This document shows positions 1-64,000 of a stretch of 64,000 nt of DNA, one piece after another. Location: contig CALLIK010000013.1 of the NCBI GenBank assembly GCA_938009235.1, positions 1-64,000 of the forward strand, in the 5' to 3' direction. The notes beneath the pieces were generated by a model. It searched no databases and was not told the DNA's origin. It saw nothing but the letters and a program-made list of their open reading frames with translations. Position numbers and translations under genes: made by a program. How positions within the stretch are numbered: the first letter of the stretch is position 1; each line of letters begins with the position of its first letter. Source of the DNA: an uncultured Caulobacterales bacterium. GTDB lineage: Bacteria; Pseudomonadota; Alphaproteobacteria; Caulobacterales; Maricaulaceae.

Positions 1-45
1 CCTTACAACAAAACCACAGAGATGCGTCCACGGTATGAAAACCTA

Positions 46-418
46 TGACATAGTGGACGGGTTCTTTCGGACACGGGACAGGTAGGAGCTCACCTGCCGT
101 ATCGAAGGACGGTGGGGTTGAGCGACTGCGTGTGAGAGCGTGGTGTGTGCCGGGCCTTTTGAAGTGAGAGCCGACAGGTGCATTTTTTGTTTCCAAAAAT
201 TGCACGAACTAGGTCTAATGGCCAAACTGTAGGGACAGATGGGCCGCTTCATCAACAACCGCTGCCGCGTGGTGGATTGGCCTAGCAAGTCAGTTCAATG
301 ATACCTGCGTAAAACAAACTTTTCTATTCGGTACTCCGTCGCGAGTATCAACCACGCGGGCTGTCCCATCTTTATTGGCGGGTTGCCGCCGACCAACCCA
401 ACCCGCGTTATCCTTTGA
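46..418 (+). pseudogene. Degenerate copy of a dispersed repeat (copy 1)
   Basis: This stretch matches, in inverted orientation, the region around 51600-51964. Two blocks are nearly identical: 146-249 against 51715-51818, and 46-82 against 51928-51964. The DNA between these blocks has diverged. Read on the plus strand, codons from 178 match the start of the small minus-strand frame at 51786 (HFLFPKIAR, SNGQTVGTDGPL) but end at a TAG at 283-285. A second frame at 302-418 still resembles its middle (LRKT, RYSV) before a TGA. This looks like a decayed small gene or a non-coding element. I do not recognise the family, and the nucleotide blocks run past any single frame. The rest of 1-523 shows nothing else I can name. 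Confidence 0.35.
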
Positions 419-523
419 TAGGCGCGAATTAAGCAGTCACTAGATGGGCTGCAAGCGTTTCCGCATGCGCGTGTCTTTGAATTTGATCACTGACATTTCC
501 CAAAGCTCTGCTTAGACATAAGT

Positions 524-1990
524 ATGAGCGAACATTTTGATACTTTGATTGTAGGTGCTGGATTGTCGGGCATTGGCGCGGCGGTGCATCACAGTTGCGA
601 CTGCCCGAACCGCAGTTTTGTGATCCTTGAAGCGCGCGAGCGGATAGGCGGTACATGGGATTTGTTCCGCTACCCCGGCATTCGATCTGATTCCGATATG
701 CACACGCTGGGCTATGATTTCAAACCGTGGACAGACGGCAAAGCCATCGCCGATGGTCCTGCGATTTTAAAATACATCAAAGAGACCGCCGCTGAATATG
801 GTATTCAAGACCATATCCGTTACAGCGCAAAAGTTGTCTCTGTGGATTGGAAAGCGGCCCATGCGCATTGGGTCGTCACCTATGCGGATGCAGCGGGCAA
901 AACATCGAACCTCACCGCGAATTTCATTATCTCGGCGGCAGGATATTACAAATATGATGAAGGTTATACGCCGCATTTTGAAGGGCGAGAGGATTTCAAA
1001 GGCGACATTATTCATCCGCAACATTGGCCTGAAGGTTACGCTACGGCAGGTAAAAAAATCGTCGTGATTGGGTCGGGTGCCACGGCGGTTACGCTCGTGC
1101 CGTCTTTGGCGGACACAGCAGACCATGTGACGATGTTGCAACGCAGTCCGACATGGATAGCGTCGCGGCCAGACGTGGATAAAATTGCTGATGTCTTGCG
1201 CAAAATATTGCCAGAGAAAACAGCCTACAAGTTAACGCGGGCCAAGAATATTATTTATACGCGCTATGTCTATAATATGGCGCAGAAGAACCCGAAGAAA
1301 ATGGGTGATTATTTACTGAAGCTCATCCGCAAAGAACTGGGCGAAAACTTCGATGTCGAGACGCATTTTACGCCGACCTATAATCCGTGGGATCAACGAT
1401 TGTGTCTGGTGCCAAATTCAGACCTATTTAAATCCATGAAAGCGGGCGACGCGAGCGTAGTGACCGACCATATTGATCGCTTCGTACCAGAGGGAATTTT
1501 ACTGAAATCAGGCAAGGTGTTGGAGGCTGATTTAATTGTCACAGCGACAGGTTTGAATGTCGTGGTCGCAGGTGAAACAGATATTTCCATTGATGGGGTT
1601 CCGCAACATATGGGCGATAAATTTGGCTATCACGGCCTCATGTTCTCTGACCTGCCGAATATGGTTTCGATCTTTGGATATACGAATGCCAGTTGGACGT
1701 TGCGGGCAGATTTGATCTCGCGTTTTGGCTGTCGCCTGATGAACTATATGGACGAGCACGATTTAGATGCAGTGACGCCGCGTGCGCCAGCGGATTTGGT
1801 GCCGCGCCAATGGATTGATTTCGAGGCAGGCTATATCACACGCGTCGCTGATCAATTACCAAAGCAAGGGGACCGCGATCCTTGGCAAAACCGTCAGGAC
1901 TATAAGTTCGACAAAGAGGTCCTCATGAAGTCCGCTTTGGAGCATGAGGGTTTGGAGTTCACGTCAACGAAACAGCAAGCTTCAGCATGA
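524..1990 (+). CDS. Flavin-containing (Baeyer-Villiger type) monooxygenase
   Basis: An FAD- and NAD(P)H-dependent monooxygenase of the class B flavoprotein family, 488 aa, expected to be cytosolic. The N-terminal Rossmann motif GAGLSGIG binds FAD. A second one, GSGATAV near residue 187, binds NADPH. Between them lies the Baeyer-Villiger/FMO fingerprint of the form FxG-x-FxG-x3-H-x3-WP (FEGREDFKG, HPQHWP). Length is normal for the family. The ATG has no strong Shine-Dalgarno sequence. The stop overlaps the start of the following short-chain dehydrogenase (ATGA), so the two are probably co-translated and may act in sequence on an alcohol/ketone or lipid substrate. The substrate cannot be read from the sequence. 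Confidence 0.88.
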   Translation: MSEHFDTLIVGAGLSGIGAAVHHSCDCPNRSFVILEARERIGGTWDLFRYPGIRSDSDMHTLGYDFKPWTDGKAIADGPAILKYIKETAAEYGIQDHIRYSAKVVSVDWKAAHAHWVVTYADAAGKTSNLTANFIISAAGYYKYDEGYTPHFEGREDFKGDIIHPQHWPEGYATAGKKIVVIGSGATAVTLVPSLADTADHVTMLQRSPTWIASRPDVDKIADVLRKILPEKTAYKLTRAKNIIYTRYVYNMAQKNPKKMGDYLLKLIRKELGENFDVETHFTPTYNPWDQRLCLVPNSDLFKSMKAGDASVVTDHIDRFVPEGILLKSGKVLEADLIVTATGLNVVVAGETDISIDGVPQHMGDKFGYHGLMFSDLPNMVSIFGYTNASWTLRADLISRFGCRLMNYMDEHDLDAVTPRAPADLVPRQWIDFEAGYITRVADQLPKQGDRDPWQNRQDYKFDKEVLMKSALEHEGLEFTSTKQQASA

Positions 1991-2811
1991 GCACTTTCAA
2001 AGACAAAGTCTGCGTTATCACAGGCGCAGCCTCAGGCATGGGCCGCGAACTTGCGCGCCAATTAGCAGAGCAGGGCGCTGTTCTTGCGATCTCCGATATT
2101 GATGCGGAGGGCTTAGATGAAACACGAAAAATGGTGAGCGCGGGGAACCGTATTTTAGTCGACGTTATGGACGTATCAGACAAACAAGCGGTTCTGGATT
2201 ACCCTGCGAAAGTAGAGGCGGCCCTTGGGCCTGCGGATTATGTCTTCAATAATGCGGGCATGACACGCTTTGGTGACGTCATGAATACGCCGCTGGAAAG
2301 CATGGAGCAGGTTATGGACGTCAACTTTTGGGGCGTTATTCGGATGACCAAAGTCTTTTTGCCGCAATTACTTGAAACCAAAGGTGTCGTCACCAACATC
2401 TCGTCCCTATTCGGTTTGATCGCCTATAGCGGACAGGCGCATTATTGCGCATCGAAATTTGGCGTACGCGGGTTCACGGAAACACTTGCCCTAGAGATGG
2501 AAGATGCAGGCACAGGTGTCGGCGTTTGCTGTGTTCACCCTGGCGGGGTCAAAACAAATGTAGCGCGCAACGGCGTTGTCGATTTTCTGCCTGAGGGTGT
2601 AAACAAAGGCGTCTTAGATTCGGATTTTGATGACTTGGCGATTACGCCTGTGGATGCAGCCGTGAGAACAATTTTGGACGGAACAGCCAAGCGTAAGAAA
2701 CGCATTTTAATCGGGAAAGACGCGAAGATTGCGAGTGTCCTACAGCGCCTGATGCCTATTCGGTATCAACGTATTATGGCGAGATACACAAAGGATCGCG
2801 CAAAAATTTGA
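1987..2811 (+). CDS. Short-chain dehydrogenase/reductase
   Basis: A classical SDR of 274 aa. The cofactor-binding motif TGAASGMG is at residues 13-20, the structural NNAG near residue 90, a catalytic serine lies in NISSLFG, and the active-site YCASK is near residue 156. The reaction would be NAD(P)-linked oxidation or reduction of an alcohol or ketone. The gene overlaps the upstream monooxygenase by 4 bp, a pairing seen in lipid and ketone oxidation modules, so shared substrates are likely. The C-terminal part is lysine/arginine-rich (KRKKRILIG), as in SDRs often annotated near lipid genes. It is not possible to name the substrate. Confidence 0.87.
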   Translation: MSTFKDKVCVITGAASGMGRELARQLAEQGAVLAISDIDAEGLDETRKMVSAGNRILVDVMDVSDKQAVLDYPAKVEAALGPADYVFNNAGMTRFGDVMNTPLESMEQVMDVNFWGVIRMTKVFLPQLLETKGVVTNISSLFGLIAYSGQAHYCASKFGVRGFTETLALEMEDAGTGVGVCCVHPGGVKTNVARNGVVDFLPEGVNKGVLDSDFDDLAITPVDAAVRTILDGTAKRKKRILIGKDAKIASVLQRLMPIRYQRIMARYTKDRAKI

Positions 2812-2815
2812 GGGT

Positions 2816-3265
2816 TTAATTTAGGCGGTGCCCATCATGTGGGCTGTCCAACAAGAATGTCGGAACAATGATGTCAAAGCTGTCGCCCTTTTCATCCGTC
2901 ACAGTATATGAGCCTCGCATCATGCCAGATGGAGCCGTCAGAGGCGCACCAGATGTATAGCGGAATGTTTCGCCAGAGCGTACAATGGGTGTCTCGCCCA
3001 CAACGCCAGCTCCGCGGACTTCTTGGACTTGGCCGCGACTATCCGCGATCTGCCAGAACCGTTCCATAACGGTCAGGTCTTGTTGGCTCTGATTGTCGAT
3101 TTCGACGGTATAGGCCCAGATAAAACGTGAGTCTGAGGGGTTGGATTGTTCAGCCAGAAATTCGGGTTCAACGCGAATAACGACGTCGTCTGTACGTTGC
3201 TCATATTGAGTCAAAGGCGCGTTCGGCGCCGTGTTTTGGTTCTTGCTGTTTTGTCTGTCGCCCAC
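2816..3265 (-). CDS. apaG: ApaG domain protein
   Basis: A 149-aa protein with a complete ApaG (DUF525) domain from about residue 25. It shows the family's conserved stretches: RVEPEFL, FIWAYTVEIDNQS, the VxGxGVVGETP-type turn and the GSYTV strand near the C terminus. ApaG proteins form a fibronectin III-like beta fold. The family was linked to magnesium/cobalt tolerance genetically, but its biochemical role is not settled. The N-terminal 20 residues are low-complexity (QNSKNQNTAPN) and probably disordered. It is transcribed convergently with the SDR gene, 4 bp away, and divergently from the dCTP deaminase gene. Confidence 0.9.
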   Translation of the reverse strand: MGDRQNSKNQNTAPNAPLTQYEQRTDDVVIRVEPEFLAEQSNPSDSRFIWAYTVEIDNQSQQDLTVMERFWQIADSRGQVQEVRGAGVVGETPIVRSGETFRYTSGAPLTAPSGMMRGSYTVTDEKGDSFDIIVPTFLLDSPHDGHRLN

Positions 3266-3462
3266 GCCGGCTCCGTTTCCCAGATGTTCAAGTTAAGTCA
3301 ATTTGGCTAAACCTGTCACTCTCTCAATGTGACCCTGACGAAGCTTTGGGAGACTCGCAAGTGCCTTACTCAGTGAATTTGTCTGCTAAACGCAGCGAAA
3401 ACCATGAACATGTTTTTGCGAGAAAGCGTTGCGCGGGACGTTTGGAGTGATAGCTTGCGGCC

Positions 3463-4482
3463 ATGACACAAGGGATATTACCACGACAAGATATTGCGCG
3501 ATTGGTCGCCAAAGGTCACATTTCTGGCCTTCTGGACGATGCGGATCACCCGCCGTCCTTACAACCTGCCAGTCTCGATCTCTGCTTGGGGAATAAGGCG
3601 CTGCGTATGCGCGCGAGTTTTCTACCGGGACTTGAAGACACGGTTGCAAATGCTGTCAAAAATATCGTTATGCACGAAGTTGATCTCACAGGCGGCGCAG
3701 TGCTTGAGACAGGTTGCGTCTATTTGATCCCGCTTCGTGAGAGCTTAAACCTGCCATCAGATATTGTCGGTCTTGCTAATCCGAAAAGTTCGACGGGACG
3801 CCTCGATGTTTTCACGCGCGTGATTTGTGATGGCGGCGAGAAATTTGATACGATCCCAGCGGGATATAGCGGTCCACTCTATATGGAAGTCGCCCCGCGC
3901 ACATTCCCAATCTTAGTCCGGCCGGGTGATCGCTTGGGCCAAATTAGGTTTCGCCGCGGCGAACATCGCCCGCTCGAGACGCAACATGTCAGCATTGATT
4001 TAAAAGGTGAGGGCGTCGGATCCGTGATTGGATATCGCGCCAAGCGTCATTCTGGTCTTGTCGATCTACGCGGACTTAAGGCGCATCAGGCCTCTGATTA
4101 TTGGGAGCCATTGCGAGCGCCAAATGGCACATTGGTTCTGGACCCAGAAGAGTTTTATATTTTAGCGAGCCGAGAGGCCGTTGAAATTCCAGTCGAGCAA
4201 GCCGCTGAGATGGCACCAATTGCGCCAGAAATTGGCGAATTTCGTGCCCATTACGCAGGGTTCTTCGACCCTGGGTTTGGCGTATCCGAAGCAGGCGGTG
4301 AGGGCAGTCGCGCCGTTCTTGAGGTCCGAGGCCGCGATGTCCCGTTTTTACTCCGTCACGGTCAACCCGTCGCAAAGCTTGTTTTTGAGCCCATGTCTGA
4401 AAAACCCGATCAGCTATACGGCGCGCAAGGGAGTCACTACCAAAGACAGGGTTTAAGGTTGTCAAAACACTTTACATCTTAG
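3463..4482 (+). CDS. dcd: 2'-deoxycytidine 5'-triphosphate deaminase, long alphaproteobacterial form
   Basis: A 339-aa member of the dUTPase/dCTP deaminase fold, about twice the length of E. coli Dcd (193 aa). It matches the long form common in Alphaproteobacteria, which appears to be two trimer-type domains in tandem. The start GILPRQDIARLV and the QPASLDL segment (residues about 31-37) are characteristic. NPKSSTGRLDVF is the conserved nucleotide-binding turn, and the GYSGPLYMEV strand follows. The enzyme would convert dCTP to dUTP for dTMP synthesis. The ATG follows a 200-bp intergenic region shared with divergent apaG. Confidence 0.88.
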   Translation: MTQGILPRQDIARLVAKGHISGLLDDADHPPSLQPASLDLCLGNKALRMRASFLPGLEDTVANAVKNIVMHEVDLTGGAVLETGCVYLIPLRESLNLPSDIVGLANPKSSTGRLDVFTRVICDGGEKFDTIPAGYSGPLYMEVAPRTFPILVRPGDRLGQIRFRRGEHRPLETQHVSIDLKGEGVGSVIGYRAKRHSGLVDLRGLKAHQASDYWEPLRAPNGTLVLDPEEFYILASREAVEIPVEQAAEMAPIAPEIGEFRAHYAGFFDPGFGVSEAGGEGSRAVLEVRGRDVPFLLRHGQPVAKLVFEPMSEKPDQLYGAQGSHYQRQGLRLSKHFTS

Positions 4483-4567
4483 ATTAATTGCATCTCTAAC
4501 GCTTGCAACTTTGTGAGCAGCCCCTAAAGTTGTAAATAGGGACGTGCTTCAGGGAACGCAGATAATG

Positions 4568-6517
4568 ATGAAATTTGGATCTTTTCTTTTAGCTGGCATT
4601 TTAGGTTTGGGCGGCTGCTTAACGTCAACTGTTACAGCGCATGCAGCTCCGCCTGCTAAAGCCTTTGGTGAATTGCCTGTGGCCTATGATGCGGATCTAT
4701 CTCCTGATGGCAAACATTTGGCTATAATTGTCAATGTTAAAGGGACGTATTATGTTGTTGCGCGGCCAACGTCTGGCAACACAGTCGATATGGATACTAT
4801 TTCACTAGGGAAGGATTTGAACCCCAAATATGTGAAGTGGATTAACAATGAACGGTATGTTGTTTCAGTGAGAAAGAGCGCATCTTATCGTGGCTTACCT
4901 TTTACGGTCACTCACCTTTTTACTAAATCTCTAGGTGATAAAAAAGCCAAAATTATGCTGAAGTCTGATATTTTTCGTCAGTACAACGACCGTGTTGTGG
5001 ATTGGTTAGAGGAAGATCCAGAGCATATTTTGATGGAATATTCCAAGGCAGAGTTCGATCCGTTTCCCAGCATATATAAAGTGAACGTCGCAACAGGTAG
5101 ATCAGTAAACGTTTTAAAGGCGCGTGAGGGGATTGAGCATTGGATCACGGATGAAAATGGTGTTCCCCGCATTGGTTATGGTGATACTGATTTATCTGGA
5201 AAACGGATGCGCGTTTTTAATCCTACGAAAGAAAAATGGGAGAGTCAGGAAAGTTACCCTGGCCTTGAACTCGATACGACTATTTTCCGCGTTATAAAAG
5301 ATGGTACAGAGTTGATTATTGGCGATTATAATAATCGCGATACCTTAGGTTTGTATATTTACGACTTAACTCAGAAACGTATCACGCGGACACTTTTCCA
5401 TAATGACGACTATGATGCGTCTGGCGTTGTTATCAGTGCGGATGGTGAAACCGTTATTGGGGCGAAGTACATTGCGGATAAGGAAGAAACTGAACTTCTG
5501 GGGGAGTATGGAACTTTACTCTCACAACTGCGCTCTAAGTTTAAGGGCCATTCAGTAAGTTATGTCGCTCAGACAAGTGATGGACGTACAATGATTGTAC
5601 GATTATCCGCGCCTTATGAACCTGGGGGACTGTACCTTTACAGTCGAGGGGATGATCAGCCATCTGCCCTTCAAGATAATTACAGTGATTTGGCGGCTGA
5701 CGATATGGGCGATGTAATATCTATTAAATACAACGCGCGTGATGGGCAGAAGATCCCTGCATTTATAACATTGCCGCGGACAGTTACGCAGACTGCTCAA
5801 CTTAAAAACATACCCTTCATTGTGCTCCCACATGGCGGGCCATATGGTCGTGACGAAAAACGCTTTGACTATTTCGCGCAGTTTTTTGCGACACGTGGTT
5901 ATGGCGTCATGCAGATGAATTTCCGTGGGTCAGAGGGATATGGAAAAGCATTTGAACAGGCAGGTCGAGACAATTGGCTTGTTATGCAAGAAGATGTCGA
6001 GGATGCGACGCGGTATCTACTCCGCAAAGGTTATGCCGACCCTGATCGCACATGCATTGCGGGCTGGTCCTATGGTGGCTATGCGGCGCTTATGGGGGCC
6101 GCAAAAGATACGGATGGGCTGTATGATTGCGTGATCACTATGGCGGCTTTGACTGACATCAATGATGCCAAACGAGATATGCTAAGATACCGAAACAGAA
6201 AACGAGCGGCGAAGACATTTTTTGGCGATGCGATGAAAGATGGGGCTGTGCGTAAGGCAAACTCCCCTGTGCATGTGGCCGATGATATCAAAGTTCCCGT
6301 TTTTATGGCGCATGGTGATTTGGACGTGAATGTTCAATTTGACCAATTTACGCGTATGAAAAAGTCGTTGAAAAAAGCAGGCGTGAAAACCACGGCCATG
6401 GCGTTCAAGGACGAAGATCATTATTTGTCTCGCCAAAAAAACCGTGAAGCCTTTTTCATCGGGGTCGATAAATTCCTCACCGAGGTTAATGGACCGTCGG
6501 AATATATGGCGAAATAG
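4568..6517 (+). CDS. Secreted S9 family peptidase (prolyl oligopeptidase type), copy 1
   Basis: An exported alpha/beta-hydrolase peptidase of about 649 aa. The N terminus is a signal peptide with both a possible lipobox (LGGC) and a type I site (AHA|AP). Residues about 30-380 are a beta-propeller-like domain, and the last ~260 residues are the S9 hydrolase domain. The nucleophile serine is in GWSYGGY at about residue 501, an acid in HGDLD around 584-586, and the histidine in DEDH around 618. An in-frame GTG at 4544 would add eight residues. I chose the ATG at 4568 (an ATG also precedes it) because AGGGA sits just upstream. It is followed 54 bp later by a close paralogue. Confidence 0.85.
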   Translation: MKFGSFLLAGILGLGGCLTSTVTAHAAPPAKAFGELPVAYDADLSPDGKHLAIIVNVKGTYYVVARPTSGNTVDMDTISLGKDLNPKYVKWINNERYVVSVRKSASYRGLPFTVTHLFTKSLGDKKAKIMLKSDIFRQYNDRVVDWLEEDPEHILMEYSKAEFDPFPSIYKVNVATGRSVNVLKAREGIEHWITDENGVPRIGYGDTDLSGKRMRVFNPTKEKWESQESYPGLELDTTIFRVIKDGTELIIGDYNNRDTLGLYIYDLTQKRITRTLFHNDDYDASGVVISADGETVIGAKYIADKEETELLGEYGTLLSQLRSKFKGHSVSYVAQTSDGRTMIVRLSAPYEPGGLYLYSRGDDQPSALQDNYSDLAADDMGDVISIKYNARDGQKIPAFITLPRTVTQTAQLKNIPFIVLPHGGPYGRDEKRFDYFAQFFATRGYGVMQMNFRGSEGYGKAFEQAGRDNWLVMQEDVEDATRYLLRKGYADPDRTCIAGWSYGGYAALMGAAKDTDGLYDCVITMAALTDINDAKRDMLRYRNRKRAAKTFFGDAMKDGAVRKANSPVHVADDIKVPVFMAHGDLDVNVQFDQFTRMKKSLKKAGVKTTAMAFKDEDHYLSRQKNREAFFIGVDKFLTEVNGPSEYMAK

Positions 6518-6571
6518 CCATATTGTTTCATATATTTAAAACAAAAACTCCATTAATGAGAGTGATGTAAA

Positions 6572-8530
6572 ATGACGAAGTTGGGATCTTTTCTTTTAGC
6601 TGGAATTTTAGGTTTTGGAGGCTGCTTCACCTTAGCTGTAACAGCTCACGCCGCGCCTCCGGCTAAAGCCTTTGGTGAATTGCCAGTGGCCTTCGATGCG
6701 GATTTGTCCCCTGATGGCAAGCAGTTGGCCACAATCATTAATGTTGAAGGAACTTATTACGTTTTAACGCGCCAAATCGATAGCGACGGCTCTAAAATGG
6801 AAACGGTTTCACTTGGGGAAGATTGGCGCCCTCGTTATGTGAAATGGGTCAATAATGAACGTTATGTGGTTTCGATTGCGAAAAGCGAATCTAATCGCAA
6901 CACAAACCTTCCTTATACGGTTACTCAACTTTTTACCGATTCACTGAGCGATAAACAACCTAGACTGATGTTAAAGTCGAACACTTTCCGTCAATTCAAT
7001 GATCTGGTTGTGGATTGGTTAGAGGATGACCCTGATCATATCTTGATGGAGTTTTCGAAAAGTGGATCTAATATCTATCCAAGCATATATAAGGTCAACG
7101 TCATAACGGGTAAGTCAAAACTTGTTTTGAATAGTCGTACAGGAGTTCAGCATTGGATCGCAGATACTAATGGGGTTCCGCGTGTCGGTCAGGGACGACT
7201 TGATAATGGTGATGAAGTTATGCGGATTTTTGATCCTAAGACAGAGAAGTGGGAAAGCCATGAAAAATACCCGGGACTAGATTTTAATACGTCGATTTTT
7301 AATATTTTAAAAAATGGTACAGAGTTGATTGTAGGTGATTATAATAATCGCGATACTTTAGGTTTGTATATCTATGATTTGAGCCAAAAACGGATCACGC
7401 GGAAACTGTTTCATAATGACGACTATGATGCGTCTGGTGTTGTTATCAGTACTGATGGTGAAACCATTATTGGCGCGAAGTACATTGCGGATAAGGAAGA
7501 GACCGAACTTCTGGGGGAGTACGGGACTTTACTTACACAGTTGCGAGCCAAGTTTGAGGGTTATTCAGTCGAATATGTCGATCAAACAAATGATGGAGAT
7601 ACAATGATTGTGCGTTTGTCTGCGCCTTATGACCCTGGTGGATTGTACCTTTATAGTCGAGGAGATGAGAAAGCCTCTACTCTGCGAGATAATTACAGTA
7701 ATTTGATGTCTGACGATATGGGTGACGTTGTCTCTATTAAATACAACGCGCGGGACGGGCAAAAAATTCCTGCATTTATAACCTTACCACCAACAATTAC
7801 GCAGACATCTCAACTTAAAAATCTTCCTTTCATTGTCCTGCCACATGGTGGGCCCTACGGCCGTGACGAAAAACGCTTTGACTATTTCGCTCAGTTTTTT
7901 GCGACGCGGGGCTATGGCGTCATGCAGATGAATTTTCGTGGATCAGAAGGGTATGGGAAGTCATTTAAAGACGCAGGCCGAAATAATTGGCTTGTCATGC
8001 AAGAAGATGTTGAAGACGCGACGCGGTATTTACTCCGCAAAGGTTACGCTGACCCTGACCGTACTTGCATTGCTGGCTGGTCCTATGGTGGCTATGCGGC
8101 GCTTATGGGGGCAGCAAAAGATACAGATGGCCTCTATGATTGTGTCATCGCCATGGCCGCTTTGACTGACATTGATGGTGCCGAACGTGATTTCAAAAAA
8201 TATCATGGTGGGAAGAAGGCTGGGAAGTCGTTTTTTGGCGATGCGATGAAAAATGCAGATGTGCGTAAAGCGAACTCGCCTGTGCATGTTGCCAATGATA
8301 TTAAAGTCCCAGTTTTTATTGCGCATGGTGATCAAGATGAAAATGTTCAATTTTATCAGTTTACGCGTATGAAAAGGTCATTGAAGGAAGCGGGCGTAAA
8401 GACGACGGTCATGGCATTCGAGGACGAAGATCATTATTTGTCACGTCAGAAAAACCGTGAAGCCTTCTTTATCGGAGTCGATAAATTCCTAACCGAGGTT
8501 AACGGCCCATCGGAATATATGGCGAAGTAA
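6572..8530 (+). CDS. Secreted S9 family peptidase (prolyl oligopeptidase type), copy 2
   Basis: A 652-aa paralogue of the preceding gene with the same architecture: signal peptide (GFGGC and AHA|AP sites), propeller region, and C-terminal S9 domain. Its serine is in GWSYGGY near residue 504, with acid and histidine in HGDQD and DEDH. The C-terminal thirds, including GRDEKRFDYF and NGPSEYMAK, are almost identical to copy 1, while the N-terminal halves differ more. This is a tandem duplication in which the propeller (substrate-access) part diverges faster. Both probably cleave small proline-containing or hydrophobic peptides in the periplasm or at the surface. The spacer between the genes is AT-rich. 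Confidence 0.86.
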   Translation: MTKLGSFLLAGILGFGGCFTLAVTAHAAPPAKAFGELPVAFDADLSPDGKQLATIINVEGTYYVLTRQIDSDGSKMETVSLGEDWRPRYVKWVNNERYVVSIAKSESNRNTNLPYTVTQLFTDSLSDKQPRLMLKSNTFRQFNDLVVDWLEDDPDHILMEFSKSGSNIYPSIYKVNVITGKSKLVLNSRTGVQHWIADTNGVPRVGQGRLDNGDEVMRIFDPKTEKWESHEKYPGLDFNTSIFNILKNGTELIVGDYNNRDTLGLYIYDLSQKRITRKLFHNDDYDASGVVISTDGETIIGAKYIADKEETELLGEYGTLLTQLRAKFEGYSVEYVDQTNDGDTMIVRLSAPYDPGGLYLYSRGDEKASTLRDNYSNLMSDDMGDVVSIKYNARDGQKIPAFITLPPTITQTSQLKNLPFIVLPHGGPYGRDEKRFDYFAQFFATRGYGVMQMNFRGSEGYGKSFKDAGRNNWLVMQEDVEDATRYLLRKGYADPDRTCIAGWSYGGYAALMGAAKDTDGLYDCVIAMAALTDIDGAERDFKKYHGGKKAGKSFFGDAMKNADVRKANSPVHVANDIKVPVFIAHGDQDENVQFYQFTRMKRSLKEAGVKTTVMAFEDEDHYLSRQKNREAFFIGVDKFLTEVNGPSEYMAK

Positions 8531-8532
8531 CT

Positions 8533-8561
8533 ATTAGGCGGAGCAGCTGGCTCCGCCTAAT
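8533..8561. terminator. Convergent 12-bp hairpin overlapping a gene end
   Basis: A perfect 12-bp inverted repeat (ATTAGGCGGAGC / GCTCCGCCTAAT) with a 5-nt loop lies between the convergent S9 peptidase and radical SAM genes. It covers the last codons of the radical SAM gene (GGASCSA-stop). There is no clear U-run on either side, so a bidirectional terminator is likely but not certain. Confidence 0.5.
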
Positions 8562-9475
8562 ACGCAAAATTTCGAACAATGAGGATGGTTGAGGGCGACA
8601 GGGCCCAAGGCTTCCTTGAGGGTTTCGCCCGTTTGAAACTGCGGGTCATCCCATAATAATGTGCAAGCCAAGACGACGGGGCGAGACTCGCCTTTTCGCC
8701 TGACGACCATGCGCGATGTAGAACACATCATGGTATCAGGGTGGACGTCGAGTATACTCCAGCAAGCCACTGTGATTTCAGGGACATCTATCTCTTCGTC
8801 CATTTCTGGAAACAAGAGCAACTCTGCAAGATTATTCTCTGCAATTTTCCAGCCATGACGTGCAATCAACTCGCCGTAACCTAGGCGGGCTTGTGCGTCG
8901 TTTTCTGAAAACATGGCGCGCCCTGCGATGTTGGTTGTAAAGCCATGCTCAGTCAGCCAGTTCATGCCTGTAACGGCAATGTCAAAACTCCCGTTTCCGC
9001 GTTCTTGATCATGCCCCTCTGGCGTGAAGTGATCGAGGCTGACACGTAGCGTCATTTTATTGGGGAACCTTGCGTGCAGGTCCAGTAAGCCAGCCTGAAG
9101 GCGCGGGCGCATCATTGGCTTCATAGCATTGGTTAGAACCAACAAAGTGTGACCACGTTCAAGCGCCATTTCTGACAGGCGAATGATATTCGGGTTCAGG
9201 TAAGGCTCACCGCCCGTAAAGGCGATTTCTATCTTGCCGTGACCCATTTCATCGATTTCATCCAAATAGGGCGCCATGTCCTCAGGGGTCAGATAAATAA
9301 AATGATCAGCGGTGGGTGAGCTTGCGATATAACAATTCGCGCATTCAATGTTGCATTGGGAGCCAGTATTGAACCAAAGCGTGTCGAGGGTTTTGAAAAA
9401 CACTTGCGCGCGTTTTTCTCCTTTAGCCGTCAACTTTGGATCTTGGAATTTTTTAGGATCGATTAGAATGGTCAT
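8534..9475 (-). CDS. Radical SAM protein with cysteine-rich C terminus
   Basis: A 313-aa radical SAM enzyme. The [4Fe-4S] cluster motif is CNIECANC (CxxxCxxC) at about residues 42-49, and the GGEP motif for SAM binding is in FTGGEPYLNP near residue 105. The C terminus ends with several cysteines (HCSKFC, SCSA), suggesting an auxiliary cluster. Further cysteines occur near residue 232 (ACWS) and 246 (CSTS). The first strand of the barrel and the length fit small radical SAM enzymes. The specific reaction is unknown to me. It lies 64 bp downstream of the BtuD-like ATPase on the same strand and may be co-transcribed with the importer. Confidence 0.8.
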   Translation of the reverse strand: MTILIDPKKFQDPKLTAKGEKRAQVFFKTLDTLWFNTGSQCNIECANCYIASSPTADHFIYLTPEDMAPYLDEIDEMGHGKIEIAFTGGEPYLNPNIIRLSEMALERGHTLLVLTNAMKPMMRPRLQAGLLDLHARFPNKMTLRVSLDHFTPEGHDQERGNGSFDIAVTGMNWLTEHGFTTNIAGRAMFSENDAQARLGYGELIARHGWKIAENNLAELLLFPEMDEEIDVPEITVACWSILDVHPDTMMCSTSRMVVRRKGESRPVVLACTLLWDDPQFQTGETLKEALGPVALNHPHCSKFCVLGGASCSA

Positions 9476-9539
9476 GATGGTGTCTTAGGGACTTCTAAAA
9501 GCCCTGTCTCACACAAATTCGTGTGCTGAATGTTAAGTC

Positions 9540-10253
9540 TTAACGCGCGATTTCCCCGCCAGGCGTAATCCGAAAAACGTCGCGGAGTACTTCTGGCGTG
9601 AGCGTTTCATTTGGCGTTCCCTGTGCAACTAAGTCACCTTTATTCATGACCCAAACTTGGTCACAGAATTTTTTGGCCATCGAAAGATCATGTAAGGCGG
9701 CAATGATCGTTGTGCCTTGGTCGGCAGTCCGTCTCAAAATGCCCATGACAGAGAGTTGGTAATAAGGGTCGAGGGCTGTGATGGGTTCATCTGCGAGCAA
9801 AAGAGCTGCCTCTGTTGCCAGCGTTCGAGCCAGATGTACCCGCGTCTGCTCACCGCCAGACAGCTCACCAAAAATACGGTTAGAGAAATCTAGTATCCCG
9901 CAGGCTTGCATAGCCGCTTCAACTTTGGTGACATCGGTTTTGCTCAATTGAGAGAGACTTCCAATATGTGGGGTTCTACCTAATGCCACGATATCGCGGA
10001 CGAGATGGTGGCGAGGCGCGGTTACATTTTGCGCAAGATAGGCCAATTGTTTCGAGCGGGCGCGGCGGTTCTGAGGCAGGTTTGTAGATCCTGTGTGTGG
10101 GATCAATGCGGAAATGGCTTTGATGAGGCTCGATTTTCCTGATCCATTCGGGCCGACCAAAGCAATCAGTTCACCAGACTTAGCTGTTGCAGAGACGTTA
10201 TTGACGGCTTTCTTGGTGCCTAATTGGACGGATATATTATTGAACGTGATCAT
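9540..10253 (-). CDS. ABC importer ATPase, cobalamin/siderophore type (BtuD/FecE-like)
   Basis: The cytoplasmic ATPase of a type II importer. Walker A is GPNGSGKSS near residue 35, the ABC signature is LSGGEQTR, and Walker B is ALLLADEP, followed by the switch histidine in ALHD. I place the start at the ATG at 10253, which overlaps the permease stop as ATGA. A GTG at 10265 is also in frame. The gene order (binding protein, permease, ATPase), each joined by a 4-bp overlap, indicates one transport complex. The substrate is best guessed as cobalamin from the binding protein; heme or ferric siderophores remain possible. Confidence 0.88.
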   Translation of the reverse strand: MITFNNISVQLGTKKAVNNVSATAKSGELIALVGPNGSGKSSLIKAISALIPHTGSTNLPQNRRARSKQLAYLAQNVTAPRHHLVRDIVALGRTPHIGSLSQLSKTDVTKVEAAMQACGILDFSNRIFGELSGGEQTRVHLARTLATEAALLLADEPITALDPYYQLSVMGILRRTADQGTTIIAALHDLSMAKKFCDQVWVMNKGDLVAQGTPNETLTPEVLRDVFRITPGGEIAR

Positions 10254-11218
10254 GTTTGTCGCCACGCTAACCAGAGAAAGAAAGGGACGCCAATCAAAGA
10301 CGTCGCAATCCCGAGATAGAGCGGCGTTCCGGGTCCTGATGTTATCCTGATGAGCATATCAATGAGCACAAGAAAGCTTGCGCCACCTAAGGCTGAGAGC
10401 GGGATAAGCCACGCTTCATCTGGTCCAGCAACGAAACGTAAAATATGAGGAATGAAGAGACCCACAAACCCTATCGCGCCAGCAACCGCTACGCCTGACC
10501 CTATACAAAGCGCGCAACCTATGACGATAAGGAGTTGCGTGTTTGAGACTGAGATGCCGAGGCTTCTGGCCGTCTCTTCACCCAAACCTAATACGCGTAA
10601 GGCTGGACCTGAGAGACAGAGTAATCCAACGCCTATGGCTGTCAGAGGCACCGCGACTTTAACGTCAGCGAGGTCTGCATGTTTTAATGACCCCATTAGC
10701 CAGTAAACCAGTTCGGATAAGGCCCATGGATTTGGTGCGAAATTCATGAGCAGGCCTGTCAGGGCCGTCGCTAGAGCGCCGATACCTATACCTGCCAAAA
10801 CAAGGCCAGAGGCGCCGGGTTTGTGGCGAGAGAACATCGTCATGGCGACGGCACCCCCAAAGGCGAATGCAATCGCAGCAGGGGTGATGAATGTTGGAGT
10901 ATTCAAATAAAGAGCAATGACAGCACCTAACGCTGCGCAAGCGGAAAACCCAAGTAATCCAGGTGCGGCAAGGGGGTTGCGTGTGAAGCCTTGCAAGGCA
11001 GCGCCTGAAGCTCCGAGACCTGCACCAACACATGCTGCGAGTACAGCGCGTGGGACACGGATGTCTTGGATGATGGTGTTAATGTCGTTTGAGGATTGCC
11101 CTGCAAGTCCAGCTAAACTTTCGGACAGGGTTATAGGCGTTGTCCCGACCATAATGCTCATGAGCATTACCGCTATGCAGACCATGCTTAGACTGAAACA
11201 CCACAATTTTTGACTCAT
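10250..11218 (-). CDS. ABC importer permease, FecCD/BtuC family
   Basis: A 322-aa polytopic inner-membrane permease of the FecCD family, with about ten hydrophobic segments. Family landmarks include RxPRxLxAxxVGAGLxxSGAxxQ-type residues near 50-70 (RVPRAVLAACVGAGLGASG, then GFTRNPLAAPGLLG). The C-terminal GFVGLFIPHILR segment carries the coupling helix that contacts the ATPase. It overlaps both neighbours by 4 bp. Length and order match BtuC/FhuB-type dimeric permeases. Confidence 0.9.
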   Translation of the reverse strand: MSQKLWCFSLSMVCIAVMLMSIMVGTTPITLSESLAGLAGQSSNDINTIIQDIRVPRAVLAACVGAGLGASGAALQGFTRNPLAAPGLLGFSACAALGAVIALYLNTPTFITPAAIAFAFGGAVAMTMFSRHKPGASGLVLAGIGIGALATALTGLLMNFAPNPWALSELVYWLMGSLKHADLADVKVAVPLTAIGVGLLCLSGPALRVLGLGEETARSLGISVSNTQLLIVIGCALCIGSGVAVAGAIGFVGLFIPHILRFVAGPDEAWLIPLSALGGASFLVLIDMLIRITSGPGTPLYLGIATSLIGVPFFLWLAWRQT

Positions 11219-11982
11219 AGCTTTGCCAATTCTTGAGATAATTGACTGGCAGCTTTAACGAGGCCTGGACCTGCGCAGGGCCAAAGCCCGCCGTGGATGT
11301 TAATTTTTGGTGTCGTAGAAATTTTCTCAGCCAAGGCCGTGTGCCTAACGGCTTTATCATTCACGCTCGTATAATTTGACCCCATAAAGCTGGTGACGAT
11401 CACATCTGGGTGGAGGCCTATCAAATTTTCAGTGTCTGGCGAATGCCAACCGGCGGTCGTGATAATGTTTTTGGCCCCTACGGCACGAAACACCGCATCG
11501 ATAAATGTTCCCGTTCCCGCTGTGGCACCTGAGCGGTCTAGATAGAGTAAGCGTGGGGTCGTTGCGGGTTGCGGGAGAGCGTCTAATTTGGCCTGTAGGG
11601 CCAGAGACGGGTCTACAACATTAAGTGTATTAGAGAGCACCGCGAAGTTCTTCCAAACTGTGTCGAAGTCTTCTCCCCATATGAGGTTTATATCTCCCTC
11701 AATGCCCGCGCTCGATATAATGGTGGCTCCTTTCCAACGTAAGAGGCGTTCTGGGTCTTCATCTACCTGAGGCAGAGTTTGCAAATGTGTGTCCGTGCGG
11801 GAGAGGGAAGACCGTGATTGCCATGACAGGGCTTTAAGTCGAGGTTCGAGGTCGGGCATTGCGAGTAAATATGTATCGGCGCAAAGTGTTGTGCTGACGA
11901 TAGAGTCATTTGGAAGGTCAGTCTGAACTGCCCCGCAACCCGTCAGGCTCAAAACAATACATGTGCGCCAAACAAATTTCAT
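11215..11982 (-). CDS. Periplasmic binding protein of a cobalamin-type ABC importer (BtuF-like)
   Basis: A class III (helical backbone) substrate-binding protein of about 255 aa. I take the ATG at 11982, giving MKFVWRTCIVLSLTGCG, a lipoprotein signal with lipobox LTGC. A longer frame back to 12069 would overlap rfbD. The STTLCADTYLLAM opening after the signal resembles the LNLCxDxxLLAL start of BtuF-like proteins found beside B12 receptors in Alphaproteobacteria. It lies 35 bp downstream of rfbD on the same strand with no visible riboswitch, so it may be read through from the rhamnose genes. Cobalamin specificity is an inference, supported by btuB and metH elsewhere in the window. Confidence 0.72.
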   Translation of the reverse strand: MKFVWRTCIVLSLTGCGAVQTDLPNDSIVSTTLCADTYLLAMPDLEPRLKALSWQSRSSLSRTDTHLQTLPQVDEDPERLLRWKGATIISSAGIEGDINLIWGEDFDTVWKNFAVLSNTLNVVDPSLALQAKLDALPQPATTPRLLYLDRSGATAGTGTFIDAVFRAVGAKNIITTAGWHSPDTENLIGLHPDVIVTSFMGSNYTSVNDKAVRHTALAEKISTTPKINIHGGLWPCAGPGLVKAASQLSQELAKL

Positions 11983-12017
11983 TTTATGAATGTTAGAATG
12001 AAGTGACAGAACATATT

Positions 12018-12905
12018 TTAGGCGTCTTCGTCGCGTTCGTCTAAGGCGGCGCGTAACCCAGCTTGCCATTCTGGTAAGGGATGACGGAAGGTACGTTCAA
12101 AACTATCGGTATTTAAAACAGAATAGGCAGGTCTCTCTGCAGCTGTTGGATAATCTGATGTTGGAATTTCATCGACAAGGATGTCTGCGTCCGTCGCCTT
12201 AAATATAGCTTTTGCGAATCCTGCCCAACTGATTTCTTCACCGCTGCCTGAGATGTGGTACACGCCAGTTTCTATCTCAGCTTCTTCTGACAGGCCTTCA
12301 GCCGCCTTTAAAACAGCAAGCGCCAAATGCCCTGCATAGGTCGGACGTCCAATCTGATCATCGACAACAGAAATTTCGTCTTTGGTTTCAGACAACTTCA
12401 ACATCGTCGTAAGGAAGTTCTTGCTGACACCATCAAAAACCCATGATGTTCGTAGAATAAGGGCGCGAGCCCCAGAGCTTATGACGGCAAGTTCTCCATC
12501 TAGCTTTGATGCGCCGTAAACGCCCAGTGGATCGGTATCTGCATCGGGGCCGTAGGGTTGGTCCTCTTCGCCATCGAAAACATAATCTGTTGAAATGTGG
12601 ATCATAGGAATGTCATGCTTTGCGCAAGCGCGCGCGATAGCGGCGGGCGCTGTGCTGTTCACGGCATAGGCCATATCGGGATTAGATTCTGCTCCATCGA
12701 CATCCGTATATGCGGCTGCGAGGATAAGGCCATCTAGGCCTGATGGGAGGGCTGAGATCGCAGCCATAATATTATTGGGTGCGGATGTGAGGTCTAAGGC
12801 GTCTCGGTCCAATGCGATGATTTGATGGCCTAGGTTTTCACCCTCACGCAGCAGTGAGCGCGCAAGTTGCCCAGTTTTACCAATGACAGCTAATCGTAAA
12901 CTCAT
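12018..12905 (-). CDS. rfbD: dTDP-4-dehydrorhamnose reductase
   Basis: The last enzyme of dTDP-L-rhamnose synthesis, reducing the 4-keto group with NAD(P)H. It is an extended SDR of about 295 aa. The start [10 protein letters not shown] matches the GxxGQLG-type nucleotide-binding loop. [10 protein letters not shown] carries the active-site threonine region, and the YxxxK is in YGASKLDGE. The ATG at 12905 overlaps the rfbB stop by 4 bp. The longer in-frame version would extend into rfbB and is rejected. Order on the minus strand is rfbC-rfbB-rfbD. Confidence 0.92.
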
Positions 12906-13957
12906 GTTTTTGCTTTCAAGCCAATGCGATGCCCAAATTGATTGGCATCTACCAATGGACGCCACCAATCTGCATTCGCGAGATACCATTGGACGGTTTG
13001 TTCAAACCCTGTGTCGAATGAAATAGAGGGCGTCCAACCCAGTTCGGTTTCAATCTTTTCAGCATTTATTGCGTATCGATTGTCATGACCGGGACGGTCG
13101 TCGACGAATTTGATCAGGGATGCGTGAGTAAAGCCATCTTCAACGGTTTTGTCCATGATCGAACAAATCGTTCGAACGATGTCTAAATTCGTACGTTCGT
13201 TCTCACCGCCAATATTATAGGTGTCGCCTATTTTCCCGCCTTGTAAAACTGTCAACAATGCGTCGGCATGATCTTCGACATAGAGCCAGTCTCGGATGTT
13301 TTCACCTGTGCCGTAAACGGGAATTGACTGGCGATGCAGGGCCTTGAGTATAACGACAGGAATGAGCTTTTCTGGAAATTGATAAGGTCCGTAATTGTTC
13401 GAACAATTCGTGATGATTATCGGTAGGCCATAGGTGCGTCCCCATGCCCGAACAAGATGGTCGGACGCTGCCTTCGATGCGGAATATGGTGATGAGGGAT
13501 TGTATCGAGTTGTCTCATGAAAGGCAGGGTCATCTACTTCAAGATCACCATACACTTCATCTGTACTGACGTGATGAAAGCGAAATTGAGCGCGTTTTTC
13601 GTCTGGAAGCGTTTCATAATAACGTCGAGACACACGGAGCAGATTGAAAGTTCCTAATATATTCGTTGAGATAAAGTCTTCCGGACCGTCAATTGATCTA
13701 TCGACATGGCTTTCCGCCGCAAGATGCAGAACCGCGTCTGGCTGATGTTTTGCGAAAATGGCCTCAATAGCTTCAGCATCGCAAATGTTGTGCTGTTCGA
13801 AAATATAGTTCGGATTGGCTTTCACGGTCTGTAAAGACGCGAGATTAGCCGCATAGGTTAGGCAGTCAACATTCACGACAGAATGGCCGTCCGCTAAGGC
13901 CCGCCTTACGACGGCAGAGCCTATAAAACCCGCCCCTCCTGTCACCAGAAGCTTCAT
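12902..13957 (-). CDS. rfbB: dTDP-glucose 4,6-dehydratase
   Basis: An NAD-dependent dehydratase of 351 aa converting dTDP-glucose to dTDP-4-keto-6-deoxyglucose. The N-terminal [13 protein letters not shown] binds [18 protein letters not shown] is a family hallmark. STDEVYGDL carries the Thr-Asp-Glu catalytic residues, and [11 protein letters not shown] is the YxxxK. The C-terminal [16 protein letters not shown] is typical of RfbB. It overlaps rfbC and rfbD by 4 bp each, indicating translational coupling. Confidence 0.95.
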
Positions 13958-14523
13958 GCTTTTGACTCGAATTTAAACGGCGTTTTGAAATCGGAAAAAG
14001 TCATGGCATTGGCGTCGCGTTCCGATATTTCACTAGCGCTATCTGTGCCCCAATCGATATTCAACTCTGGATCATTCCATGAAACTGTACCTTCATGTGC
14101 ATGTGAATAAGTAGAGGTGCACTTGTAGCTTACCAGTGTGTTTTCCGTTAGTGTGCGGAACCCGTGAAGGAACCCTGCAGGCACCCAAAGCTGTTTGTCA
14201 TTGTCTGCCGTGAGCTCCACAGCAATGGCCTTACCGTAATGTGGAGAGTTTTTTCGCACATCCACAGCGATATCTAAAATGCCGCCCTGCAAACATCTAA
14301 CGAGCTTACCCTGAGCATGGGGTGGGGATTGATAATGTAGCCCGCGTATCGTGTTGGCTTTGGCCGAAAGAGATTGGTTCTCCTGCACAAAGTCTACAAC
14401 TGCTCCTGTCTGATCTTGGAAGAGGTCTTGCCTGAATGTTTCCATGAAATACCCACGCGCGTCTGAGAAACGCTTTGGCGTGATAAGAAACACATCCGGC
14501 AGAGTCGTGGGCTGAATATTCAT
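13954..14523 (-). CDS. rfbC: dTDP-4-dehydrorhamnose 3,5-epimerase
   Basis: A cupin-fold epimerase of 189 aa and the first gene of this operon. Landmarks are [15 protein letters not shown] near residue 17, RGLHYQ (catalytic His), KLVRCLQG, and VPAGFLHGF. Length matches the family. The expected partner rfbA (glucose-1-phosphate thymidylyltransferase) is not present in the window, so it must be encoded elsewhere or be downstream in another locus. The upstream 590 bp hold the promoter region shared with the divergent surface locus. Confidence 0.95.
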
Positions 14524-14941
14524 GCACCTGACCTAACCCGTAGGGCATGGCGGGGCAATGCCTATGGATGCCCAAGCATAGGGCAAAGCCAGCTACGTTG
14601 AAACTTGTCACGATAGGCTTATCTAATTGTGTGACCGTAAATGATAAAAATAAAAGTGTCTTGTAATTCGTCTCAATCCGCAAAAATGATTCTATACGCC
14701 GCCTTTGCACTTCTTTTGCGTATCTGCTGTTAACACTTCAGATTTGGAAACAGTGAGCATTTCCTTCTGTTTGCGTGGATGTTTTTATTCGGAAGTGTAA
14801 TTTTTTTCGACTGAATTAATTCTTAACTCTCTTTAATTCCTTTCGAAGGTTAGATGAACTATTCAGTGCCATTTTAAAACATTATGTAATTAATGCAATT
14901 TAACTACGTTTCTTCATGAGTACTTATAGTTGTTTTCCTAA

Positions 14942-15095
14942 AAGGTCGCCAGGGCAATGGTGATGTCTGTAGGAGTTGAATACAACCTTACAGGCAAAAG
15001 AATGACGACGAATACACTTCGCTAGGGGTAGCGATTACCAGTGTCTGTTTCTCTTTAATTCACCATGAAATGCCCTGCTGCCATTTTGCAGCAGG
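14942..15095 (+). ncRNA. Candidate structured 5' leader of the surface-protein locus
   Basis: Four successive foldable elements lie in the 150 bp before the first surface gene. They are TCGCCA/TGGTGA around the loop GGGCAA (about 14946-14963), TGTCTGTA/TACAGGCA with an inner GTTG/CAAC (about 14965-14997), CGCTA/TAGCG inside ACAC/GTGT (about 15014-15044), and CCTGCTGC/GCAGCAGG (15073-15094). The rest of 14524-14941 is AT-rich with no gene visible. I checked it against cobalamin and c-di-GMP riboswitch consensus patterns by eye and found no convincing match. It could be a cis-regulatory RNA or simply a structured untranslated region. Confidence 0.35.
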
Positions 15096-15117
15096 TTGGT
15101 TTGAATGGAGTCTAGAG

Positions 15118-15504
15118 ATGGGCGAACGAGAACGAGTGTATGAAGGTGAAATACCTTCGACAGACAGCAAGAACGCACTTGCACAAGATTCGATGATTTC
15201 AACGGGCTTAACGGCTTTGTTTGATCGAGTTGGCTCAATGAAATTGAACTCCACTACAAGCAATAACAAAAACGTATTCTCGCAAGTTTGTATGTCTCTT
15301 ACGGTGATTGGAGTTGCTTTATCAACGACGCCAACTGCTTATGCGAAGATCGTTTTTGACGGACCAAACTTAACTGACGCCGCGCTAACGGGTGAAACGA
15401 GAGAGGTGGCCGTACTTGGCGCCTCTGACGTTTTGGCGCCAGGCGATACACTCACATTCACAGGTACTTACACCATCACGCAAACAGACGTGGAGACTCC
15501 ATAA
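15118..15504 (+). CDS. Small secreted protein ending in the first half of a DUF11/DUF7507-like domain
   Basis: About 128 aa. A hydrophobic signal (MSLTVIGVALSTTPTAYA) is followed by AYA|KI, then about 55 residues with the sequence APGDTLTFTGTYTITQTDV. In conserved beta-sandwich repeats of the DUF11/DUF7507 type, that motif is normally followed at once by xLTNxATVTGT. Here the frame stops, and that second half occurs just after the signal peptide of the next gene. The ATG at 15118 has GGAG 7 nt upstream. An ATG at 15238 would give a cleaner 36-aa signal peptide, so the start is uncertain. Stop and next start overlap (TAATG). It is probably co-secreted with the next product. Confidence 0.6.
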   Translation: MGERERVYEGEIPSTDSKNALAQDSMISTGLTALFDRVGSMKLNSTTSNNKNVFSQVCMSLTVIGVALSTTPTAYAKIVFDGPNLTDAALTGETREVAVLGASDVLAPGDTLTFTGTYTITQTDVETP

Positions 15505-18500
15505 TGTCAATTTTACTACAATCAAAACAAGTTTCGCGTTTCGCGTCTTACAAAAAAAATGCGTTATCATCTATATGCTTGATACCCATCGCGGTAATGC
15601 TCCCAATGACGGCTCATGCTGATTTGACGAACGTGGCAACGGTCACAGGTACACCAGCATTTGGGACCTTACCAAGCAACATTACTGCGACTGAAACTGT
15701 TGCAATCGCGAGCCCAATTTCAGCGACGGCGGAAGTCTTCCCAGCCATCAACGGTACGGACGGCGGTGTAACGACATCTGTTCTTGCCTCCGATATGTTG
15801 AACGGCGTTGCTGTTGACCCAGCTGACGTCACATTGACTGTCGGCACCTCTGATCCAGAGCTTACTTTGGACCCAGCAACTGGCCTCATCACTGTAGCGC
15901 CTGGCACAGCAGCCGGAACCTACACAGTTGAATATACAATTTGTGAAGTCTTGAACCCAACGAACTGCGCAACGATTACTGAAGAGATTGTTGTCGAATC
16001 TGCGCCAATTGAAGCGGGTGCACCAGAAGTCTTCCCCGCCATCAATGGTACAGACGGCGGCGTAACAGGGTCTGTTCTGACCTCTGATATGTTGAACGGC
16101 GTTGCTGTAGATCCTGATGATGTCACGCTAACGGTTGGCGACATTCTTGATGCGGATGGTAATCCAGTTACAGGCGTCACGCTTGATCCAGACACTGGTC
16201 TTATCACTGTTGCAGCTGGCACTCCAGCGGGGACTTACACGGTTGAGTACACAGTCTGTGAAGACTTGAACCCAACGAATTGTGTTACGTCTACAGAGAC
16301 GGTTACAGTTGAGGCTGCGCCAATTGAAGCGTCGACTACGCCAACTGTTTATGATGCGATCAACGGAACGGATGGTGGTGAAACTCCTTCAGTTCTTGAG
16401 GGCCAAACGTTAAATGGCGAGCCTATTAATCCTGATGATGTGACCCTAACGGGCGGCGCTATTTTGGACGAAGATGGTAACCCAAGTACGGCTCTAAGCT
16501 TTGATCCTGACACAGGCGTTATTACGGTTGCAGCTGATACTCCAGCGGGGACTTACACGGTTGAGTATACGGTCTGTGAAGTCTTGAACCCAACGAACTG
16601 CGCAACGATTACTGAAGAGATTGTTGTTGGAGCTGCGCCAATTGAAGCTCTTCCAGATAGTATTTTTGGAATTAGTAGTTCAGAAGGTGCTGAGAATGTC
16701 CTCAACGTGCTTGTTGGTGATACACTAAATGGCGTTGCTGTTACTTCTGAGACAGTCACTGTAACCATTGCTCCAGACCTTACACTTCCAAACGTCGCCT
16801 CCTCTCCAGGATATACACTTCCAGAAGGGATCATTTTTAACGCAGACGGATCTTTTGATGTAGCTCCGGGTACGCCTGTGGGAACATATGTGGTCGAATA
16901 TCAAATTTGCGAAACTCTGAACCCCGATAATTGTGCAGTCTCTACGGCTACAATTGGTGTTGAACCAAGCGTCGCGAGTGTGAGTGGTACAGTTTATCTC
17001 GATGAAAATAGCAATGGTGTTCAGGATGGCAGTGAACATCCTCTAGCGGGTTGGATTGTTGAAATTCTAGATGCTGAAGGCAGGATTGTCTCAACAATTA
17101 GTACGGACGAAAACGGATATTACGAACAGGGCGATTTACCAATTGGTGAATACTCAGTTGTCTTCCGTAACCCAGATAACAATACGCTTTATGGTCAGAT
17201 CAAAGGTGTTCAGTTAGATGGTGGCGACGTTATCATTGATCAGAACTTACCGATTGATCCATCCGGTGTTGTTTATGATGCAGTCACTCGCGTGCCAGTC
17301 GAAAACACCCTTCTAACATTCGTCGATGTGAACGGTAATGCTTTACCTTCAGATTGCTTTGTTGACCCATCACAACAAAACCAGTTGACTGATAATATGG
17401 GTATGTATCGATTTGACATCGTCCCAGGCGCTGATGCTTCGTGTCCATTTGCTCAAACAAATTACAGCATTGTTTTCGATGCTCCTGAGTCTCATGTTGA
17501 TACAAACTCCACGATTATCGGCTCTGAGCCGGGCTTCCTCTCTACTGATGCAGGAACTGGGCCACTCTTGGTGTCTCCACTTGCAACTGCGCCACAAGCA
17601 GGTGATGCGACAACGCATTACTTTGGTTTCACGCTAGGGCAGGGTTCACGTGATGTGATTAATAACCACATTCCACTCGACCCAATTACGCTTGTGCGGA
17701 GTGACATGAATGTTGTTAAATCAACACCGCGTAAGGATGTGAACTTTGGTGATCTTGTACCATACACAATTACGGTCACGAACACGGATGATCTTCCGCG
17801 TATTGATTTGGATCTAATCGACTTTATTCCACCAGGATTTAAATATGTCGAAGAGACGTCACGTCTAGATGGTGTAGCCGTTGAACCAGAAGTTTCTGGA
17901 CGCAACCTAATACTCAACGATTATGACTTTGCATCTGAAGAAACCAAGACTTGGACCATGATGTTAGTTGTTGGTGCCGGCGTTAGCGACGGTATTTACA
18001 CGAACCAAGCCTACATCCGAGACACGCTTGGCGCAGAAGTGTCTCCACGTGCAGAAGCTGTTGTTCGGGTTTCACCTGATCCACTCTTCGATTGTGCCGA
18101 GCTTATCGGTAAAGTCTTCGATGATGAAAACCAGGATGGCTATCAGGATCAAGACGAACCTGGAATGGCTGGGGTTCGTTTAGCAACGGCCAAAGGTTTG
18201 CTGATTACGACAGATAATCATGGTCGTTACCATGTTGCCTGCGCGGCAATACCTAATGGTCAGATCGGCTCTAACTTCGTTCTCAAACTAGACGAACGAA
18301 CGTTGCCAACTGGGTACCATATGACGTCAGAAAACCCACGTGTTGTGCGTTTGACCCGTGGTAAAATGAGTAAGGCTAACTTTGGTACAGCGCTAGAAAA
18401 CATTGTAAAATTGGATGTGACTGACGCAGCTTTTGAGGGGGCATCAAATACCCTTAAGCCTGAGTTTGCTAGCCAGCTTGGCAGCCTTATTGAAAGCCTA

Positions 18501-18692
18501 AAAGATCAAGAGTCGACATTACGCCTGACATATCACGCGTCTGCTAATGGACGTGAGGACCGTATCAATGAGCTTGGATCTCAAATCCAAGACATGTGGA
18601 AGGTCCATGGAGGCGATTATGATTTAGAAATTGAACGCAAGACCATCTGGTCCGGGGATGCACATATCTCGAAGACCGGTGGGGAGGAGTAG
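15504..18692 (+). CDS. Large secreted repeat protein with SdrD-B-like and DUF11-like domains
   Basis: A 1062-aa exported protein. Residues 1-39 are a signal peptide (AHA|DL). Residues 40-70 (LTNVATVTGT) look like the second half of a DUF7507-type domain begun in the preceding gene. Four repeats of about 100 aa start near 76, 175, 281 and 385, each with AINGTDGG, an LNGVAVDPDDVTLT strand and a CEVLNPTNC cysteine pair (the fourth is more divergent). An SdrD-B-like domain follows near 492 (GTVYLDENSNGVQDG), a Cna-B-like region near 588, a DUF11 domain near 735 and a second SdrD-B near 866 (DDENQDGYQDQDEPG). The last ~95 residues (FEGASNTLKPEF) resemble an OmpA-like peptidoglycan-binding segment. 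It is probably a calcium-binding surface adhesin or filament partner of the next gene. Confidence 0.78.
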   Translation: MSILLQSKQVSRFASYKKNALSSICLIPIAVMLPMTAHADLTNVATVTGTPAFGTLPSNITATETVAIASPISATAEVFPAINGTDGGVTTSVLASDMLNGVAVDPADVTLTVGTSDPELTLDPATGLITVAPGTAAGTYTVEYTICEVLNPTNCATITEEIVVESAPIEAGAPEVFPAINGTDGGVTGSVLTSDMLNGVAVDPDDVTLTVGDILDADGNPVTGVTLDPDTGLITVAAGTPAGTYTVEYTVCEDLNPTNCVTSTETVTVEAAPIEASTTPTVYDAINGTDGGETPSVLEGQTLNGEPINPDDVTLTGGAILDEDGNPSTALSFDPDTGVITVAADTPAGTYTVEYTVCEVLNPTNCATITEEIVVGAAPIEALPDSIFGISSSEGAENVLNVLVGDTLNGVAVTSETVTVTIAPDLTLPNVASSPGYTLPEGIIFNADGSFDVAPGTPVGTYVVEYQICETLNPDNCAVSTATIGVEPSVASVSGTVYLDENSNGVQDGSEHPLAGWIVEILDAEGRIVSTISTDENGYYEQGDLPIGEYSVVFRNPDNNTLYGQIKGVQLDGGDVIIDQNLPIDPSGVVYDAVTRVPVENTLLTFVDVNGNALPSDCFVDPSQQNQLTDNMGMYRFDIVPGADASCPFAQTNYSIVFDAPESHVDTNSTIIGSEPGFLSTDAGTGPLLVSPLATAPQAGDATTHYFGFTLGQGSRDVINNHIPLDPITLVRSDMNVVKSTPRKDVNFGDLVPYTITVTNTDDLPRIDLDLIDFIPPGFKYVEETSRLDGVAVEPEVSGRNLILNDYDFASEETKTWTMMLVVGAGVSDGIYTNQAYIRDTLGAEVSPRAEAVVRVSPDPLFDCAELIGKVFDDENQDGYQDQDEPGMAGVRLATAKGLLITTDNHGRYHVACAAIPNGQIGSNFVLKLDERTLPTGYHMTSENPRVVRLTRGKMSKANFGTALENIVKLDVTDAAFEGASNTLKPEFASQLGSLIESLKDQESTLRLTYHASANGREDRINELGSQIQDMWKVHGGDYDLEIERKTIWSGDAHISKTGGEE

Positions 18693-18696
18693 ATCC

Positions 18697-21600
18697 ATGA
18701 CTAAATATTCAAACACACTTAAAGCCCTCACAACTGTTTCAGTAATCGCGCTCGCCGCGGTTTCAGCGAGTACTTTCGCTCAAGCTCAATCTGACTTTAC
18801 ATGGGGAAACGTCAGCGAAGCTAGCAAAACTGATAAAGCTCTATCCGATGCTAAAATTCAGATTAAATATGATGGCATTAATGCCATTCCTCAGCTGAAC
18901 GTTAGCGCAAATACAGGTGACGTTGTTGCCTCACGTCAAGAGAGTGTTTCGTTCCAAACGTATTGGAACTACGGCGCCTTTATTGAACGTGCAGAAGTTC
19001 GAATTTTCCCGGCTGATAAATCAGTACGTGACGAACATCTTCTGATTTTGCCTGTACAAAATGGCGTCGCGGTTATGCCTGCGAATAGCGGTCTGCCTGA
19101 CGATCTCATTTATGTAGTACGTGCCTATGATGCAGAGGGTAACTTTGATGAAACTCAAGCGAAGTTACTCACGCTCGTCGACGATATCTCGAAAGAGACT
19201 ATTGTTGATACTATTGATGGTAAAAAACTAGCCGGTTACGGAATTGACCGTACAGCTATTCGTAACATTCGCGTCAAAGGTGGAAGTGTTACGGTCTTTG
19301 GCCGCGATGTCGGAAGCACAGGACAAGTTTCCGTTCTTGGGCAATCTGTTCCAACCGATTCTTTGGGACAATTTGCAGTGCAACATATTCTACCGTTTGG
19401 AGATCATCGCGTTAAAGTCGCTGTGAGTGAGAACGGACAGCGGACTGTTTTTGATCGTGATATTCGCTTAGACAGCACCGACTTCTTCTATGTTGCCATC
19501 GGTGATCTGACTTTAGGAAGTCAAAATAGCGACGGCCCTGCTGATTTCTTGGCGTCTAGCGATGAAGACTTTGATGATGTTTATCTAAATGGCCGCGGCG
19601 CTATGTATATGAAAGGCCGTGTGAATGGGGATTACCTTGTCACTGGTGCGATTGATACGGGTGAAGATCGTTTGCAAGATGTCTTCAGAAACTTAGACGA
19701 CAAAGATCCACGTCAACTTCTACGCCGTTTGGATGGAGATCGTTTCTACCCTGTTTATGGTGATGACAGTACCTTAGTCGAAGATGCTCCGACACAGGGA
19801 CGTTTTTACCTCAAGGTAGAAAAAGACGATAGCCACATCATGTGGGGTAACTTTGCGACACAAGTTACTGGGACTGAGTATGCCCATTTGGACCGCGGCC
19901 TCTATGGCGGGATTGCGGATTTCAATAGTAAAGGCAGCACGTCATTTGGTGAACGCAAAACGCAAGTTACAGCTTTTGCAGCTGACCCAGGCACGCTTCC
20001 AGCACGTGAAGAATATCGAGGCACAGGCGGTTCTGTCTATTTCTTACAGCGTCAAGATCTCTCAATCGGATCAGAGCGTTTGCGGATTGAAATTCGTGAT
20101 AAAGTCTCGGGACTTGTTCTCGAAACTCGAAACCTAAGCTCGCAAGAAGACTACGAAGTAGATTACATTCAAGGTCGTATCTTATTGTCCGACCCTTTGC
20201 AGTCTACAGTGAATGATAGTCAAATTGTTCGCGATGGTGGTTTGTCTGGTAATGAGGCCTTCTTGGTCGTGCGTTACGAATATTCGCCAAGTCTTTCCGA
20301 TGTCGGAGGCTATACATTTGGTGGTCGTGCAACACAGTGGTTAGGCAATGTGCTTCGCGTTGGTGCAACGGCTCAAAATGAGAAAACGGGCACAGCAGAT
20401 CAAGAACTTCTTGGTTTTGATGCTTTACTAAGAGCGTCTGCTGGGACTTACCTCAAAGCTGAAGTCGCACAAACTAAAGGACCTGGTTTTGGACAATCAA
20501 ATTCTACGGATGGTGGTTTCACCTTCGAGACTTTGGACACGCAAGGTGAAGCCAATGTTTCGGCAGAAGCCTATCACGTCGAAGGCGCACTTGATCTTTC
20601 CGACATCTCTGGTGTCGAAGGTCAATTGAGAGGGTATTACTCTCATCAAGATGCTGGTTTCTCTGGGGCGAACAGCCTTGTGGCGGGTGATTCTGAACGT
20701 TGGGGCGCAAGCGCATCGGTTGATCTTAGCCAGTCTACGAGACTGAACGCTCAATTTGATGAGGTTGAGTCTTTGCTGAGAGGCAAAAGTCAGGCTGTCT
20801 ATGCTGATCTAGAGCATGATTTTTCTGAATATGTGTCACTCTCTGCGGGTGTCCGTCATGATAACCGCGACATTGTAGCCACAGCCCTGAACACATCTGT
20901 TGATGGATCTCGTACTGATGTCTCTGGTCAAATTGACTATAGACCAAGTGACAGAACATCTGTCTATGCCTTTGGTCAAACGACTGTAGATCGCGATCAA
21001 AGTCGTAGCCGGAACAACCGATATGGTTTGGGCGGGACGTTTGCTCTGAATGACCGTTTGTCGGTTACGGGTGAAGTGACTGAAGGTGATGGCGGTTTAG
21101 GCGCTAATGCTCAGGCCACGTTTAAACGTAGCGATAACTCAGAGTATTATCTTGGGTACGCCTTATCGGCAGACCGTACGGATACGGGTTTCTCGACACA
21201 AACACAGTCATTAGCCAATCAGGGCACATTAACATTCGGCGCAAAAACTCGCTTTAGCGATAGTTTGAGCGTCTATGGTGAAGAGCGCATTGGTTACGGT
21301 AAAAGCCAGAGTTCACTGACACATGTTTATGGTCTTACATTCAACCCAACTGAGACTTTGAGCTTCGGTGCTAATGTTGAAAATGGTCAGATTGAAGACG
21401 ATGTTAACGGTACGTTCGATCGTACGGCATTCTCATTGTCTGCTGGTTTGGCGAGAGATGGCTTGCGTCTAGCTTCCAACCTTGAGGCTCGCTTCGAGGA
21501 CGGTGTTCTAGCGGGGACTGAACGTGACCGCACAACTTGGTTGATGCGAAATACGGCCTCTGTCGAAGCCAATGAAGATTGGGAATTTCTTGGCCGCTTT

Positions 21601-22167
21601 AACTTTGCGGTTTCGGAAAGTGACGAATCTGACTTCTTGGATGCGGATTACATGGAAGGTGTTTTGGGCGCGGCCTATCGCCCAGTGAATAATGATCGTT
21701 TCAATGCGCTTGTTAAGTATACTTACTTCGAAGATCTCTCACCTGCTGAACAAATTTCATCTAGTGGAACTGATAGCCTAGCTCGTCAAAAAAGCCGTAT
21801 CTTAAGCGTTGATGGTATTTATGATTTGACAGAAAAACTGTCTATTGGTGGTAAATATGGTTTCCGTTCAGGCGAGGTGGCTTTGGATCGTACATCAGAT
21901 GATTTTATTAAAAGTGATGCTCATATCGGTGTCGTACGCCTTGACTACCATGTCGTGAATAAGTGGGATATTTTGGCCGAAGGTCGTGTCTTGTCCTCTA
22001 GCCTAGCAGATGACGAAAAGTTGGGTGCTTTGGTGGGATTATATCGCCACGTGGGTGATAATGCTAAGGTCGGAGTTGGGTACAACTTCTCTAAATATTC
22101 TGACGATTTGACAGACTTTAGCGCAGATAGCGACGGCTTCTTCTTGAACTTAGTCGGTAAGTTCTAG
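18697..22167 (+). CDS. Large outer-membrane protein, probable beta-barrel with N-terminal beta domains
   Basis: About 1156 aa. A signal peptide (AQA|QS after residue 30) is followed by Ig-like beta segments to about residue 270. A conserved middle then contains RRLDGDRFYPVYGDDS and QGRFYLKVEKDD, followed by roughly 600 residues of alternating amphipathic strands ending in NLVGKF. A terminal phenylalanine is typical of outer-membrane barrels. The ATG at 18697 has GGGGAGGAG just upstream, 4 bp after the previous stop; a longer frame from 18631 overlaps the upstream gene. Genetic coupling suggests it anchors or exports the repeat protein. I do not know a characterised homologue. It is not a TonB receptor, since no plug domain is visible. 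Confidence 0.75.
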   Translation: MTKYSNTLKALTTVSVIALAAVSASTFAQAQSDFTWGNVSEASKTDKALSDAKIQIKYDGINAIPQLNVSANTGDVVASRQESVSFQTYWNYGAFIERAEVRIFPADKSVRDEHLLILPVQNGVAVMPANSGLPDDLIYVVRAYDAEGNFDETQAKLLTLVDDISKETIVDTIDGKKLAGYGIDRTAIRNIRVKGGSVTVFGRDVGSTGQVSVLGQSVPTDSLGQFAVQHILPFGDHRVKVAVSENGQRTVFDRDIRLDSTDFFYVAIGDLTLGSQNSDGPADFLASSDEDFDDVYLNGRGAMYMKGRVNGDYLVTGAIDTGEDRLQDVFRNLDDKDPRQLLRRLDGDRFYPVYGDDSTLVEDAPTQGRFYLKVEKDDSHIMWGNFATQVTGTEYAHLDRGLYGGIADFNSKGSTSFGERKTQVTAFAADPGTLPAREEYRGTGGSVYFLQRQDLSIGSERLRIEIRDKVSGLVLETRNLSSQEDYEVDYIQGRILLSDPLQSTVNDSQIVRDGGLSGNEAFLVVRYEYSPSLSDVGGYTFGGRATQWLGNVLRVGATAQNEKTGTADQELLGFDALLRASAGTYLKAEVAQTKGPGFGQSNSTDGGFTFETLDTQGEANVSAEAYHVEGALDLSDISGVEGQLRGYYSHQDAGFSGANSLVAGDSERWGASASVDLSQSTRLNAQFDEVESLLRGKSQAVYADLEHDFSEYVSLSAGVRHDNRDIVATALNTSVDGSRTDVSGQIDYRPSDRTSVYAFGQTTVDRDQSRSRNNRYGLGGTFALNDRLSVTGEVTEGDGGLGANAQATFKRSDNSEYYLGYALSADRTDTGFSTQTQSLANQGTLTFGAKTRFSDSLSVYGEERIGYGKSQSSLTHVYGLTFNPTETLSFGANVENGQIEDDVNGTFDRTAFSLSAGLARDGLRLASNLEARFEDGVLAGTERDRTTWLMRNTASVEANEDWEFLGRFNFAVSESDESDFLDADYMEGVLGAAYRPVNNDRFNALVKYTYFEDLSPAEQISSSGTDSLARQKSRILSVDGIYDLTEKLSIGGKYGFRSGEVALDRTSDDFIKSDAHIGVVRLDYHVVNKWDILAEGRVLSSSLADDEKLGALVGLYRHVGDNAKVGVGYNFSKYSDDLTDFSADSDGFFLNLVGKF

Positions 22168-22193
22168 GCGCGAGTAAATACTGAATGTTTTAA

Positions 22194-22217
22194 GGCAGCC
22201 CTCGGGCTGCCTTTGTT
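22194..22217 (+). terminator. Rho-independent terminator after the surface locus
   Basis: GGCAGCCC/GGGCTGCC with a 2-nt loop is followed by TTTGTTTT, 27 bp after the barrel-protein stop codon. It would end the surface operon just before the island boundary at 22322. Confidence 0.85.
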
Positions 22218-22321
22218 TTATGAAAAGACGAAATGCAGAATATATTCGATATATTGTGTTGTCTTATGCCGCTAAAAAACTGGCTTTGCGCATGATGTAT
22301 GTTTTTGATTTTAAAATATTT

Positions 22322-22335
22322 TGGCGCACCCGACA
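22322..22335 (-). repeat. Attachment-site core, left end of island A
   Basis: TGGCGCACCCGACA is identical to the 3' end of tRNA-Arg(CCG) at 42704-42717, including the encoded CCA. No other tRNA sequence is present here. It marks the distal end of the material inserted into the tRNA gene. Confidence 0.75.
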
Positions 22336-22398
22336 TGGGCGGTCTAAGAGCTTTATTTCTTAATGAAATCAATAGCCTAGAAGGTACTGGATTGTCAA

Positions 22399-22432
22399 TG
22401 TACCACAGTATTTTGCAGATTTTGTACCACAT
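22399..22432 (+). repeat. Putative arm-type integrase sites, left end of island A
   Basis: TGTACCACAG (22399-22408) and TGTACCACAT (22423-22432) resemble three copies at 33912-33945 beside integrase A and the other island end. Short repeats placed just inside both ends, next to the integrase, fit arm-type binding sites. The remainder of 22336-22615 holds nothing else I can identify. Confidence 0.55.
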
Positions 22433-22615
22433 TTGCCCAATACCCGCCTAAACCTTCGCTCTTTTTCCTACCGCTAAGCAAAAGGTTATTCGTAGCGTAA
22501 GCGAGAAACGAATGGCCTGCCTGTCCGGCGAGGACGTTGGGCCGAGGATCTGAGGCTGTGCGATGGTCATGGCCTTTCACAAGCGTGGAGCTATTCGATT
22601 TGTCTGCTTATTGTA

Positions 22616-23824
22616 TCAGCTTTCGGGGTAAAGTCGGGGAAATAAATCCTCTAAAAGCTCGCTAGGAAAACGCAAAGATACGGGGCCTTTGGGTGTGTCA
22701 GAACCGAGGAGGCCTGTTTCTATTGCGACTTTTAAGATCCGTCGCGCCGACCGTTCCGGCAATCCAGTAATGCGGGTCGCTTCACCTCTATCAAATTGCC
22801 CTCGTATCAATGCTTCTTGAAACAGAAAGAATGTTTCTGGTTTTAAGTTTTCGTTTCGCTCTACAAGTCGTTCATACCGTCGTGAAAGTCCGTCCAGATC
22901 AAACAAATCTGACATGAAAACGACTTGATCAATACAGACTTTCAAAAACCAGAGTGTGAAGTTTTGAAGAGCTCCAAGGGACAGGTTTCCACGCCCGTCC
23001 AGATCGCCTTGACGTGGCATATCAGCTGCATCCATTTTCATTTTATAGTCTTTACGGCTTTCTAGACCTCGAGCAAGACCTCGTGAGATTGACCAGAGCC
23101 CATGCGCTCCGATTCCAGCTTTCAGAGCCATGGCGTGACTCATTAACCGGCTAACTCGCCCATTCCCGTCTGGAAAGGGATGGATGTAGTTGAATCTGTG
23201 ATGAACAGCAGGGATAGCTAAAATTTTTGCTGCTGCCCCCATGGTCTCGAAACGATACCTACCTTCAAAGTAAGACATAAAATCCGCAATATGTTGACTG
23301 GATGGCGGTATGTGTCGGCCAACAATTACGTCATGTTTAGGGTCAGATCGCCATTCACCCGGCTCCATAATAAATTCTGTATGTTCGGATTTTATGATGA
23401 GCATTTCAGCGGGAGCATCTTTGTAGAAATCTTCATGCAGTTTTTTAATGAAAGCGATAGACGTTGGGTCACCCAAACGGCCTTCAAGATGCTCTTGTTC
23501 TAGTTTTATTTGAATCCTTACATGTGCTGCGGCTTCAAGTTGAAGATTACGACGTTGGTCATCCGTGTCGAAATCACCTGATAGGGCGCGTTCGATGTCA
23601 CGTGGGCGTGTGTTATGTCCTTCAATCAAGTTGCTGTAATACGTGTTCATGATGCGCACTAATCCGGATAAATTAGCTGCTGTGCTTGGGTGAAGACGGT
23701 GGCCTAGCTTAGAGCTAGATGCTGAAAGTTCTGCGAGTGCGTCTGCTATCTGTTCTGGCACAGAATCCAGTCGGGCCGGTTCAATACGGCTCGGTGTTTC
23801 GATGATGTTTTTATCTGATGTCAT
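22616..23824 (-). CDS. Fic family protein with N-terminal inhibitory motif and C-terminal winged helix
   Basis: About 402 aa. The Fic active site is HPFPDGNGR, the HxFx(D/E)GNGRxxR motif that transfers AMP (or another nucleotide moiety) to target hydroxyls. An inhibitory helix motif (S/T)xxxE(G/N) is present upstream as SNLIEG, making this an N-terminally inhibited class Fic. The C-terminal ~80 residues (EATRITGLPERSARRILK) look like a winged helix-turn-helix, as in Fic proteins that may self-regulate. The ATG at 23824 fits the conserved start better than an upstream one at 23899. Four TGGCCGAT motifs lie upstream. It is in island A, divergent from the defence operon. Confidence 0.85.
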   Translation of the reverse strand: MTSDKNIIETPSRIEPARLDSVPEQIADALAELSASSSKLGHRLHPSTAANLSGLVRIMNTYYSNLIEGHNTRPRDIERALSGDFDTDDQRRNLQLEAAAHVRIQIKLEQEHLEGRLGDPTSIAFIKKLHEDFYKDAPAEMLIIKSEHTEFIMEPGEWRSDPKHDVIVGRHIPPSSQHIADFMSYFEGRYRFETMGAAAKILAIPAVHHRFNYIHPFPDGNGRVSRLMSHAMALKAGIGAHGLWSISRGLARGLESRKDYKMKMDAADMPRQGDLDGRGNLSLGALQNFTLWFLKVCIDQVVFMSDLFDLDGLSRRYERLVERNENLKPETFFLFQEALIRGQFDRGEATRITGLPERSARRILKVAIETGLLGSDTPKGPVSLRFPSELLEDLFPRLYPES

Positions 23825-23886
23825 AATGTGATTTGATTTCGTGGCTTTGAAAATGATAGTGTCTTTGTCTGGAAGTAAGCTGGCTT

Positions 23887-24006
23887 TGGCCGATCGCAAT
23901 TGCGTTGTAATGCATTACTTTTGGCCGATTTTCAAGTTCACTAAAGTGCTGTAAAATAATAAATATTTTGAACTGCCTGAAAACATTGGCCGATTTCATG
24001 GCCGAT
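23887..24006. promoter_or_regulatory. Four TGGCCGAT motifs upstream of the Fic gene
   Basis: The octamer TGGCCGAT occurs at 23887, 23922, 23987 and 23999, all in the same orientation, within 120 bp upstream of the Fic start. It is not part of a gene I can support. The likely role is a multi-copy operator for the Fic protein's own winged helix or another regulator. Confidence 0.45.
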
Positions 24007-24193
24007 GTCTGATGTAGGTGAGTGTTTTAGCTCTCTGACTGTGCGAATTGTAACATATTTTCGAAATTTTCCTGCACTTAATTACGAGTCTGGCGGGCCT
24101 GCCTGCGCTCGTAATGGGGCGGCTCCGGCAGGACCGCCAGACGCATTTCCCGAGAGATTAAGTAGCGTTTGGGGCAGGGCGTAAATGGGAAAT

Positions 24194-24340
24194 GTGGAGG
24201 GCGAGATAAAGCAAGGTGTGCACACCTTGGGGCTAACCCCTTGTCTGCACATCGTTTTAGGTATGCACACACGCCGTTGGGATGTGCACACGGTTTTGCA
24301 GTTTTCTCATGTTTCATGGGGGTTTGCGGTGTGCACAATG
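24194..24340 (+). repeat. Left inverted repeat flanking the five-gene operon
   Basis: About 147 bp that reappears inverted at 32085-32228. Conserved blocks are GTGGAGGGC-ag-GATAAA (24194-24210), a 16-bp palindrome centred on GTGTGCACAC (24213-24228), an ACCC-type palindrome, and a 26-bp identical block (24243-24268). TGCAC-type sites occur near 24220, 24246, 24265, 24284 and 24333. It lies upstream of the methyltransferase gene, so it could be a promoter/operator region. Its inverted partner behind the operon suggests a mobile-cassette end instead. The rest of 24007-24423 shows no gene. Confidence 0.65.
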
Positions 24341-24423
24341 TCCAAATTCACACCAAAAACCTTCTCAGAGACCTAGCCCCGAGCGTTTCTCGCCAATAAA
24401 CCTCCACGTGTTGGAGGAATCAG

Positions 24424-27288
24424 ATGAATGCTGTTGAAATCGAGGAGGCCGTATCGGACCTGGTGTTACAGCCATTTGACCGTGCCGAATTCCCGTTTCA
24501 ATTCCTGGAGAGTTTCGGCAACAAACCGCTCACCCTCAAACGCCTTCGCAAAGGTAGCTCCAACCGAACGGACGTAGAGGGCGCGATCTTACAGCGCTCT
24601 AACATCCATATCCTGACAACAGAGCCGGGCGGCGTGAACGCGGGCCTCCAAGCCCTCCGAGAGTCGCCTAAGACCGCGCAGCAGAAGGCAAAGTTCATTC
24701 TCGCGACCGATGGGCAAACCTTGGCCGCAGAAGACCTCAATAGCGGTGAGATGCTGGATTGCGCCTATACGGACCTCCACAACCATTTTGGCTTTCTCCT
24801 GCCACTGGCGGGGATCACGACGAACAAAGAAATCAAGAACAACCCTATCGACATCAAGGCGACGGGGCGGCTGGACAAACTCTATGTCGAGCTCTTGCAG
24901 GACGAACGCAACAAAGCGTGGGCGAATGAGGACGGGCGAGAGCGGTTCAACCATTTCATGGCGCAGCTGATTTTCTGCTTCTACGCCGAAGACACCTCAA
25001 TTTTCCAAATCCCTGGCATGGCCCTGATTGGCGACCGACCGGATAGCTATGCAGGTCTGTTCACGGAAACCGTCCGCGACATGAGCGACTCGGACGGCTC
25101 GAATACAGACTATGTGGTGGGCGAGATTTTCCGCGCGATGGATGTCGATACGCGCGACGGCAAACGTGCAAAGGCCAATGTCAAAAGCTGGGCGGATAAA
25201 TTCCCCTATGTGAACGGCGGCTTGTTTGGGGGCAAACAAGAGGCGAGGAGTGCCGAAGGCACGACCGGGACACATAGAAATGATGTGCCCAAGTTTACCA
25301 AAATGGCGAGAACTTACCTCTTGCGCGCAGGCGAGTTGCAATGGACAGATATCAATCCTGATATTTTCGGCTCTATGATCCAGGCCGTTGCCGATGACGA
25401 TGAGCGCGGCGAGCTGGGCATGCATTACACCTCTGTGCCCAATATCCTCAAAGTATTGAACCCGCTTTTCCTCGATGATTTGAACGCGCAGCTGGAACGC
25501 GCGGGCAATAATCCGCAAAGCCTGGGAAAACTAAAAAAACGCCTCGCTCATATTCGCGTGTTCGACCCGGCCTGTGGCTCGGGGAACTTCCTCGTCATTG
25601 CCTATAAGAAGATGCGAGAAATTGAGCATAAGGCGAATGTGGCCGCAGGATATGGCGGTATCGAAAGCCAAATACCCGTCCGTAATTTTCGCGGGATTGA
25701 ACTGAAAAGCTTCGCTGCAGAAGTAGCTCGCCTCGCGCTCGTGATTGCAGAATACCAAAGCGATGAAAATTATATCGGGCAAAAGCAAGCCGACATCCGC
25801 TTCCTTCCGTTAGACACACAAAATTGGATTATCTGCGGAAATGCCCTGCGGTTGGATTGGTTGTCGATTTGTCCCCCTACAGGCGAGACCAAGGTTAAGC
25901 TCGTCGGGGATGACCTGTTCAATACACCATTGGACCAAACCGAAATCGCCTTCGACAATAAAGGAGGCGAAACCTATATTTGTGGGAATCCTCCCTATTT
26001 AGGAAGTAAGTGGCAGAGCAAATCTCAGAAAGATGACTTAAAGCAGGTTTTTGGTAACCGTACCACGAGCTGGAAGTCGCTCGATTATGTTGCCGGTTGG
26101 TTTATGAAGGCAGCGGATTATTTCACCTATACACCTGGCAGCGCCTCTTTCGTCTCGACCAATTCAATTTGCCAAGGATTACAAGTACCCATTTTATGGC
26201 CTTTGGTTTTTAATCTAGGTCATAAAATTACATCCGCTCACACTTCGTTTAAATGGAATAACTTAGCCAGTCACAACGCAGGAGTGACTGTTGTGATTGT
26301 GACGTATGGAAACAGCAGGACTGGTAACTCAGAATTATTCTCAATTGATGATTCAGGTCATGTGATCAGGAGGAATGTACCAGAAATAAATGCTTATCTG
26401 ATCGCGGGGCCTGGAATACAAATAACCCCTAGTCGCCAAGCATTGTCTGGCGCAAACTATATGGATTTGGGGAATATGCCCAAAGACGGCGGTTGTCTGT
26501 TACTATCTGCGCATGAGATGTTCACACTTAATAAGACCGATATCGAGACTAGCAAATTTGTATTTGATTTTGTTGGTTCGCAGGAGTTCGTGAGAGGAAC
26601 TGTAAGGGGCTGTCTGTGGATTGAAGATGAAGAGGTTGAACTGGCGATAAAGTCCCAGTTTATACAAAGTCGTCTAGCTGGAGTAACAAAAATGCGCTTG
26701 GAGAGCGTAGCGGAATCCACCAGAGCTTTCGCAAATAAGCCTCATCGATTTAAGCAGATACAAGGTCGAGGTAAGTTCCATACAATAGTTGTTCCGAAGG
26801 TTACTTCTGAAACCAGGCCTCACTTGCCTGTAGGATTGCTTTCAAAGCATACAATAGTTTCGGATAATGCCTTTGCATTATATGACGCGCCACTTTGGAA
26901 TATGGCATTGATAGCGTCCAAACTTCACTTGGTTTGGATCGCAACAGTCTGCGGAAAACTAGAAACGCGTTATCGCTATTCCAACACGCTAGGCTGGAAC
27001 ACGTTTCCCGTGCCGAAACTAACCGAGCGCAACAAAGCCGACCTCACGCGAGCGGCAGAGAACATCCTGCTCGCCCGCGAAGCCCATTTCCCCGCCACCA
27101 TCGCCGACCTCTATAAACCCAAATCCGACAAACATGCGGGCATGCCAGAAAATCTCCGCGCCGCCCACGAAGAAAATGACCGCATACTAGAAGAAATCTA
27201 CATAGGCAGAAGATTCAAAAACGACACAGAACGCCTAGAAAAACTCTTCGAAATGTACACCGAAATGACAACGAAAGTGGGGGCGTGA
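24424..27288 (+). CDS. MmeI-like DNA adenine methyltransferase lacking the nuclease module
   Basis: A 954-aa class I SAM-dependent DNA methyltransferase. The helical spacer (FNHFMAQLIFCFYAEDTSIF, FPYVNGGLFG) is typical of MmeI-type enzymes. The SAM motif is FDPACGSGNFL near residue 380 and the catalytic NPPY near 520, meaning N6-adenine methylation. The C-terminal ~400 residues should be target recognition. No PD-(D/E)XK motif is visible in the N-terminal 150 residues, unlike MmeI itself, so cleavage probably needs partner proteins. The stretch 25970-26960 is visibly more AT-rich than its flanks, suggesting an exchanged recognition domain. GGAGG precedes the ATG. It is the first gene of a five-gene overlapping operon. 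Confidence 0.85.
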   Translation: MNAVEIEEAVSDLVLQPFDRAEFPFQFLESFGNKPLTLKRLRKGSSNRTDVEGAILQRSNIHILTTEPGGVNAGLQALRESPKTAQQKAKFILATDGQTLAAEDLNSGEMLDCAYTDLHNHFGFLLPLAGITTNKEIKNNPIDIKATGRLDKLYVELLQDERNKAWANEDGRERFNHFMAQLIFCFYAEDTSIFQIPGMALIGDRPDSYAGLFTETVRDMSDSDGSNTDYVVGEIFRAMDVDTRDGKRAKANVKSWADKFPYVNGGLFGGKQEARSAEGTTGTHRNDVPKFTKMARTYLLRAGELQWTDINPDIFGSMIQAVADDDERGELGMHYTSVPNILKVLNPLFLDDLNAQLERAGNNPQSLGKLKKRLAHIRVFDPACGSGNFLVIAYKKMREIEHKANVAAGYGGIESQIPVRNFRGIELKSFAAEVARLALVIAEYQSDENYIGQKQADIRFLPLDTQNWIICGNALRLDWLSICPPTGETKVKLVGDDLFNTPLDQTEIAFDNKGGETYICGNPPYLGSKWQSKSQKDDLKQVFGNRTTSWKSLDYVAGWFMKAADYFTYTPGSASFVSTNSICQGLQVPILWPLVFNLGHKITSAHTSFKWNNLASHNAGVTVVIVTYGNSRTGNSELFSIDDSGHVIRRNVPEINAYLIAGPGIQITPSRQALSGANYMDLGNMPKDGGCLLLSAHEMFTLNKTDIETSKFVFDFVGSQEFVRGTVRGCLWIEDEEVELAIKSQFIQSRLAGVTKMRLESVAESTRAFANKPHRFKQIQGRGKFHTIVVPKVTSETRPHLPVGLLSKHTIVSDNAFALYDAPLWNMALIASKLHLVWIATVCGKLETRYRYSNTLGWNTFPVPKLTERNKADLTRAAENILLAREAHFPATIADLYKPKSDKHAGMPENLRAAHEENDRILEEIYIGRRFKNDTERLEKLFEMYTEMTTKVGA

Positions 27289-28343
27289 TGACACGGCTTT
27301 TTGCAGTGAGTGACAACGGGTTAGTCGAACAGAAAAAAACGGCACTTGATCGTGAAGAAAAAATTGAAAAGTGGGTCACAAATGATCTGACGCTAGTTGG
27401 GATTGACGGGATTGTAATTGGTCGACAAGTTCGAACCGCCCATGGGAAAATAATTGATGTTCTCGCAATCGACGGGGATGGAAATCTTGTAATTATCGAA
27501 CTTAAACGAGGGCGGACGCCCAGAGATGTCGTTGCGCAAATTCTGGATTATGCATCCTGGGTTTGTCACTTAACGACAAAAGATGTTTACGACCTTGCAA
27601 GGCTTCATGGCGAAGAGAATTTTGGTAAGTCCTTTAAAGGTAAATTTGGGAACCCTCCACCAGATATCCTGAACTCGTCGCATCAAATGATTGTTGTCGC
27701 GAGTGAGGCGGACGATGATACGAAACGGATTATCGAATATCTGTCTGAGCAACATGATGTTGGTATAAATGCGAGTTTCTTCAATATTTTTCTATCCGAT
27801 GGGCGTGAACTTCTAGCTACTGATACGCTTTTAGACCAAACGGAAGTGACAGAGCGCGCAGTGAAGAAAACGCGCCCACCTTGGTCTGGCTACTATTATC
27901 TGACAGGTGGGTTTGAAGAAGACCGCCCTTGGAGGGATATGCGTGAACACGGATTTTTTTCAGCTCACGGTGGAGTTTTTTATACAGGGAAACTTGATAA
28001 ACTTAAAGTCGGTGATCCCGTGTTTTACTATCAGAAACGGAACGGCTACCTCGGATTTGGACTGATTTCTCAAGAGAAACAGCACGTGAATGACTACAAG
28101 GTAGAGAAGGGAGAGCTACTTAAAGATATTTGTGATGCGCCTTATTTGACCGAGTATGTCGATGATGCAGAGAAGGCTTGTTATATTGTTGGTGTGGACT
28201 GGAAGCAGACTTTCCCTGTGAGTGAAGCTAAGTTTTTCAGCGGCATTTTTGCTAATCAAAATGTTGTCTGCGGAATTTATCAAACTGCTACTGTTGATTT
28301 CTTGGAGCAAGAGTTTGGCGTGGAACAGTATCTAAGCAAATGA
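27288..28343 (+). CDS. NucS-like PD-(D/E)XK nuclease with a PUA/EVE-like C-terminal domain
   Basis: About 351 aa. The N-terminal domain has the restriction-like motif D57-x13-E71-L-K73 (IDVLAIDGDGNLVIIELKRG) in a DUF91/NucS-type context. The C-terminal part from about residue 195 (WSGYYYLTGGFEED, VGDPVFYYQKRNGYLGFGLI) resembles PUA-like/EVE domains, some of which read modified bases. A role in recognising modified or unmodified DNA before cutting is inferred. The ATG overlaps the methyltransferase stop by one base (TGATG); a GTG three bases earlier is also in frame. The stop overlaps the next start by 4 bp. Confidence 0.75.
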   Translation: MTRLFAVSDNGLVEQKKTALDREEKIEKWVTNDLTLVGIDGIVIGRQVRTAHGKIIDVLAIDGDGNLVIIELKRGRTPRDVVAQILDYASWVCHLTTKDVYDLARLHGEENFGKSFKGKFGNPPPDILNSSHQMIVVASEADDDTKRIIEYLSEQHDVGINASFFNIFLSDGRELLATDTLLDQTEVTERAVKKTRPPWSGYYYLTGGFEEDRPWRDMREHGFFSAHGGVFYTGKLDKLKVGDPVFYYQKRNGYLGFGLISQEKQHVNDYKVEKGELLKDICDAPYLTEYVDDAEKACYIVGVDWKQTFPVSEAKFFSGIFANQNVVCGIYQTATVDFLEQEFGVEQYLSK

Positions 28344-28747
28344 CGTTTAAACGCATCAAATATTCTGATCTAAATGCCCGCCAGCAAGAGAACTATAACT
28401 TTCAAAAGGTGGCAGGTGAATTAGCCGACTACGGCTACACGTGTATAAAGCTGTCAGATGATTGGGAAGGCACCGATTTTCTAGCCGTGCATGTGAATGG
28501 CGTTGATTTTCTAAAGGTTCAGCTCAAGGGCCGTTTTAAGATTGATAAAAAATACTGCGGGAAGAACATTTTCATAGCTTTTTTGGATGGTGAAGACTGC
28601 TACATCTTTCCTCATGATGAAGTTATGAGAAAGATATTGGCTCTCGATATCATAAATGAATCTAAATCTTGGACTGAAGGCAATTCCTATTCATGGCGAA
28701 AACCGACGAGATGGGCAAAAATTCTATTGAGCGAGTACAAAATATGA
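28340..28747 (+). CDS. Small PD-(D/E)XK-like protein
   Basis: A 135-aa protein. E27 in the first helix, D46 in GTDFLAV and the Q61-L-K63 strand (FLKVQLKGRF) make an E...D...QxK pattern found in compact restriction-like and intron-type endonucleases. The rest of the core (KNIFIAFLDGEDCYIFPHDEV) continues the alternating strands of such a fold. No other domain is visible. It overlaps both neighbours by 4 bp (ATGA), so it is translationally coupled inside the operon. Nuclease activity is inferred from the motif alone. It could also be an inactive DNA-binding subunit. Confidence 0.6.
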   Translation: MTFKRIKYSDLNARQQENYNFQKVAGELADYGYTCIKLSDDWEGTDFLAVHVNGVDFLKVQLKGRFKIDKKYCGKNIFIAFLDGEDCYIFPHDEVMRKILALDIINESKSWTEGNSYSWRKPTRWAKILLSEYKI

Positions 28748-30816
28748 CCCAACCTAAAATCCCAACCAAAACGGTCGAATTCGCTCAATCTGGTGCGTCC
28801 AAAAAATCAGACGAACTTGGCATGCGAGAGATGCAAGCGCGGGCATATTCTAAACGCGGCGAGCAATATCTTCTGATTAAATCTCCGCCTGCGTCGGGTA
28901 AATCGCGAGCGTTGATGTTTATTGCTTTGGATAAGCTCCATCAGCAGGGCCTGAAGAAGGCCATCATCATTGTGCCTGAACGGTCTATCGGCGGGAGCTT
29001 TGGCAATACGGCTCTATCTGACTATGGGTTTATGATGGATTTTGAGGTCGAGCCTAAATGGAACCTGTGCAATGCGCCCGGCGCAGATGAGCCTCGCGCC
29101 AATAAATCTACCGTGAAAGCTGTTGGCGAGTTCTTGGCATCTGACGACCGCATTCTCATTTGCACCCATGCGACCTTCCGTTTCGCGTTTGAAGACATTG
29201 GTGCGGCAGGTTTTGACGAATGCCTCGTGGCAATTGATGAATTTCACCATGTTTCGATGAGCGAAGACAATGTTTTGGGCCGCCATTTGGCTGAGCTAAT
29301 TGTGCGCGACAAAGTTCACGTTGTGGCGATGACGGGCAGTTATTTCAGGGGGGATGCTGTTCCGGTGCTTTCGCCTGGTGATGAAGAGAAATTCAAGACT
29401 GTCACCTATACGTATTATGAGCAGCTAAACGGCTACGATTATTTGAAGTCGTTATCGTTGGGGTACTATTTTTACTCTGGTCTGTATTTGAATGATTTGT
29501 CTGAAGTTCTGGATTCTAATTTGAAGACGATCCTGCACATCCCGAATGTGAATGCGCGGGAGAGTACGAAAGATAAAATCAAAGAAGCCGAAGGTATCAT
29601 GGCGCTTCTCGGGACATGGAAATACAAGGACCCTGATACAGGGTTTCATGTGCTGGAAACCGAAGATGGTCGAACGCTACGCGTAGCTGATCTGGTTGAA
29701 GACGAACGCGACCGTGAAAAGGTCATGGCGTCGTTGAAAGACCCGCGCGCGAATGAAGAGCGCGATTGGGTCGATATCATCATCGCACTTGGTATGGCGA
29801 AGGAAGGCTTTGACTGGATTTGGTGTGAGCATGCGTTGACGGTTGGGTATCGCTCGTCACTGACTGAAATCATCCAAATCATCGGGCGGTCAACACGTGA
29901 CGCGCCGGGTAAAACTCACGCACGATTTACGAATTTGATTGCAGAGCCCGATGCGTCTGAGGGCGCTGTGACGGACGCCATAAATGATACGCTTAAGGCT
30001 ATAGCGGCCTCTCTGTTGATGGAGCAGGTCTTGATCCCGAATTTCAAATTCACGCCGAAGCGACCGATTGAACAGTCAAAGCCGCAAGAGGGCTTTGACT
30101 ACGGCGAGGGCGGGTTCCAAGCTGGAGGCAAGAACATTGGCGTCCGTGAAGGCGACCAAGCTGAATTCCATATCGAAATTGCAGGCTTGAAAGACCCGAC
30201 GACTGAAGAGGGTAAGCGAGTTTGCGAAGAGGACATTAAAGAACTTGTCGCGGCTGTTCTTCAAGATAAGCCAACAGTTGAGCAAGCGCTCTTTAACCTG
30301 GACGCTATCCCCGAGGAGACCACTGTTGTGCGGACGATGAATATCGTTCGGAAGCGCTACCCGAACCTTCCAGCGGAGGACCAAGAGGCGGCCAGGCAGC
30401 GTGTCGTGGCCGCCATGAATATGATGGAAGCTGCGTCTCGCGGAACGGCTGCCCTTGAAGCTGAGGGCATCGAGATCAAAGCCAATATGCAATTGCTACA
30501 AGGCATTCGAAAATTCGCTACGGATGTGCGGGACCTGGATGTTGACTTGATTGATTCAATCAACCCGTTCCAGTCGGCCTATTCGATCCTGTCAAAAACC
30601 ATGAATGAGTCTGTGCTTAGACGGTTACAGACCATCATTACGGGTAAGAAAATTAGTATTCCCTACGAGGAAGCTAGATCACTAGCCCTTCGCGCACGAG
30701 ACTTTGCCAAAGAGCGAGGACGCCCGCCGTCAATTTCTGCCAGCGATGCCTGGGAACGCAAGATGGCAGAAGGTGTCCAGGCTTTGAAACGTCACACAGC
30801 GAAGAACGCTAAATGA
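28744..30816 (+). CDS. SF2 DEAD/DEAH-type helicase of a defence operon
   Basis: About 690 aa with the order of superfamily 2 motifs: Walker A SPPASGKSR near residue 50, DEFH (Walker B) near 160, motif III AMTGSYF near 195, and motif VI IIGRSTR near 380. The N-terminal MREMQARAY resembles a Q-motif-like adenine contact. The C-terminal ~280 residues are helical and unassigned and may bind the nuclease partners. It would translocate on or unwind DNA and could pair with the methyltransferase in type I/III-like fashion. The ATG at 28744 overlaps the previous stop; an upstream in-frame ATG at 28693 lies inside the preceding gene and is rejected. Confidence 0.85.
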   Translation: MTQPKIPTKTVEFAQSGASKKSDELGMREMQARAYSKRGEQYLLIKSPPASGKSRALMFIALDKLHQQGLKKAIIIVPERSIGGSFGNTALSDYGFMMDFEVEPKWNLCNAPGADEPRANKSTVKAVGEFLASDDRILICTHATFRFAFEDIGAAGFDECLVAIDEFHHVSMSEDNVLGRHLAELIVRDKVHVVAMTGSYFRGDAVPVLSPGDEEKFKTVTYTYYEQLNGYDYLKSLSLGYYFYSGLYLNDLSEVLDSNLKTILHIPNVNARESTKDKIKEAEGIMALLGTWKYKDPDTGFHVLETEDGRTLRVADLVEDERDREKVMASLKDPRANEERDWVDIIIALGMAKEGFDWIWCEHALTVGYRSSLTEIIQIIGRSTRDAPGKTHARFTNLIAEPDASEGAVTDAINDTLKAIAASLLMEQVLIPNFKFTPKRPIEQSKPQEGFDYGEGGFQAGGKNIGVREGDQAEFHIEIAGLKDPTTEEGKRVCEEDIKELVAAVLQDKPTVEQALFNLDAIPEETTVVRTMNIVRKRYPNLPAEDQEAARQRVVAAMNMMEAASRGTAALEAEGIEIKANMQLLQGIRKFATDVRDLDVDLIDSINPFQSAYSILSKTMNESVLRRLQTIITGKKISIPYEEARSLALRARDFAKERGRPPSISASDAWERKMAEGVQALKRHTAKNAK

Positions 30817-31991
30817 GCGATATAAGCGACATTGATTTACTCAAGGAGCTCGGTGAAGACATCGAGCTTGAGAAGCCAAAGCAATACTCGCCGGAAGAGG
30901 CGCGCTTGATCGCTGGCTTCGAAGACATCTTGAAGTTTGCTGAGGAATATGGTCGCGCACCGCTACATGGGGAAGAGCGTGATATTTTTGAACGGCTATA
31001 CGCTGTTCGGCTGGATCAACTCAGAAAGAATGACAAGGCGAAATCTCTACTTGAAACTATGGATGAGCAGGGGCTTTTGAATGAACAATATGAACCTCTC
31101 GATCCAAATATAGATGATGACGCTCTTCTCGCTGAACTAGGGCAATCGGTTGATGCGGAAGCGGATGACATAACCACTCTGAGGCATGTGTCACCAGTGA
31201 GCCACCGGAGAGCTGCCGATGAAGTGGCTAATCGTGAAGTGTGTCGTGACTTTGAGATGTTTGAGCCGCTGTTCGAACAGGTGAAAGTTGATTTGAAATC
31301 AGGCGTCAGAATTACACTCGATGACACTACCCAAAATGATTTTGACCGAGGACGATTTTTTATTCTCCGAGGACAGATTGCCTACATTGCTGAGAAGGGT
31401 GAAGACTTCAAAGCGACGGGAAAAAATGTGTTTGACGCTCGCCTTCGTGTTGTCTTCGACAATGGTACTGAAAGTGGGCTGTTGATGAGATCGCTTCAAC
31501 GGTCATTCAATGACCCAAAAAACAATGCCCGAGCAATTTCAGCCCTAGAATCTGGACCTTTGTTTGGTGAGGTAGATGCTGATGAAACAGAGACGGGTAC
31601 GATTTATGTTCTCAGGTCACGCTCTGAACTTCCAGTAGTTTTACCTTTAAGAGATGTAATTTTGAAAATTGGCGTTACTGGCCAGGACGTTAAACGTCGT
31701 ATCGCGAACGCAAAAAATGAGTCGACTTATCTTCTGGGTGAGGTGGACGTTGTTGACGAGTACAAGCTCTACAATATCAACCGCACTAAACTCGAAAGAA
31801 TGATCCAAAGGATATTTTCTGACGCTCGACTTCGGATTACCTTTCCCGACCGCTTTGGAAACCCCGTTCAACCGAATGAATGGTTCCTTGTGACTAGAGA
31901 AGCTGTGGCTCGAGCGGTGGAACTTATTAAAAGCGGTGAAATTCAGCACTACAAATATGATCACAAAAAAGCGGTTTTCGAGAAAATCTAA
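30813..31991 (+). CDS. GIY-YIG nuclease (T5orf172-like)
   Basis: A 392-aa protein. The first ~230 residues are acidic and helical, unassigned. The C-terminal GIY-YIG domain begins at GTIYVLRS, continues with LKIGVT (the second motif), an arginine in KRRIANA and a glutamate in KLERMIQRIF. These match the T5orf172 branch of GIY-YIG nucleases. It probably nicks or cuts DNA delivered by the helicase. It overlaps the helicase stop by 4 bp and is the last gene of the operon, 93 bp before the right inverted repeat. Confidence 0.82.
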   Translation: MSDISDIDLLKELGEDIELEKPKQYSPEEARLIAGFEDILKFAEEYGRAPLHGEERDIFERLYAVRLDQLRKNDKAKSLLETMDEQGLLNEQYEPLDPNIDDDALLAELGQSVDAEADDITTLRHVSPVSHRRAADEVANREVCRDFEMFEPLFEQVKVDLKSGVRITLDDTTQNDFDRGRFFILRGQIAYIAEKGEDFKATGKNVFDARLRVVFDNGTESGLLMRSLQRSFNDPKNNARAISALESGPLFGEVDADETETGTIYVLRSRSELPVVLPLRDVILKIGVTGQDVKRRIANAKNESTYLLGEVDVVDEYKLYNINRTKLERMIQRIFSDARLRITFPDRFGNPVQPNEWFLVTREAVARAVELIKSGEIQHYKYDHKKAVFEKI

Positions 31992-32084
31992 CTTGTTCTT
32001 TGCCAAAGAAATCAAGAAATTTCACTTCGGAATTGTTGATCGTGTATCGACGGCTGCAAGAGGCTGATTGAGGTTTCGACCTCA

Positions 32085-32228
32085 GTGTGCACACCATTTA
32101 CTGATATAAAACATGAGGCTGCACGAAAACGGGTGCACACCACGTTTTACAAAGTGCATACCTAAAACGATGTGCAGACAATGGGTTAACCCATAGGTGT
32201 GCACACCCCCTTTTATCTTGCCCTCCAC
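32085..32228 (-). repeat. Right inverted repeat flanking the five-gene operon
   Basis: The inverted partner of 24194-24340. The 26-bp identical block is at 32154-32179 and the ATAAA-GCCCTCCAC block at 32212-32228. GTGTGCACAC palindromes are at 32085-32094 and about 32197-32206, with further TGCAC sites between. It also has ATGGGTTAACCCAT, a 14-bp palindrome. It sits behind the last operon gene and points back towards it. Nothing else is visible in 31992-32324. Confidence 0.65.
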
Positions 32229-32324
32229 GATTTTACCCAATCGTGCGTCTAACCCTCATCTAGCCTAAATTCGCCTAGCTCTCTTTTCTGGTCTAAATGT
32301 GGGTAATCGTGATAGTGTTTCGCC

Positions 32325-32519
32325 ATGTCTCAGAAACTCGAAAATGATCCAAAATCAAAAGCTACAGCGGATGATATCCGAAGAGGCATGAGGACCATGG
32401 CTAAAATCATTCGGTTTCATGGGGATGATTACTGGCCCATCATGGACCGCCTTCAACGCGAATTAGCGGCTCTGGAGGGACGAGAAAAGCTACTGAGTGA
32501 CCTTCTGCAAGACGACTAG
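32325..32519 (+). CDS. Small conserved-looking protein paired with integrase A
   Basis: A 64-aa acidic, helical protein (ATADDIRRGMRTMAKIIRFHGDDYWPIMDRLQRELAAL). I do not recognise a named domain. Small proteins of this look are often found beside tyrosine recombinases in alphaproteobacterial islands. It ends 13 bp before the convergent integrase gene. There is no strong Shine-Dalgarno sequence, but the composition is clearly protein-like. A role in integration or excision is a guess. Confidence 0.55.
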   Translation: MSQKLENDPKSKATADDIRRGMRTMAKIIRFHGDDYWPIMDRLQRELAALEGREKLLSDLLQDD

Positions 32520-32532
32520 ACGCGGCGCTTTT

Positions 32533-33903
32533 TCACTCCATTCGCGGTAGGTTTTCAATGAACGTTTCGCTAATTGGGTGGACGATTTTGAGAAGTTCTT
32601 TGTGCCGATATGCCAGTGATCCACCGTCCCCATATTGAGGTCTATTGTTCTTGTGACCCATAAGCGTGCATCGCAATCCATAGTCTAACCCAGCCTCCTG
32701 CATGCGCTTCTCGAAGGCGTGCCGAAAACTATAAATACGGTGCTTATCCGTCGGCATAAGGCCTCTACTATGGAAGGCTTTTAGCAAAGCTGCGGATAAG
32801 GAATTACCTCGATCATGATAGCGCGGGAAGCCATTTGGGGCGCGTTTCATGGCTTCTAGAGACACCCCTAACAGTGGAATATCACGGCTAGATGCAGCGG
32901 ATTTTAACTCCCGTTTGTCAGTCGGTCGAATGCGAATGTGAGGGATTTCGGCATTCAAACAGATGTTTTCTGGACGCAAATTCGCGATCTCGCTTGGCCT
33001 GCATCCAGTCTCTATTAGCGCATAAGCAATTAGCTGCGCATCAGTGTTTATACCTTCCAATGCGCTAGGCTTTAGAAGTTTTTCTCTCACCCAAATATCG
33101 GGAAAAGATGGCGTGGATTCTATTGGGGTGTTCTTAAATCGCAGCTTTCGGAACGGGTTTTCCCGCTCTTCTTCGCCTTGATAAGTCCAATATTCTCGAA
33201 AAAGTTGACGTAGGTTTCCGAGCTCTCGGTTAGCGCTGTTAGGCCTGTAACTCTTCCCGTCAGGACTGTCCGGGCGAAGCCTTTCTCCCCACCAATCATA
33301 GAAGGCTCGACCATGGGCGCGGGTAAGCTTATCCATGGTCACATTCCCACAAAGTTTCACAAAATGTTCCACAGCACGTGTCTTTGTGGCGCGCCAACGA
33401 ACGATCTGTTCAGGGGACTTTCGGCTTGTCTCACTGATACTAAGTTTGTCGCAGTAGAGTTTGAGCGCTTCGCGGATGGTATCCTTTGGCGGCTCAATAT
33501 TTCCGAAGACAGCTTCAACGTCTGACTTGCTTTCTTCTTTGCCTTCGAGATGGACAACGCGGTCTAAGATAGTCTCGAAAGGCTTCGCATTTACCAGTTT
33601 ATCCAATGGTTTGAATTCGAAGCCAACGGCTCGCGCGCGTCGTCTAGCTGACCTGTAACGGCACATTTCCGTCGATTCTTCGAAGTTACCTCCAGTCTCT
33701 TTAGCGAGTGCAGTTTCCCAATAATGCTCATCGGCATCCATCATCGCGTCTCGCCTTTCTCTGGCGATTATTAGCGAGTCTGTGTTGAGTGCGGTTTTGA
33801 TTGTGCGGCGAGTATCGATCTTTCGAAAACGTGTCGGAACGCGGCGAATGTAATACCAACGATAGCCACGCTGTTCCAAATAGTGATTTCGGCGAGTGGA
33901 CAT
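32533..33903 (-). CDS. Tyrosine recombinase, integrase of island A
   Basis: About 456 aa. The N terminus (YLEQRGYRWYYIRRVPTRF) matches a DUF6538-type arm/core-binding domain. The catalytic domain has R in ETGCRPSEIANL, the YSFRHAF box, LMGHKNN, and the nucleophile tyrosine in QYGDGG. The ATG at 33903 gives MSTRRNHY; a frame starting at 33933 would overlap the putative arm sites. It would recombine the 14-bp tRNA-Arg core, 130 bp away at 34032. Confidence 0.88.
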   Translation of the reverse strand: MSTRRNHYLEQRGYRWYYIRRVPTRFRKIDTRRTIKTALNTDSLIIARERRDAMMDADEHYWETALAKETGGNFEESTEMCRYRSARRRARAVGFEFKPLDKLVNAKPFETILDRVVHLEGKEESKSDVEAVFGNIEPPKDTIREALKLYCDKLSISETSRKSPEQIVRWRATKTRAVEHFVKLCGNVTMDKLTRAHGRAFYDWWGERLRPDSPDGKSYRPNSANRELGNLRQLFREYWTYQGEEERENPFRKLRFKNTPIESTPSFPDIWVREKLLKPSALEGINTDAQLIAYALIETGCRPSEIANLRPENICLNAEIPHIRIRPTDKRELKSAASSRDIPLLGVSLEAMKRAPNGFPRYHDRGNSLSAALLKAFHSRGLMPTDKHRIYSFRHAFEKRMQEAGLDYGLRCTLMGHKNNRPQYGDGGSLAYRHKELLKIVHPISETFIENLPRME

Positions 33904-33911
33904 GGGCCAAT

Positions 33912-33945
33912 TGTACCATAGTTTGTACCCCAAAATGTACCATAG
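33912..33945 (+). repeat. Putative arm-type integrase sites, right end of island A
   Basis: TGTACCATAG at 33912 and 33936, with TGTACCCCAA at 33924, are spaced 12 bp apart just upstream of the integrase A gene. Their relatives are at 22399 and 22423, inside the left end. They may also serve as integrase autoregulation sites because they overlap the likely promoter. Confidence 0.55.
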
Positions 33946-34031
33946 TTAAGAGGTAGCTTGAGGTGGGTTCAGGGCAATACCAGAAAAACATAAGTTTTTC
34001 AGTGACTTACAAGAACTAAAACTCTGGAAAA

Positions 34032-34045
34032 TGGCGCACCCGACA
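34032..34045 (-). repeat. Attachment-site core between islands A and B
   Basis: A second exact 14-bp copy of the tRNA-Arg 3' end, with partial similarity continuing (TCGAAC occurs at the same distance as in the tRNA T-arm). It separates two divergent integrase genes, as expected for tandem integration. No full tRNA is present. Confidence 0.72.
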
Positions 34046-34165
34046 AGCGTCGAACTAGCATCCATCTAGGTTTGATGTTGTGCAGTAAAATCAACAAATA
34101 CTACGGTTTTACTGGGATTATTGTCGTTTATAGTCCAATGTGATCTTATGACAGCCAACCATTGC

Positions 34166-34198
34166 GCTAGGCACCGCGCTGGGCACGGCTAGGCACGG
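34166..34198 (+). repeat. Putative arm-type integrase sites, left end of island B
   Basis: Three near-identical 11-mers, GCTAGGCACCG (34166), GCTGGGCACGG (34178) and GCTAGGCACGG (34188), are arranged in tandem 54 bp before the integrase B start. Two more copies lie at 42628 and 42640, inside the right end. Confidence 0.6.
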
Positions 34199-34251
34199 CG
34201 TTTGGATTTAAGTAAATCTAATCCAGCGCTTTAAGATCGAGGTGGGTTAGC

Positions 34252-35439
34252 GTGAGCGGACTTCATAAACTGACAGCAACGGGCGCAAAGGCCCTTATGA
34301 AAACTGGGCGTCATTCGGACGGTGGCGGATTATATCTGCGCGTTCAGAGCGGTGGGCGTAAGTCATGGCTATTCATGTGGAAGCGCGAAGGCGTCCAGCG
34401 TGAGGTTGGCTTAGGCTCTTTTGTCAGCGTAACCCTGAAGGCCGCCCGTCAAATGGCGCAAACCGCGCGTGAGGCGCTGGCAAGAGGTGAAGACCCAAAG
34501 ACTGCATTGCGTCCACCGACTGAAAAGACCTTTCTAGACGCGGCTCAGGCCTGCCTTAAAGCCCGCGACCTAGACAGCTTAAACCCAAAGACGAAACGCA
34601 AATGGGAGCGCACGGCTTTTGAAATCGCAAAGCCCCTTCACCGTAAACCCGTCGCAGATGTGAAACGCGAAGACATTCTGAGAATACTCACACCGATTTG
34701 GAAGAAAACACCAGAGACGGGCCGCAATGTCCGCTCACACCTAGAGATCATATTCAACTATGCAAAGGGCCGCGAATGGAGTGACGCCGAAAACCCAGCG
34801 CTATGGAAGGGTGGATTGGAAGCCGTCTTACCAGCGCTTAACCGCGCCAACGTCAAACACCATCCCGCTATGCCCTATGATGATGTGCCAAAGTTTATTG
34901 AGAGCTTGCGAGAACGTCCAGCCATTGCAGCGCGGGCGCTGGAGTTTACAATTCTTACAGCCGTAAGAACAAGCGAGGCGCTGAACGCCGTGATAGGCGA
35001 GTTTGATTTAGACGCTGGGACTTGGACCATTCCAGCGGAGCGTATGAAATCAGGCCGTCCTCATACCGTACCGTTACCAGACTGCGCTATTGAGATTGTT
35101 CAGGATATGCGGGCCGCACCTGTTTCAGACTATGTGTTTTTTGGCCAGCGCCCAAACCGCCCCTTGTCCAATATGTCTATGCTTATGCTTATGCGAAGAA
35201 TGAAGGTCGAGAACGCGGTCCCGCATGGCTTTAGGTCTACCTTTAGAGATTGGGCGGGGGATAGGACCCGATACGCAAGAGAGGTTGCTGAAGCCGCCCT
35301 GTCTCATTCAGTCGGTGATGTGGTTGAGCGGTCCTATCGACGCGGGGATGCTTTAGAAAAGCGCCGTGGACTTATGAGAGATTGGGCCGCTTTTTGCGTA
35401 GGGGATGTAACGGCAAAAGTCGTGAAGCTACATGGATGA
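34252..35439 (+). CDS. P4-type tyrosine recombinase, integrase of island B
   Basis: A 395-aa integrase of the P4/DUF4102 group. The N-terminal arm-binding domain has SDGGGLYLRV and the WLFMWKR strand. Catalytic residues include R in TAVRTSEAL, HGFRSTFRDW, ALSHSVGD and the tyrosine in ERSYRRG. It starts with GTG at 34252, after the tandem GCTAGGCAC repeats. It should act on the same tRNA-Arg end as integrase A, although the two enzymes belong to different subfamilies. Confidence 0.9.
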   Translation: MSGLHKLTATGAKALMKTGRHSDGGGLYLRVQSGGRKSWLFMWKREGVQREVGLGSFVSVTLKAARQMAQTAREALARGEDPKTALRPPTEKTFLDAAQACLKARDLDSLNPKTKRKWERTAFEIAKPLHRKPVADVKREDILRILTPIWKKTPETGRNVRSHLEIIFNYAKGREWSDAENPALWKGGLEAVLPALNRANVKHHPAMPYDDVPKFIESLRERPAIAARALEFTILTAVRTSEALNAVIGEFDLDAGTWTIPAERMKSGRPHTVPLPDCAIEIVQDMRAAPVSDYVFFGQRPNRPLSNMSMLMLMRRMKVENAVPHGFRSTFRDWAGDRTRYAREVAEAALSHSVGDVVERSYRRGDALEKRRGLMRDWAAFCVGDVTAKVVKLHG

Positions 35440-35558
35440 TAAGGCCTCACGGTTTTTGAGCGGCCTATTGGGATGAGCGCGTGAATATTGCAGATTGGTG
35501 GGCCAAAGAATTAGTGATGTCTTAAACAATGCTCTGATTTTTTTAGCTTGGAAAACTA

Positions 35559-36563
35559 ATGATAGTCCCTAAACCTACCCCAATGAGGTACCACTACGTT
35601 CGAGCTCTTTTATTTAGTCAATTCAACTCCAAAACAATTGAATCGCTTACGGGGTGGAAAGAGGCCGATGTGGGCAGGTCCAACACTGCTACCGTGCCAT
35701 CTTTTCATGGAGCCTTAAACGACGGTACAAGTTTGCGTGTAGGCTCTACAAATTTTTCCGCTCTTAGTCTGTATAGCGCCCTCGTAGCCCTTTCCGATGC
35801 AACGTTGTCTGGTAAGGTATTAGCACTAGAGAATCTTATTTCAGCAAGGCGTAAAAATAACAATTATAAAGGAGCGGTGGAATTTCCAAATTTTTTAAGT
35901 GCCGCCGATTACTTTTACTGGACAGATGTCCACACATGGACGCTAAATGAGGGGATTTTACTTAGCTTAGGGTTGAAGCCTGAAAAGCAAATTTGCCTTG
36001 ATTTCGATAAGATTTCTTCCACGCCTGATATGGAAAGTATGGTTTTAAAAGAGTTTCGGCTGCGACGTCGTCTTGGCTTCAGAGAGGCTGAACGAGGTGG
36101 GTTCAACCCTCTCCTACCAGGAACCGAGAGCTGCGTTCCGTTATTGTTATTCAATTGGTTTGAAGACGGGGGATTTCCAGTTCCTAAAGATCTCCACGAT
36201 TACCTGAAGTCGGGGGGCAAAAAAGCACTTAATCCTGAACAAGGCATGGACAGCAAAACTGAGTTTGATGAGGAAGTAAATTTAGGCGTTACCTCTATTG
36301 ATATTCAAAAGCAAAAGCCGACCGCGTTGCCCATAACTAGCCCTGTTAACCCTAAGGCTCAAACCGCTATGCTTACGATTATTCATGCCTTTGGGCAGAT
36401 GCGTCAGAATAGATATGACCCTGATGACCCACGTAATGGCGCAATATTACGGATTCAAAACGCCATTGCGGACGCTGGACTAGAAATATCTGACCGAACG
36501 CTGAAGAAATACTTGAAAGAGGCATGGGTGGAAGCGGAAAGGCTGCAAGATAAAAGTCAATAA
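35559..36563 (+). CDS. Hypothetical island protein
   Basis: A 334-aa soluble protein with no domain I recognise. The N-terminal 100 residues and the central WTDVHTWTLNEGILLSLG segment look globular. Residues about 210-260 are low-complexity. The C-terminal ~75 residues (MLTIIHAFGQMRQNRYD to ISDRTLKKYLKEAW) form a helical domain that resembles small DNA-binding or replication-accessory regions found in P4-like islands. It follows the integrase and precedes the AlpA-like regulator. Its function cannot be named. Confidence 0.65.
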   Translation: MIVPKPTPMRYHYVRALLFSQFNSKTIESLTGWKEADVGRSNTATVPSFHGALNDGTSLRVGSTNFSALSLYSALVALSDATLSGKVLALENLISARRKNNNYKGAVEFPNFLSAADYFYWTDVHTWTLNEGILLSLGLKPEKQICLDFDKISSTPDMESMVLKEFRLRRRLGFREAERGGFNPLLPGTESCVPLLLFNWFEDGGFPVPKDLHDYLKSGGKKALNPEQGMDSKTEFDEEVNLGVTSIDIQKQKPTALPITSPVNPKAQTAMLTIIHAFGQMRQNRYDPDDPRNGAILRIQNAIADAGLEISDRTLKKYLKEAWVEAERLQDKSQ

Positions 36564-36669
36564 ACTCAATGAAACAAACGGAAAATCCATATTTTGTGCT
36601 GGAATTTCCTCAGTAACAAAAAAACCGAAGCAGTTTGCATCCAACGTTAATCGTCTTGGAGCAATCACA

Positions 36670-36873
36670 ATGGACAACCCTACATTCCCCCAAACTGGCC
36701 TAGTCCGCCTCTCTCAAATTCTATCCCCACGTGGTCCTATTCCCGTATCAAAGTCCACGTGGTGGCAGGGCGTGAAAGACGGACGCTTTCCGCAACCTCA
36801 CAAGTTAGGACCGCGCACGACCGTTTGGCGCGTGGAAGAGATACGGGCCCTTTTCGAAACCGATGAAGCTTAG
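36670..36873 (+). CDS. AlpA-like helix-turn-helix regulator
   Basis: A 67-aa protein in the AlpA/excisionase-like family. It has the typical order: LVRLSQIL, ISKSTWWQGVKDGRFPQP-type recognition helix (here VSKSTWWQGVKDGRFP), and a final WRVEEIRALF. Such proteins activate integrase or act as excision factors in P4-like islands. It lies just upstream of a second DNA-binding protein and is separated from it by 9 bp. Confidence 0.8.
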   Translation: MDNPTFPQTGLVRLSQILSPRGPIPVSKSTWWQGVKDGRFPQPHKLGPRTTVWRVEEIRALFETDEA

Positions 36874-36882
36874 GCCAGAGCC

Positions 36883-37317
36883 GTGAAGCGCTCTTATGAC
36901 TTTCATCGGGTGCGGTCCCATCGTCCCTATACGGTTGCGACGCTGGCAGTGCTCTTAGGTGTAGGGGAAAGAACCGTGCGGCGCTGGATTGAACGTGACG
37001 GGCTGGACGTGGCCATCTTAGACCATTCCCGCCCCATCATCTTGCAAGGCTCTAAGGTGAAGGCTTGGGGTATAGCGAAAAAGAAAGCCAAGCGGCAACC
37101 TTGCGGCGCTGGTGAGATATATTGCGTCCGATGCAAAACCCCAAAGCGGATCAATCCAGATAGCTTTCACATCATCCAACGCAATCAATCCAAGTTGACC
37201 GTCAAAGGTGATTGCCAGACGTGCGGATTGACACTGCACCGCTTTGGCTCACCCCTAAATCGTGCGGCGCTGGAGGCCGAATTTGGTCCAAAGTGGCCAG
37301 ACAATCCAGCGGCGTGA
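36883..37317 (+). CDS. Helix-turn-helix protein with C-terminal zinc ribbon
   Basis: A 144-aa protein starting with GTG. Residues about 14-55 form an excisionase/MerR-like helix-turn-helix (YTVATLAVLLGVGERTVRRWIERDG). Residues 80-125 hold CVRC and CQTC pairs about 38 residues apart, a probable zinc ribbon. The two domains together suggest a DNA-binding accessory factor for the recombinase encoded next. I know no characterised homologue. Confidence 0.65.
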   Translation: MKRSYDFHRVRSHRPYTVATLAVLLGVGERTVRRWIERDGLDVAILDHSRPIILQGSKVKAWGIAKKKAKRQPCGAGEIYCVRCKTPKRINPDSFHIIQRNQSKLTVKGDCQTCGLTLHRFGSPLNRAALEAEFGPKWPDNPAA

Positions 37318-37379
37318 CCTGCACCTATTAGCATTCCCAATCCCCCCCTTAAATGTCCACTTGGCGAAAGGTTAAACAT

Positions 37380-38447
37380 ATGCCCGAAGTGAATCCGAAA
37401 AACGAACGTCTCAAACTGGAATGGATTGAAGAGCTTCAAATTCAGAAAGCTGAGTCTACCATCGACCAAAGGCTGGCCGCGTTGGGTCAATATGAGGCCG
37501 CGACGGGATGGGCAGACTTTGCCACCATCGACCGCGATAAGGTCAATGCCTATCTCGAAGCCTTACGCGCAACACCTACCCGAATGCGGACGAAGAAGGC
37601 CAAGGTCCGCCACGTGCGCGGTTTCTTTGATTGGATGCGGGATGATGAGAAACTAAGCCCTAAAAAGGTCCGTAAGGCGCTTCTAAGCCTTCGCCTGACC
37701 GATAAAGAGGAACGCGCTGGCAATGCCGTCAAACGGGTCAATCACGCGACGGTGGCGCAAATCATCGACACGATTCAATCAATGCCCAAGGCCAGCGCCA
37801 TAGAGCGCCGCAATCGTGCCCTGCTAGCCTTCACCTTGCTATCGGGCGCACGGGATGGGGCCATCGTCACTATGAAGCTGAAGCATATTCTCAGGAACGA
37901 CCGTGAAATTGTGCAAGACCCTGATGAGGTCGCAACCAAGGCAAGCAAGATGATCCAGACGTGGTTCTTTCCCGTGGGGCAAATTGTCGAAGATGAGGTG
38001 GCAAGCTATCTGGACTATTTGAAAGATGAACTAGGCTTCACGCCGAATGACCCGCTCTTCCCGTCCACGCTAATGGGGCAGGACGATCAAGACCGCTTTG
38101 CGCCAATGGGAGTGACGAAAGCGCATTGGTCTAGCGCCGCGCCTATGCGTAAAATTTTCAAAGCCGCGTTCACCGCTAACGGGATGCGCTATTATAATCC
38201 GCATAGCTTTCGCAATACGTTGACGGCGCTGGCCTATGAGCGTGACCTTAGTCCTAAACAGATGAAGGCATGGAGTCAGAATCTTGGCCATGAAAAGCTC
38301 GACACGACCTATAACAGCTATGGAAACCTAGACGCGAATGCCCAGCGCCGTGCAATGCTAGAAATTGGCAAAGCGCCAAAGCCTGAAGCTGGGATGGCCG
38401 CAATTCAGGCAATGATTGATGAGGCAGTCGCAAAACGCATAGGGTAG
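37380..38447 (+). CDS. Second tyrosine recombinase of island B
   Basis: About 355 aa. An N-terminal SAM-like core-binding domain (STIDQRLAALGQYEAATG) precedes the catalytic domain. R is in SGARDGAIVTM, the box is HSFRNTLTAL, followed by NLGHEKLDTT and tyrosine in NSYG. I chose the ATG at 37380 because AAAGG lies 8 nt upstream; an ATG at 37353 is also possible. It belongs to a different group from integrases A and B and has no obvious attachment repeats of its own. It may resolve or excise an inner module or another element. Confidence 0.8.
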   Translation: MPEVNPKNERLKLEWIEELQIQKAESTIDQRLAALGQYEAATGWADFATIDRDKVNAYLEALRATPTRMRTKKAKVRHVRGFFDWMRDDEKLSPKKVRKALLSLRLTDKEERAGNAVKRVNHATVAQIIDTIQSMPKASAIERRNRALLAFTLLSGARDGAIVTMKLKHILRNDREIVQDPDEVATKASKMIQTWFFPVGQIVEDEVASYLDYLKDELGFTPNDPLFPSTLMGQDDQDRFAPMGVTKAHWSSAAPMRKIFKAAFTANGMRYYNPHSFRNTLTALAYERDLSPKQMKAWSQNLGHEKLDTTYNSYGNLDANAQRRAMLEIGKAPKPEAGMAAIQAMIDEAVAKRIG

Positions 38448-38668
38448 CCCCCCCCATTCATCTTGTGGCCGTTTTGTCTTGGACACCCGCTGAATAGGTC
38501 CGTGCGCGATATGTTCAGTTTTCAAAGAGGGGTGTGGGGTCAAAAGTCAGAAAGACAGCCAAGGCCAGACCATTGCCCCCAGCCCCAAGCTAATCTGAAT
38601 GCAGTTTAGTCCAGATAGAGCCTTTACCCCATCTACCCGCCTGAGTAGCAATGCGCTCTGGAGGGTTT

Positions 38669-41600
38669 ATGAGTAAGATTGATGTTGCGGCGTTCTTTCA
38701 AGAAATTGAAGGAGTAAAGGCCACAGGGCAGGCGACAGAGCATAGCTATCGCCAAGCCTTGCAGGGCTTGCTCCAATCCATAAATCCCAATCTTACTGTT
38801 GTGAATGAGCCGCGTCAGATTGAATGTGGTCAACCTGATTTTGTTATCATGCGAGGCGATGTGCCCGTTGGTTACCTCGAAGCCAAAGACTTGAAGCTGG
38901 ATATTCGACCCAAAAAAGGTGCGAACAAAAATCAACAAGAGCGCTACCGCGATGCCTTGGCCAACCTCATCTACACAAATGGCACGGATTGGGACTTTTA
39001 CCGCCATGATGTCGATGGGAAATCCATCCGTATCGCTTCTGTTAAAATCGCGGATTATCTGGGTGATTTTGGGATGGAGCCTGACCGCATGCAATTTGCC
39101 GCGCTGGAGAACCGCCTCTATGACTTTGTATCGGAAGAGCATCAGGGCCAAACTATTAAGTCGTCTACCCGTCTGGCTAAAATTATGGCGGGTAAAGCCC
39201 GTCTTATTCGAGATGCACTGGCTCAGTTATTGATTTTAGATGAAGATGAAAGCACTGAGCTGGGCGGCCAATATAAAGCGTTTAAGAAAGCGCTGATTCA
39301 TGATGTGACTAAGGCGGGATTTGCAGACATCTATGCCGAGACTATCGTGTATGGAATGTTTGCGGCGCGATACCACGACCCGACGCCAGAGAACTTTTCA
39401 AGACAAGAGGCGCTGGAGCTTTTGCCTAAGTCCAACCCGTTTTTGCGTAAACTCTTTTCATTCATTGCGACCAATGATTTGGACGCGGATGTGAGTTGGA
39501 TTATTGATGAACTGGCCCGTGTTTTCCAAGCGACCCGCGTTGATAACATTATGGGTCGCTGGTCTGATGCCAATGACAAGCGTGACCCATTTCTACATTT
39601 CTATGAAACCTTCCTAGCTGAATATAATCCAGATAAACGAAAAGCACGTGGTGTCTGGTACACACCTGAAGCCGTCGTAAATTTCATCGTGCGTGCAGTC
39701 GATGACGTTCTGAAAGAAGAGTTTGGGTTACCGCTGGGTTTGGCCGATACGTCCAAAATTTCGGTCGAAGTCGATACGGGCCAAACGAAAGAGGTAACAC
39801 GCAAAGGTGTGAAAACTCGCGTGCCAAAAATGGAAAAACGCGAACTGCATCGTGTCCAAATTCTTGACCCCGCAACGGGCACGGGCACATTTTTGGCCGA
39901 GGTCGTGAAACAGATTACTCCGCGCATTAAGGCCGTAAACGAAGGCGGCTGGTCCAAATATGTGGAGCGTGACTTGCTGCCCCGCTTACACGGGTTCGAG
40001 CTGCTGATGGCATCCTATGCAATGTGCCATATGAAGCTAGATATGATGCTGACAGAGACAGGATATAAGCCGACGTCCGAGACGCCGCCGCGTCTCTCTG
40101 TCTATCTGACGAATAGTCTGGAGGAAGGCGAGAGGATCGAAGCTGACCTTTTCCCTATGACCCGCTGGCTCTCAGACGAAGCCGCTGGCGCGAGCGAAAT
40201 TAAACGCGACAAGCCGATCATGTGTATCATAGGCAACCCTCCTTATTCGGGCATCTCGCAGAACATGGGAGCATTCGCGCAGTCATTAATTGAGCCCTAC
40301 AAATATATTGATGGAGTTCATTTCAAGGAGCGGAAGCATTGGCTTCATGATGACTATGTAAAATTCATAGCTCTTTCCGAAAAGATGATACAAGAGAATG
40401 GAGAGGGTGTTCTGGCGTTTATCACAAATCACGGATATTTAGATAACCCAACATTTCGAGGTATGCGTTGGCACCTATTGCAGACTTTCGACCGCGTTGA
40501 TGTAATTGATTTGCACGGTAGCGCAAAAAAGCAGGTCGCCCCTGACGGAAAAAATGATCAAAATGTCTTCGATATTCAGCAAGGCGTCGCGATTATTCTG
40601 GCGAGAAAGATGCGTGGTAACGTCAAAAGCGAAAAAGAGGCTTCTGTATTTTTCTCTGAATATTGGGGTAGCCGAAAAGAAAAATCCTCTCAGTTAGAAG
40701 AGGATTCGATAGGCTCTAATCATATATCGGTTAATCCCCAAGCCCCATTTTTTCTTTTTACTCCTCACTTAGATGATACAGCTAATGATTATTTTGGCTG
40801 GCCCAAAATGAATGATTTGTTCTCTAGCGGGAGCATGGGCATTCAGACCAGCAGAGATCATTTTGCGATACAGTTTGATAAATCGGAACTCATATCGAAG
40901 CTTGATACTTTCAGGAGCTCTGAGCTTTCCGACGATGCTATTAGAACGCTTTTGTTCTCGAGAAAAAAGAGCGGCAAATATCTTGCCGGTGACACTAGAG
41001 GTTGGCGGATTGCAGACAAGCGTAAAGAGTTACGTGAAGGTTTTGATGAAAGCAATATCTTAAAGATTGATTACAGACCTTTCGATAAGCGTTGGACTTA
41101 CTACAGCGACCTAGTGATCGATTGGACACGTCAACCCACTATGAAGCACTTTCTGACGGGAAGAAATTTAGCCATCTTATTTCCAAGACAATTATCAGGA
41201 GATGATTTTCATCATGCCCTAATCACAGACTCGGTTTGTGAGATGTGTGTAATATCAAACAAAACCAAAGAGCAAAATGCCGTTTTTCCACTCTACCTAT
41301 ACCCCGATCCCGACGACCTAGAGCAAACGCGCCGTGTCAATATGGACCCGAAAATCCGTAAAGGCATCGAAGACGCCGCCGTGCATCCGACCCGTGGTCG
41401 TCCAGACGAAGTTGCGATTTTCGATTATATTTATGGCGTGCTGCATTGCCCCGCTTATCGTGAGGCCTATGCTGAGTTTCTGAAAATTGACTTCCCCCGC
41501 GTGCCCTATCCGTCTTCGCCTGATCGTTTCTGGGATATATCTGCCAAGGGGCGGGAATTGCGAGAGCTGCACCTGATGGACGGCGTCGATGCGGGCTTGG

Positions 41601-41893
41601 CCTATCCTTTCAAGGGTGAGGGTGACAATGAAGTCGAAACCATCGGCAAGAAAAGCTACAAGTTGACCAATGAGGGCGTGGGCCAAGTCTGGATCAATGA
41701 GAGTCAGTATTTCGACGGCGTGCCTCAAACAGCTTGGGACTTCTACATTGGCGGTTACCAACCTGCACAAAAATGGTTGAAGGACCGCAAGGGCCGTGAA
41801 CTGTCATTTGATGATGTGATGCACTACCGTAAAATTGTCCACATCCTACTGGAAACCGATCGGATTATGAAAACCATAGAGATGGATTTGTAA
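38669..41893 (+). CDS. Type ISP-like single-chain restriction-modification enzyme without helicase
   Basis: About 1074 aa. The N-terminal nuclease has PD-x13-ExK (QPDFVIMRGDVPVGYLEAKD). The methyltransferase part has DPATGTGTFL near residue 405 and NPPYSG near 525, so N6-adenine methylation. The C-terminal ~200 residues (RPDEVAIFDYIYGVLHCPAYREAY, FPRVPYP) are the specificity domain of type ISP enzymes. Type ISP proteins of about 1570 aa also carry an SF2 helicase, which is absent here, so it is type IIG-like. 40260-41290 is distinctly AT-rich, suggesting an exchanged recognition segment. GGAGGG precedes the ATG at 38669; an in-frame ATG at 38651 is less likely. Confidence 0.82.
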   Translation: MSKIDVAAFFQEIEGVKATGQATEHSYRQALQGLLQSINPNLTVVNEPRQIECGQPDFVIMRGDVPVGYLEAKDLKLDIRPKKGANKNQQERYRDALANLIYTNGTDWDFYRHDVDGKSIRIASVKIADYLGDFGMEPDRMQFAALENRLYDFVSEEHQGQTIKSSTRLAKIMAGKARLIRDALAQLLILDEDESTELGGQYKAFKKALIHDVTKAGFADIYAETIVYGMFAARYHDPTPENFSRQEALELLPKSNPFLRKLFSFIATNDLDADVSWIIDELARVFQATRVDNIMGRWSDANDKRDPFLHFYETFLAEYNPDKRKARGVWYTPEAVVNFIVRAVDDVLKEEFGLPLGLADTSKISVEVDTGQTKEVTRKGVKTRVPKMEKRELHRVQILDPATGTGTFLAEVVKQITPRIKAVNEGGWSKYVERDLLPRLHGFELLMASYAMCHMKLDMMLTETGYKPTSETPPRLSVYLTNSLEEGERIEADLFPMTRWLSDEAAGASEIKRDKPIMCIIGNPPYSGISQNMGAFAQSLIEPYKYIDGVHFKERKHWLHDDYVKFIALSEKMIQENGEGVLAFITNHGYLDNPTFRGMRWHLLQTFDRVDVIDLHGSAKKQVAPDGKNDQNVFDIQQGVAIILARKMRGNVKSEKEASVFFSEYWGSRKEKSSQLEEDSIGSNHISVNPQAPFFLFTPHLDDTANDYFGWPKMNDLFSSGSMGIQTSRDHFAIQFDKSELISKLDTFRSSELSDDAIRTLLFSRKKSGKYLAGDTRGWRIADKRKELREGFDESNILKIDYRPFDKRWTYYSDLVIDWTRQPTMKHFLTGRNLAILFPRQLSGDDFHHALITDSVCEMCVISNKTKEQNAVFPLYLYPDPDDLEQTRRVNMDPKIRKGIEDAAVHPTRGRPDEVAIFDYIYGVLHCPAYREAYAEFLKIDFPRVPYPSSPDRFWDISAKGRELRELHLMDGVDAGLAYPFKGEGDNEVETIGKKSYKLTNEGVGQVWINESQYFDGVPQTAWDFYIGGYQPAQKWLKDRKGRELSFDDVMHYRKIVHILLETDRIMKTIEMDL

Positions 41894-41898
41894 ATTCG

Positions 41899-42495
41899 AT
41901 GGCGACTAAAGAGGATATTTTAGAGCAAATCGTTGAAGAGTACCTGATACATAAAGGGTACTTCGTTCAGCATAATCTGAAGTTCTTACCGCGCAAAGAT
42001 CACCCTGATTTTATTGTGAACGCCGATAGTAACCACTCCGATATTGATGTGTTGGGATACCACCCTCTTAAAACAGGCCCTGACAAAATTATGGCAGTTA
42101 GCTGTAAAAGCTGGCAAAAAGGTTTCAACCCAGCCTCCTATCTCGACAAGGTCAAAAATGATAAGAAGATCAGCGGTAAAGTAGCTTGGAAATCATTTCG
42201 TGAGTTAACACGACCAAAATGGTCAGAAGCGTTCAGTGAAGCAGTCTTCAAAGCTACTGGAGAACGTTCCTTTACATATGTTCTGGCTGTCTCTCACTGT
42301 AAGGGCGATAAGTCTGTATGGGAAAATGAGCCAAGTTTTCAAAAGGCTCTGCAAGGTAACCCTATAAAAGTGCTGGCATTTGCCGAAATGGTCAGAGAAA
42401 TTTCTGATGATCTTGGCACAACTCTGGCTTCGTCTGAGATCGGAAGGTTGTTGCAGATGTTCAAGGCCGCAAAAATCGAATTTGATATCACCTAA
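41899..42495 (+). CDS. PD-(D/E)XK-like companion protein
   Basis: A 198-aa protein. The segment HSDIDVLGYHP followed by IMAVSCKSW forms a D-x(n)-S-C-K core like that of restriction-type nucleases, with an early helix containing EQIVEEYL. It follows the restriction-modification enzyme by 5 bp and is probably co-transcribed with it. The catalytic acidic residue in the second strand is replaced by serine/cysteine, so activity is uncertain. It could assist cleavage or be a DNA-end sensor. Confidence 0.6.
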   Translation: MATKEDILEQIVEEYLIHKGYFVQHNLKFLPRKDHPDFIVNADSNHSDIDVLGYHPLKTGPDKIMAVSCKSWQKGFNPASYLDKVKNDKKISGKVAWKSFRELTRPKWSEAFSEAVFKATGERSFTYVLAVSHCKGDKSVWENEPSFQKALQGNPIKVLAFAEMVREISDDLGTTLASSEIGRLLQMFKAAKIEFDIT

Positions 42496-42627
42496 TTTTA
42501 TTGGAATGGGAGTATTGTTGGGAGGCTCTAAATTTCGTTATCTAGAAATCTAATATATACCAAACCTCTAGGCTAATAATGCGTTGCCTCTTCTGCTTTA
42601 CGCTTAACGTCATCTAAGAACTTGCTG

Positions 42628-42650
42628 GCTAGGCACTGCGCTAGGCACGG
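42628..42650 (+). repeat. Putative arm-type integrase sites, right end of island B
   Basis: GCTAGGCACTG (42628) and GCTAGGCACGG (42640), 12 bp apart, match the three tandem copies at 34166-34198. They lie 54 bp inside the tRNA attachment core. Nothing else is visible in 42496-42703. Confidence 0.6.
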
Positions 42651-42703
42651 TTTATAGATCCTGTTAATTTGTCTATATTAAACAAGGTGTTGAGTTATTT
42701 TGA

Positions 42704-42780
<77 letters not shown>

Positions 42781-42862
42781 GTCTTAGAAGCGATCACATA
42801 GCGCTGCATTGCGGCGTTGTCTAGCGGTTGAAACTGTTCTCAGGAGCGTTCACATCAATGGA

Positions 42863-43852
42863 ATGAAATGCCTTATTCTCCTCCTACTTTCTGCCGCGCT
42901 TTTGGCGAGCTGTACTGCTGCGTCTGATGGTCAAACTGCCACTGATTCCGTCTCTGAGCGCGTGCAAGATGCGCGGGATCGAAATGAAGGCCCCGCGATA
43001 TGGGTCGCTAAAGATTATGACTCCACGCTTTATCTCTTCGGGACAGTGCATTTGTTGTCAGATGATTTGGATTGGCAGCGGGATGATATGCGTCAGGCGT
43101 TTGATGAATCTGGGACAGTTTTCTTTGAAGTAGATACAGGACCAGAAGGTCAAGTTGATGCAGCTGTCCTGACGACTAGTTTGGGTTTACGTAAAGACGG
43201 AACACGTCTCTCTAGTCGTTTGGATAATTATCAACTTAATTTGATGGAAGCGGCTTCGAACAATGGCAATCTCACGATCGCCTCATTGGACAGTATGAAG
43301 CCTTGGTTGGCGGCTGAGTTTCTGACTTTTGCTGCCGCACAAAATGCAGGTCTATCGTCTGAACTATCTGCTGACGAAGCTCTGAAATCTCGTGCGGCGC
43401 GGTCTGGAAAAAATGTTATTTATTTAGAGAGCCTTGAAACCCAAATTCGAGCCTCATCTGATTTACCCGAATATATCCAACTCGATATTTTGACAGAAAC
43501 ACTAGAGCAATTTAATGTGCTTGGCGCGGATGCAAAATTGATTTCGGAACAATGGTCTGTTGGCGGGACCACTTACCTCGCTGATAAACTCATTCGTCCG
43601 ATGCAGGCCCGCGCGCCTGAGGTTTTCAATAGTCTGCTGCGTGACCGTAATCGTGCGTGGGTCACGCCGCTGTCTCGCTTTATGGATGATAGCGGGACTG
43701 GATTCGTGGCTGTGGGTACAGGCCATTTATTAGGCGAGCAAAGCCTGCTCCACGAATTACGGGAGCAGGGGTACACTGTAGAACGGTATCATGCGTTCAT
43801 AGGCGAGAACGTCATTGATACCGTGGATACGACAATTCAGCGGCCGCGTTAG
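42863..43852 (+). CDS. TraB/GumN family lipoprotein
   Basis: About 329 aa. The N terminus has a lipoprotein signal (LLLLSAALLASC). The TraB/GumN domain follows: PAIWVAKDYDSTLYLFGTVHLL near the start of the fold and the C-terminal GTGHLLGEQSLLHELREQGY. These proteins are distant relatives of putative metalloproteases with paired histidines. The exact function is not settled. I use the ATG at 42863; a longer frame starts at 42809 but lacks the signal pattern. It runs convergently into btuB with a 4-bp overlap of the gene ends. Confidence 0.85.
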   Translation: MKCLILLLLSAALLASCTAASDGQTATDSVSERVQDARDRNEGPAIWVAKDYDSTLYLFGTVHLLSDDLDWQRDDMRQAFDESGTVFFEVDTGPEGQVDAAVLTTSLGLRKDGTRLSSRLDNYQLNLMEAASNNGNLTIASLDSMKPWLAAEFLTFAAAQNAGLSSELSADEALKSRAARSGKNVIYLESLETQIRASSDLPEYIQLDILTETLEQFNVLGADAKLISEQWSVGGTTYLADKLIRPMQARAPEVFNSLLRDRNRAWVTPLSRFMDDSGTGFVAVGTGHLLGEQSLLHELREQGYTVERYHAFIGENVIDTVDTTIQRPR

Positions 43853-45786
43853 AAATCGAATTCTAACCCGCCCAATACGGCGCGACTTGGTGAGGCGTAG
43901 CCTACGACCTCTTGGTATTTTTCATCCAATAAATTTGAGCCTCTAATCGTGAGTGCGATGTTATCGCTGAGGTGGTAACGCGCATTTGCACCCACCAATG
44001 TGAAGCTGTCGAGTTCCACATTTTGGAAAGTCGCAAAATCCGTATCAAGCTGCGACCCATTGTGATCGACGGCAACTGTGAGTGATAAGTCGTCAATTGG
44101 CGTCCAAGTCGCAGTCGCACTTGCGAGGAAGTTTGGACGGCGAATTTCTTCGATATTATCTTGCTCGGAGTCTAAGAAACTTGCTGAACCGGAGACGTTG
44201 AAATCATCACTATACCAGCTTGCTGCGAGTTCTACGCCCTGGCGGGAGCTGTCAGTCTCAAGATTAATAGCTGTCGAGTTAAAGTTAGTATCAAACACCG
44301 TCGTGATTTCGTTCTCTAATTCAGACCTGAAAACATCTACGCTCACGTCAAAATTACCAATTGATTGCTCATACCCAACCGAAACGCCGAGGGATGTTTC
44401 GGGCTGTAGGTCCTCATTGCCTGTAAAACGCGAGGCCGGGAAGAATCCGAAGAGTTCAACGAGAGTTGGGTTTTTGACACCCGTACCAACAGACGCTCTC
44501 AGGCGACCATTCCATCCAAACCCATAACCTGCACCTACGCGCCACGTCGTTGCATCATCGAATAAATCGTTGAGGTCATGACGGGCAGAGGCGGTGAGGG
44601 TGACGTCATTCGCATTGAAACGATAATCACCCGCGAGGCCATATGTCCAATTGTCAGGCTGCGCATTGGCTTCCGTGAAATTGGGGCTAATCTCATATTG
44701 CTCGTGTTCTGCTTCGCCGAGCACAGTCAGGCTATGCGCGTCAGAGAAATCACGCTTTGCGGCCCAGTTGGCGACGTGTCGCGATCCGATAGAGCGAGAT
44801 GAAAACCCGCCGACTGTATCGGTGTCTGTTTCGACCATATGCGCGGTAAGTTTGTGGTCAAATCCTGCGAGCGCGAACCGCGCGTCAATACGAGCGGTTT
44901 CGGTTGTAACTTCTGTTTCGTCAGTCGTGTCGTTGAGGCGGCCATCAAAATCTGAATCACTATCAAAATCTGTTTCGCGTGTGGAGTTGCCGTATTTTGC
45001 ACTGAAGGTGATGCCGACCACTTCGACAGAGTTTAGACCCAGATTTAGGCTCTGAGACTTTGAGCCATCTGTTTCGCCGCCAAGGCCCGAAATGTCGAAC
45101 CCTTCAGTTGTGAACGCGTTCCCGTTCACGGTGAAGGCTGCGCCTCCAATTGGGATAACGGCGCTGACTTGGCCCTCTAATGTATCGCGGCTGCCGCCTT
45201 CGACGCTGGCGCGCCAGCTTTCGGTGGTGCTTCCCGCGCGTGTGATGATATTGATAACGCCGCCAACTGCGTCGGACCCGTAAAGCGCGGATTGTTCGCC
45301 GCGTAGGACTTCAATTTTGACGATATCTTCATTGCGTAGGCCGCCGAAATCGAATGCGCCGTCTGATGGGTTGGCGACTTCGACGCCATCAATGATGACG
45401 ACGATGTGGTTGGCTTCCGATCCGCGCAGGCGGATTTGAGTGAGGGAACCTGCGCCGCCATTTTGGCTGACCGAGAGACCGGGTACAGTGCGGAGGAGGT
45501 CAGCTACGACGCCTTGGTTTCTAGCGCGAATTTCATCACCAGATATTATGGAAGCTGGTACGGTCAATGCTGAGCGTACTGAATACCCAACACGATCTGC
45601 GGTTACGACTAATCCGTCGTCCTCGAAAACTCTTTTAGGGGATACAATAATTTCACCTGTTCGTTCCGTGTAATCCAGCAAAGCTTGGGACTTTTTTTCA
45701 TATGGGTGGTCATAATCCGCCTGAACCTGCGCCCAAGCTGGCGTTGCCATCGCGACAATCGCCGCACTCAATAATAGTCTCTTCAT
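43849..45786 (-). CDS. btuB: TonB-dependent vitamin B12 receptor (BtuB)
   Basis: About 645 aa. A signal peptide (AWA|QV) is followed by a TonB box region (GLVVTADR), the plug domain (SIISGDEIRARNQGVVADLLRTVPG compressed motif; LYGSDAVGGVINIIT at its end) and a C-terminal 22-strand barrel ending in EFDF. The start is ATG 45786 with GGAG upstream. A cobalamin riboswitch on the same strand begins about 125 bp upstream, which identifies the ligand class as corrinoids with fair certainty. The receptor would pass B12 to a BtuFCD importer. Confidence 0.9.
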   Translation of the reverse strand: MKRLLLSAAIVAMATPAWAQVQADYDHPYEKKSQALLDYTERTGEIIVSPKRVFEDDGLVVTADRVGYSVRSALTVPASIISGDEIRARNQGVVADLLRTVPGLSVSQNGGAGSLTQIRLRGSEANHIVVIIDGVEVANPSDGAFDFGGLRNEDIVKIEVLRGEQSALYGSDAVGGVINIITRAGSTTESWRASVEGGSRDTLEGQVSAVIPIGGAAFTVNGNAFTTEGFDISGLGGETDGSKSQSLNLGLNSVEVVGITFSAKYGNSTRETDFDSDSDFDGRLNDTTDETEVTTETARIDARFALAGFDHKLTAHMVETDTDTVGGFSSRSIGSRHVANWAAKRDFSDAHSLTVLGEAEHEQYEISPNFTEANAQPDNWTYGLAGDYRFNANDVTLTASARHDLNDLFDDATTWRVGAGYGFGWNGRLRASVGTGVKNPTLVELFGFFPASRFTGNEDLQPETSLGVSVGYEQSIGNFDVSVDVFRSELENEITTVFDTNFNSTAINLETDSSRQGVELAASWYSDDFNVSGSASFLDSEQDNIEEIRRPNFLASATATWTPIDDLSLTVAVDHNGSQLDTDFATFQNVELDSFTLVGANARYHLSDNIALTIRGSNLLDEKYQEVVGYASPSRAVLGGLEFDF

Positions 45787-45911
45787 GTCACACTCCAAGG
45801 TAGCCCGCTCAAACAGAGTCGGGTGACGTTTGTTGTGTCGTCATTGGAGGAACTCGCATCATCGCGAGCTTTCCCATTGCGCATCGGTACATCCCGCCCG
45901 GGCGCGCTGGC

Positions 45912-46090
45912 GACGGTGTTGGCAGGTCTTCTGACTTAGCCCTCAAGCAGCTCGCGACGTCTTCCCAGTAAATCCCGATTAAGGATGAACCAGTGACACA
46001 TGTCGCGACCCTCAGGCCTTACAGCGGCGGGAGCCGTTGGGGCTTTAAACCCCATTCCCTGTTCGCACCCGTTACAGGTGACCAACACGC
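45912..46090 (-). promoter_or_regulatory. Cobalamin riboswitch upstream of btuB
   Basis: On the minus strand the segment contains the family landmarks in order: GGTGCGAACAGGGAAT, CCCGCCGCTGT, a B12-box-like GTCACTGG, CTGGGAAG, and AAGTCAGAAGACCTGCC at the 3' end. It precedes only btuB on this strand. Ligand binding is expected to reduce btuB expression. Confidence 0.9.
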
Positions 46091-46215
46091 GGGCTAATAT
46101 CTCAGATTACTTTCAAATCAAGCGCTATTCGAGAATATATACACTTCATATAAGGTTTTCTTTATATACGAGCCGCGCCGACTCTGATACAGCGCGATCG
46201 AAATAGGAGTTCACT

Positions 46216-47268
46216 ATGTCTCTTTGGGACGAAATTACATCAGCCAGTGCCAATCGCATCCTCATGTTGGATGGCGCGATGGGAACAATGTTGCAAAAGC
46301 AGCAGTTAGAAGAAGAAGATTTTCGCGGCGAAAGATTTGCGGATTGGCCAAGTCCTCTAAAAGGGAACAATGATCTTTTGGTTCTAACTAAACCAGACGC
46401 GGTCCGCGCTGTGCATGACGCGTTTTTGGCGGCGGGTGCAGACCTCATCGAAACCAACTCTTTTAATGCGACCTCTATCAGCCAAGACGATTACGGCATG
46501 TCCGACCTTGCGCCAGAAATTGCGCGCGCCTCTGCTTTGGTTGCTCGCGAAGCTGCGGATGCGTGGACAAAGAAAACCCCTGAAAAACCTCGGGCTGTTT
46601 TGGGCTCTATTGGTCCCATGAATAAAACACTCTCTATCTCGCCAAAGGTAGAAGACCCTGGCTATCGGGATGTGACCTTCGATGAAGTCAAAGAGGCCTA
46701 CATCGAACAGGTTACAGCGATAATTGATATCGTGGATGCAATTCTGATTGAGACTGTTTTTGACACGCTAAATTGCAAGGCCGCCATCGCAGCCTGCCGC
46801 GAAACGTTCGATAATGTTGGCTATGAAAAGCCAATCTTGATTTCGGGCACGATTACGGACCGTTCGGGACGTACGCTCTCAGGCCAAACCGCTGAAGCCT
46901 TCTATATTTCGATTGCACATGCGAAGCCTTGGGCTGTCGGGTTGAACTGCGCCCTCGGCGCGGATGAAATGCGCCCCCATATCGAAGCCATCAGCCGCGT
47001 TGCAGAAACGCGCGTCATTGCGTTCCCTAATGCAGGCCTTCCAAATGCGTTCGGTGAATATGACGAAAGCCCTGATGATATGACGGACCAAATTTCGCCT
47101 TGGATTGAGGGCGGCATTGTCAACGTATTGGGCGGCTGTTGCGGGACAACACCTGATCATATCAACGCGATATACGAAGCCACCAAAGATCAAGCGCCGC
47201 GTGTGCCAGTTGCGCCTAAACCCACCTTGCGCCTGTCGGGCCTCGAACCATTCCAGATTGAAGTCTAA
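46216..47268 (+). CDS. metH: Methionine synthase, homocysteine-binding subunit (split MetH, N-terminal part)
   Basis: A 350-aa homocysteine S-methyltransferase domain: LMLDGAMGTMLQ at the start, ETNSFNAT, GSIGPMNKTLS, and the zinc-binding cysteines in GLNCALG and GGCCGTTPDHI. In MetH this domain is fused to the folate and cobalamin domains. Here it ends in its own stop, with the remaining domains in the gene 3 bp downstream. Split metH is known in Alphaproteobacteria such as Caulobacter relatives. It acts with the next gene to make methionine from homocysteine. Confidence 0.93.
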   Translation: MSLWDEITSASANRILMLDGAMGTMLQKQQLEEEDFRGERFADWPSPLKGNNDLLVLTKPDAVRAVHDAFLAAGADLIETNSFNATSISQDDYGMSDLAPEIARASALVAREAADAWTKKTPEKPRAVLGSIGPMNKTLSISPKVEDPGYRDVTFDEVKEAYIEQVTAIIDIVDAILIETVFDTLNCKAAIAACRETFDNVGYEKPILISGTITDRSGRTLSGQTAEAFYISIAHAKPWAVGLNCALGADEMRPHIEAISRVAETRVIAFPNAGLPNAFGEYDESPDDMTDQISPWIEGGIVNVLGGCCGTTPDHINAIYEATKDQAPRVPVAPKPTLRLSGLEPFQIEV

Positions 47269-47271
47269 GCC

Positions 47272-49908
47272 ATGACCAATTCTGCTACACAATTCATCAA
47301 TATCGGCGAGCGTACAAATGTCGCTGGCTCTGCGCGGTTTAAAAAACTGATCGTCAAAAATGACTTCGAAAAGGCCCTGTCTGTTGCCCGTCAGCAAGTC
47401 GAGAGCGGCGCACAAATTATAGACATCAATATGGATGATGGCCTGATTGACGGTGTTGAAGCCATGACTCGGTTCCTCCAGCTGATGGCGGGTGAACCTG
47501 ATATTTGTCGCGTGCCTGTCATGATCGATAGCTCCAAGTGGGAAGTCCTCGAAGCGGGCTTAAAATGCGTACAAGGCAAGGCTGTTGTCAATTCGATTTC
47601 CATGAAGGAAGGCGAAGAAGAGTTCTTGGCCCATGCGCGTATCGTTCGGAATTTGGGCGCGGCCGCAGTGATCATGGCGTTCGACGAAGAAGGTCAAGCC
47701 GAGACAGCTGATCATAAATTTGAGATTTGTGAGCGTGCTTATAACCTCCTCGTGAATGAAGTGAATTTCCCGCCTGAAGATATTATTTTCGATCCAAATA
47801 TCTTTGCTGTGGCGACGGGTATTGAAGAGCATAATAATTACGCTGTGGCATTCTTTGACGCGTGTAAGCGTATCAAGGCGAACTTACCGCATGCGCGTAT
47901 TTCTGGCGGATTGTCCAATGTCAGTTTCGCCTTTCGCGGCAACAATGCGCTGCGAGAAGCTATGCATTCTGTCTTTCTCTATCACGCGATTCCTGCGGGT
48001 CTGGACATGGCGATTGTGAATGCTGGGCAGCTGACGATTTATGATGATATTCCTGAAGACCTGCGCGAGCGCGTTGAAGATGTGATCCTCAACCGCCGCC
48101 CTGACGCGACGGACCGTTTGTTGGATGTGGCCGATAAATATCGCGGCGACGGCAAAGCCAAAGCCCATGTTGTTGATCTGGAGTGGCGCAAGTTCTCTGT
48201 TGAGAAACGCCTTGAGCATGCACTTGTTCGCGGCATCACAGATTTCATTGTCGAAGACACAGAAGAAGCGCGTCTCCAAGCGGACCGTCCTTTGCACGTT
48301 ATCGAAGGCCCGTTGATGTCGGGTATGAATGTCGTGGGTGATTTGTTCGGCGCGGGTAAAATGTTCTTGCCGCAAGTCGTGAAATCTGCGCGTGTTATGA
48401 AAGCCTCTGTGGCGCATCTTCTGCCCTTTATGGAAGAAGAAAAAATTGCACTTGGAACTGTCGGCACGTCCAATGGACGTATTTTGATGGCGACTGTGAA
48501 AGGCGATGTGCATGATATTGGGAAGAACATTGTGGGCGTTGTCCTGCAGTGTAATGGATATGATGTTGTTGACCTTGGCGTGATGGTGCCGTGCGAGAAA
48601 ATTCTGGACGCCGCGATTGAACATGATGTCGATATGGTCGGCCTCTCTGGGTTGATCACGCCGAGCCTCGACGAGATGGTTTATGTTGGTAAGGAAATGC
48701 AACGTCGTGGATTTACGATGCCGCTCCTGATTGGCGGGGCGACCACGTCTAAGACGCATACGGCTGTGAAAATTGAACCTGCCTATCAAGCGGGACCAAC
48801 TGTTTATGTGACAGATGCCAGCCGCGCAGTTGGAGTTGTTGGTAAACTCTTGGGCGATAGCAGCGCAGATTATGCTGCCGACCTTCGGGTAGACTATCAA
48901 AAGGCGCGCGAGTCGCATCAGCGCGGCCAAACGGCCAAAGCGCGTCTCACGCTGAAAGAAGCACGCGATAATCCGTGGAAGACGAAGTGGGTGGATTATA
49001 CAGCGCCGAAACCGACCTTCCTCGGCACGAAAACGCTTACGAGTTATCCGCTCGAGAACCTACGTGATTTCATTGATTGGACGCCTTTCTTTGCGACGTG
49101 GGAATTAAAGGGTCGCTATCCTGCTATTCTGGAGAATGAAGTTTACGGCGAAGCTGCACGTGATTTGTTCAAAGATGCGCAAGACATGTTGGACCGTATG
49201 ATTTCCGAAAAATGGGTCAGCGCAAATGCGATCTTTGGCTTTTGGCCTGCGGAGCAAAATGGCGATGACGTGAAAGTCTTCACCGATGAAACACGCTCTG
49301 AAACGCATGCGAATTTCCATGGCTTGCGTCAGCAAATTTCAAAAGGCTCACGCGCGAAACCTAATTTTTGTATCTCCGATTTCTGCGCCCCTAAAGATGA
49401 TTACATTGGCGGCTTTGCTGTGACGGCTGGATTGGGCGAGGAAGTCAAATCCAAGAAATTTGTGGACGATGGTGATGATTATAATTCCATTTTGTTCAAA
49501 GCTCTTTGTGACCGCCTAGCTGAAGCCTTTGCTGAACATCTGCATCAACGTGTCCGCCGTGAGTTCTGGGGCTACGCGCCAGATGAAACATCTAGCGGTG
49601 ACGAGCTGATTGCAGAACAATACGCGGGTATTCGCCCTGCGCCTGGGTATCCTGCGCAGCCAGATCATACAGAGAAGGCAACATTGTTCCGCTTGCTCGA
49701 TGTGACAGCGCAGACCGATATCAAACTCACGCAGAGCTTTGCGATGCATCCTGCGAGTTCAGTGTCTGGCTTGTATTTCTCTCATCCTGACTCCGTCTAT
49801 TTCGGCGTTGGCAAGATCGAGAAAGACCAAGTCGAAGACTATGCGCGACGCAAGGATATGAGTCTTGATGATGTTGAGCGTTGGTTAGCGCCCATCTTGA
49901 ATTACTAG
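47272..49908 (+). CDS. metH: Methionine synthase, folate/cobalamin/reactivation subunit (split MetH, C-terminal part)
   Basis: An 878-aa protein with the rest of MetH. Pterin-binding domain ([28 protein letters not shown]) at about 1-300, cap and cobalamin-binding domain with DVHDIGKN (DxHxxG, lower axial histidine) near 407, and the activation domain with RPAPGYP near 785. Cobalamin-dependent methyl transfer from methyltetrahydrofolate to homocysteine is expected. The gene is 3 bp after the homocysteine-binding gene. Together with the btuB riboswitch next door this suggests a B12-dependent lifestyle. Confidence 0.93.
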
Positions 49909-49930
49909 AGTTTTTAAAAACCCTAAAATG

Positions 49931-49960
49931 AAAAAGCCCGCATCGCTGCGGGCTTTGTTG
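49931..49960. terminator. Bidirectional terminator between metH and the Do-type protease gene
   Basis: AAAGCCCGC/GCGGGCTTT with a 6-nt loop, A-rich on one side and T-rich on the other. It serves both convergent genes. Confidence 0.85.
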
Positions 49961-49991
49961 TATTTAAAATAACGTGTAACGACGCTGCGGT

Positions 49992-51443
49992 TTATTTCAC
50001 AGCGAGATAGAGGTTCTGCCCCTGCCGTTCGACACGGAGTGCATATGGGCCAGTATCGCCGTCAATCGCATCTTCGAAATCAACCAAGTCCGTCACATCC
50101 GTTCGTCCAATACGACGAATGACATCGCCTTTGCGAAGGCCTGCGCGATAGGCACGTGATCCACGTTCGACAGCGGCAACATAGACGCCATCATCTCCGC
50201 CTCGAAGTTCCAAGTCTTCTGGGATTTCGGAAATTGAAGCCCCGTTAAAGGCTTCCATCATCTCTGGCTCATCGTCGCCGTAACGGTTATCTGAGGAAGA
50301 CGCGTCATCTGAGTCATCTGCATCCTCTGGCACTTCGGCAATGCCGATGCGTGTTTTACGGCGTTTGCCGTCACGCAGGTATGTTACATCTGATCGTGTG
50401 CCAGGTTTCAACAATCCGACAAGGTTACGCAGATCATTACTGTCCAAAATCTCTTCGCCGTTAAAGGCGATGATGATGTCACCTTCTTGCAATCCTGCTT
50501 TTTCCGCTGGCGTGTCTTCGCCAACATCAGAGACAAGCGCGCCGTCGAGTGATTTCAAGCCCAGTCCTTCGCGCAGATCAGGCGTTACATTTTGAATCAC
50601 CACACCGATACGCCCGCGTTTAACTTCGCCGTTTTCGCGCAATTGCTCGATGACATTTTTGACGGTTCGAATTGGAACTGCAAAGCCGATCCCATTATTA
50701 CCGCCAGAGCGAGAGACAATCGCCGTGTTAATCCCGATCAACTCGCCTTTGGAATTAACGAGCGCGCCGCCAGAGTTACCCGGGTTAATGGATGCGTCGG
50801 TCTGGATGTAATTCGAATAATTGGCGCTTGAGCCTTGATCTCGACCCAGCGCGGAAATGATGCCTGATGTGACCGTGGAGGACAGGCCGAACGGGTTACC
50901 AACGGCAATGACGTAATCGCCGACGCGGGCTTCGCCTGTTGTCGCGAGCTTAAGTTCAGTCAGATCTTTTACGTCGATTTTCAATAATGCCAAATCTGTT
51001 TTGGGATCTGCGCCGACGAGTACGGCTTCGACTTCGCGACGATCGTTCAAGGTAATGGTGATTTCGTCTGCGCCATTGATGACGTGATTATTCGTGATGA
51101 TGAGGCCTTCGGCGGCATCATAAATAACCCCTGAACCTAATCCGCCTTTAGGGCCAGATTCATTGGGGGCCTGACGGCCGCCAAAGAAGCGTTCCATCAT
51201 CTCTTCTTCGGGAGACTTTCTCGTTGTCTTTGTCTTTTTTGTCGCTTCTTGAAGGGTTTGAATGGACACAACTGCGGGAGTGACCTGTTCGAGTAGCGGA
51301 GCCATCGTCAAGACGCCGCGTTGCGGATCTACAGTCATGGCTTGGGAGCGCGTGTTGGTTTGCGCATCGGCGGGCGTTTGTAGGGCGAGGGGGGACGCCA
51401 AGAGCGCGAGTGCCGCAACGCCTAGCAGTAAAGGTCTTTTCAT
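49992..51443 (-). CDS. Do/HtrA family periplasmic serine protease
   Basis: A 483-aa protein with a signal peptide (ADA|QT), trypsin-like domain and two PDZ domains. The triad is His in ITNNHVIN, Asp in TDLALLKID, and Ser in NPGNSGGALVN. The first PDZ has RGRIGVVIQNVTP and the second follows the acidic linker (EDADDSDDASSSD) near residue 375. It matches DegP/MucD-type envelope quality-control proteases. No rpoE-like promoter can be confirmed by eye. Confidence 0.92.
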   Translation of the reverse strand: MKRPLLLGVAALALLASPLALQTPADAQTNTRSQAMTVDPQRGVLTMAPLLEQVTPAVVSIQTLQEATKKTKTTRKSPEEEMMERFFGGRQAPNESGPKGGLGSGVIYDAAEGLIITNNHVINGADEITITLNDRREVEAVLVGADPKTDLALLKIDVKDLTELKLATTGEARVGDYVIAVGNPFGLSSTVTSGIISALGRDQGSSANYSNYIQTDASINPGNSGGALVNSKGELIGINTAIVSRSGGNNGIGFAVPIRTVKNVIEQLRENGEVKRGRIGVVIQNVTPDLREGLGLKSLDGALVSDVGEDTPAEKAGLQEGDIIIAFNGEEILDSNDLRNLVGLLKPGTRSDVTYLRDGKRRKTRIGIAEVPEDADDSDDASSSDNRYGDDEPEMMEAFNGASISEIPEDLELRGGDDGVYVAAVERGSRAYRAGLRKGDVIRRIGRTDVTDLVDFEDAIDGDTGPYALRVERQGQNLYLAVK

Positions 51444-51486
51444 AGTCGAGTCCTTCAGGAGTGTAAAACGTTATCGTACCTTTGAT

Positions 51487-51786
51487 TTAGTGTGTTTTTC
51501 GGGCTTCACAATATAGCACGCCAGAATCTGAACATGAATTAATTATGACAGGACGGTAATGTTTGACATGCGAAAACGCTAACCGTCCATCTGGGGTACG
51601 GCGCGTAATTCTGATGTAGGCAGGACTGCCCGCAACGTCAGTACCCACGACGGAATACCGAAATAGAAAAAGTGTTTTACGCAAGTCATAACGTTGCGGC
51701 GACGGTTTTTGATAAAGCGGCCCATCTGTCCCTACAGTTTGGCCATTAGACCCAGTTCGTGCAATTTTTGGAAACAAAAAATGCAC
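51487..51786 (-). CDS. Possible small protein encoded by a dispersed repeat (copy 2)
   Basis: An intact 99-aa frame. Its first ~28 residues (HFLFPKIARTGSNGQTVG) and a central block (LRKTLFLFRYSV) are also seen, interrupted, in the inverted copy at 178-418. Conservation extends in the nucleotide blocks beyond the frame, so it may not be the selected product. No domain is recognised. It lies upstream of the protease gene on the same strand but ends 44 bp before it. Confidence 0.3.
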   Translation of the reverse strand: MHFLFPKIARTGSNGQTVGTDGPLYQKPSPQRYDLRKTLFLFRYSVVGTDVAGSPAYIRITRRTPDGRLAFSHVKHYRPVIINSCSDSGVLYCEARKTH

Positions 51787-51964
51787 CTGTCGGCTCTCAC
51801 TTCAAAAGGCCCGGCACAGTTCGATGTCTCACCACCAAATGCTCAACCCCACCGTCTCTCGAACCAGCCCATGCAAAATGCACAGTGCGTATTTTGTAGT
51901 CAGCAAACTACGCCAAGCGAGGCCCCGCCTGTCCCATGTCCGAAAGAACCCGTCCACTATGTCA
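51600..51964 (+). repeat. Dispersed inverted repeat, copy 2
   Basis: This pairs with 46-418 in opposite orientation. The strongest block is 51715-51818 (104 bp, nearly identical to 146-249), and a second is 51928-51964. Between them 110 bp are unlike the other copy. The element could mediate inversion of 51 kb if the pair recombined. The remaining 51965-52160 shows no gene. Confidence 0.6.
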
Positions 51965-52160
51965 CAGCTTTTGAATGCGGGGATTATGTTTTTTGAAACT
52001 ACGGTTTTATGGGGGTTTAAGGTGGTTTTAAACGCGGATCATTTTCAACTTCAGCGAGTTTACCTGATTTCATTGAGCGTTCTCAGGGGATCGAATAATT
52101 GCCTATCGCCAATTCCATCATCATGCTTATGATGGGGCTTAAATAGGATGAGGTGAATTT

Positions 52161-52340
52161 ATGGCTGAACGTTTTGAACGCCACCGCCAAGCTTGGACAA
52201 GGGACGAAATTCAGAAGCTGCACCGTTTGGCGGAAAAAGGCATGGGTCTGAAGGCGATTGCGAAATCCCTCACACGCTCTGAAGAATCCACAAAGAAACA
52301 GGCAAAGCAAGATAAACTGAAAATACAAAAATTACGGTGA
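52161..52340 (+). CDS. Small SANT/Myb-like protein
   Basis: A 59-aa protein beginning MAERFERHRQAWTRDEI. GAGGTG sits 5 nt before the ATG. The WTRDEIQKLHRLAEKGMGLK segment followed by IAKSLTRSEESTKKQAK has the tryptophan and helix spacing of a SANT/Myb-type module, as in small alphaproteobacterial proteins of this kind. It is followed by the Fe-S scaffold gene 68 bp later. Function is unknown; DNA binding is possible. Confidence 0.6.
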   Translation: MAERFERHRQAWTRDEIQKLHRLAEKGMGLKAIAKSLTRSEESTKKQAKQDKLKIQKLR

Positions 52341-52408
52341 GTGAACTGCGCTGTGGGTTCGAAATAGCGCCTCTATCTTAGCGGACTTAAACGCCCTATA
52401 TCCACGCC

Positions 52409-52846
52409 ATGTTCGATGACCTCTACAACACAGATATACTTGGCTTGTCAGCGAGCTTAGAAAATGCAGCTTTACCGTCACCGGATGGGACGGCGCGCAA
52501 AGTGTCAAAACTTTGCGGGTCTTGGCTTGAGATCGATCTGATGGTCGAAGACGGCGCAGTGACAGACTGCGCGTTGCGGGTGCAGGCTTGCGCTTTGGGG
52601 CAGGCGAGCGCGGCGATTTTGCAAGCCGCTATTATTGGCGCAACCTTACCAGAATTATTTGAGGCCAAAGAGGGCCTGCGCGCCCTGTTAAAAGAGGGAG
52701 GCGAGCCACCAAATGGACGGTTCGCAAAGTTATCGGCTCTGGCGGGCGTTGCCAAATACCCTGCGCGTCATACCTCTACGATGTTGGCATTTGAGGCAGC
52801 TGTCGCAGCATTTGAGTCAGTATCTGAGTCGGGACTGGACAGTTAA
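52409..52846 (+). CDS. Iron-sulfur cluster assembly scaffold protein (IscU/NifU-like)
   Basis: A 145-aa protein in the IscU/SUF-U-like group. It keeps three cysteines in the expected order: KLCGS near 36, TDCAL near 54, and QACALGQ near 61, here in the diverged alphaproteobacterial version. The fold continues with LPELFEAKEGLRALL and a final helix AAFEAAVAAF. Its place before a zinc-ribbon membrane protein and yidD is common in this group. It would transiently hold clusters or copper; the exact client is unknown. Confidence 0.8.
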   Translation: MFDDLYNTDILGLSASLENAALPSPDGTARKVSKLCGSWLEIDLMVEDGAVTDCALRVQACALGQASAAILQAAIIGATLPELFEAKEGLRALLKEGGEPPNGRFAKLSALAGVAKYPARHTSTMLAFEAAVAAFESVSESGLDS

Positions 52847-52888
52847 TCTGATTTCGCTCTAGGGTCCTATAGTAAGACAGGGGACATC

Positions 52889-53953
52889 ATGGCTAAATCA
52901 ACGCGCCGACCACAGAAAATATTTGCGATCGTGATGTGGGTTCTCTCCGTCATTTTTGCGGGGTTCCTCATGGCGCTCGGCAATTTAGTTTTACGCGATA
53001 TTCCGCGAGCTGATCAGTCGATTACACTCGAGAACTATATTGATCTGGATCAGCTCCGAGACCTCCGTAAGCAAGAGCGTGATCTTAAGGAACAGATGAC
53101 GCCGCTCAAGCGGGCTGCCGAGGATGCCGTCGAAGCGCAACTCACTGCGCAAGCGAATTACCGCGCGACCAAATCCCGATTTGATAACTGGATCGCGACG
53201 CGCACGGCGACGCAAAGCAATGCAACCAACCCAGAGGTTCTAAGCCGAACACGTGAGCTCGAAGGCCTTAGCGAGAAAGTACGCGCCGCCGAACGCATCG
53301 TAGAATCCGCGCAAGCTAATCAACGCAAACAAAGCCGAAGTTCCAACGATGTTCGCTTAGGCATAAACAAGTTACGCGACATGGCGCGGCCTGCCTACTC
53401 ACGCGCGGTTCGTGCGAAAGAATTGCGCATCTTTGGGTTCCGCTTGATGCTGACTTTGCCGTTGCTGCTGCTCTCTGCGTGGATGTTACTGACGAAACGC
53501 CGCAGTGCATATTGGCCGCTCTATCGCGGTTTTGTGTTGTTCTCGGCCTACGCTTTCTTCTTCGAACTCGCGCCTTATGTGCCTTCATATGGTGGCTACG
53601 TTATCGTTATTGTTGGGATCATTGCTGTCCTTGTCGCAGGATATTTCCTGATCAAACAAATGCGAAAATATCTGGAACGTAAGCAAGAGGAAGAAGCCCG
53701 ATCAGAGGATATTCGCCGTAAGTCTATCGACTATGAAACCGCGCTCAAAAAAATCGCAGCTAAGAGTTGCCCCGGATGTGATCGAGATATCGTCACGCGC
53801 GACGGGGTTCATTCTGATTATTGTGTGCATTGCGGTATTCACTTGCAGCGTGAATGCCCGAGCTGCGAAACGCGTAATGTGACATTCCATCGGTTCTGTC
53901 TGTGTTGCGGCACGGAGAATGACGAACTCGCTAAGCCTGCTGAATTAGCCTGA
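52889..53953 (+). CDS. Membrane protein with coiled coil and double zinc ribbon
   Basis: A 354-aa protein. One transmembrane helix lies near residues 12-33, then a charged periplasmic coiled coil (about 50-170), then three further hydrophobic helices (about 177-260). The cytoplasmic tail from about 290 contains CPGC, CVHC, CPSC and CLCC pairs, a double zinc ribbon. No enzyme domain is visible. It is coupled to yidD (the TGA overlaps the ATG). The combination suggests a sensor or adaptor linking envelope structure with a cytoplasmic partner, but this is a guess. Confidence 0.7.
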   Translation: MAKSTRRPQKIFAIVMWVLSVIFAGFLMALGNLVLRDIPRADQSITLENYIDLDQLRDLRKQERDLKEQMTPLKRAAEDAVEAQLTAQANYRATKSRFDNWIATRTATQSNATNPEVLSRTRELEGLSEKVRAAERIVESAQANQRKQSRSSNDVRLGINKLRDMARPAYSRAVRAKELRIFGFRLMLTLPLLLLSAWMLLTKRRSAYWPLYRGFVLFSAYAFFFELAPYVPSYGGYVIVIVGIIAVLVAGYFLIKQMRKYLERKQEEEARSEDIRRKSIDYETALKKIAAKSCPGCDRDIVTRDGVHSDYCVHCGIHLQRECPSCETRNVTFHRFCLCCGTENDELAKPAELA

Positions 53954-54270
53954 TGATGAAATTTATACGCATGCCATTCGTCTGGATTATGTTGGCGGCG
54001 CTGTTGATCTATAAGGTTTTGATCTCGCCCGTCCTGTCTGCATTTGGCGTAAAATGTCGGCATGAGCCGTCTTGCTCGACCTATTCGCAGCAGGCCATAA
54101 AGGGGCATGGCCCGTGGTATGGCGGGTGGATGACCCTCGCGCGGCTGCTACGCTGCCAACCTTGGGGGACAGACGGGGTTGATAATGTGCCTAAAAACAT
54201 TACCACACCGCCTTTATATGCCCCTTGGCGCGTTGCGCTTTGGACTAAGACACATTCGGCCCCAGACTAG
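53953..54270 (+). CDS. yidD: Membrane protein insertion efficiency factor YidD
   Basis: A 105-aa protein. One amphipathic/transmembrane segment is followed by the family's [14 protein letters not shown] (usually RFxPTCSxYxxxAI) near residue 36 and [14 protein letters not shown], all hallmarks of YidD. It assists YidC-dependent membrane insertion. The ATG overlaps the upstream stop (TGATG). Confidence 0.93.
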
Positions 54271-54284
54271 ACTTGGATTATATC

Positions 54285-56216
54285 ATGGTCACTTTGACAT
54301 TCCCCGATGGCGCAGCGCGCGAGTATGACGCTGGCACGACAGCTATGGCGGTGGCGAAGTCCATCTCAAAAGGCCTTGCCAAGCAAGTCTTGGCCGCAAA
54401 GCTAGACGGCGAGCTTGTGGACGCGTCTTTGCCAATCCACGTAGATGCTAAGATTGAATTGGTCACAGCCAAAGACCCAGAAGGTCTAGAACTTATCCGT
54501 CATGATGCCTCGCATGTTATGGCCGAAGCCGTTCAAGAGCTGTTCCCAGGCACACAGGTCACAATCGGTCCCGTTATAGAAAACGGATTTTACTACGACT
54601 TCCACCGCGAAGAGCCGTTAAGCGAAGATGATTTCGCTGCGATTGAAAAGAAGATGGCATTCATCATCAACCGTAACGATAAATTCGTTCGCGAAGAAAT
54701 GGATCGCAATGAAGCTATCGCTCTGTTCAAAGAGATGGGCGAGACATTCAAAGCTGAGTTGATCGAAGATTTGCCAGATAGCGAAACAATCACAATTTAT
54801 AAGCAGGGCAAATGGTTTGACCTTTGCCGTGGTCCGCATCTGCCAAGCACGGGCAAGATCGGCAAAGCGTTTAAACTCATGAAAGTCGCGGGCGCATATT
54901 GGCGCGGCGATAGTAATAACCCACAGCTTCAACGTATCTACGGCACAGCGTGGGCAACCCAAGAAGAACTCGACGCGCATCTAAAACAGATCGAAGAAGC
55001 CGAAGCCCGCGATCATCGCCGCCTCGGCAAACAGCTCGCCTTGTTCCATTTCCAAGAAGAAGCCCAAGGCCAAGCCTTCTGGCATCCAAATGGATGGACA
55101 CTTTACACAACATTGCGCGATTACATGTCCCGCCGCCAACGCGAATATGGCTATCAAGAAATCAAAACCCCGCAGCTCATGGACCGTAAGTTCTGGGAAG
55201 CGTCTGGGCATTGGGAGAAGTATCGCGAGAATATGTTCGTCGCGGAAATCGCTGAGGAAGACAAAGTCCTCGCGCTGAAACCGATGAACTGCCCGTGTCA
55301 TATTCAAGTCTTTAATCAGGGCCAAAAATCCTATCGTGATCTGCCAGTTCGCTTTGCTGAATTTGGCTCCTGTCATCGCTACGAGCCATCGGGCGCGTTG
55401 CATGGCCTCATGCGTGTGCGCGGTTTTGTTCAAGATGACGGACATGTTTTCTGTACGCTGGAGCAGGTGACGGATGAAGTGAAAGCCTTCACTGAACTTC
55501 TGAAATCTGTCTATGCAGACCTTGGGTTTGATGATGTGAAGGTGAAATTCTCTACGCGTCCTGACATTCGTGTTGGCTCTGATGAGTATTGGGATAAAGC
55601 CGAAGCCGCCTTGAAAGAAGCCGCAGATGCCTCTGGTCTTGAAGTGGAACTTAACGAAGGCGACGGCGCATTTTACGGACCAAAGCTCGACTTTGTTCTG
55701 CGTGATGCGATTGGCCGTGAGTGGCAAGCGGGTACAATCCAGCTTGACCCGAACACGCCAGAACGTTTGAAGGCAAGCTTCACAGGCGACGACGACAAGA
55801 AACATGCGCCCGTGATGCTGCATCGCGCAGTTCTAGGTTCATTCGAACGGTTTCTCGGTATCCTGATTGAAAATTATGCAGGCCGTTTCCCGCTTTGGCT
55901 TTCGCCTGTGCAGGTCGTGGTCGCGACAATCACATCCGATGCGGATGACTATGCCAAAGAGGTCGTGGCGAAATTGAAAGCCGCAGGCCTTCGCGCCGAA
56001 ATCGATACACGTAATGAGAAGATCAATTACAAAATCCGCGAACTTTCCGCGGACCGTAAAATCCCAGCGATTGCCGTTGTGGGCCGTAAAGAGATGGAAG
56101 AGGGCAAAGTCGCCATTCGCCGCCTTGGGTCGCGTGATCAAACTATCCTATCTGTCGAAGACGCGATTGCAGCCTTAACCGAAGAAGCAACCGCACCGGA
56201 TCAACGCCGAGGTTAG
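54285..56216 (+). CDS. thrS: Threonyl-tRNA synthetase
   Basis: A class II synthetase of about 643 aa with TGS domain, editing domain ([17 protein letters not shown]), catalytic core, and anticodon-binding domain. Zinc ligands are in the C-x-H-x-H set: MNCPCHIQ (Cys), the histidine of [13 protein letters not shown], and the C-terminal MLHRAV motif. The ATG at 54285 is preferred to an upstream TTG (54273). It is essential in most bacteria. It is followed by O-antigen ligase after 3 bp, probably one transcript. Confidence 0.95.
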
Positions 56217-56219
56217 AAT

Positions 56220-57476
56220 ATGGCGGCGTCAAAAACCAAACTCATCAAAGGTCTGGACGGCGTTTCGCTGACGTGGCTTTGGCTGACGGTTTTATTGACG
56301 CCAGCCCTTGCAATAGCGGGTGGTTTGGGTTTTCAAATCGCAGGCCTCCTTGTTGGAGTCTCGACGTTTTTGGTTTGGCTCGCTGACCGAAGCGGTGCGG
56401 AGTATCTACAGTCACTTTGGCCCATTGGGTTGATCTCGTTTTTAGTTTGGGCCTGGCTTTCCTCATTGTGGAGTACTTATGATGATAGTCTCTTTGGTGG
56501 GAATGCGGCGACTCTCTTTATCCTGACACTAGCACTGTTGTTTGTACCACTCGCGTTTTTACGTCTGTCAAAGCGCATGAAATCAACCTTGAGTCTGGCT
56601 TTTATCATTATTGGTCTCTTGGGCGTAGCTTTGATATTATTCGACTCCGCCAGTGGATACGCACTTTCGATGTGGGTGGATCCAATTGCGGCAGGGGATG
56701 ACCCTATTCGTCGTTACAGTAATGCAGAGATGAATTTGGGCCGCGGCCAAGTCAGCTACACACAACTTGCTTGGCCGATTGCAGGGTTGATGATGATGCG
56801 TTTCAAACATGGGATATGGCTCGCGGCAGTATTTTTTTTGGGCTTATCTGTATCAGCCCAGTTAAATAATCTAAGCATTGTAATTCCAGCATTGGCGCTA
56901 TCCGCAGGCTTTGCTGGCCTCGCTTGGTGGAGACCACGTCTAGGAATCTATTTAGCTTTCATTCTGGGCATCTCCAGTCTCATATTTGCGCCTGTTTTGG
57001 GGGTTATGTCGGGTCAAATTGATCCCGACACGATGCGTCAAATCCCACTGTCTTGGGAACATCGCGTGCGGATGTGGGCTTATAGTTGGGAACTTATTCA
57101 ACACGCCCCTCTGATCGGTCATGGGTTCGACTCTGCACGCGTCTTTGATGCGTTGACATTTAGCGCGCCCGATGGCCGCGATATTACAGTCATGTCGATG
57201 CACCCGCATAATGTAGGCTTACAAATTTGGCTGGAAACAGGCTTGATTGGTGTCGGCTTGATGATTTTCACATTATGGGCTTTGCTGAGAGCAGCACTAA
57301 AAACGTGTCAGAGTTCCGCTCGAGCCATGACGGTTGCAGGGTTGATGTCCGCGACCACGATATGTGGAGCTGTTACAATTGGTATATGGCAGCACTGGTG
57401 GTGGGCCTTAATCGTCTTAACCGTGAGCTTAATTATTTTACTTCCTGCTGCCCCTCACGATGAGGCCTGCCTTTAA
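56220..57476 (+). CDS. O-antigen ligase family protein
   Basis: A 418-aa inner-membrane protein with about ten hydrophobic helices. A large periplasmic loop between the seventh and eighth contains RMWAYSWELIQHAPLIGHGF and HPHNVGLQIWLETGLIG. These are the Wzy_C/WaaL hallmarks (R at the loop start, H near the end). It would ligate or polymerise lipid-linked glycans in the periplasm, with undecaprenyl-linked substrates. It is followed, after 109 bp without a gene, by glycosyltransferases. Confidence 0.85.
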   Translation: MAASKTKLIKGLDGVSLTWLWLTVLLTPALAIAGGLGFQIAGLLVGVSTFLVWLADRSGAEYLQSLWPIGLISFLVWAWLSSLWSTYDDSLFGGNAATLFILTLALLFVPLAFLRLSKRMKSTLSLAFIIIGLLGVALILFDSASGYALSMWVDPIAAGDDPIRRYSNAEMNLGRGQVSYTQLAWPIAGLMMMRFKHGIWLAAVFFLGLSVSAQLNNLSIVIPALALSAGFAGLAWWRPRLGIYLAFILGISSLIFAPVLGVMSGQIDPDTMRQIPLSWEHRVRMWAYSWELIQHAPLIGHGFDSARVFDALTFSAPDGRDITVMSMHPHNVGLQIWLETGLIGVGLMIFTLWALLRAALKTCQSSARAMTVAGLMSATTICGAVTIGIWQHWWWALIVLTVSLIILLPAAPHDEACL

Positions 57477-57585
57477 AATCTGCACGCTATATGAACAAAA
57501 TTAACGCAGATTAGTTTTCCCTTTACAGTTGTCGACTTGGACGACTAAGGCTTGACTCAACGAGACAATATTTAGCTCGGGGAGT

Positions 57586-58551
57586 GTGCCTTTGACTAAA
57601 ATAGCTGCATTACCAGTTGGGTCTAATACCCCAATTTCGGATGCCGCGCGTAAGCGGCCCATTAGTGTTGTTATGGTCAGTTATATGACTGGACCCGCAT
57701 TGATGGAGGCTATCATGGCGGTCCTGTCTGACAGGGATGTTCATGAACTGATCGTTGTTGATAACGGAAATACTGAAAGTGCGCGGGCGCGGTTGTCCGA
57801 AATGACTGCGAATCGTAACCGTATTCGTTTTTTGCAAGGTCATGGGAATATCGGTTTTGCGCGTGCCTGTAACTATGGTGCGAATTTGGCGACTGGCCAT
57901 TATATCCTCTTTCTGAACCCAGATGCTGTAATCACAAAAGGCGCAGCGCGCGAACTTGCCAATGCAGGTGATTGTTTAGTACAGCCATGGATTACGGGCG
58001 GTTTACTCCGAGACGAAACGGGCAAAGAACAAAGAGGCTCACGACGTCGTGCGCTTACGCCGTTTTCGGCATTGGTTGGGTTCCTACCAATATTAGAAGT
58101 CATTCCTGGGTTACGGTCAATTCATAGAGACGTAGATGAATTGCCGACGCAGACTGTTCAGATTGATACCATTTCTGGGGCTTGTTTAATGACAGATCGT
58201 CCAAGTTTCGAAAAAATGGGCGGTTTTGACGAGCGTTATTTCCTCCATGTTGAGGACATTGAAATCTGCCGTCGTGCGCGCCAAATGGGCGGTCAAGTCG
58301 GGTTTGTGCCAAGCGCAACCATCATGCATTATGGCTCAACATCCAATGTTCCGCGTATCTGGATTGAAAAAGAAAAGCTCAAAGGGTTCCTCAGATATTT
58401 TTGGAATTACCAACCGGGACCCATATCGAAAATTCTGACAATTATCGCGACTCCATTTATTGCTATCGCGATATTGGGACGCGCCTATGTCTTGTCTCTT
58501 AAAGCGGTGCTCTTTAGGTCAGGTCCGCGCAAAGCGCCTTCCTCAAAATAA
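57586..58551 (+). CDS. Family 2 glycosyltransferase
   Basis: A 321-aa GT-A fold enzyme starting with GTG, GGGGAG upstream. The nucleotide-sugar motifs are VVMVSYMTG, LIVVDNGN, FLQGHGNIGFARACNYG, and NPDAVI (the D-x-D-like position), then SGACLMTDR and GGFDERYFLHVEDIEI, where the catalytic base acidic residues lie. These match rhamnosyl/galactosyl transferase-like GT2 proteins. A hydrophobic C-terminal segment suggests membrane association. Possible rhamnose donor use would fit the rfb genes. Confidence 0.88.
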   Translation: MPLTKIAALPVGSNTPISDAARKRPISVVMVSYMTGPALMEAIMAVLSDRDVHELIVVDNGNTESARARLSEMTANRNRIRFLQGHGNIGFARACNYGANLATGHYILFLNPDAVITKGAARELANAGDCLVQPWITGGLLRDETGKEQRGSRRRALTPFSALVGFLPILEVIPGLRSIHRDVDELPTQTVQIDTISGACLMTDRPSFEKMGGFDERYFLHVEDIEICRRARQMGGQVGFVPSATIMHYGSTSNVPRIWIEKEKLKGFLRYFWNYQPGPISKILTIIATPFIAIAILGRAYVLSLKAVLFRSGPRKAPSSK

Positions 58552-60187
58552 TAAGATCAACTTTTTGACCCTTAGAATAGTTGAAGCCTTTGATGGAGTT
58601 AGAGGTTTCGATACAGAGACCTCTTGCTGTAACCGAAGCGGTTAAGATTTGAATATCTGTTTCTGTGGATTCGCGCTCTAAATCTAGAATGACGAGAGCG
58701 TCTTTGAATAAATCAGGCGTATGACCTGTCACATCAATTTCTGTCCCCACGTGGTAGACGAGGCTAGGCTCTGTGAAATGCGGACTATGGATGCGGGTCG
58801 CGGCAACGGCGGGTGCAAATTGTGTGAGTTCCTGCGCTACATTTTCAGAAATGTTAAACGCGTCAATATTTGGAAGAATATAGCCAAACGTCCCGCCAAT
58901 GAAGATTAAAGATGTGAGCAGGGTTGCGCCGAGACAGGCTTTAACTTTCCCTGCCCATAGGCTGAAGGCGGCTATGATCGCGGCCAAACCTGCGACAGCG
59001 CAAATCGCGTAACTCACCCACATTGAGTCCATCTCGCCGTAAAGGCTTTGTGCATAGAGTATGCCGCCGAGGACAATGGTGGTTATGACGAGGAAAATTA
59101 TACCGCTTAGGAAACGTGACACACTAAAGCCGCTGATATGTTTCAGGGCCATAATGGAGGTTGCCATCATGATGCAAAGCGCAGGAAAAACGGGAAGCCC
59201 ATAATGCGGTAATTTCGTTGGCATGATCTCTATCACAATCCAGAATGGCACTGACCACGCCAGACTAAACCGCATGGCGCGAATTACGGCATTGTCGCCG
59301 CCAGACCGAACGGCCTTTACCGCGTAAACCAAGCCGGGCAAAAGAAAAAGACTCGCAGGCCAAAGCGTGGCCCATATCGCAAGACTATGTGTGCCGGGCG
59401 GTGCGCCGTGGCTTTCTTGCCCAGATACGATTTTACCGCCGAGATCCTGACCCAAACTCTCAATGAAAAAGACGCCGTCCGTTACGATGTAAATTGTGAC
59501 CGCCCAAGGCAACCAGATCAATATGAAGACGATGATGGCCTTCCAATTCAACAGAGGTCGCGCCCATGTGAGGGAGCGGTCCCATATCCAAAGGGACGCA
59601 AGCGAGAGCCCAACCAATAATAAGCCAATCGGCCCTTTGATCATGATGGACACCCCTAATGCGATCCAGAAAGCCCAAACTTCGCGCTGTCCTCCGTCGT
59701 TTCGAAGGCGGGCCAGAGCTGAAAATATCACAGTCGTTGACGCGCACAGCAGGGCATCCGTCTTGGCGATATGTGCTTCAAAGACAAAGATAAAAGAGGT
59801 TGCCAAAAGGGCTGACGCGATGAGGGCCGCATCTCGTCCCACCATCCGTAGGCCACCCCAATAGAGCGCGAGTATTGTCAGCAATGCGCCTAAAACTGAG
59901 GGCAGGCGTTGCGCCCAAATTCGGTACTCACCGCCATCGGGGATAAAAATTTTTATCATCGTCGTTTGCGCCCAATAGACACCTGCGGGTTTTTTATTAC
60001 GGGCTTCATCTTGGAACCGAATGTTCAGCAGATCACCGCTCTCGGCCATTTGCACGCTCGCTTGCGCGTAGCGGGCTTCATCGCGGTCGACGACAGGAAT
60101 ACTGGCTAAACCCGGCAAAATCATAGCGAGGGTCAGCAGCATTAACATGACGACATGCCATCTGCGTTTGTTCAGGTTTGCGAGCAT
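58514..60187 (-). CDS. ArnT-like membrane glycosyltransferase
   Basis: A 557-aa polytopic GT-C enzyme of the ArnT/PMT group. The first periplasmic loop carries VVDRDEARYAQAS, where the DExR-like catalytic acid sits, then LLNIRFQDEARNKKPAGVYW. It uses polyprenyl-phosphate sugars to modify lipid A, LPS core or proteins. About 12 transmembrane segments are visible. Its 3' end overlaps the convergent GT2 gene by 38 bp. The upstream gene is a divergent dolichyl-phosphate-mannose-synthase-like GT2, a natural donor supplier. Confidence 0.87.
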   Translation of the reverse strand: MLANLNKRRWHVVMLMLLTLAMILPGLASIPVVDRDEARYAQASVQMAESGDLLNIRFQDEARNKKPAGVYWAQTTMIKIFIPDGGEYRIWAQRLPSVLGALLTILALYWGGLRMVGRDAALIASALLATSFIFVFEAHIAKTDALLCASTTVIFSALARLRNDGGQREVWAFWIALGVSIMIKGPIGLLLVGLSLASLWIWDRSLTWARPLLNWKAIIVFILIWLPWAVTIYIVTDGVFFIESLGQDLGGKIVSGQESHGAPPGTHSLAIWATLWPASLFLLPGLVYAVKAVRSGGDNAVIRAMRFSLAWSVPFWIVIEIMPTKLPHYGLPVFPALCIMMATSIMALKHISGFSVSRFLSGIIFLVITTIVLGGILYAQSLYGEMDSMWVSYAICAVAGLAAIIAAFSLWAGKVKACLGATLLTSLIFIGGTFGYILPNIDAFNISENVAQELTQFAPAVAATRIHSPHFTEPSLVYHVGTEIDVTGHTPDLFKDALVILDLERESTETDIQILTASVTARGLCIETSNSIKGFNYSKGQKVDLIILRKALCADLT

Positions 60188-60252
60188 ATATGCGACTACC
60201 CCATCAGACGTGTGTGCAAAAGTGTTTTCGCCTTTGATGGATAGGTAAAATC

Positions 60253-61026
60253 ATGACATTACGCACCATGTCCAAAACTAATAAAACACCTGATGATCTC
60301 GCAGTCCCGCTAATTTCAGTCGTTGTTCCCGCTTACAACGAAGCTGAAAACGTCGAAAACTTAGCGCGCGAAATCGCGTCGGCCTTGTCTGATACATCGT
60401 ATGAGATGATCTTCATTGATGATGCGTCTTCGGATGACACAAAAACCGTTTTGATGGATATGAAATCACGCTTCCCGCATTTGCGCGTGTTGGCCCATAG
60501 ACAAAATTCAGGACAATCGCGCGGTGTGCGGTCAGGCGTTCAGGCCGCGCGAGCGCCTGTGATCGCGACACTCGATAGCGACGGACAAAATGACCCTGCC
60601 GACATTCCTGCGCTTTTTGCACAATTGACACGAAGTGATGCCCCAGAAGATTTGGCGATGGTCGGTGGACGACGGGCGAAACGCATCGATTCTGCGGCTA
60701 AGAAAATTGCCTCTCGTTTCGGAAATGGTGTTCGTAAACGCCTGTTGAAGGATGACGCTGACGATACGGGCTGCGGGTTAAAGGTTTTCACGCGGGACGG
60801 GTTTCTTCAACTTCCTTATTTTGATCACATCCACCGCTATATTCCCGCACTTATGTTGCGTGAGGGGTTCAAGATTGAGTTTGCTGATGTGAACCACCGC
60901 GCACGTGAATTTGGCGAAAGCAAATATACAAATTTTGGACGGCTGAAAGTCTCTATCGCGGATCTACGCGGCGTTATTTGGTTGCGACGGCGTATGAAAT
61001 TACCGGGCCAGGTTGATGAACTTTAG
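60253..61026 (+). CDS. Polyprenyl-phosphate glycosyltransferase (GT2, DPM/ArnC-like)
   Basis: A 257-aa GT2 enzyme. SVVVPAYNEAENVENL starts the fold, IFIDDASSDDT is the nucleotide-binding site, TLDSDGQNDPADIP the DxD, and GCGLKVFTRD with REFGESKYTNFGR the acceptor part. No C-terminal transmembrane helices, so it is a short, cytoplasmic-side enzyme. It would make polyprenyl-phosphate sugar for the divergent ArnT-like transferase. Confidence 0.9.
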   Translation: MTLRTMSKTNKTPDDLAVPLISVVVPAYNEAENVENLAREIASALSDTSYEMIFIDDASSDDTKTVLMDMKSRFPHLRVLAHRQNSGQSRGVRSGVQAARAPVIATLDSDGQNDPADIPALFAQLTRSDAPEDLAMVGGRRAKRIDSAAKKIASRFGNGVRKRLLKDDADDTGCGLKVFTRDGFLQLPYFDHIHRYIPALMLREGFKIEFADVNHRAREFGESKYTNFGRLKVSIADLRGVIWLRRRMKLPGQVDEL

Positions 61027-61073
61027 CTCTCAGAGCGCTTAAGGGTTAACACCTCGTAAACCAGTGGACTGGT

Positions 61074-61090
61074 AGGGTTTTCTTAACCCT
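61074..61090 (+). terminator. Possible weak terminator hairpin
   Basis: AGGGTT/AACCCT with a TTCTT-type loop follows the GT2 stop by 48 bp, after another small hairpin CCAG/CTGG at 61061-61072. There is no long T-run, so I give it little weight. Confidence 0.25.
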
Positions 61091-61125
61091 ATTGATTCGA
61101 GCCACTTTGTTTTCGAGAAAGCCCT

Positions 61126-61563
61126 GTGCGATTTTTTACCCTATTTCCGTTAATGATCATCCCTGTGGCGATCTATAATACCTTAGCCTTGGGCGGGGCG
61201 ACTTTCTCTTCGATTGGAGAAATGCGTCTGCGCCTTGATACGGATGTTTTTTCGGTCCCAATGACAAGTGGCGTAAGTTGGGATATTACGCCTGGGCACG
61301 CTTTGATCGCCGCTTCGCTCCTCATGCTGTTTTTTGAATTGATTAAGTCTACAGGAATTGGGAGCGCCGCCGTCATGAACCATGCGTTCTCTCTGGTGTT
61401 GTTTATTGTCTGCCTCGTAGAATTTTTGCTCTTACCAGCTTTCGCAACATCTGTGTTTTTCATGATAATGACCATGACGCTTTTGGATGTCATGGCGGGA
61501 TTCATGGTTACGATTGCGGCAGCTCGTCGTGACTTCGCAATGGCGGATAGCTTCAGTGATTGA
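61126..61563 (+). CDS. Small hypothetical membrane protein
   Basis: A 145-aa protein starting with GTG. Four hydrophobic helices are visible (about residues 4-22, 56-78, 82-110, 112-138) with a charged loop between the first two. No domain is recognised. It resembles small alphaproteobacterial proteins found ahead of GGDEF/EAL genes. It lies 54 bp upstream of one here and may be co-transcribed. Confidence 0.6.
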   Translation: MRFFTLFPLMIIPVAIYNTLALGGATFSSIGEMRLRLDTDVFSVPMTSGVSWDITPGHALIAASLLMLFFELIKSTGIGSAAVMNHAFSLVLFIVCLVEFLLLPAFATSVFFMIMTMTLLDVMAGFMVTIAAARRDFAMADSFSD

Positions 61564-61617
61564 TTCTAAGAATCTTAACGACTGTACCATAGGTTGTATT
61601 TATGGTGGGTTTTAAGC

Positions 61618-63309
61618 ATGGATAATCACGTTGCTAAAGGCGATAAGTTAGCCCGTATTTCGGGTATTTGGGATGGTGACGTCGCGCTAAATTTATTGCG
61701 CGCTGCACCTTTTCGTATCCTCGAACAAACCTCGATGTTTTTTGAACCCAGTAATCAAGCGGGCGAGATATTATCCTGTGCACCTGAAAACATTCCAAAT
61801 GTCACATCTGATTGGAACAACCGCCTGTCTGCGGAAGACGGAAGAGCCAGACAAAAGGCGATAAGACGCCTAAGTTGGGATGGGGCTCAATATAAAATTT
61901 GTTACAAGTGGCGATCAAACCAAGGCGAAGATATTTGGTTGGAAGAGCAAGGGCGCAGAAAATCTGGTCTAGGTGAAATGCCGACCGAAATCGAAGGTGT
62001 GATCAGAAATATTACAGCCATAAGGCGCGCAGAGAAACGGACGAGTTTTTTGGCGACGCATGATGAATTAACCTCTGTTTTTAATATGGCGTCGATACGG
62101 ACGTCTCTCGATCATTTGGCTGCATTGACCACTCGGCAACGCGGCGAGGGCGCTCTACTTCGCCTTCGTCTCACGAACTTGGAAGATGTGAATTCAGTTT
62201 ATGGTTTTGAAACGGGTGATCGTTTATTGATAGAGTTTGCGCGGCGTTTGTCACAAATCGTACGTGCACCCGATATTCTTGGCCGCATTGGCGAGGCAGA
62301 CTTTGCGCTGGTGCTTTATGGGTCTGACGCAGAAGATGTTCATGCGATTGTAAAACGTCTATTTTTTCTCCTTGAAAACTCTCCCGTGCAAACGCCGCAT
62401 GGTGGATTATATGGAGAATTTTCTGCGAGTGCTACGCAAATGCGAACGCAGGCGAGCACTGCATTAGAGGCTCTGTCACAAACTGAAACGGCACTGGTGG
62501 ATGGCAAGGCGTCTGTTTTGACAACCTATCAGGAAAGCATGGGAAATAAGACTATCCGCTCAAACCGTGAGACGACGGCAGACGATATTATTAATGCGTT
62601 GAATGAACGCCGGATACGTCTCGCCTATCAGCCGATCATAGAGACAAAAACGTCTACATTACATCATTATGAATGTTTGTTGCGATTGCGCCGCGCGGAC
62701 GGAGAAATCGTGAGTGCAGGTCGCTTCATCATGGCCGCTGAACGTCTTGGACTTGTCCATCTCTTAGATCGCAGGGCTTTGGAGCTTGCGGCTGAGACGT
62801 TGGCTCAAGACCCGAATGTGCACTTGGCCTTAAATGTGTCTGCAGGCACAGTGAAAGATGTTAAAGCTGCCGCGGGTTATATCGTGGCCTTGAAGGCTCT
62901 GGGTCACGCTACAGAACGCGTTACATTGGAGTTGACGGAAACCGTCGCACTTGATGATCCTGCTATGGCCAGTGAGTTTTCTAATGATGTACGGGCGATG
63001 GGATGCGAGTTTGCGATTGATGACTTTGGTTCAGGTCACACGACTTTTAGAAATTTGATGGCTATTGAAGCTGACATGATCAAAATCGACGGCACGTTGA
63101 TTGAAGGCATTGCGTCTGATGTCAATAAGCAGACATTTGTGCGCATGATGGTGGATTTGGCGCAGACCTTTAGTGTGAAAACCGTCGCGGAAATGGTCGA
63201 TGATCGTGGAGACGCTGATATGTTACGCCGCCTTGGTGTCGATTACCTACAAGGCTTCATGTTTGGCGTCCCATCGGCAGCTCCGAGCTGGCAAAAGCGA
63301 GCGTCTTGA
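61618..63309 (+). CDS. PAC-GGDEF-EAL protein with degenerate GGDEF
   Basis: A c-di-GMP signalling protein of about 563 aa. An N-terminal PAS-like region ends in a PAC motif (VIRNITAIRRAEKR). The GGDEF domain reads RIGEADFALVL, where the expected GG(D/E)EF is replaced, so cyclase activity is doubtful. The EAL domain keeps ECLLR for EAL (ExLxR), NVSAG, ELTET, DDFGSG and KIDG, the full set of metal-binding residues. It is therefore likely a phosphodiesterase, with the GGDEF domain possibly GTP-sensing. The ATG at 61618 is used; a TTG at 61594 is in frame. Confidence 0.85.
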   Translation: MDNHVAKGDKLARISGIWDGDVALNLLRAAPFRILEQTSMFFEPSNQAGEILSCAPENIPNVTSDWNNRLSAEDGRARQKAIRRLSWDGAQYKICYKWRSNQGEDIWLEEQGRRKSGLGEMPTEIEGVIRNITAIRRAEKRTSFLATHDELTSVFNMASIRTSLDHLAALTTRQRGEGALLRLRLTNLEDVNSVYGFETGDRLLIEFARRLSQIVRAPDILGRIGEADFALVLYGSDAEDVHAIVKRLFFLLENSPVQTPHGGLYGEFSASATQMRTQASTALEALSQTETALVDGKASVLTTYQESMGNKTIRSNRETTADDIINALNERRIRLAYQPIIETKTSTLHHYECLLRLRRADGEIVSAGRFIMAAERLGLVHLLDRRALELAAETLAQDPNVHLALNVSAGTVKDVKAAAGYIVALKALGHATERVTLELTETVALDDPAMASEFSNDVRAMGCEFAIDDFGSGHTTFRNLMAIEADMIKIDGTLIEGIASDVNKQTFVRMMVDLAQTFSVKTVAEMVDDRGDADMLRRLGVDYLQGFMFGVPSAAPSWQKRAS

Positions 63310-63323
63310 TCTAAGCTTCTCTC

Positions 63324-64000
63324 ATGCGCGAAACCGCAACACGATTAGAACAGTTCTATGCCAGCCCTTTGGGCATGGCAGCGCGTGATATGGCCGCGCA
63401 GCGTTTAGATGCGCTTTGGCCAGATTTGTCGGGTGCGAATGTCTTAGGTTACGGATATACGTGGCCTTATCTTGCCCCCTATGGAGCTGCCACAAACCGT
63501 ATCGTGCTCGCTATGCCAGAGGGACAAGGCGCGATTGCGCATGAAGGTAAACGCGGCATTGCAACACTTCTCACTAAAGGAGACGCCCTCCCGTTTTCGG
63601 ATGCGTCGTTCGACAGAATTCTGGCGGTACATGCCGTAGAGGAAGAAGAAACAACTTCAGCCACTTTGGCAGAACTTTACCGCGTTTTAGCGCCTGAAGG
63701 ACGGATCGTTATTATTTGCGCCAATAGGTCTGGTATGTGGGCGCGGGCTGAAAGCCTACCCTTTGGGGCGGGACAACCTTATTCTCGCAGGCAATTAAAA
63801 TCAGAGCTAAGTCGCGCTAAATTTATTCCAACTGTTGGATCGAATGCACTTTATATTCCGCCTGTGCGGTTATTGACGCGGCCTAGTTTAATTAAGGGTG
63901 CGGAACGCTTTGGCGAGACAGTTTGGCCACGTTTTTCAGGGCTAGTCCTTGTCGAAGCGGTCAAGCGTCTTTATGCGCCATCGGATAGAGGGCATGGACA
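63324..64000 (+). CDS. SAM-dependent methyltransferase (partial, runs off the window)
   Basis: An open reading frame from ATG 63324 to the window end, at least 225 aa without stop. It resembles a class I methyltransferase of the Methyltransf_11 type: LEQFYASPLGMAARDM at the start, ALWPDLSGANVLGYGYT as the SAM loop, GDALPFSDASFDRILAVHAVE as motif II region, and LYRVLAPEGRIVII as the next strand. The target is unknown. It lies 15 bp downstream of the EAL gene. The 3' end is not in the window. Confidence 0.75.
   Translation, partial: MRETATRLEQFYASPLGMAARDMAAQRLDALWPDLSGANVLGYGYTWPYLAPYGAATNRIVLAMPEGQGAIAHEGKRGIATLLTKGDALPFSDASFDRILAVHAVEEEETTSATLAELYRVLAPEGRIVIICANRSGMWARAESLPFGAGQPYSRRQLKSELSRAKFIPTVGSNALYIPPVRLLTRPSLIKGAERFGETVWPRFSGLVLVEAVKRLYAPSDRGHG

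Follow-up and report, generated by a model that had tools for sequence, protein, structure and literature searches.

The window, a 64,000-nucleotide stretch of DNA from an uncultured Caulobacterales bacterium, carries five forward-strand genes with overlapping ends (Table 1). Genes 1 and 2 meet in a TGATG at 27286, with a 1-nt overlap at the ATG at 27288, and the other junctions are ATGA sequences with 4-nt overlaps (28340, 28744 and 30813), which, together with the ORF coordinates, confirms the chain of overlaps described in the initial annotation. A GGAGGA site lies upstream of the gene 1 ATG at 24424, and promoter and terminator scans gave results at chance level. In the ORF listing, gene 2 starts at 27285 or 27288 (ATG) and ends at 28343, and the gene 4 start at 28744 sits within a longer mechanical ORF (28693–30816). 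The operon appears to travel on an element of 11.7 kb that forms part of a tandem array at a tRNA-Arg gene. The five overlapping genes are real, yet they are not one five-gene system.

Table 1 Features of the operon and of its surroundings, in window coordinates
Feature	Position	Strand	Basis or remark
Gene 1, MmeI-like N6-adenine methyltransferase with target-recognition domain (DnmA/YeeA type)	24424..27288	+	Pfam, PADLOC
Gene 2, NucS-like PD-(D/E)XK protein, cargo gene 1, PADLOC candidate family PDC-S11	27288..28343	+	PADLOC, outside relatives
Gene 3, 135-aa D...QxK protein, cargo gene 2	28340..28747	+	PD-(D/E)XK-like by motif only
Gene 4, SF2 helicase/translocase (YeeB type)	28744..30816	+	DEAD, invariant motifs
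Gene 5, T5orf172 GIY-YIG nuclease (YeeC type)	30813..31991	+	Pfam domain, conserved residues
Cargo slot, methyltransferase stop to helicase start	27286..28746	+	Locus comparison
Direct repeat TGGCGCACCCGACA, candidate att site, left end of operon-carrying element	22322..22335	+	
Direct repeat TGGCGCACCCGACA, candidate att site between two tandem elements	34032..34045	+	
Tyrosine integrase adjoining right candidate att repeat at 34032	32533..33933	-	Phage_integrase match slightly below cut-off
tRNA-Arg (CCG), 3' end holds repeat at 42704-42717	42704..42780	-	

Domain searches assigned the Pfam set MmeI_N/hel/Mtase/TRD/C to gene 1, along with a PADLOC match to REase_MTase_IIG (E 2e-254), and the protein retains both FDPACGSGNF and NPPY. 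Alignment with free-standing MmeI-type proteins, which carry the catalytic D and E-x-K in all 11 alignable cases, places L56, T66 and P68 at its nuclease positions; on this alignment, a candidate D50-x9-N-I-H replacing D-x9-E-x-K at the N-terminus was dropped. Among 96 aligned core methyltransferases, the D position is occupied by L in 96/96, E is never found and K occurs in three. These alignments indicate that the gene 1 methyltransferase has lost its nuclease catalytic residues, so that a Type IIG label on this protein alone is a mislabel. The view that gene 1 has no evident nuclease domain thus stands for the catalytic residues but not for the N-terminal domain itself, which is retained.

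A DEAD domain was found in gene 4, and gene 5 matches T5orf172/MUG113 with its conserved positions retained, bearing out the SF2 helicase and GIY-YIG assignments first made from motifs. The helicase motifs PASGKS, DEFH, MTGSYFRG and GFDW are invariant across 122 rows, residues Y265, G287, R296 and E328 of the GIY-YIG domain are present in 117/117 rows, and a plasmid homologue of gene 4 (61% identical) is annotated YeeB. As a separate observation, the helicase C-terminus and the GIY-YIG protein N-terminus have in common a 45-residue stretch (hhalign E 1.3e-4, probability 53%), which is suggestive only.

In a genome scan, 76 of the 80 loci kept showed the order methyltransferase, helicase, GIY-YIG nuclease; of the exceptions, three had helicase and GIY-YIG genes with no methyltransferase match and one (L054) had methyltransferase and helicase without the GIY-YIG gene. 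Two core-type methyltransferases first looked unlinked to a helicase; one ends at a contig edge, and a second contig of that genome holds the remaining operon. The other, at locus L206, is a methyltransferase fragment beside GIY-YIG pieces without a helicase, a decayed remnant. By this comparison, the fixed core consists of an MmeI-like adenine methyltransferase, an SF2 helicase and a T5orf172 GIY-YIG nuclease. The helicase occurs in 16 of 315 good-quality genomes of the window's class, its own counted, and core matches are spread over several phyla, as taken from record titles. Because the genome sample was picked by likeness to the window's helicase, with L087 alone picked via gene 3, and is partly redundant (L013 and L128 are the same contig, L159 and L163 have identical helicases), locus percentages are not population frequencies.

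Judged by domains and order, this core is already known, being of the DnmA(YeeA)-YeeB-YeeC type of Bacillus subtilis with homologues in Vibrio crassostreae: an MmeI-like methyltransferase without a nuclease motif, then an SF2 helicase and a T5orf172/GIY-YIG protein, in the same order as in the window (PMC9973331, PMC7261158, available excerpts). In those excerpts, B. subtilis DnmA is described as producing m6A at the non-palindromic GACGAG, YeeB and YeeC occupy downstream positions 1 and 2, and a neighbour family termed 'uncharacterized' is mentioned with no position given. The same excerpts report that deletion of dnmA, yeeB or yeeC left sensitivity to three phages unchanged and that deletion of dnmA affected neither plasmid uptake nor growth, and the authors termed the locus a relic. 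The core could be a decayed restriction system retained so that methylation can regulate genes, the case made for B. subtilis, with the negative phage and transformation assays and the one decayed remnant, L206, in its favour. We regard this as quite improbable, since decay would not leave the helicase motifs and GIY-YIG positions conserved as they are, and since the V. crassostreae homologues are reported, as cited in the excerpts, to protect against some phages.

Gene 2 matches the PDC-S11 model over residues 5–347 (E 5e-112), which is a full-length match. Its D57/E71-x-K73, numbered from the ATG, is conserved in 9/9 aligned proteins, and the aligned proteins of the family combine these NucS-type residues with Q-x3-Y. 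The NucS/EndoMS family models score gene 2 below their curated cut-offs: 22.3 bits for NucS_C PF01939 (cut-off 24, residues 25–90 only) and 33.7 bits for the NCBIfam NucS model (cut-off 216). The EVE/PUA-like tail proposed for gene 2 finds weak support, with an EVE match (E 0.0028, below cut-off) in one of five C-terminal pieces, which is not the window's own. Domain searches returned no usable match for gene 3. The D...QxK motif of gene 3 is unchanged throughout alignment A3 (12 rows), which omits two tandem copies in L123, one of them with R instead of Q, and one outside relative has a weak DUF4365 match (E 0.022). Comparing the sequences of gene 3 and the C-terminal part of gene 2 to solved structures yielded nothing useful, and no relative of either gene turned up in scans of viral contigs.

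The gene 2 family is found in three and the gene 3 family in eight of 114 core loci, the window counted in both, and the two co-occur only in the window locus. Each also sits in slots without the other, and relatives of both are found elsewhere without the three-gene core. These counts over core loci ruled out the five genes as a single fixed system; the five-gene order recurred in 0/113 other loci, whereas the three-gene order did recur. The initial annotation had read the operon as one modification-gated complex, with the cutting divided among three nucleases. The translational coupling across all five genes and the conserved motifs of genes 2 and 3 would suit such a complex, yet 41 of the 114 core loci are empty between methyltransferase and helicase, and the nearest relatives hold other genes there altogether, making this reading extremely improbable. 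Genes 2 and 3 instead look like passengers that represent two out of some 35 families of exchangeable cargo, and the PDC-S11 NucS-like protein and the small D...QxK protein are most likely accessory effectors co-expressed with the core.

The slot itself was characterised in the 114 loci with methyltransferase and helicase on one strand, and the helicase–GIY-YIG gap in 121 loci. The methyltransferase–helicase gap measures at most 100 bp in 41 of the 114, is intermediate in three and exceeds 350 bp in 70, whereas the helicase–GIY-YIG gap ranges from −23 to 161 bp with no insertion. A more even sample of the class, window included, contained ten loaded and eight empty loci out of 18. Cargo ORFs of at least 100 aa lie mostly on the operon strand (102 versus 8 against it), and the first cargo gene begins within 30 nt of the methyltransferase stop in 60/70 loaded loci. 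On the helicase tree, at least 25 changes between empty and loaded are needed, 16 of them forced by well-supported branches; slot state is partly inherited (mean of 33 changes on shuffling, with 0/500 shuffles as low as 25). The two closest relatives, with helicases 81–82% identical to that of the window, hold different cargo, Fic in one and DarT-like, GmrSD and PD-DEXK_4 genes in the other. Taken together, the locus comparison indicates a single internal slot that unrelated defence genes enter and leave with fast turnover, and this rapid turnover makes the slot minable for new defence genes.

Of 31 cargo families scanned, 18 match defence, toxin or nuclease models and 13 have no clear match; several recurrent families match neither Pfam nor PADLOC. 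A profile comparison for a fourth core protein common to the unannotated and often slot-first clusters 1, 4, 10 and 15 gave nothing. The slot may be neutral, the junction merely tolerating insertion and supplying a promoter, with no functional tie to restriction, which would be compatible with the core mechanism proposed below. The very mixed cargo, the families without a clear match and the many empty loci are in line with this reading, but the helicase–GIY-YIG junction is equally coupled and holds no insertion, and more than half of the scanned families match the defence, toxin or nuclease models; we consider neutrality possible but less likely than not.

Next to this cargo turnover, the target-recognition domain (TRD) of the methyltransferase is exchanged. 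Helicases at least 95% identical occur in 15 pairs. Three of these are near-copies; the remaining 12 (about six independent groups) have a TRD identity of 0.32–0.45, equal to background, and a GIY-YIG domain identity of 0.86–0.99. Cargo state differs in 8/15 of the pairs at this level and in 18/18 pairs with helicases 90–95% identical. Rank correlation is 0.74 between helicase and GIY-YIG domain and 0.21 between GIY-YIG domain and TRD. Because the TRD is swapped while helicase and GIY-YIG domain stay nearly unchanged, specificity seems to reside solely in the methyltransferase, in the manner of a Type I-like system whose restriction subunit is split; the low TRD identity implies, without proving, a different DNA target. 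This independence of the TRD fits recruitment by the methyltransferase and also a helicase-nuclease that ignores sequence. YeeB and YeeC might then act without reading the methyltransferase site, for example on unprotected, modified or replicating DNA, leaving the methyltransferase for immunity or epigenetic marking only, in keeping with the weak co-variation and with the lack of a growth defect on dnmA deletion in B. subtilis (PMC9973331, PMC7261158, available excerpts). The conserved three-gene order and the absence of nuclease residues from linked methyltransferases, in contrast to their presence in the free-standing ones compared, argue against such site-independent action, which we think unlikely.

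We therefore favour, as the probable reading of these sequence comparisons, a DnmA-YeeB-YeeC-type restriction-modification system with two exchangeable cargo genes and a Type I-like mechanism, which upholds the earlier suggestion of a methylation-linked restriction-like operon. The TRD of the MmeI-like protein would read a short asymmetric site, where one adenine would be methylated; at an unmethylated site, the protein would recruit or license YeeB as the motor, with cutting by the GIY-YIG domain of YeeC. Labour would be split as in Type I, with M and S in one polypeptide and R divided into motor and nuclease. The M|R junction serves as a slot that tolerates insertions while preserving translational coupling; the genes that occupy it are unrelated to one another and share the operon's orientation, and many belong to defence, toxin or nuclease families. 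What looked like a one-off five-gene machine thereby becomes an instance of a more general pattern. More tentatively, and with considerable doubt, this junction may be a slot dedicated to guarding, both in DnmA-YeeB-YeeC operons and, in parallel, in Type I ones: toxins or nucleases would be made together with the restriction complex, restrained by it and ready to act once a phage has inhibited or sequestered the complex. If so, restriction operons would be interchangeable chassis with two plug-in cassettes, the TRD for the DNA target and the cargo as a back-up weapon.

Neither PADLOC nor NCBIfam names the five-gene set, so the impression of an unrecognised gene order remains correct for the set but not for its core. 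The published descriptions of DnmA-YeeB-YeeC, as far as excerpted, include no cargo slot (PMC9973331, PMC7261158), whereas the window has two cargo genes there; likewise, the available portions of the open-access literature searched (including PMC12813430 and PMC13092281) give no account of the cargo slot, the specificity swap or a named five-gene system. MmeI_N model matches were also obtained in the B. subtilis control genome. With MmeI and Type IIG-IIL enzymes, gene 1 has in common the methyltransferase-TRD architecture (solved MmeI 5hr4), but these enzymes carry the nuclease active site in the methyltransferase polypeptide, and D and E-x-K are absent as a set from 96/96 core proteins. PDC-S11 is described in PADLOC as a single-gene phage defence candidate only, whereas the window's member is embedded in a DnmA-YeeBC operon. 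BREX core loci are reported, in the accessible part of PMC12839542, to hold embedded auxiliary nucleases, resembling the window cargo. Domain searches found none of the BREX, DISARM or Dnd-Pbe hallmarks (PglZ, BrxL, DrmA/B, Dnd) among the five genes; gene 1 has partial matches to DrmMI and PglX, and gene 4 weak matches to PbeA and a Dnd restriction model.

Type I systems consist of HsdM, HsdS and HsdR, with a PD-(D/E)XK nuclease. The window core resembles them in its motor and nuclease restriction module and may also resemble them in using one specificity determinant for both modification and restriction. The TRD swaps agree with such shared use and provide comparative evidence on whether DnmA-YeeB-YeeC is Type I-like. 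It differs in that separate HsdM, HsdS and HsdR were not found in the operon: M and S are fused in the MmeI-like protein, R is present as two polypeptides, and GIY-YIG replaces PD-(D/E)XK. Type I loci also have foreign defence genes embedded between their subunits, as the window operon has its cargo: RhuM lies between hsdM and hsdS in two of the four Type I plasmid loci examined, and DarTG2 sits between hsdS and hsdR (PMC12255303, available excerpt).

The operon in the window is probably a restriction-modification operon of the DnmA-YeeB-YeeC type that carries two exchangeable cargo genes, as judged from sequence comparison. Five plus-strand ORFs, with 1–4 bases shared at each junction, were found as described in the initial annotation, which had also rightly named gene 5 a T5orf172-like GIY-YIG protein. 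An NCBIfam search of the five products gave nothing above curated cut-offs.

Features of the window with coordinates, database matches and content
Feature	Positions	Strand	Matches or content
Gene 1 (MmeI-like methyltransferase)	24424–27288	+	Pfam: MmeI domain set; PADLOC: Type IIG enzyme
Gene 2 (NucS-like)	27288–28343	+	Pfam: NucS_C stretch, sub-threshold; PADLOC: PDC-S11 (E 5e-112)
Gene 3 (small)	28340–28747	+	Pfam: no match; PADLOC: no match
Gene 4 (SF2 helicase)	28744–30816	+	Pfam: DEAD; PADLOC: PbeA/Cas3 matches, weak only
Gene 5 (GIY-YIG)	30813–31991	+	Pfam: T5orf172/MUG113; PADLOC: no match
Common stretch, helicase C-terminus	30637–30771
Common stretch, GIY-YIG N-terminus	30864–31007
Fic-domain protein	22616–23899	-	In candidate element 1, like the operon
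Candidate element 1	22322–34045		11.7-kb interval; Fic gene, five-gene operon, integrase; TGGCGCACCCGACA at both ends
Candidate element 2	34032–42717		8.7-kb interval; two integrases, Type ISP restriction-modification enzyme (38651–41893); ends at tRNA-Arg

Among the best 80 of at least 586 helicase relatives kept from the genome collection, 76 loci had the order methyltransferase, helicase, GIY-YIG; in three, two of them on contigs shorter than 4.4 kb, no methyltransferase match accompanied the helicase and GIY-YIG genes, and one, L054, had methyltransferase and helicase without GIY-YIG. The conserved core is these three genes and, by its domain make-up, gene order and an annotated YeeB homologue of gene 4, it is DnmA-YeeB-YeeC, known from B. 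subtilis. Excerpts of the B. subtilis work (PMC9973331, PMC7261158) describe this system, an earlier proposal of a Type I-like role for it, no effect of its deletions on three phages or of dnmA deletion on plasmid uptake and, as cited there, increased phage sensitivity when the V. crassostreae homologues were deleted. The best 80, a sample skewed toward relatives of the window's helicase, included, as judged by record titles, members of the Alpha-, Beta- and Gammaproteobacteria, Bacillota, Bacteroidota, Armatimonadota and Bdellovibrionota. A better balanced sample of the window's class had the helicase in 17 of 385 genomes and 16 of 315 of good quality, the window's own counted in both.

Within the core, the methyltransferase motifs FDPACGSGNF and NPP were retained by some 95 of 96 rows, with a gap in one, the helicase motifs PASGKS, DEFH, MTGSYFRG and GFDW were invariant in 122 rows, and GIY-YIG Y265, G287, R296 and E328 were kept in 117/117; the helicase and GIY-YIG positions we take to be catalytic from the family consensus. 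As a nuclease control, fifteen MmeI_N loci were compared, of which 11 were usable, all from class-sample genomes without a helicase match (L178 and L188, being core-type, and the unalignable L173 and L195 were dropped), and all 11 proteins had the nuclease D and E-x-K. At these positions the core methyltransferases had L for D in 96/96, never E, and K in 3/96, so that the complete set occurred in none of the 96 aligned rows (two have an E-x-K string elsewhere nearby), which refines the initial annotation's view of gene 1 as having no evident nuclease domain: the N-terminal domain is kept, its catalytic residues are not. Because the methyltransferase lacks these residues and the GIY-YIG positions are kept, YeeC is the sole nuclease fixed in the core; the first proposal, of three nucleases sharing the cut, is not supported. 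That the core is a decayed restriction relic seems very unlikely; a remnant of this sort is seen in locus L206 (744–2475), where a methyltransferase N-terminal fragment is followed by GIY-YIG pieces without a helicase match. Helicase and GIY-YIG protein have a 45-residue stretch in common (hhalign E 1.3e-4), perhaps a docking element.

We then compared the space between methyltransferase stop and helicase start, the slot, in 114 loci where both genes have the same orientation: 77 on genome contigs, 18 from the class sample (the window among them), 18 on viral contigs and one on a plasmid. Eight further loci without a methyltransferase match were left out, whereas L013 and L128, which are one and the same contig, and L159 and L163, with identical helicases, were all counted. 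The gap was at most 100 bp in 41 loci, 100–350 bp in 3 and above 350 bp in 70, and that between helicase and GIY-YIG, −23 to 161 bp in 121 loci, leaves no room for a gene. Cargo ORFs with a length of 100 aa or more were oriented like the operon in 102 cases and the opposite way in 8. In 60 of the 70 loaded loci the first of them started no more than 30 nt from the methyltransferase stop, and in 57 the last ended at the helicase start. Such ORFs form about 35 co-oriented families by BLAST clustering, some of which may merge or split, with 16 recurring in at least two loci. Eighteen of the 31 families scanned out of 35 (29 representatives and the window's two) matched a defence, toxin or nuclease model, either above the cut-off in Pfam or with a PADLOC E-value of 1e-5 or lower: RhuM, Fic, GmrSD, PD-DEXK_4, YhcG, AlbA_2, YafQ, DarT-like, zeta toxin, HEPN, OLD-like ATPase, Tmn-like, reverse transcriptase, PD-Lambda-2, PDC-S67, PDC-S11 and, weakest, DrmC-like and CoiA-like. 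The other 13 had none, including gene 3 and the recurrent clusters 1, 4 and 10. Cluster 1 (for example L018: 8115–8987), an unannotated protein of ~290 aa, was the sole or leading slot gene in 10/10 loci, a position that the unannotated clusters 4 and 10 also tend to hold; both cluster 1 plasmid loci opened (n = 2) lay in islands that lack the core.

On a FastTree helicase tree, no fewer than 25 changes are required to explain which slots are empty and which are loaded, and well-supported branches force 16 of these; the full cargo state requires 60. Shuffled states needed 33 on average and were as low as 25 in 0/500, a clustering which indicates that occupancy is partly inherited. The closest helicase relatives among the matches listed (81–82%) carry Fic in one case (L002) and DarT-like, GmrSD and PD-DEXK_4 in the other. 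No published account of the slot was found in the open-access literature searched; defence genes embedded in defence systems are a concept already in print, according to excerpts of two papers (PMC12839542, PMC12255303).

Judged by how their families are distributed, genes 2 and 3 look like cargo. Of the 114 core loci, 3 contain a member of the gene 2 family and 8 a member of the gene 3 family, the window counted in each and the latter including L087, fetched via gene 3 itself; the two meet in the window alone, and the single five-gene system first proposed gives way to the three-gene core. Gene 2 relatives appear in 47 plasmid records; of seven regions opened, four adjoin BREX, Type I RM or Type I RM plus Zorya genes, two do not, and one is unannotated. 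Besides the window's genome, four class-sample genomes (of 385) have gene 2 relatives, none with the helicase, and four have gene 3 relatives, one in a slot (L123) and three away from any core (L120, L121 and L122, one in a 1.2-Mb genome), where the neighbouring ORFs, judged by eye, look like housekeeping genes. The NucS-like residues of gene 2 (D, E-x-K and Q-x3-Y) are kept in 9/9 members. The D...QxK proposed for gene 3 (D46, Q61-L-K63) is invariant in all 12 rows of its alignment and fails in one of two gene-3-like copies excluded from it, which has R for Q; these copies, one degenerate, stand in tandem in the slot of L123 (~9413–10572), adjoining an interrupted methyltransferase.

The 14-bp TGGCGCACCCGACA has exactly three copies in the window, in a single orientation, at 22322, 34032 and 42704, the last at the 3′ end of tRNA-Arg, and the intervals so bounded look like two tandem candidate integrative defence elements. 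Elsewhere, Fic is slot cargo in L002, the closest helicase relative among the matches listed, and in L196, an Acetobacter plasmid, it is a neighbour of the core.

The three core proteins were compared pairwise across the 93 loci that have them all; these pairs are not independent, and 15 of them had helicases at least 95% identical. Three were near-copies; the remaining 12, which fall into about six independent groups, combined identities of 0.86–0.99 in the GIY domain with 0.32–0.45 in the methyltransferase target-recognition domain (TRD), as low as in unrelated pairs (median 0.40). Conversely, TRDs 0.75–0.76 identical occurred with helicases just 0.69–0.78 identical. Rank correlations, over pairs likewise not independent, were 0.74 for helicase–GIY, 0.20 for helicase–TRD and 0.21 for GIY–TRD, and cargo state differed in 8/15 pairs at helicase identity of at least 95% and 18/18 at 90–95%. 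A nuclease reading the methylation site on its own should have changed along with the TRD, and the GIY domain hardly does so. Most simply, the methyltransferase would act as specificity subunit for both methylation and restriction, as in Type I systems; the main alternative is a helicase-nuclease that ignores sequence altogether.

The DnmA site, GACGAG, is non-palindromic, and excerpts of published work describe one-strand methylation for DnmA and the MmeI family (PMC7261158). If one strand alone were methylated, one daughter duplex would be unmethylated at each site after replication, and self DNA might be spared if a motor had to join two oppositely oriented unmethylated sites. This motor model follows Type III and Type ISP enzymes. 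In Type I systems, one specificity subunit serves both activities, as we propose for the core methyltransferase, and Type I operons resemble core operons in that RhuM, a cargo family of the core slot, is embedded between hsdM and hsdS (2/4 plasmid loci opened).
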